From an uncultured Thermoleophilia bacterium (GTDB taxonomy: Bacteria; Actinomycetota; Thermoleophilia; UBA2241), in assembly GCA_903921965.1 (NCBI GenBank), contig CAIXSE010000533.1, positions 1 to 16,474 of the forward strand: a stretch of 16,474 nucleotides of DNA, in the 5' to 3' direction. The translations under genes were made by a program, and so were the position numbers. The notes below the pieces were generated by a model, which did no database searches, had not been told where the DNA came from, and was given only the letters and a program-made list of their open reading frames with translations. This document shows, piece by piece, positions 1 through 16,474 of the stretch; positions within the stretch are counted from its first letter, which is position 1; each line of letters starts with the position of its first letter.

Positions 1-611
1 GCCGTCACGTACCCGGCGACCTCGCCCGGCATCTGCAGCTCGAAGAGCAGCTCCGGGCGCAGGTTGAACTCGTCGAACAGCGCCGGGTCCCACGTCCAGG
101 CGTCGGTGTCGACCGGCCACTGCAGCAGGATGGAGTTGGCGAAGCTGTCGCGGAACTCGCCGGTGAAGCGCTGCGTCATGTAGCCCGACGACGTCGTGGC
201 CCAGGCCAGCTCGGGGTTGTGGGGCAGCCACGGCTGGTAGGCGCGCGTGTCCATCCAGCTCATCACCGGCTCCAGGAGCGAGCCGTCGGCCCTCAGGAAG
301 GCCTTGCAGCAGCGGATGGTGCACAGGCCGACCCCGAGGATCTCGGACGGGTCGCCGGGGAAGGCCGCCATCGCCTCGCGGCTGGCGGCCACGACGGCGT
401 CCCACAGGTCGTCGTCGGGGTGCTCGACGATGCCCGGTTCGGGCCGGCTGAAGGGGCGCAGCACCTGCCGGCCCTGGCACACCACGTTGCCCTGCAGGTC
501 GTAGACGACGACCTTGGCGCTCTGCGTGCCCTCGTCGACGCCGATCAGGTACTTGCCGGCGGGCTTCCCGGCTGCGCCGCCCCCGCCGTCCGTGCCGGCC
601 GCGTCCCCCAT
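1..611 (-). CDS. FGGY-family carbohydrate kinase, N-terminal part (gene runs off the left edge)
   Basis: Only the first 203 codons are present; the gene continues past the left edge. FGGY kinases phosphorylate sugars or polyols with ATP in the cytoplasm. The protein begins with a Gly/Ala-rich stretch, then KYLIGVDEGTQSAKVVVYD, the first phosphate-binding strand of the actin-like ATPase fold, with the usual GxDxGT pattern near residues 24-29. Further on are EHPDDDLWDAV and a SWMDTRA segment that matches the substrate-side WxDxRA motif of xylulokinase-like members. The start could be ATG at 611 or GTG at 620; the GTG would overlap the TGA of the upstream dehydrogenase by 4 nt, which indicates translational coupling. 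The partner dehydrogenase suggests a sugar or sugar-acid pathway, but the substrate cannot be read from this half. It could be a xylulokinase, fuculokinase or erythritol kinase type. Confidence 0.85.
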   Translation of the reverse strand, partial: MGDAAGTDGGGGAAGKPAGKYLIGVDEGTQSAKVVVYDLQGNVVCQGRQVLRPFSRPEPGIVEHPDDDLWDAVVAASREAMAAFPGDPSEILGVGLCTIRCCKAFLRADGSLLEPVMSWMDTRAYQPWLPHNPELAWATTSSGYMTQRFTGEFRDSFANSILLQWPVDTDAWTWDPALFDEFNLRPELLFELQMPGEVAGYVT

Positions 612-616
612 CGCCG

Positions 617-1393
617 TCACCGGACCAGGTAGCCGCCGTCGACGGCCAGGATGTGCCCGTTCACGTAGTCCGACGCCCGGCTCGCCAGGAAGACGGTGGT
701 CCCCATGAGGTCGGCCACGTCGCCCCAGCGGCCGGCCGGGATGTGGTCGAGCACGCGCTGGTTCCGCGCCGGGTCGCTGCGCGTGGCCGTCGTGATCTCG
801 GTCGCGTAGTAGCCCGGGGCGATGCCGTTGACCTGGATGCCGTACTGGGCGAGCTCGTCGCAGTACGCCTTGGTGAACCCGGCGATGCCGTGCTTGGTGG
901 CCGAGTACGCCGACGACCACTGGCCGCCCAGGAACGAGAACATCGAGCAGATGTTGACGATCTTGCCGGAGCGCTGCGGGATCATGACCTTGGCCGCCTC
1001 GTGGCCCATCTCGAAGGCGGCCGTGAGGTTCACCGCCACGGTGGCGTCCCACATCTCGCGGCCGAACTCCAGGACTGACGCCATGGGGCAGATGCCGGCG
1101 CTGTTCACGAGGATGTCGAGCGAGCCGAGCTGGTCGACGCAGGCGGCGACGACCTCGGCGGGCACGCCCGGCTTCGTGATGTCGGCCTTCATGAACGCGT
1201 AGCGGCCGCCGCGCTCCTCGACGAGCGGGCCGGTGGTGCCGTCGTCGGCCATGATGCTCGGCACGAAGATGCTCGCGCCGGCCGCGGCCAGCGCCACGGT
1301 GAAGGCCTGGCCGAGTCCGGTGTTGCCGCCGGTGACGATGGCGTTCTTCCCCCGCAGGGAGAAGAAGTCCATCGTGAAGTCGCTGATCTCCAT
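617..1393 (-). CDS. KduD-like short-chain dehydrogenase/reductase
   Basis: A 258-residue classical SDR, the normal length for the family. Visible motifs: cofactor loop TGGNTGLG (21-28), NSAG (97-100, Asn-Ser in place of the common Asn-Asn), Asn122, Ser150, and the catalytic YSATK (Tyr163, Lys167). The NxIAPGYYAT, IPAGRWG, DLMG and SDYVNG segments and the final VDGGYLVR closely follow KduD, the 2-deoxy-D-gluconate 3-dehydrogenase (5-keto-4-deoxyuronate pathway). The exact substrate is inferred from this resemblance only. I chose ATG 1393 rather than the longer in-frame start at 1462 because the extra 23 residues are Arg/Gly-rich and unlike the family, and because GGAGCGGAGC precedes 1393. A promoter lies just upstream (1450-1478), so this gene and the kinase that overlaps its stop probably form their own transcript. 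Confidence 0.9.
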   Translation of the reverse strand: MEISDFTMDFFSLRGKNAIVTGGNTGLGQAFTVALAAAGASIFVPSIMADDGTTGPLVEERGGRYAFMKADITKPGVPAEVVAACVDQLGSLDILVNSAGICPMASVLEFGREMWDATVAVNLTAAFEMGHEAAKVMIPQRSGKIVNICSMFSFLGGQWSSAYSATKHGIAGFTKAYCDELAQYGIQVNGIAPGYYATEITTATRSDPARNQRVLDHIPAGRWGDVADLMGTTVFLASRASDYVNGHILAVDGGYLVR

Positions 1394-1449
1394 GCTCCGC
1401 TCCGTCCGTGGCTCCGCGCGTCGGCCCCTCCGGCCGCGCGCCGCGCCTG

Positions 1450-1478
1450 AGTATTCGTTCACAAGTTCATCGGGTCAA
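1450..1478 (-). promoter_or_regulatory. Sigma-70-type promoter for the SDR-kinase unit
   Basis: On the minus strand TTGACC (1478-1473) is followed after exactly 17 nt by AATACT (1455-1450). The predicted transcript start near 1443 gives a leader of about 50 nt before ATG 1393. The fit to consensus is 5/6 for the -35 and 4/6 for the -10. No RNA data are available. Confidence 0.5.
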
Positions 1479-1483
1479 GCAAG

Positions 1484-1504
1484 CGACAGAACATCCTTCT
1501 GTCG
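1484..1504. promoter_or_regulatory. Perfect 8-bp inverted repeat upstream of the SDR promoter
   Basis: CGACAGAA-catcc-TTCTGTCG is a perfect inverted repeat in the 236-nt gap between the reductase stop (1630) and the SDR start (1393). It sits 5 nt upstream of the predicted -35, a usual place for an activator or repressor site. On RNA it could also fold as a short hairpin ending the upstream transcript, but only a few T residues follow it. The rest of this gap shows nothing I can name. Confidence 0.4.
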
Positions 1505-1629
1505 TGGCGCCGTCGATGCGAATGTCACGCCGTCCGGCACGAGGCTACTGCCCATGATGCGTGCCCGGCGTCCGCACCCGCGCGGCGGCCTGCCGGGTCA
1601 CTGAGGGCGGCTGCTGCTCGTCCGCCGCC

Positions 1630-2550
1630 TCACTCGGGCTCGAGCTCGTCGGGGAACCCCGGCGCGCGCAGGTCGGTGCCGCAGGCGTCCTCCAGCAGCT
1701 TCACGATCATCGTGGACTGGGCGCCGCCGCCGTAGGTGGCGCGGCCGCGCACGAAGGCCTGCTCGGTGGCGCTCGCGAGGTCGAGCGGCACGTCCCACGC
1801 GCGGCCCATCATGTGCGCGAAGTGCAGGTCCTTGCGGGCCAGGTCCATCGTGAAGTTGATGTTGTAGCTGCCGTTCAGGATCAGCTGGCCCTCGGTCTCG
1901 TGCACGAAGCTGTTGCCGGAGCTCGCCTTGATGATCTCCCAGGCGAGCCCCAGGTCGATGCCGCCCTTCTTGGCCAGCATCAGGGCCTCGCCGTCGGCCA
2001 CGAGGTGGATGAAGGCGAGCATGTTGGTGATGACCTTGATGATCGACGCCTTGCCGAGCTCGCCGACGTAGAACACGCGGCCGCCCATGGCGTCGAAGGC
2101 CGCCTTGTGCTTCTCGTACACCTCGGGCTTGCCGCCGACCAGCACGGTGATCATCCCGGCGGCGGCGCGGTGCACGCCGCCGGTCACCGGCGACTCGAGC
2201 GTCTCGACGCCGCGCGCGGCACCGAGGGCGGCGAGGCGCTGGATGTTGGCGGCGTCGTTGGTGCTCATCTCGATCCAGGTACCGCCCGGGGCGAGGCTCT
2301 CGAGCACCCCGCCCTCGCCGCCCACGACCGCGTCGACCGCCTCGGGCGAGGGCAGGCACGTGATGACGGTGTCGGACGCCGCGGCCAGCTCCGCGAGGGA
2401 GTCGGCGCAGACGGCACCGGCCTTCTCCAGGTCGATCGCGCACGTCCTGTCGATGTCGTACACAGTCAGTGGGAACCCGGCCTTGAGCAGGCTGCCTGCG
2501 AGGTGTTTGCCGAGGGCGCCGAGCCCGACGTAGCCGATCCTGAGCGTCAT
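1630..2550 (-). CDS. 3-hydroxyisobutyrate dehydrogenase-family NAD(P)-dependent reductase
   Basis: A 306-residue beta-hydroxyacid dehydrogenase, the usual family length. It starts with the dinucleotide-binding GYVGLGALG (6-14). The substrate loop ESPVTGG (119-125) matches the family's DxPVSGG signature. The catalytic lysine is Lys172 in KVITN with Asn176 four residues on, and Lys240 in ARKDL is the second conserved lysine. Members oxidise 3-hydroxyisobutyrate or reduce tartronate semialdehyde (GarR/GlxR); I cannot decide the substrate. ATG 2550 is chosen because GGAGGAGG lies 8 nt upstream and family homology begins there; the reading frame stays open far upstream only because of base composition. 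It lies 53 nt downstream of the MttB-like gene and is probably in its operon, suggesting it handles a product of the demethylated compound. Confidence 0.88.
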   Translation of the reverse strand: MTLRIGYVGLGALGKHLAGSLLKAGFPLTVYDIDRTCAIDLEKAGAVCADSLAELAAASDTVITCLPSPEAVDAVVGGEGGVLESLAPGGTWIEMSTNDAANIQRLAALGAARGVETLESPVTGGVHRAAAGMITVLVGGKPEVYEKHKAAFDAMGGRVFYVGELGKASIIKVITNMLAFIHLVADGEALMLAKKGGIDLGLAWEIIKASSGNSFVHETEGQLILNGSYNINFTMDLARKDLHFAHMMGRAWDVPLDLASATEQAFVRGRATYGGGAQSTMIVKLLEDACGTDLRAPGFPDELEPE

Positions 2551-2570
2551 GTGCTGTGCCTCCTCCGTGA

Positions 2571-2593
2571 CGCGCGCGGCGCGGCCGCGCGCG
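2571..2593 (-). repeat. GC hairpin between the MttB-like and reductase genes
   Basis: A 9-bp stem CGCGCGCGG / CCGCGCGCG with a 5-nt loop lies in the 53-nt gap between the two genes. No T-run follows it, so a full terminator is unlikely. It may dampen read-through or mark an RNA processing point. Such stems also arise by chance in DNA of this composition. Confidence 0.35.
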
Positions 2594-2603
2594 GTCGTGT
2601 GAG

Positions 2604-4055
2604 TCAGGCGCGCCGTGCGCGGCGCGCCGTGTCCTCGTCCACGCGGCAGATCGCCGCGAGCTCGTCCAGCCGGGAGCCGTCGACGTACGGCTCCCGCAGC
2701 GCGTGCGCGGCGAGCAGCGCCTCCACGCGCCCGCACGCGTCGTCGTACTCGGTCGTGCCCTGCTCCGCCCACTTGTCGTAGGAGAGCCTGTTCGACAGCG
2801 CCGGCAGGTGGTGCTCGCCGGCGCGGATGCGCTTCGCCGTCTCCTTCTGGCTCAGGAAGGAGCCGCCGGGCCCGGCCTTGGCGATGGCCTCGCCGCCCAG
2901 CGTGGCCTGCGAGACCTCGACCGGCCGGCTCAGGCGGCGCAGCATGCCGGCCGTCTCGTTGTCGATCACGCACTGCGGCAGCGACATCGTGTTGTGCGAG
3001 TCGAGCAGGCCCCAGCCGGTGACGATGTCGGGGCCGGCGGCGCAGACGGTCGCGGCCTTGACGGCCTTCTCGTAGCCGGCCTGCAGGTGCAGGTGCCGGG
3101 CGTCGGTCGAGAAGCCCGGGCACAGCACCGGCACGCCGATGTGGTGGCCGACCTCGGTGGCCATCGCCGCCATGAGGCCCGCCTCGACGGAGCCCAGGGC
3201 GAAGGTCGTCTGGCGCATGTCGAGGACCGCGGAGCCGAAGCAGAAGATGACGGGCGCGCCGGGCGCGGCGACCTGCAGCGCGGTCGCGATGCCGAGGAAC
3301 TCGGCGAGGCCCTGGGCGACGGTGCCCGCCAGCGTGACCGGCGAGGTCGCGCCCGCCACCGCCATCGAGTACACCTTGACCGGCACGCCGTGGCGGGACA
3401 GGGCGACGTGCACGTCGAGGATGCCGCCGTCGACCTGGAGCGGCGAGGCCGCGGTGACGACGGTGGAGATGCGCGGGCGGGCGCGGAAGCGCTCGAGGTC
3501 GCCCGCCATCGCTTCGCAGAGCCGCACGACGGCGTCGACCTCGGTGGGGCAGTCGACGAACGTGACGTGCTTGCGCGTCTCCGTGAGCAGCGTGAAGTAC
3601 TCGGTGAGCTCGCGGCGCTCGAGCGGCACGTCGGTCGCGCTGACCTGCGTCCACATGATGTCGAGCTCGGGCAGCTCGTCGTTCAGGGCCGTGCCCTCGC
3701 GCACGTCCTGCAGTGTGCTGGCGCGGCGCTCGCCGGTGCGGAAGTCGAGCGTCTTGGCGACGCACCCGCTGGGCGCGAAGTGGAACGGCTCGCCCTCGTC
3801 CAGCACCGCGTCGTCGGCCTCGGTGAGGCCGGCCATGACGATCCGGCGCGGGGAAGCGCCGATGGCCCACCTGACGAGCTCGCGCGGAAAGCGGACGAGG
3901 CCGGTGGCCTCGTCGACCGCCGCGCCGCGCTCCGCGAGCAGCGGCAGCGCCGCCGAGCCCGCGAAGCGCATGCCGACCTCGGCGAGCAGGCCGAGAGCCT
4001 GCTCGACGATCGCGTCCTTCTCGGACGCGTCCAGCCACGTCGTGTGCGCTCTCAT
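2604..4055 (-). CDS. MttB-superfamily corrinoid methyltransferase without pyrrolysine
   Basis: A 483-residue protein of the trimethylamine methyltransferase (MttB/COG5598) superfamily, which moves a methyl group from an amine to the Co(I) of a corrinoid protein. It can be followed along its length against archaeal MttB: FHFAPSGCVAKTLDF (91-105), VYSMAVAGATSPVTLAGT (228-245), and GFSTDAR (314-320), the segment where MttB has Gly-Thr-Pyl-Ser-Asp-Ala-Lys. Here Ser316 occupies the pyrrolysine position and the frame has no TAG. Members without pyrrolysine that are characterised demethylate quaternary amines such as glycine betaine, proline betaine, carnitine or gamma-butyrobetaine, so a quaternary amine is the best inferred substrate. 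ATG 4055 is preferred over GTG 4127 because family homology starts near it and GGGAG motifs precede it; GTG 4127 lies inside the operator-like repeat. The gene probably leads the left operon. Confidence 0.9.
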   Translation of the reverse strand: MRAHTTWLDASEKDAIVEQALGLLAEVGMRFAGSAALPLLAERGAAVDEATGLVRFPRELVRWAIGASPRRIVMAGLTEADDAVLDEGEPFHFAPSGCVAKTLDFRTGERRASTLQDVREGTALNDELPELDIMWTQVSATDVPLERRELTEYFTLLTETRKHVTFVDCPTEVDAVVRLCEAMAGDLERFRARPRISTVVTAASPLQVDGGILDVHVALSRHGVPVKVYSMAVAGATSPVTLAGTVAQGLAEFLGIATALQVAAPGAPVIFCFGSAVLDMRQTTFALGSVEAGLMAAMATEVGHHIGVPVLCPGFSTDARHLHLQAGYEKAVKAATVCAAGPDIVTGWGLLDSHNTMSLPQCVIDNETAGMLRRLSRPVEVSQATLGGEAIAKAGPGGSFLSQKETAKRIRAGEHHLPALSNRLSYDKWAEQGTTEYDDACGRVEALLAAHALREPYVDGSRLDELAAICRVDEDTARRARRA

Positions 4056-4212
4056 CTCCCGTACTCTCCCGTCGCCGTGTGCGGTCCCGCGCCGGGACGC
4101 GACATCCCGGCCGGCAGACTCTATCACGCTAATTGACCGGTCGATTAGTTCTCACGAGCCGGCCGTCGTCCTCGTCCGGCTGTGGTCGACACGGGCGCGA
4201 GCCTGCGATTAG
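4056..4212. other. Divergent intergenic region between the MttB-like gene and lasso B2
   Basis: This gap of 157 nt holds copy 1 of the 23-bp operator-like repeat (4127-4149), most of a promoter-like element for B2 (4184-4215) and a small hairpin in the MttB-like leader (GTCCCG-cgc-CGGGAC, 4084-4098). I found no convincing -35/-10 pair for the minus-strand gene. Confidence 0.5.
4127..4149. promoter_or_regulatory. Operator-like palindrome, copy 1 (identical to 14777-14799)
   Basis: The core TAATTGACCGGTCGATTA is a near-perfect palindrome (one mismatched pair) of the length and symmetry typical of TetR-family operators. It is identical over 23 nt to the sequence at 14777-14799. It lies 72 nt upstream of the MttB-like start and 64 nt upstream of lasso B2, so it could act on either or both. 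No regulator gene is in the window, so the TetR assignment is inference. Confidence 0.7.
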
Positions 4213-4215
4213 ATG
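4184..4215 (+). promoter_or_regulatory. Promoter-like element at the start of lasso B2 (shared with 5408-5439)
   Basis: GGTCGACAC followed by TTAGATG with identical spacing also occurs at 5408-5439; in both, the final ATG is the called start codon. Read as a promoter it is TCGACA-N17-TTAGAT, with 5/6 fit at -35 and a weak -10. If it is a real promoter, the transcript would begin a few nt inside the called gene and true translation would start slightly downstream (leaderless or from an alternative codon). It could instead be a protein-binding site. Confidence 0.4.
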
Positions 4216-4821
4216 ACCTCCTTGAACGACGTCGATGCGATAGCGGACTCCGCGTGCGCCTTCCGGTCCGGCCGCGTGCTCGGTACCGTTCTCCGCAAGT
4301 CGCGCTCGTGGCGCGCGAAGCCGCCTGCGGAGAAGGCCCTGATCCCCGTGGCCTTCGCGCTGCTCGGCGCGTCCCGGGCGGCGCTCCTCGTCGTGCCCTT
4401 CCGCCGCATCGCGCCGCTGCTGGGAGAGGACCTCGGGACGGCGGCCGTGGTGCCGCTGGCGGGTGAGCGGGAGGTCGCGCGCGCCCGGGCGGTCGCGCGC
4501 GCCGTCGAGACGGCGGCCCGGTACGCGCCCTGGCAGTCGCGGTGTCTCGCGCGCGCGATGACCGCGCGGGTCCTTCTCGGGGGCGCGGGCGTGCCGTACG
4601 CGCTGTTCCTCGGCGTGGCGAGAGCGGACGACGCCGACCTGCGGGCGCACGCGTGGGTCTGTGCCGGACCGGTGGGCGTCACCGGCGGCCGGCCGTTCGG
4701 CCGGTTCGCCGTCGTGGGCACGTTCGTCCCGCGGGCCTTCGCGCGCGCGTCGGGGCTTGCTCCCCGGACGTTGTGCCCGGACGCTCTGCCTGCCGATCCC
4801 GTGCGCTGGGGTGACGTGTGA
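4213..4821 (+). CDS. Lasso peptide leader peptidase B2 (transglutaminase-like cysteine protease)
   Basis: A 202-residue protein of the lasso B2 family (transglutaminase-like fold), which cuts the leader from the precursor once the RRE protein B1 has delivered it. The diagnostic block is [20 protein letters not shown] (103-122) with the nucleophile Cys111, then [14 protein letters not shown] and [10 protein letters not shown] with catalytic His146. The third triad residue is less clear: the acidic residue often seen right after HAWV is Cys150 here. The N-terminal 45-60 stretch is hydrophobic, as in many B2 proteins. No good ribosome site precedes ATG 4213; the ATG forms part of a promoter-like motif, so the true start may be slightly downstream. 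Its stop overlaps the GTG of the next gene by 4 nt. B1 is about 9 kb away in this cluster, an unusual separation. Confidence 0.88.
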
Positions 4822-5384
4822 CGGCGCGGCGCCCCGCGGACTGCCCGTCCGCCTTCGTGGTGTGGTTCACCGGTCTGTCGGGCTCGGGCAAGACGACCGT
4901 GGCCCGGGCCGTCCAGGCCGAGCTGGCGGACCTCGGCGTGAGTGCGACGGTCCTCGACGGCGACGACGTCCGGCGCGGTCTGTGCGCCGACCTCGGCTTC
5001 AGCGCGGCCGATCGCACCGAGAACGTGCGCCGGGTGGCCGAGGTCGCCAGGCTCTTCGTGGAGTCGGGGCGGGTGGTGCTGACCGCACTCATCTCCCCGC
5101 TCGAGGAGGACCGTGCCGCGGCCCGTGCCCGCTTCGCCCCGGGCACGTTCGTGGAGGCCTTCTGCGCCGCTCCGCTCGAGGTCTGCGAGCGGCGCGATCC
5201 CAAGGGCCTGTACAAGCGGGCGCGCGCGGAGGAGCTCGCCGACTTCACCGGGGTGTCCGCGCCGTACGAGGCGCCGCGCCGCCCCGAGGTCGTCGTGGAC
5301 ACGTACCGGCTGACGGAGCGGGAGTCCGCGCGCGCCGTCCTGACCTGCCTCGCGGACAGGGGGCTCCTCCCTCCCGGGGCGTGA
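4818..5384 (+). CDS. cysC: Adenylylsulfate (APS) kinase, CysC-like
   Basis: A 188-residue APS kinase, normal full length for a single-domain CysC. It phosphorylates APS with ATP to make PAPS, the sulfate donor. Visible features: P-loop GLSGSGKTT (19-27), [17 protein letters not shown] (46-62), DRTENVRR (65-72), ISP with Ser93, [10 protein letters not shown] (127-136), and the late FTGVSAPYE. All active-site blocks look intact. The GTG start at 4818 overlaps the B2 stop as GTGA, so the two are translationally coupled. In this context, with a sulfotransferase two genes downstream, it most likely supplies PAPS for a sulfated lasso peptide rather than for assimilation. No ATP sulfurylase is in the window, so APS would come from elsewhere in the cell. 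Confidence 0.92.
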
Positions 5385-5407
5385 GGTCCGCGCGCGGGGC
5401 TCCGCGC

Positions 5408-5439
5408 GGTCGACACTGCTTCCCTCATGCAGTTAGATG
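5408..5439 (+). promoter_or_regulatory. Promoter-like element at the start of the peptide kinase gene (shared with 4184-4215)
   Basis: Second copy of the GGTCGACAC...TTAGATG arrangement, with the same 29-nt distance from the first G to the A of the ATG and also sharing TGC three positions before TTAGATG. As a promoter it reads TCGACA-N17-TTAGAT. A transcript from it would start near 5445, where an in-frame GTG lies (5446), so a leaderless message is possible. It lies within the 52-nt gap after cysC. Confidence 0.4.
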
Positions 5440-6372
5440 GTGCGCGTGAGCCCCGACCGCAACGCCGCCCCGACCTACGCCTGCTACGGGCTGACGCTGG
5501 CCAGCGACGTACCGCTGCCCGAGCTCGCCGCGGCCGGGCCGCACGAGCCCGGCCGGGGACCCGACGTACGGATCTCCCGCGGTCCCGTCGGCGGTGAGGG
5601 CCTCGACGGCGGCCGGCAGATCGGCCCCTTCTGCCGGGTCGACGCCGGGCGTCTGTGGCTGCGTGTGCCCGGCGTGGCGCGGTATCTCGTGACCGACGGG
5701 ACGTCGATCGTCGTCGAGGCCGAAGACGGCGCCGACGACGACAGCGTCCGTGCCTTCCTGATGAGCTCGGGCTTCGCCGCGCTGCTGTACCAGCGCGGCC
5801 TCCTCGTCTTCCACGGCAACGCGGTGGGCCTCGGCGACCGTTGCCTCATGTGCCTCGGGCCGTCGGGGGCCGGCAAGTCCACGCTCGCCGCGGCGCTCAT
5901 GATGCGCGGTCACCCGATCCTGGCCGACGACGTCGTACCGGTCGACGACGCCTGCCGGGTGCTCCCCGGGCTGCCGCGGATCAAGCTCTGGGAGGACACG
6001 GCGGAGCAGCTGGACATCTCGACGGAGGGCCTGCGGCGCGTGCGCCCGGTGCTGCGCAAGTACAGCCTGCCGGTCCACGACGCCGTCCCGGCCGTGCCGC
6101 TCACCGTCGGCTGGGTCTACGTGCTCGGTACGCACCAGGCGCCGGACACGCGGATCGAGGCGGTCACCGGCATGGACCGGTTCCGGCCCCTCCGCGACAA
6201 CACCTTCCGCGCGCGCTTCATGGAGGGCATGGAGCTGGAGGCCGAGCACCTGCGGCTCTGCGGGCGGCTGGCAGGGCGCGTCCACCTCGCGCGGGTCACG
6301 CGCCCCGACCACGGCTTCGACATCGAGGACCTCGTCGACAGGATCCTCGACGACGCTGCCGCCAACGCCTGA
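5437..6372 (+). CDS. HPr kinase-like lasso peptide kinase
   Basis: A 311-residue protein with the HPr kinase/phosphorylase fold. P-loop GPSGAGKST is at 141-149, the preceding LLVFHGNAV carries the conserved His126, and ILADDVVPV (161-168) supplies the Walker B-like acidic pair. About 100 N-terminal residues are poorly conserved. HPrK-like enzymes in lasso clusters (the paeninodin kinase type) phosphorylate a serine in the C-terminal tail of the precursor; no PTS HPr protein is nearby. In this window the two precursors share a conserved Thr19-x-Ser21 near the tail end but neither ends in Ser, so the site may differ from paeninodin. The start ATG 5437 has no clear ribosome site; GTG 5446 is an alternative. 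It is followed by the sulfotransferase after 3 nt. Confidence 0.88.
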   Translation: MVRVSPDRNAAPTYACYGLTLASDVPLPELAAAGPHEPGRGPDVRISRGPVGGEGLDGGRQIGPFCRVDAGRLWLRVPGVARYLVTDGTSIVVEAEDGADDDSVRAFLMSSGFAALLYQRGLLVFHGNAVGLGDRCLMCLGPSGAGKSTLAAALMMRGHPILADDVVPVDDACRVLPGLPRIKLWEDTAEQLDISTEGLRRVRPVLRKYSLPVHDAVPAVPLTVGWVYVLGTHQAPDTRIEAVTGMDRFRPLRDNTFRARFMEGMELEAEHLRLCGRLAGRVHLARVTRPDHGFDIEDLVDRILDDAAANA

Positions 6373-6375
6373 GCC

Positions 6376-7227
6376 ATGGGCGGCAACTACTGGCTCGCGT
6401 CGTACCCGAAGTCGGGCAACACCTGGATGCGCGCCTTTGTGCAGAACAGCCGTCTGGGCGCGGAGGTCCCCGCCGACATCAACGAGCTGACGTCCGGGCA
6501 CCACGCCGCGGCGCGGCCGTGGCTCGACGACGTCCTCTGCTTCGCCACGTCCGACCTCTCCGCCGACGAGGTGGAGCGGCTGCGGCCCGTCGTGTGCGAG
6601 TGGATCGCGCAGGCCGAGCCGGTCGGCTACCACAAGATCCACGACGCCTACACGTTCACGGTGGACGGGGTGCCGATCATCGGGCGCGAAGGCACGTACG
6701 GCGCCCTCTACATCATCCGTAACCCGCTGGACGTGGTGCCCTCGGCGGCGCACCACTGGGGCTGCACGCTGGACGAGGCCATAGGACGCCTGGCGGCCCA
6801 CCAGGATCTCGCGGTGTCTCAGCGGTCGCTGCCCACGCAGGTCCGCCAGCGCCTGCTCACCTGGTCGAAGCACGTGCTGAGCTGGGCCGACGCGGCGGAC
6901 CTGCGCGTCATGGTCACCCGGTACGAGGACCTGCTCGGCGACCCGCTGTCCGAGTTCGCGCGCGTGGCCGGGTTCCTCGAGCTTCCGCACGACGAGGAGA
7001 GCGTGCGGCGGGCGGTGCGTTTCAGCAGCTTCGAGGAGCTGTCGCGGCAGGAGGAGCGGACGGGGTTCCGCGAGCGTCCGCAGAGGGCCGACAGGTTCTT
7101 CCGCAGCGGCACCAGCGGGGGGTGGCGCAAGGCTCTCTCGGAGGAGCAGGTCCGCCGCGTCGTCGCCGCCCACGGCGAGGTGATGGAGCGCTTCGGCTAC
7201 CTGGACGCCGCGGGAGACCCGGTGTGA
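6376..7227 (+). CDS. PAPS-dependent sulfotransferase
   Basis: A 283-residue cytosolic-type sulfotransferase. The 5'-phosphosulfate loop is YPKSGNTW (10-17). The 3'-phosphate loop is LYIIRNPLDVVPSAAHHWG (111-129) with Arg115 and Ser123. Near the C-terminus RSGTSGGWRKAL (243-254) stands in for the RKGxxGDWK adenine-loop motif. His89 in YHKIHD is the likely catalytic base. It transfers sulfate from PAPS to a hydroxyl or amine. Here the neighbour cysC provides PAPS, and the candidate acceptors are the precursors: both have Tyr17 (Asp16-Tyr17 in one, Tyr16-Tyr17 in the other) and Ser/Thr-rich tails. A sugar added by a neighbouring glycosyltransferase is another possible acceptor. The ATG lies 3 nt after the kinase stop and the gene's own stop overlaps the next GTG by 3 nt. 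Confidence 0.9.
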   Translation: MGGNYWLASYPKSGNTWMRAFVQNSRLGAEVPADINELTSGHHAAARPWLDDVLCFATSDLSADEVERLRPVVCEWIAQAEPVGYHKIHDAYTFTVDGVPIIGREGTYGALYIIRNPLDVVPSAAHHWGCTLDEAIGRLAAHQDLAVSQRSLPTQVRQRLLTWSKHVLSWADAADLRVMVTRYEDLLGDPLSEFARVAGFLELPHDEESVRRAVRFSSFEELSRQEERTGFRERPQRADRFFRSGTSGGWRKALSEEQVRRVVAAHGEVMERFGYLDAAGDPV

Positions 7228-8921
7228 GCGGCACCGGCGAGGACGGTCCATCGCCGGTGGCCGGACCCGCGCCGCCCCTGAGCGTGAAGGATCTGCTGAG
7301 GCGCGCCGCGGACCTCGCGGCGGCCCCTCCCGACCCGCGGCTGTCCCCGCTCGTGATCGAGCTGAGCCGCCGGGCTTTGGCGCAGGCGCCCGGCGACCCC
7401 GCCGTCTCGCTGGCCCTCGCGCGGGCGCTGCACGCGCACGCCCGGGGAGAGGAAGCGGCCGCCGTGTGTGACGAGGCCCTGGCTGCGCACCCCGAGGCGG
7501 TGGAGCTGGAGCTCGAGCGCCTGCTGCTGGCGATCCCCGTCGTCTACGAGGACGAGGGACAGCCCGCTCGCGCGCGGGCGGAGTACGCCGGGCGGCTCGA
7601 GGCGCTCGCCTCGCGTCTCGAGGGAGCGCAGGACGCGGTGCTCGAGCGCCTGGGGCGCAAGGCCCCCCGGTTCTCGCCGTACCTCCTGCCGTACCAGGGG
7701 CTCGACGACGCCCCGTTGCAGCGGCGGCTCGGGGCGCTCACGAGCCGGGCCGTGCGGGCCGCGTTCCCGTCTCCCTCCCCGCGGCGCGAGCTTCAGGCCG
7801 CCCGGGGCGAGCTGCGCGTCGGCTTCGTCTCGAACCAGTTCTTCTCGCACACCATCTGGCACATGATCACGCGCGGCTGGCTCGCCGGGCTGCGCGCCCG
7901 GGGTTTCGCCTGCTACGGCTACGCCGTCGGCGAGCAGACCGACGACTGCACGGAGGCGTCGCGGGGCGAGTGCGTGCGCTTCGTGCAGGGGCTGCGCCCG
8001 GTGGACGAGTGGGCCGCGGAGATAGGCGCCGACCGCCTGCACGCGCTCATCTACCCCGCCATCGGCTACTCGTCCGTGGTCGACGCACTCGCGCTGACCC
8101 GTCTGGCGCCGCTCCAGTGCACGACGTTCGGTCACTGCGAGACCACGGGGTTCCCGACGATGGACTGCTTCCTGAGCAGCGCGCTCATGGAGCCGCCGGA
8201 CGGCGACGCCCACTACACGGAGGAGCTCGTACGGCTGCCCGACGTCGGCCTGCCGTACTCGCCGCCCACCCTACGGCCGAGCGGGCGGGGACGCGACCAT
8301 CCCGGCCTGCGGCGGGACGCGGTGCTCCTGCTCAGCCCGCACCCCGCGAAGAAGTACCTGCCCGCGCACGACCGCCTGTACCCGCGCATCGCGGAGCGCA
8401 TCCCCGGGTCGCAGCTCGTCTTCTTCAGCGATCCGCACGTAGAGCGTGTCTCACGCCTCCTGGAGCGTCGCGTGCGGGCTGCCTTCGTGCAGCAGGGGCT
8501 CGACCCGGACGGCCGGGTGCTGTTCCTCGACCGGCTCGGGCGGGAGGACTACCTCTCGCTGCTCGTGGCCGGCGACGTGTACCTGGATGTCCCCGGGTGG
8601 AACGGCGGCACGACGACCGCGGAGGCCCTCGTGCACCACGTGCCGGTGGTCACCCTCGAGGGGCCCGTCGCCCGCGGCCGGATGGGGGCCGGCATGCTGC
8701 GGCGCGTTGGGCTGGAGGACTGCGTCGCCGTCACGCCCGAGGAGTACGTCGAGGTCGCCGCGCGGCTGGGCCGGGACGCGGCCGTCCGGGATGCGGTCCG
8801 CCGTCGCCTGGCCGCCACGGCCCACCGCATCCACGACGATGGAGCGCGGGTGGACGGGTTGGCCGGCTTCCTCAGAAGTGCCGCCGGCCGCACCGGCGAG
8901 TGCGGTCCCGGCTCCGGCTGA
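7224..8921 (+). CDS. OGT/SPINDLY-like (GT41-type) glycosyltransferase with helical N-terminal repeats
   Basis: A 565-residue protein. Residues 15-190 are helical and Ala/Leu/Arg-rich, with at least two TPR-like units (around 40-105). Residues 197-550 form the GT-B catalytic part typical of O-GlcNAc transferase/SPY relatives: LRVGFVSNQFFSHT (197-210) with His209, HPAKKYLP (373-380) with the nucleotide-binding lysine, VYLDVPGWNGGTTTAEAL (452-469), PVVTLEGPVARGRMGAGMLRRVGL (474-497). Such enzymes add a sugar from a UDP- or related donor to Ser/Thr (or Asn) of proteins. The expected acceptor is the Ser/Thr tail of the lasso precursors, by inference from position: GTG 7224 overlaps the sulfotransferase stop. 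The animal-enzyme His in NGHTT is Gly here, as can occur in bacterial relatives. It could be a general protein glycosyltransferase, but its place in the operon argues for peptide tailoring. Confidence 0.85.
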   Translation: MSGTGEDGPSPVAGPAPPLSVKDLLRRAADLAAAPPDPRLSPLVIELSRRALAQAPGDPAVSLALARALHAHARGEEAAAVCDEALAAHPEAVELELERLLLAIPVVYEDEGQPARARAEYAGRLEALASRLEGAQDAVLERLGRKAPRFSPYLLPYQGLDDAPLQRRLGALTSRAVRAAFPSPSPRRELQAARGELRVGFVSNQFFSHTIWHMITRGWLAGLRARGFACYGYAVGEQTDDCTEASRGECVRFVQGLRPVDEWAAEIGADRLHALIYPAIGYSSVVDALALTRLAPLQCTTFGHCETTGFPTMDCFLSSALMEPPDGDAHYTEELVRLPDVGLPYSPPTLRPSGRGRDHPGLRRDAVLLLSPHPAKKYLPAHDRLYPRIAERIPGSQLVFFSDPHVERVSRLLERRVRAAFVQQGLDPDGRVLFLDRLGREDYLSLLVAGDVYLDVPGWNGGTTTAEALVHHVPVVTLEGPVARGRMGAGMLRRVGLEDCVAVTPEEYVEVAARLGRDAAVRDAVRRRLAATAHRIHDDGARVDGLAGFLRSAAGRTGECGPGSG

Positions 8922-8940
8922 GCACACCGCCGGCGAGGGG

Positions 8941-10836
8941 TCAGCAGGGCGCGGTGTCCTCGAGCCACTCCTGCAGCAGGACGAGCGAGCGCGTGTTGCC
9001 GATGAAGCAGAAGTCGAAGTCGTCGCCCCCGGCTGAGCTCTCGGCGAGCGCGATCTGCTCGCGAAGCACGCGCCGGTCCACGAGGTCGTCGAGGGCGGGG
9101 TGCAGGGTGGCGTCGAGCGTCCGCGCGCGCTCGAGCGCGACGGAGACGGGAGGCACCGGTCCTCCGCGCGCCACGCGCGGTCCGAGGTCCTTGTCCGCCT
9201 TCCAGGTGATCCGGGGCGGCACCAGGCCGTGCACGGCGCGCCGGTGGAGGTAGCGCCCCATCCCGCCCGGCCCCAGCTTCTCGATGCTCGGGGTGGAGAG
9301 GTACTGCTGGACGAGGCGGGCGTCGCACAGCGGCCAGCGGTAGTCGACGCCGTGGGACGCGGCGAGCAGCGTGCAGCTCTCCAGGCGGGTGGGGATGTTC
9401 GGTCCCTCGAGATGGCGCCGCACGACGAACTCGTTGACGCGGCGGAACGCCGTGCTGAAGCGCGCCTGCTCGAGGAGGCCGGCGCGAAGGTCGAGGCGCT
9501 CCACGACGTCGGGCCGCAGCGGCAGGAACCGCAGCGCCCGCCGGGCTCCCTCGAGCAGCCCCGCGTTGTACGCCGGCATCTGGTGTCCGATCGCGGCCCG
9601 GCGGGCGACGCGCAGGGTGCGCCTCGCGGCGCTGCCGTGCAGGACCTCCCACAGCGCCGTCCAGCGGCGCGCGTCCTGGAGCTCCCAGTACACGTGCGTC
9701 CCCGAGTTGGAGACCGTCTGGTCCCCGCCGAACCCCGACAGGAGCGTGTGGATGTCCCGGAGCGCGCACTCCTCGTAGAACGGCACGTGCGCCAGCGCGG
9801 TCCCGTGGATCTCGGGGTAGCCGATCACGCGGAGCGCCCGTCGCCGGGCGTCGCCCTGGGGGTCGTACGGCAGGCTCGTGAGGACGTGGTTGTAGATGAT
9901 GCCGTGCTGCAGGCTGGTGGCCAGGATGAGCTCGGGCTCCTGCTCGTGGAGGGCGAAGCCGAAGGTGTGGAGCCGGTCGCCGGGGGTGCCCAGGATCCGT
10001 GCGGCCAGCGCCGTCACGGTGGCCGAGTCGAGGCCCCCGCTGTTCTCGGCGCCGACGCGCGCGCCGGCCGGCATGCGGCAGCGGACGGCCTCCGCGAGCA
10101 CCTCGCGGTAGTCGTGGACCCACCGCGGGTCGCGCCGTGCCGCGGCCGGCGCGTCGTCGCGCCACGTGTGCCAGCGGCGCAGCTGCGCACGCCCGCCGGA
10201 TGCCACGTGCAGCCAGTGCCCGGGGCGCAGCTTCAGGACGCCGCGGTAGGCGGTGGCGGTGACGCCCGAGGAGAGGCCGGCGAGGTGCCGGGCCATCCAG
10301 TCCGCGTCGGGTGTGAGCGCGAGGCCGTCGAACCGGCGGAGTGCCGCCACCGAGGTCGAGAACGCGAGCTCGTCGCCGTCGAGGTGGTAGTAGAGAGGCT
10401 TCACGCCGAGCGGATCGCGGGCGAGGAAGGCCTCGCAGCGCGCCGCGTCGAGGACGGCGAGGGCGAAGTCGCCGGTAAGGTGGCGGCACAGGTCGGTCCC
10501 CCAGCGCCGCCACGCCGCCAGCGCTAGGTGCGGGTCGGTGCACTCGGCGCACGTTCCGGCATCGAGACCGAGCCGAGCCGCCAGCGCCCGGCGTTCGTCG
10601 AGGCGTCCCCAGAAAGCGAGCGCCACTCCGGCTTCGTCGTCGCGGGCGGGCACGCACGTCTGGGGGAGAGTGTCCGCGTCACCGGACCGGCGTAGCTCGA
10701 CAAGAGCGGCCGTGCCCTGCCGCCAGCGGCCCTCGAGTTCGGGGCGGAGGTACGGCGCGAGGCCGTCGGTCCACCCGGCCAGCTCGCCCGCCGTCCGGGC
10801 GTGGTCGCCGGCGAACCTCAATGAGCCCGCGAACAC
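8941..10836 (-). CDS. Lasso peptide cyclase (asparagine synthetase-like macrolactam synthetase, C protein)
   Basis: A 631-residue asparagine synthetase B homologue. It adenylates the ring Glu/Asp side chain of the precursor and joins it to the new N-terminus. The N-terminal glutaminase-like half keeps GDFALAVLD (122-130) and RDPLGVKPLYY (140-150), but residue 2 is Phe, so the Cys2 nucleophile of true glutamine-dependent enzymes is missing, as expected for lasso cyclases that use an amine instead of ammonia. The PP-loop ATP site is SGGLDS (266-271). GTG 10836 is chosen because MFAGSLRF fits the family start and GGAAAG lies 5 nt upstream. The gene runs toward the GT41-type gene, with 19 nt between the two stops. 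It follows precursor A1 after 109 nt holding two hairpins and is probably co-transcribed with it. Confidence 0.9.
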   Translation of the reverse strand: MFAGSLRFAGDHARTAGELAGWTDGLAPYLRPELEGRWRQGTAALVELRRSGDADTLPQTCVPARDDEAGVALAFWGRLDERRALAARLGLDAGTCAECTDPHLALAAWRRWGTDLCRHLTGDFALAVLDAARCEAFLARDPLGVKPLYYHLDGDELAFSTSVAALRRFDGLALTPDADWMARHLAGLSSGVTATAYRGVLKLRPGHWLHVASGGRAQLRRWHTWRDDAPAAARRDPRWVHDYREVLAEAVRCRMPAGARVGAENSGGLDSATVTALAARILGTPGDRLHTFGFALHEQEPELILATSLQHGIIYNHVLTSLPYDPQGDARRRALRVIGYPEIHGTALAHVPFYEECALRDIHTLLSGFGGDQTVSNSGTHVYWELQDARRWTALWEVLHGSAARRTLRVARRAAIGHQMPAYNAGLLEGARRALRFLPLRPDVVERLDLRAGLLEQARFSTAFRRVNEFVVRRHLEGPNIPTRLESCTLLAASHGVDYRWPLCDARLVQQYLSTPSIEKLGPGGMGRYLHRRAVHGLVPPRITWKADKDLGPRVARGGPVPPVSVALERARTLDATLHPALDDLVDRRVLREQIALAESSAGGDDFDFCFIGNTRSLVLLQEWLEDTAPC

Positions 10837-10872
10837 AGGTGCTTTCCGGCGCGGGCGGGGACGACGCGTGCC

Positions 10873-10936
10873 GGCCGCGGTGCCCGCGGCCCGAGGCGAA
10901 GGTCCCCGGCGGCGTCGAGGGCCGGTGTCGCCGGGG
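10873..10936 (-). repeat. Two consecutive RNA hairpins between precursor A1 and the cyclase
   Basis: Starting 10 nt after the A1 stop on the minus strand, CCCCGGCG / CGCCGGGG (10904-10911 with 10929-10936) forms an 8-bp stem, followed by GGCCGCGG-tgc-CCGCGGCC (10873-10891), an 8-bp stem with a 3-nt loop. There are no T-runs. A stem at this place commonly reduces read-through or protects the precursor message, so that precursor exceeds enzyme; that role is inference here. Confidence 0.5.
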
Positions 10937-10945
10937 CCGGCCGGC

Positions 10946-11119
10946 TCAGTTGGGGCCGCTGCTCGTGAAGTAGTAGCCGGTGCAGCTGACGAACTCGAAG
11001 GTCTTGGGCTGGTTGCCGCTGCTTGTGCCTTGTGTGACGCCGAGCGCTGTCAGCGTGGGCGCCGCGTACTGCCTACGTGCACCTGAGCTCGCGACGCTGC
11101 TGTCGCTGCTGGAATCCAT
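10946..11119 (-). CDS. Lasso peptide precursor A1
   Basis: A 57-residue precursor found by reading the minus strand upstream of the cyclase. The leader carries Tyr18, Pro21, Leu23 and Gly27 in YAAPTLTALG, the YxxPxLxxxG signature bound by the RRE protein, then VTQGT ending in Thr32. If Thr is the -2 residue, the core is 24 residues starting Ser34 (SGNQPKTFE) with a Ser1-Glu9 ring; if the core starts at Gly35, the ring is Gly1-Glu8. Glu42 is the only acidic residue in the core. The tail is FVSCTGYYF then TSSGPN, with a single Cys at core position 13 (Ser1 numbering). Start ATG 11119 has a GGGGG ribosome site and its own promoter (11167-11195). The paralogue at 11531 agrees at 13 core positions. 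Confidence 0.88.
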   Translation of the reverse strand: MDSSSDSSVASSGARRQYAAPTLTALGVTQGTSSGNQPKTFEFVSCTGYYFTSSGPN

Positions 11120-11120
11120 G

Positions 11121-11143
11121 TCGCCCCCGGTTTCGCTGGATGA
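11121..11143 (-). repeat. 23-nt identical 5' leader, copy in front of A1
   Basis: The 23 nt directly upstream of A1 (one base before the ATG) are identical to 11691-11713 in front of A2. The element includes the AACCGGGGGCGA ribosome-site region. Identity of non-coding leader beyond the ribosome site, while the core peptides have diverged, points to a recent duplication or to a conserved untranslated regulatory function. Confidence 0.75.
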
Positions 11144-11166
11144 TGCGAGGATCGCCGAGCACGATC

Positions 11167-11195
11167 ATGCTAGCCCGCAGCCCGGGGCGTGTCCA
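11167..11195 (-). promoter_or_regulatory. Promoter of precursor A1
   Basis: On the minus strand TGGACA (11195-11190), 17 nt, TAGCAT (11172-11167). The same layout lies upstream of A2. The expected start near 11160 leaves a leader of about 41 nt. A short inverted repeat GATCG-N7-CGATC (11150-11166) lies directly downstream of the -10, over the predicted start. Confidence 0.6.
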
Positions 11196-11530
11196 TGCCG
11201 GCGTCCGTTCCCGCTCCGGTTTCGCCTCCGCGGTCCGAGGTCCTCCCCGGGAGCGGGTCCGCAGCGGACCTCGGGGCTGCCGGCGTCAAGCGGTGCAGCA
11301 TGCTTTCGTGGGTGACCGCCCAGTCGTCAGGCATCGGCGGGGAGCAGGGAGCGAAGCATCCGGACGGCATGACCGGACATCCGGCCGTCCGGCCGCCGTC
11401 TCTCGACGATCGCGCGGACGCAGTGGTCGCTGTCCGGGCGCCGAGACGGGACGGGACGCCGGCCGCGCTTGCGTCCCGAGGTGAGGACCCCCGACGGCAT
11501 CACGCGCCGACGCCCTCGGGGTCGTCCGGG
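11196..11530. other. Spacer between the two precursors, no gene recognised
   Basis: This stretch separates A2 from the A1 promoter. It contains two stem-forming sequences: CCGAGGTCC / GGACCTCGG (11235-11243 with 11266-11274) and CCGGACGGC / GCCGTCCGG (11360-11368 with 11384-11392). Either could end or stabilise the A2 transcript, though no T-run follows. The open frames here on both strands have no recognisable domain or ribosome site, and I found no third precursor. Confidence 0.5.
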
Positions 11531-11689
11531 TCAGACGTTGCTGGTCGTGAAGTAGTCGAAGGTGCACCCGACGAACTCGCAGAAGCTCGGCTGCTGGCCG
11601 CTGCGGGTCCCCTGGGTGACGCCGAGCTCCGTGAGGGTGGGCGCGACGTACTGCTTGCGCTCAGTGCTGTTCTCGCTGCTGTGATCCAT
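11531..11689 (-). CDS. Lasso peptide precursor A2
   Basis: A 52-residue paralogue of A1. The leader has Tyr14, Pro17, Leu19 and Gly23 in YVAPTLTELG, then VTQGTR with Thr28. The predicted core of 23 residues starts at Ser30 (SGQQPSFCE, ring Ser1-Glu9) or of 22 at Gly31 (ring Gly1-Glu8). The tail is FVGCTFDYF then TTSNV. It has two Cys, one in the ring (8) and one just after it (13, Ser1 numbering), so a ring-to-tail disulfide (class III-like) is possible, unlike A1 with only Cys13. Positions Ser1, Gly2, Gln4, Pro5, Glu9, Phe10, Val11, Cys13, Thr14, Tyr17, Phe18, Thr19 and Ser21 agree with A1. Start ATG 11689 with a GGGGG ribosome site; promoter at 11737-11765. Confidence 0.88.
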   Translation of the reverse strand: MDHSSENSTERKQYVAPTLTELGVTQGTRSGQQPSFCEFVGCTFDYFTTSNV

Positions 11690-11690
11690 T

Positions 11691-11713
11691 TCGCCCCCGG
11701 TTTCGCTGGATGA
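11691..11713 (-). repeat. 23-nt identical 5' leader, copy in front of A2
   Basis: Identical to 11121-11143 and at the same distance from its start codon. It ends where the A2-specific inverted repeat begins a few nt upstream. Confidence 0.75.
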
Positions 11714-11717
11714 CGCA

Positions 11718-11741
11718 AACGTCGGTTTGAACGCCGATGTT
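11718..11741. promoter_or_regulatory. Inverted repeat over the A2 promoter (candidate operator)
   Basis: AACGTCGG-N8-CCGATGTT: 8-bp arms with one mismatch, overlapping the predicted -10 and start point of A2. A repressor bound here would block A2. A1 lacks this sequence, so the two precursors may be controlled differently. No candidate regulator is in the window. Confidence 0.5.
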
Positions 11742-11765
11742 ACTTACCCTGCCGGCGCATGTCCA
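11737..11765 (-). promoter_or_regulatory. Promoter of precursor A2
   Basis: On the minus strand TGGACA (11765-11760), 17 nt, TAACAT (11742-11737), the same -35 and spacing as A1 and a -10 differing at one base. It starts a transcript near 11730 with a leader of about 41 nt. It lies between the stop of the family-4 glycosyltransferase gene and A2. Confidence 0.6.
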
Positions 11766-11789
11766 CGCAGCTTTCCCGGTCCCGCCTCC

Positions 11790-12983
11790 TCAGGACGCGT
11801 CTCTGCGGCCCAGCATCCTCTGGAGGAAGTGGTCGACCGTGCGCCGGTACGCCTCGGGCGTGAAGCGCCGCAGCGCGTCCGCCTGGGCTGCCGCGACCGC
11901 CGTCCGCAGCTCGGCAGCCGTCAGCCGGTGCACGCGCAGCACGGCGTCCTCGATCTCGTCGATCGAGCAGGTCTCGAGCAGGGTCCCCGCGCCCTCGGGC
12001 ACGGTGATGCCGCAGTCGCGCGACACGATCGGGTAGAGGCCGATCTTGAGGCAGGTGACGACGGCCGGTGAACCGGCCTCGGCGCAGGATGGCGCGACGA
12101 GGGCGCAGCAGCGCCTGGTGAGCGCGGCGAGCTCGCGCCCGTTCGGGGGCAGCTGGCCGTACACGTGGATGTTCTCGAGCTCGGTCAGCTCCCGCCGGTA
12201 GGCCCTGACGAAGTCGGGGTCCTGGAGCAGGGCGCCGCCGACCACGTGCAGCGTCAGCTCGGGGTGCCGGGCGAACACCTCGAGCACGAGGTCCAGCCCC
12301 TTGTGCGCCGCTCCGGCCCCGAAGAACCAGAGGAACTCGCGCTCGTCGGGCGCGAGCGCGCCGGGAGGCTTGCCGTGCGTGCCGATGAAGGACCCGGGCG
12401 ACGTCACGAGCTGCATCTTGTGGTGGTGCTCGGGTGGGTAGGTCGCGAGCGTGTGCTCGTTGCCGTTCAGGAGGGCGGCGTCGCACAGGTCGAGGGCACG
12501 CCGGATGGCTTCCGGTTCCTGGATGCGGCGGCGCGGCCTGCATGCCGCGCCGCGCCGCTCGTTGAGGGCCAGCACGCGCTCCTGCTCCGCGGCGTTGTGG
12601 TAGTACGGGTCGCTGAAGATGAGGTAGAGGAGCTTGACGCAGCCGGCGGGAAGCTCCCGGGCGAGTCGCTCCAGGCCGGCGCCGACGTCCATCACCACTT
12701 CGTAGGGCCGGTCGGGATGGAAGCCGCGGTCGAGCCAGTGGACGCCGCGCACGTTGTAGCCCTGCGCGACCAGTGCGCGGGCCAGCTCGCGGTCGTCGCG
12801 CAGGATCGCGTGTCCCTTGTGTGCGAGCAGGTCGTCGTCGGCGGTGAGGACCCAGGGCCGGTGGAAGCTGAGCAGGGCCCACGGCCGCTCCAGCGTGTCG
12901 GGGCGCCCTCTCGGGCGCAGGCGCCTCACTTCGTACCCCCGCGCCGCCAGCAGTCTCTTTGCCACGTCTTTCGCGGCGCGCAC
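11790..12983 (-). CDS. GT4-like (GT-B) glycosyltransferase
   Basis: A 397-residue GT-B fold protein. The C-terminal domain shows the group 1/family 4 pattern: FFGAGAAHKGLDLVLEVF (220-237), LTLHVVGG (244-251), NIHVYGQLPP (271-280) and PSCAEAGSPAVVTCLKIG (298-315) with Glu302 in the nucleotide-sugar site region. The N-terminal domain is less conserved. It would transfer a sugar from an NDP-sugar; acceptor unknown. GTG 12983 is chosen since AGGAGG lies 6 nt upstream. It is divergent from the B1 gene and lies just upstream of precursor A2 on the same strand, so it is likely part of the lasso cluster and may glycosylate the peptide, possibly extending a sugar placed by the GT41-type enzyme. It could also be a cell-envelope enzyme. 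Confidence 0.82.
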   Translation of the reverse strand: MRAAKDVAKRLLAARGYEVRRLRPRGRPDTLERPWALLSFHRPWVLTADDDLLAHKGHAILRDDRELARALVAQGYNVRGVHWLDRGFHPDRPYEVVMDVGAGLERLARELPAGCVKLLYLIFSDPYYHNAAEQERVLALNERRGAACRPRRRIQEPEAIRRALDLCDAALLNGNEHTLATYPPEHHHKMQLVTSPGSFIGTHGKPPGALAPDEREFLWFFGAGAAHKGLDLVLEVFARHPELTLHVVGGALLQDPDFVRAYRRELTELENIHVYGQLPPNGRELAALTRRCCALVAPSCAEAGSPAVVTCLKIGLYPIVSRDCGITVPEGAGTLLETCSIDEIEDAVLRVHRLTAAELRTAVAAAQADALRRFTPEAYRRTVDHFLQRMLGRRDAS

Positions 12984-13108
12984 CTGCGACCTCCTGCCCG
13001 GTGGGACCCGACGTCCGGTATCCTAGCCGAGTGACCGGGCGGGGATGCAGCGTCCGCCCGGCCGGCACGTGCACGGAATCGCGTCCAGCGCACCTGAGGA
13101 GGAAGCCT
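12984..13108. promoter_or_regulatory. Divergent promoter region between the GT4-like gene and B1
   Basis: A 125-nt gap between two genes that point apart, so it should hold promoters for both. TATCCT (13019-13024, plus) and its complement TAGGAT (minus) are possible -10 boxes, but I see no matching -35. Strong ribosome sites stand at both ends. Confidence 0.35.
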
Positions 13109-13390
13109 GTGAGCGGCATCCAGGGCGACAGCGTCGTCGTCCGCGACCCCGACATGATCGCCGCCGAGATGGACGGCGACCTTGTCATGATGAGCGTCGA
13201 ACGTGGTGCCTACTTCGGTATCGGCGGGGTCGGCACCAGGGTCTGGGAGCTCCTCGAGCAGCCGCGCAGCGTGGACCAGCTGTGCGCGGCGATCGTCGCC
13301 GAGTACGAGATCGACGAGGCCACGTGCCGCACAGACGTCACCGCGTTCGTGCAGCGGCTGCTCGACGAGAAGCTGGTGAAGCCGGCCTGA
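13109..13390 (+). CDS. Lasso peptide RRE protein B1 (PqqD family)
   Basis: A 93-residue PqqD-like protein, normal length for a stand-alone RiPP recognition element. It binds the YxxPxLxxxG part of the leader and hands the precursor to B2 and the cyclase. Seen features: DGDLVMMSVERGAYFGIGGVG (22-42), matching the beta-hairpin and GxYFxLNxVG block, WELL (46-49), then helices ending in FVQRLLDEKLVKPA. GTG 13109 is chosen because GAGGAGGAA precedes it by a few nt; the frame is open further upstream but without family similarity. The nucleotidyltransferase gene follows after 48 nt, so the two probably share a transcript. Confidence 0.88.
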   Translation: MSGIQGDSVVVRDPDMIAAEMDGDLVMMSVERGAYFGIGGVGTRVWELLEQPRSVDQLCAAIVAEYEIDEATCRTDVTAFVQRLLDEKLVKPA

Positions 13391-13438
13391 TGCGGTCCCC
13401 TGCCGCGATCGTGCCGGGACCGGCCCGGCGAGGGCGCG

Positions 13439-14665
13439 ATGGACGCGCCTGACGATCTCCGCCGGCTGCTGCTGGACCTCGTGTCGACGGAGCACGAGGT
13501 CCGGTCCCGGGTGGCGGGCCTCGACCGCGGCGCGTGGGACGCCCTGCTCGCGTGCGCCGCGGAGCACCGCGTGAAGCCCCTGCTCCACTGGCGCCTCGCC
13601 CACGAACGCGCGGACCTCGAGGTCCCCGCCGAGGTCCGCTCGCGGCTCGCGGACGCCTACCTGCAGGCCACCCTGCGGGCGCTCAAGATCGAGCGGGAGC
13701 TGATCCGCGTGGTGCGCACCCTTCGGGAGGCGGGCATCCCGTGCGTGGCGCTCAAGGGCGCCTACCTCGCCTACCACGTCTACCCGGAGCCGGCTCTGCG
13801 GCCCCTCAAGGACCTCGACCTGCTCGTGCCCGCCGCCGACGCGCGGAGGGCGCACGACGTGTTGCTCGGCGCCGGGTTCGGGCGGACGCCCACGTTCAGC
13901 GGCGACGCCGCGACGTGGGCGTCGAAGCTCCACCACCTGCCGGCGCTCCGCCCCCCCGGCGGCGTGGCCGTGGAGCTCCACCACAGGCTCGAGATGCCGG
14001 GCGGTCACCGCATCGGGGACTGGGAGCGTGGCGGCGTCTGGAGCCGGCTCGTCGAGGTCCCGGTGGCCGGCGAGACGGTGTCCTACCTCTCGCCGGCGGA
14101 CGCCCTGCTGCACCTCGTCGTGCACGGGCTGTACCAGCACCGGCTGGACAACGGCCCGCTCACGCTCGCCGACATCGCGGCCCTCGCGAGGACGGGCGCG
14201 GTGGACTGGACGCTCTTCTGGCGTCTCGCCGCCGAGGGCGGGTACACGCGTGCCTGCGAGCTCCTCTTCGCGCTCACCGGGCACTACTTCGGGCCGCTGC
14301 CGGTGGAGGCCGCCCCGACTGCCGACCCGCTGCCCCGGGACGGCGCGGCGCTGCTCCCGCTGTGCGCGGGCCTGCTCATGCGAGGCGAGAAGGCGGCTGC
14401 CGATGAGCGCCTGGTGGGCTCCCTCGCCGGCAAGGGCGCGGGCGGCAAGGCGACGCTCCTGCTCGGCAAGGCGGTGCCCGCGCGCGCCCACCTGGCCATC
14501 ACGTACGACGTCGATCCCACCTCCGCGCGCGCCTTCCTCTACTACGTGCCGTTCTGGGTGCGGCTCGCGCGCAAGAGGGTGCCGGAGCTCGTGAGCCGGC
14601 GCCACGCGGTCACGAGCACGGCCCGTCAGATCGCCGTGCTCGACGACTGGCTGGCGCGGGGGTGA
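13439..14665 (+). CDS. Nucleotidyltransferase-family lasso tailoring protein
   Basis: A 408-residue protein of the large NTP-transferase family (Pfam NTP_transf_5 type) often found in lasso clusters. The key block is ALKGAYLAYHVYPEPALRP (104-122) then LKDLDLLVP (123-131), with the metal-binding pair Asp125 and Asp127 and Lys106 nearby. Family-typical VELHHRLEMPG, LSPADALLHLVVHGLYQH and IAALA follow. The molecular role is poorly known. In the pseudomycoidin system a relative works with the HPrK-like kinase and adds hexose to the phosphorylated tail; a similar partnership with the kinase at 5437 is inferred. ATG 13439 with AGGG upstream is the start. It is the last lasso-cluster gene, 112 nt before the TAG-gene operator. 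Confidence 0.85.
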   Translation: MDAPDDLRRLLLDLVSTEHEVRSRVAGLDRGAWDALLACAAEHRVKPLLHWRLAHERADLEVPAEVRSRLADAYLQATLRALKIERELIRVVRTLREAGIPCVALKGAYLAYHVYPEPALRPLKDLDLLVPAADARRAHDVLLGAGFGRTPTFSGDAATWASKLHHLPALRPPGGVAVELHHRLEMPGGHRIGDWERGGVWSRLVEVPVAGETVSYLSPADALLHLVVHGLYQHRLDNGPLTLADIAALARTGAVDWTLFWRLAAEGGYTRACELLFALTGHYFGPLPVEAAPTADPLPRDGAALLPLCAGLLMRGEKAAADERLVGSLAGKGAGGKATLLLGKAVPARAHLAITYDVDPTSARAFLYYVPFWVRLARKRVPELVSRRHAVTSTARQIAVLDDWLARG

Positions 14666-14676
14666 CGGAGCTCCGC

Positions 14677-14699
14677 CGGCGAGGCGGCGGCGCTCGCCG
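14677..14699 (+). terminator. Possible hairpin terminator after the nucleotidyltransferase gene
   Basis: CGGCGAG / CTCGCCG with a 9-nt GC loop, 11 nt after the stop codon. There is no T-run, so it would be a weak or factor-assisted terminator at best. Confidence 0.3.
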
Positions 14700-14700
14700 C

Positions 14701-14740
14701 GCCTCGCCGCGCCTCGTCGCGCCTCGCCGCGCCTCGTCGC
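14701..14740. repeat. 10-bp tandem repeat directly upstream of the mtbB promoter
   Basis: Four units of GCCTCG(C/T)CGC, alternating C and T at position 7, so also two units of 20 bp. A diverged fifth unit precedes them (14691-14700). They end 2 nt before the TTGACA box. The 10-bp period equals about one helical turn, so repeated protein contacts on one DNA face are possible; replication slippage in simple GC sequence explains it equally well. Confidence 0.7.
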
Positions 14741-14742
14741 GC

Positions 14743-14771
14743 TTGACATGACCACGTGCCTGCGGTGTAGT
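14743..14771 (+). promoter_or_regulatory. Promoter of the mtbB operon
   Basis: A perfect -35 TTGACA (14743-14748), 17 nt, and -10 TGTAGT (14766-14771). Transcription should begin near 14778, the first bases of the operator copy at 14777-14799, a classic repressor arrangement. Confidence 0.7.
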
Positions 14772-14776
14772 CACTG

Positions 14777-14799
14777 CGCTAATTGACCGGTCGATTAGT
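14777..14799. promoter_or_regulatory. Operator-like palindrome, copy 2 (identical to 4127-4149)
   Basis: Same 23 nt and same orientation as copy 1, here over the predicted transcript start of mtbB. A second perfect palindrome CAGGACCGGTCCTG (14806-14819) sharing the GACCGGTC centre lies 24 bp further and touches the ribosome site; it may be a secondary site. Binding of a TetR-like repressor that responds to a methylamine or a product is inferred. Confidence 0.75.
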
Positions 14800-14833
14800 C
14801 GACCTCAGGACCGGTCCTGGAGGGGAGGACACG

Positions 14834-16228
14834 TTGACCGACGAAGCCCGTATCCCGACCCGCATGGGCGACGGCACCTTCGCGCGCATGACGCGCAGCG
14901 AGATCCGCGCCGACCTCGAGGCGGGCGTGGCGATGGCCGTGAGGCGCGCCAAGGTCGAGCCGCTCACCGACGACGAGCTCGACCACCTGCTCGAGATCTA
15001 CGCCTCGCCGGTGCGCTTCATCGGCGTCGATGTGGGCGACGAGATCGTCCTCTCGTGCGACGGCACCGGCATGAAGACGCACGCCACGCGCATCGGCGAC
15101 CTGCAGAGCTACGAGCAGTGGATGGGCGCCGACCTCCTGGAGCTCTGCGTCGGCGACTATTCGCTCAAGGTCGTGCGCACGATCCTCGCCTACGAGGCCC
15201 AGTACATGCACGACGCCCAGCTCTGCACCATCGCCCCGCTGCAGTACGGGGTGATGACCAACCTCGGCCTCTACTCGAAGCCCGACGGCCCGTTCGACAA
15301 CTGGAACGAGCTGCTGCCGCTGAACCGCATCGCCGAGGCGCGCGCCAGTGAGGAGGAGGCCGTCGAGATGGCCGTCCTCGACATGGTCAAGCTCGCCGAC
15401 TCGCAGTGGGAGGCCGGCGCCGACGCCATCGACTGGGACACGACGGGAGCCTCCGGCGACCCCGAGTTCCTGGCCGCGCTCAAGGCCACGAAGATCATCC
15501 GCGAGAAGTACCCCGACATGGGCGTCGAACTGGGTATGGCCGGTGAGTTCGTGCTCGGCATGCACGGCGAGCTCGAGTGGGGCGGCAAGCGCCTCGCCGG
15601 CCTGTGGCCCAAGGACCAGCTGCTGCTGGCCCAGGAGGCCGGGGCGACGATGTTCGGGCCGGTGGTCAACATCAACACCGGCAAGAGCCTCGCCTGGAAC
15701 ATCGCCCGGGCGATCGCCCTGATCAAGCCTTGCATGGAGGTCGCGAAGATCCCCGTGCACCCCAACGCCGGCATGGGCGTGGGCGGCGTGCCGATGTTCG
15801 TCTACCCGCCCGGCGACGCGACCTGCCGCGCCGCCAAGGCGTTCACCGAGCTTCTTCACGTGGACGGCTTGTAGGCCGGCTCGGGCGATCCCCACGGGAT
15901 GCACAGCGCCCACGCGCAGGCTGCGAGTCTCGGCGGAATACGGGCAGGCGGAGACCTGGTTGCCCGGATGCAGATGACTCGGGGCATGCGCCTCAAGGAA
16001 GCGAAGCAGTACGTGGCCGACAAGGTTGGCGTGACGCCGTTCGACCTCGGCGACCCGGTGGTCATGACCGACGTGCGCAACGAGTACGGCTTCGGCCGCA
16101 TCCACAGTTACGCGATCAGCCAGCCGCAGCAGGCCAACCAGATCGAGGCCAAGTTCAACATCTCGCGCGTGCTGGACGTGCCGATCAACTGCGTCGAGCG
16201 CTTCAAGGAGAGGACGGCCGGCGCCTGA
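14834..16228 (+). CDS. mtbB: Dimethylamine:corrinoid methyltransferase MtbB with in-frame TAG (predicted pyrrolysine 347)
   Basis: Transfers a methyl group from dimethylamine to a cognate corrinoid protein; cytoplasmic. The N-terminal RMGDGTF, the middle GLYSKPDGPFDN and DWDTTGASGD, and LGMHGELEWGGKRLAGLWP, GATMFGPVVN and GMGVGGVPM closely follow archaeal MtbB. After VDGL a TAG (15872-15874) appears, then the same frame continues for 117 codons: IRAGGDLVARMQMTRGMRLK and an end NISRVLDVPINC are MtbB C-terminal features, ending in TGA. Reading TAG as one residue gives 464 residues with pyrrolysine at 347; M. barkeri MtbB is 467 with pyrrolysine near 356. TTG 14834 is chosen because GGAGGGGAGG lies 5 nt upstream and family similarity starts there; ATG 14783 lies inside the operator, at the transcript start. 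A split pseudogene is unlikely since both halves are intact and in frame. Confidence 0.9.
15872..15874 (+). other. In-frame TAG, predicted pyrrolysine codon
   Basis: TAG preceded by GTG-GAC-GGC-TTG and followed by GCC-GGC-TCG-GGC, inside conserved MtbB sequence at the family's known pyrrolysine position. All 15 complete genes of the window end in TGA, so TAG is not used as an ordinary stop here. The pylTSBCD genes needed for decoding are not in the window. Confidence 0.87.
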
Positions 16229-16253
16229 GGGCGCCGGCCGCAGGAGGCGAGCC

Positions 16254-16474
16254 ATGATCCGCAACCCGCGCGCGGGGTCGCGCAAGAGCGGCGGCTTCAG
16301 GCTGGACGTGTTCACCGACGACGAGCTGCGCGGGATCCACCTCGCCACGCTGGAGGTGCTGTCGGAGACCGGGGTCTTCGTGGAGGACGCGGAGGCGCAG
16401 GACATCTTCGAGCAGGCCGGCGCCGAGGTCGACCGCGAGCAGCAGGTGGTGCGCATCCCGGCACACCTGGTGGA
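16254..16474 (+). CDS. mttB: Trimethylamine:corrinoid methyltransferase MttB, N-terminal part (runs off the right edge)
   Basis: 73 codons are present. GGFRLDVFTDDELRGIHLA (13-31) then TLEVLSETGVFVEDAEAQ (32-49), DIFEQAGAEVD and VVRIPAHLV match the N-terminus of archaeal MttB (DELKAIHYATMEVL, EARQIFKENGCEV, VVKIPEYLV) far better than the MttB-like protein at 2604 does. It should demethylate trimethylamine to dimethylamine, the substrate of the upstream MtbB. The ATG follows AGGAGG by 6 nt and lies 25 nt after the mtbB stop, so both are in one operon. True MttB carries its pyrrolysine at about codon 334, which lies outside the window. Confidence 0.88.
   Translation, partial: MIRNPRAGSRKSGGFRLDVFTDDELRGIHLATLEVLSETGVFVEDAEAQDIFEQAGAEVDREQQVVRIPAHLV

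Follow-up and report, generated by a model that had tools for sequence, protein, structure and literature searches.

An in-frame TAG in the pyrrolysine column of mtbB from an uncultured Thermoleophilia bacterium, with codon and hairpin conservation around it

The mtbB locus and its neighbourhood

Near the end of the window, i.e., the whole stretch of 16,474 nucleotides that was analyzed here, lies a dimethylamine methyltransferase gene with one in-frame TAG, which is followed directly by the beginning of mttB and preceded by a lasso-peptide cluster and a divergent MttB-like gene. The features to which this section refers are as follows.

14834..16228, + strand: mtbB, [dimethylamine--corrinoid protein] Co-methyltransferase; runs from a TTG start to a TGA stop with a single TAG in frame, product of 464 residues
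15872..15874, + strand: TAG, codon 347 of mtbB, the predicted pyrrolysine codon
16254..16474, + strand: 5' part of mttB, 73 codons, cut by the window end; relatives have a TAG at codon 328
2604..4055, - strand: MttB-superfamily gene without in-frame TAG; 328 bits against TIGR02369, under the Pyl-MttB equivalog cut-off of 525
14743..14771, + strand: promoter-like TTGACA-N17-TGTAGT, identified by eye; similar in L002, L003, and L006
14779..14798, no strand: 20-bp near-perfect palindrome CTAATTGACCGGTCGATTAG, operator-like by sequence, upstream of mtbB
4129..4148, no strand: second, exact copy of the palindrome sequence, upstream of the divergent MttB-like gene

The original prediction had described a TAG that splits mtbB and a frame that then stays open, and translation of 14834-16228 bore this out: 346 residues lead to the TAG (codon 347), and 117 further codons to a TGA, giving a protein of 464 residues. 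By eye, a GGAGG-like site lies ahead of the TTG start, and TGA is the stop codon of all 13 complete window genes translated, mtbB included. With the TAG read as a residue, the product matched PF09505 (Dimeth_Pyl) with 540 bits over profile positions 4-462 of 463, and it exceeded the equivalog cut-off of NCBIfam TIGR02368 (dimeth_PyL; 402.2 bits vs 369.1). No solved structure similar in sequence to MtbB was found at E 0.001. Ordinary ORF calling, as had also been foreseen, placed mtbB in two pieces, one of 346 aa from the TTG at 14834 and one of 109 aa from 15899; the mechanical ORF list begins the first piece at 14783 (363 aa). In the databases, 105 of the 120 matches listed, of 1089, carry the cut form of 336-347 aa.

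A scan of genome contigs provided 43 related loci (L numbers), which were translated in the matched frame. The mttB gene downstream was matched in 21 loci and followed in 12. In 11 of these, codon 328 is an in-frame TAG, as would be expected for mttB, and one (L040) stops early; in L041, mttB does not adjoin mtbB. The mttB element PYLIS_3 was present in all three loci tested (L002, L005, and L006). In L007, the mttB frame from 11440, when read through its TAG, overruns the usual end and meets further TAGs at codons 492 and 508, a later TAG probably being the true stop.

Upstream of mtbB, the order of an FGGY kinase, an SDR, a 3-hydroxyisobutyrate-dehydrogenase-like gene, and the MttB-like gene on the other strand was kept in six relatives (L001, L002, L003, L006, L007, and L042); an AsnC-type regulator gene stands between the MttB-like gene and mtbB in L002, and L004 retains the MttB-like gene of this neighbourhood. 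L006 also carries a Molybdenum/tungsten cofactor riboswitch at 19489-19658, approximately 8 kb from mtbB. In the window, the neighbourhood kept by the six relatives is interrupted by a lasso-peptide cluster that spans roughly 10.5 kb (4213-14665) and comprises genes for a B2 protein, an APS kinase, an HPr-kinase-like protein, a sulfotransferase, a TPR/GT41 protein, a cyclase-like AsnB, a GT4 protein, a PqqD-type B1, and an NTP_transf_5 protein. The B2 and PqqD-type B1 proteins scored over their NCBIfam cut-offs and the cyclase-like protein under its cut-off; by these matches, the lasso cluster that had been claimed to adjoin mtbB is real. Two similar small ORFs on the - strand (10946-11119, 57 aa, and 11531-11689, 52 aa) share the motif YxxPxL..LG, which we take to be the lasso leader motif. 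They had no NCBIfam match and, judged from sequence, are likely to be the lasso precursors. At E 1e-10, the 43 loci contained no match to the nine cluster genes tested; since those loci extend no further than 10 kb from mtbB, the cluster could sit elsewhere in the genomes of the relatives.

Copies of the palindrome with 1-4 mismatches occupy the corresponding position ahead of mtbB in L001, L002, L003, L006, and L042, and none was found in L004 or L007 when up to 5 mismatches were allowed. Four shuffled palindromes gave 2-10 matches over all loci searched, and matches at 5 mismatches were therefore regarded as noise. By its position just downstream of the promoter-like TTGACA-N17-TGTAGT, the palindrome looks like a repressor site, and since it is common to the promoters of mtbB and of the MttB-like gene, one repressor may control both. 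The window has two copies, which flank the lasso cluster and have 23 bp in common (by eye), and the five relatives having the palindrome possess one; the two copies may be separate operators or may have arisen by duplication upon insertion. A further candidate, that the pyl genes are under the same operator as mtbB, was rejected, as the palindrome (up to 5 mismatches) was absent from the pyl regions L074-L087.

The in-frame TAG and its predicted decoding

Alignment placed the TAG in the pyrrolysine column, as originally predicted: all 43 genes that reach this column, namely those of the window and of 42 related loci from several phyla, have TAG there. The 43rd locus, L042, stops short of it and was not counted. 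In comparisons with 10 relatives, pN/pS was 0.22-0.55 for the part before the TAG and 0.17-0.25 for the part that follows, which had the lower value in all 10 pairs. Furthermore, 78 mtbB matches were obtained in 21 of 399 Thermoleophilia genomes, and 77 of them contained exactly one stop, a TAG; the 78th spans profile positions 40-213 only. Since no more than four candidates were scored in each genome, these mtbB counts are lower bounds. In G001-G013, mtbB was present as several divergent paralogues in a genome, with up to 14 first-look candidates in G003. The observation of the frame, the in-frame TAG, and the continuing family C-terminus was confirmed as real, and a sequencing error, chance, or a pseudogene is very unlikely to account for this TAG, given its conservation and the purifying selection after it.

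If the TAG were a true stop, leaving a pseudogene or a 346-residue protein with a separate C-terminal piece, the two ORFs of ordinary calling and the 346-residue form in databases would be accounted for, as would a window in which ARAGORN found no tRNA and the 14 ORFs scanned included no pyl gene. Such a reading is very improbable in view of the TAG shared by 43 of 43 genes across several phyla, the continued purifying selection, and the pyl genes in relatives described below. As a separate observation, the mtbB genes of L012, L014, and L019 have a TAG at the pyrrolysine column and a further one as the first stop met in frame beyond the matched stretch, so that TAG seems to act as a stop there too.

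The best mtbB matches were to MAGs titled Thermoleophilia or Actinomycetota, with L001 at 88%, and the genomes of the best-matching loci belong to the same class as G003, which its title describes as an uncultured Thermoleophilia MAG. In an IQ-TREE phylogeny of 40 MtbB rows (without L010, L033, L041, and L042), the window fell within a Thermoleophilia branch of 20 rows with support of 100/100, L001 being nearest by path; the other 20 rows are, by title, Desulfobacterota, Deltaproteobacteria, Spirochaetota, and Bacillota. The genome had been called actinomycete-like, which proved right at the level of the phylum, Actinomycetota, the relatives being Thermoleophilia.

The pyl genes were searched for in 13 Thermoleophilia genomes (G001-G013), scores over cut-off being counted, and in Candidatus Formimonas warabiya (G014) as the positive control, in which all six (pylSc, pylSn, pylB, pylC, pylD, and pylT) were found. 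Among the 13 genomes, pylSc, pylSn, and pylB were each over cut-off in 12, pylC in 13, and pylD in 11, with a twelfth pylD split over contig ends; pylB of G008 was not over cut-off. A DNA match to tRNA-Pyl over 73 bases, at 88-100%, was present in 12 of the 13. Twelve genomes have pylSc, pylSn, and the tRNA-Pyl gene, and ten have all six genes. In G001, the genome of the best-matching locus L001, neither pylSc nor pylD was over cut-off and neither pylSn nor pylT was found; it does have pylB, plus pylC at a contig edge.

Of the 13 Thermoleophilia regions submitted to ARAGORN, three (L074, L079, and L083) yielded a tRNA-Pyl call, and these are the three with the tRNA-Pyl DNA match. An Rfam search of six pyl regions (E up to 1) missed the tRNA-Pyl of L074 that ARAGORN found. 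Eleven of the 12 Thermoleophilia copies were folded, that of G009 lying too close to a contig end, and all gave a cloverleaf with the anticodon loop CTCTAAA (CTA anticodon); in those of L088 and L096, the anticodon stem contains a single mismatch. The acceptor and T stems showed compensatory paired changes among the Thermoleophilia copies.

In the 399 Thermoleophilia genomes, scanned with E-value limits of 1e-20 for pylS, 1e-60 for pylB, and 1e-30 for mtbB (the three draws being taken as the same set), pylS was found in 19, pylB in 19, and mtbB in 21. Of the 21 genomes with mtbB, 20 also had pylS or pylB, and neither gene was found in the 378 others; the exception among the 21, G103, has mtbB with neither pylS nor pylB found. 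The gaps in G001 and G103 say little because these are draft genomes. Across the phylum around G003, 396 genomes yielded pylS in two (G003 and G017), both of which were also in the class draw. The pyrrolysine trait is scattered in one class, and none was seen elsewhere in the 396-genome phylum sample. The cognate corrinoid protein (TIGR02370) was over cut-off in nine of the 13 Thermoleophilia genomes and in G014, and no corrinoid-binding domain was detected among the 14 window ORFs scanned.

Decoding of the TAG by an ordinary amber-suppressor tRNA, and not as pyrrolysine, would have to be considered insofar as the pyl gene content of the window's organism is known through its relatives. The co-occurrence of mtbB with pylS/pylB, the tRNA-Pyl called by ARAGORN in three relatives, and the same tRNA at 88-100% in 12 of 13 Thermoleophilia genomes all argue against such a suppressor, to which we attach very little credence. 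A PylRS/tRNA-Pyl system whose genes lie in another part of this uncultured Thermoleophilia genome very probably decodes the mtbB UAG as pyrrolysine; on the gene sets of the relatives, we infer that the organism's pyl genes lie outside the window. The original assignment as a pyrrolysine-encoding dimethylamine methyltransferase is likewise supported by the TAG column, the TIGR02368 match, and the pyl genes in close relatives. Insertion of pyrrolysine at the UAG would yield the intact 464-residue MtbB. The substrate of MtbB and the role of its pyrrolysine are established for the family. The window's enzyme would accordingly be expected to have pyrrolysine 347 in its active site and to transfer a methyl group from dimethylamine to a corrinoid protein; the product of the mttB directly downstream would perform the same reaction for trimethylamine.

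Codon choice and hairpin around the UAG

Three features surround the codon itself:

15869..15871, + strand: TTG leucine codon before the TAG, fixed against codon bias according to codon counts in set 1 and hold-out
15872..15971, + strand: match to Rfam RF02509 (PYLIS_2, the mtbB element), starting exactly at the TAG; 57 bits (gathering 36), E 1.2e-11
15941..15966, + strand: predicted RNA hairpin at 70-95, the T of TAG being position 1; the window has the loop AGAC, and relatives show compensatory synonymous changes

Two sets of genes were compared. Set 1 consisted of 42 genes (the window and 41 loci), without L042, which ends before the site, and L041, whose 100 nt are identical to those of L019. 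The hold-out consisted of 38 of 43 loci, L217, L220, and L241 being dropped as already in set 1 and L218 and L238 as lacking the motif; its search pattern permitted any Leu codon before the TAG. Composed of same-class paralogues and relatives plus one Bacillota order, the hold-out is not independent in kind.

The codon before the TAG was TTG in 41 of the 42 set 1 genes (CTG in one), and TTG in 26 and TTA in 12 of the 38 hold-out genes. The glycine codon at +26 was GGA throughout (42/42 and 38/38). Over the 80 mtbB genes of both sets, TTG or TTA precedes the TAG in 79, and all 80 use GGA for Gly+26. These choices run against codon usage: in 22 Thermoleophilia mtbB genes, TTG accounts for 37 of 868 Leu codons, 21 of the 37 standing at the pre-TAG site, and GGA for 47 of 966 Gly codons, 22 of the 47 standing at +26. 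A pattern search located 26 distinct mttB-type sites; here the TAG was preceded by G in 20, A in 3, T in 3, and C in none, and where the preceding codon was Leu, it was TTG (6/6).

The window hairpin folded at -17.5 kcal/mol within 32 nt (z -3.68), its stem holding a G-G mismatch, and six relatives hand-picked from four groups gave z values of -2.79 to -5.66. As a control for relatedness, the hairpin triplet was ranked among all nested triplets that third-position pairs form along the gene. In set 1, it ranked 1 of 3759 by covariation (two-sided compensation) and 1 by pairing, the runner-up triplet elsewhere in the gene reaching a covariation of 0.224 vs 0.225 with less pairing; since it was in set 1 that the hairpin had been noticed to begin with, this test taken by itself is circular. 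In the hold-out, the triplet ranked 1 of 3753 by covariation and 3 by pairing. The sets favored different single pairs. Pair 75-90, the best in the hold-out, ranked 369 of 5609 in set 1 (43% Watson-Crick, 76% with G-U), and pair 72-93, the best in set 1, ranked 970 of 5653 by covariation in the hold-out (39% Watson-Crick). The evidence for the hairpin hence rests on the nested triplet, and generality is claimed for the core 74-91 only. Pair 72-93 as a general pair was unsupported in the hold-out and was discarded, and pair 73-92 was weakly paired there (29%).

The covariation score of the whole Rfam PYLIS_2 structure was reached by none of 500 shuffles and lay above those of all slid versions. 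Its helix 2, which is the hairpin, showed compensatory change in both set 1 and the hold-out, with 88.7% of cells paired. In helix 1, 69.6% of cells were paired and three pairs had changed on both sides, and 5 of its 11 pairs were unpaired in at least 11 of 29 sequences. Taken as evidence from aligned genes, there are unusually clear signs that the mRNA around the mtbB UAG is under nucleotide-level selection.

What this selection serves may be considered in two ways. The synonymous constraint and the hairpin might not concern decoding, and might instead reflect, for example, protein binding to a palindrome in the DNA, the stability of the mRNA, or the masking of an internal RBS-like GGAGA before the ATG at codon +32. 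The GGAGA is invariant in 30 aligned sequences, with the ATG 13 nt on in nearly all, the hairpin is some 70 nt past the codon, and pairing evidence alone cannot separate RNA from DNA. For such a role outside decoding, which we consider somewhat less likely than not, the obstacles are that the constraint extends to the codon immediately preceding the TAG, which points to decoding, and that the two near-invariant hairpin pairs are G-U (40 and 42 of 42 in set 1), which fits RNA. In addition, the background given in the accessible part of PMC3639795 cites an E. coli study in which synonymous PYLIS changes lowered the amount of pyrrolysine protein.

We tentatively propose, with slightly less than even confidence, that in bacterial mtbB the UUR before the UAG and an AGAY-loop hairpin about 70 nt downstream, common to genes of Thermoleophilia, Desulfobacterota, Spirochaetota, and Bacillota, programme the decoding of the UAG, as distinct from plain amber suppression, so that its readthrough would exceed that at other UAG stops in the cell. 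The two elements may act by favoring readthrough over termination.

Comparison with known systems

Pyrrolysine mtbB is already known, and pyrrolysine genes in Actinobacteriota are already in print. The passages available from a 2023 study of Stordalen Mire (PMC10805028) describe Actinobacteriota MAGs expressing pyrrolysine mttB and mtbB, with the genus Bog-752 named among the most active, and a 2025 review (PMC11764691), as far as accessible, counts two Actinobacteria among 81 bacterial PylRS. The novelty originally ascribed to pyrrolysine in a genome of this type was consequently overstated. Apart from one soil-geochemistry paper, a literature search that took in few subscription papers returned none joining Thermoleophilia with pyrrolysine. 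For the mtbB region, a consensus structure was proposed in 2013 (PMC3639795), which in its accessible part treats the need of a cis signal for pyrrolysine as an open question; the UUR-UAG codon context was not found in that part of its account of the mtbB structure.

Against this background, the Thermoleophilia gain a well-supported gene, whose protein ordinary annotation halves, together with a scattered but consistent pyl gene set. The 80 mtbB genes yield a sharp, testable prediction, comprising two fixed synonymous codons and one hairpin, and not a general structure. These genes suggest methylamine use in uncultured actinobacteria, possibly in competition with methanogens for the same substrates.

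The window's gene resembles the Pyl-MtbB of methanogens and bacteria in its near full-length match over the equivalog cut-off, its TAG column, and PYLIS_2; the host differs in being a member of the Thermoleophilia, whose MtbB rows form their own branch (100/100) apart from the 20 other rows. The Stordalen Mire MAGs are alike in phylum and genes, and L007 comes from a MAG named bog_752. In the passages available from that study (PMC10805028), Pyl-MttB was recognized by truncation at the amber codon, and the pyl gene set, the RNA element, and a lasso neighbour do not appear in those passages.

With respect to Rfam RF02509, the hairpin supported in this study corresponds to the second one in the model. 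Beyond that model and the accessible part of PMC3639795, 42 genes and 38 hold-out genes were tested here against all third-position pairs; pair 78-87, unpaired in the Rfam model, was added, the UUR-UAG context was described, and the pairing of helix 1 was found to be poorly kept (69.6% of cells).

Finally, the split PylRS (pylSn and pylSc) of Candidatus Formimonas warabiya has its counterpart in 12 Thermoleophilia genomes, where the two parts likewise gave separate matches. The gene orders differ: in G003, pylB, pylC, pylD, pylT, and pylSn follow in succession on one strand with pylSc on the other, whereas in Candidatus Formimonas warabiya, pylT, pylSc, pylB, pylC, and pylSn lie on one strand with the pylD match elsewhere.
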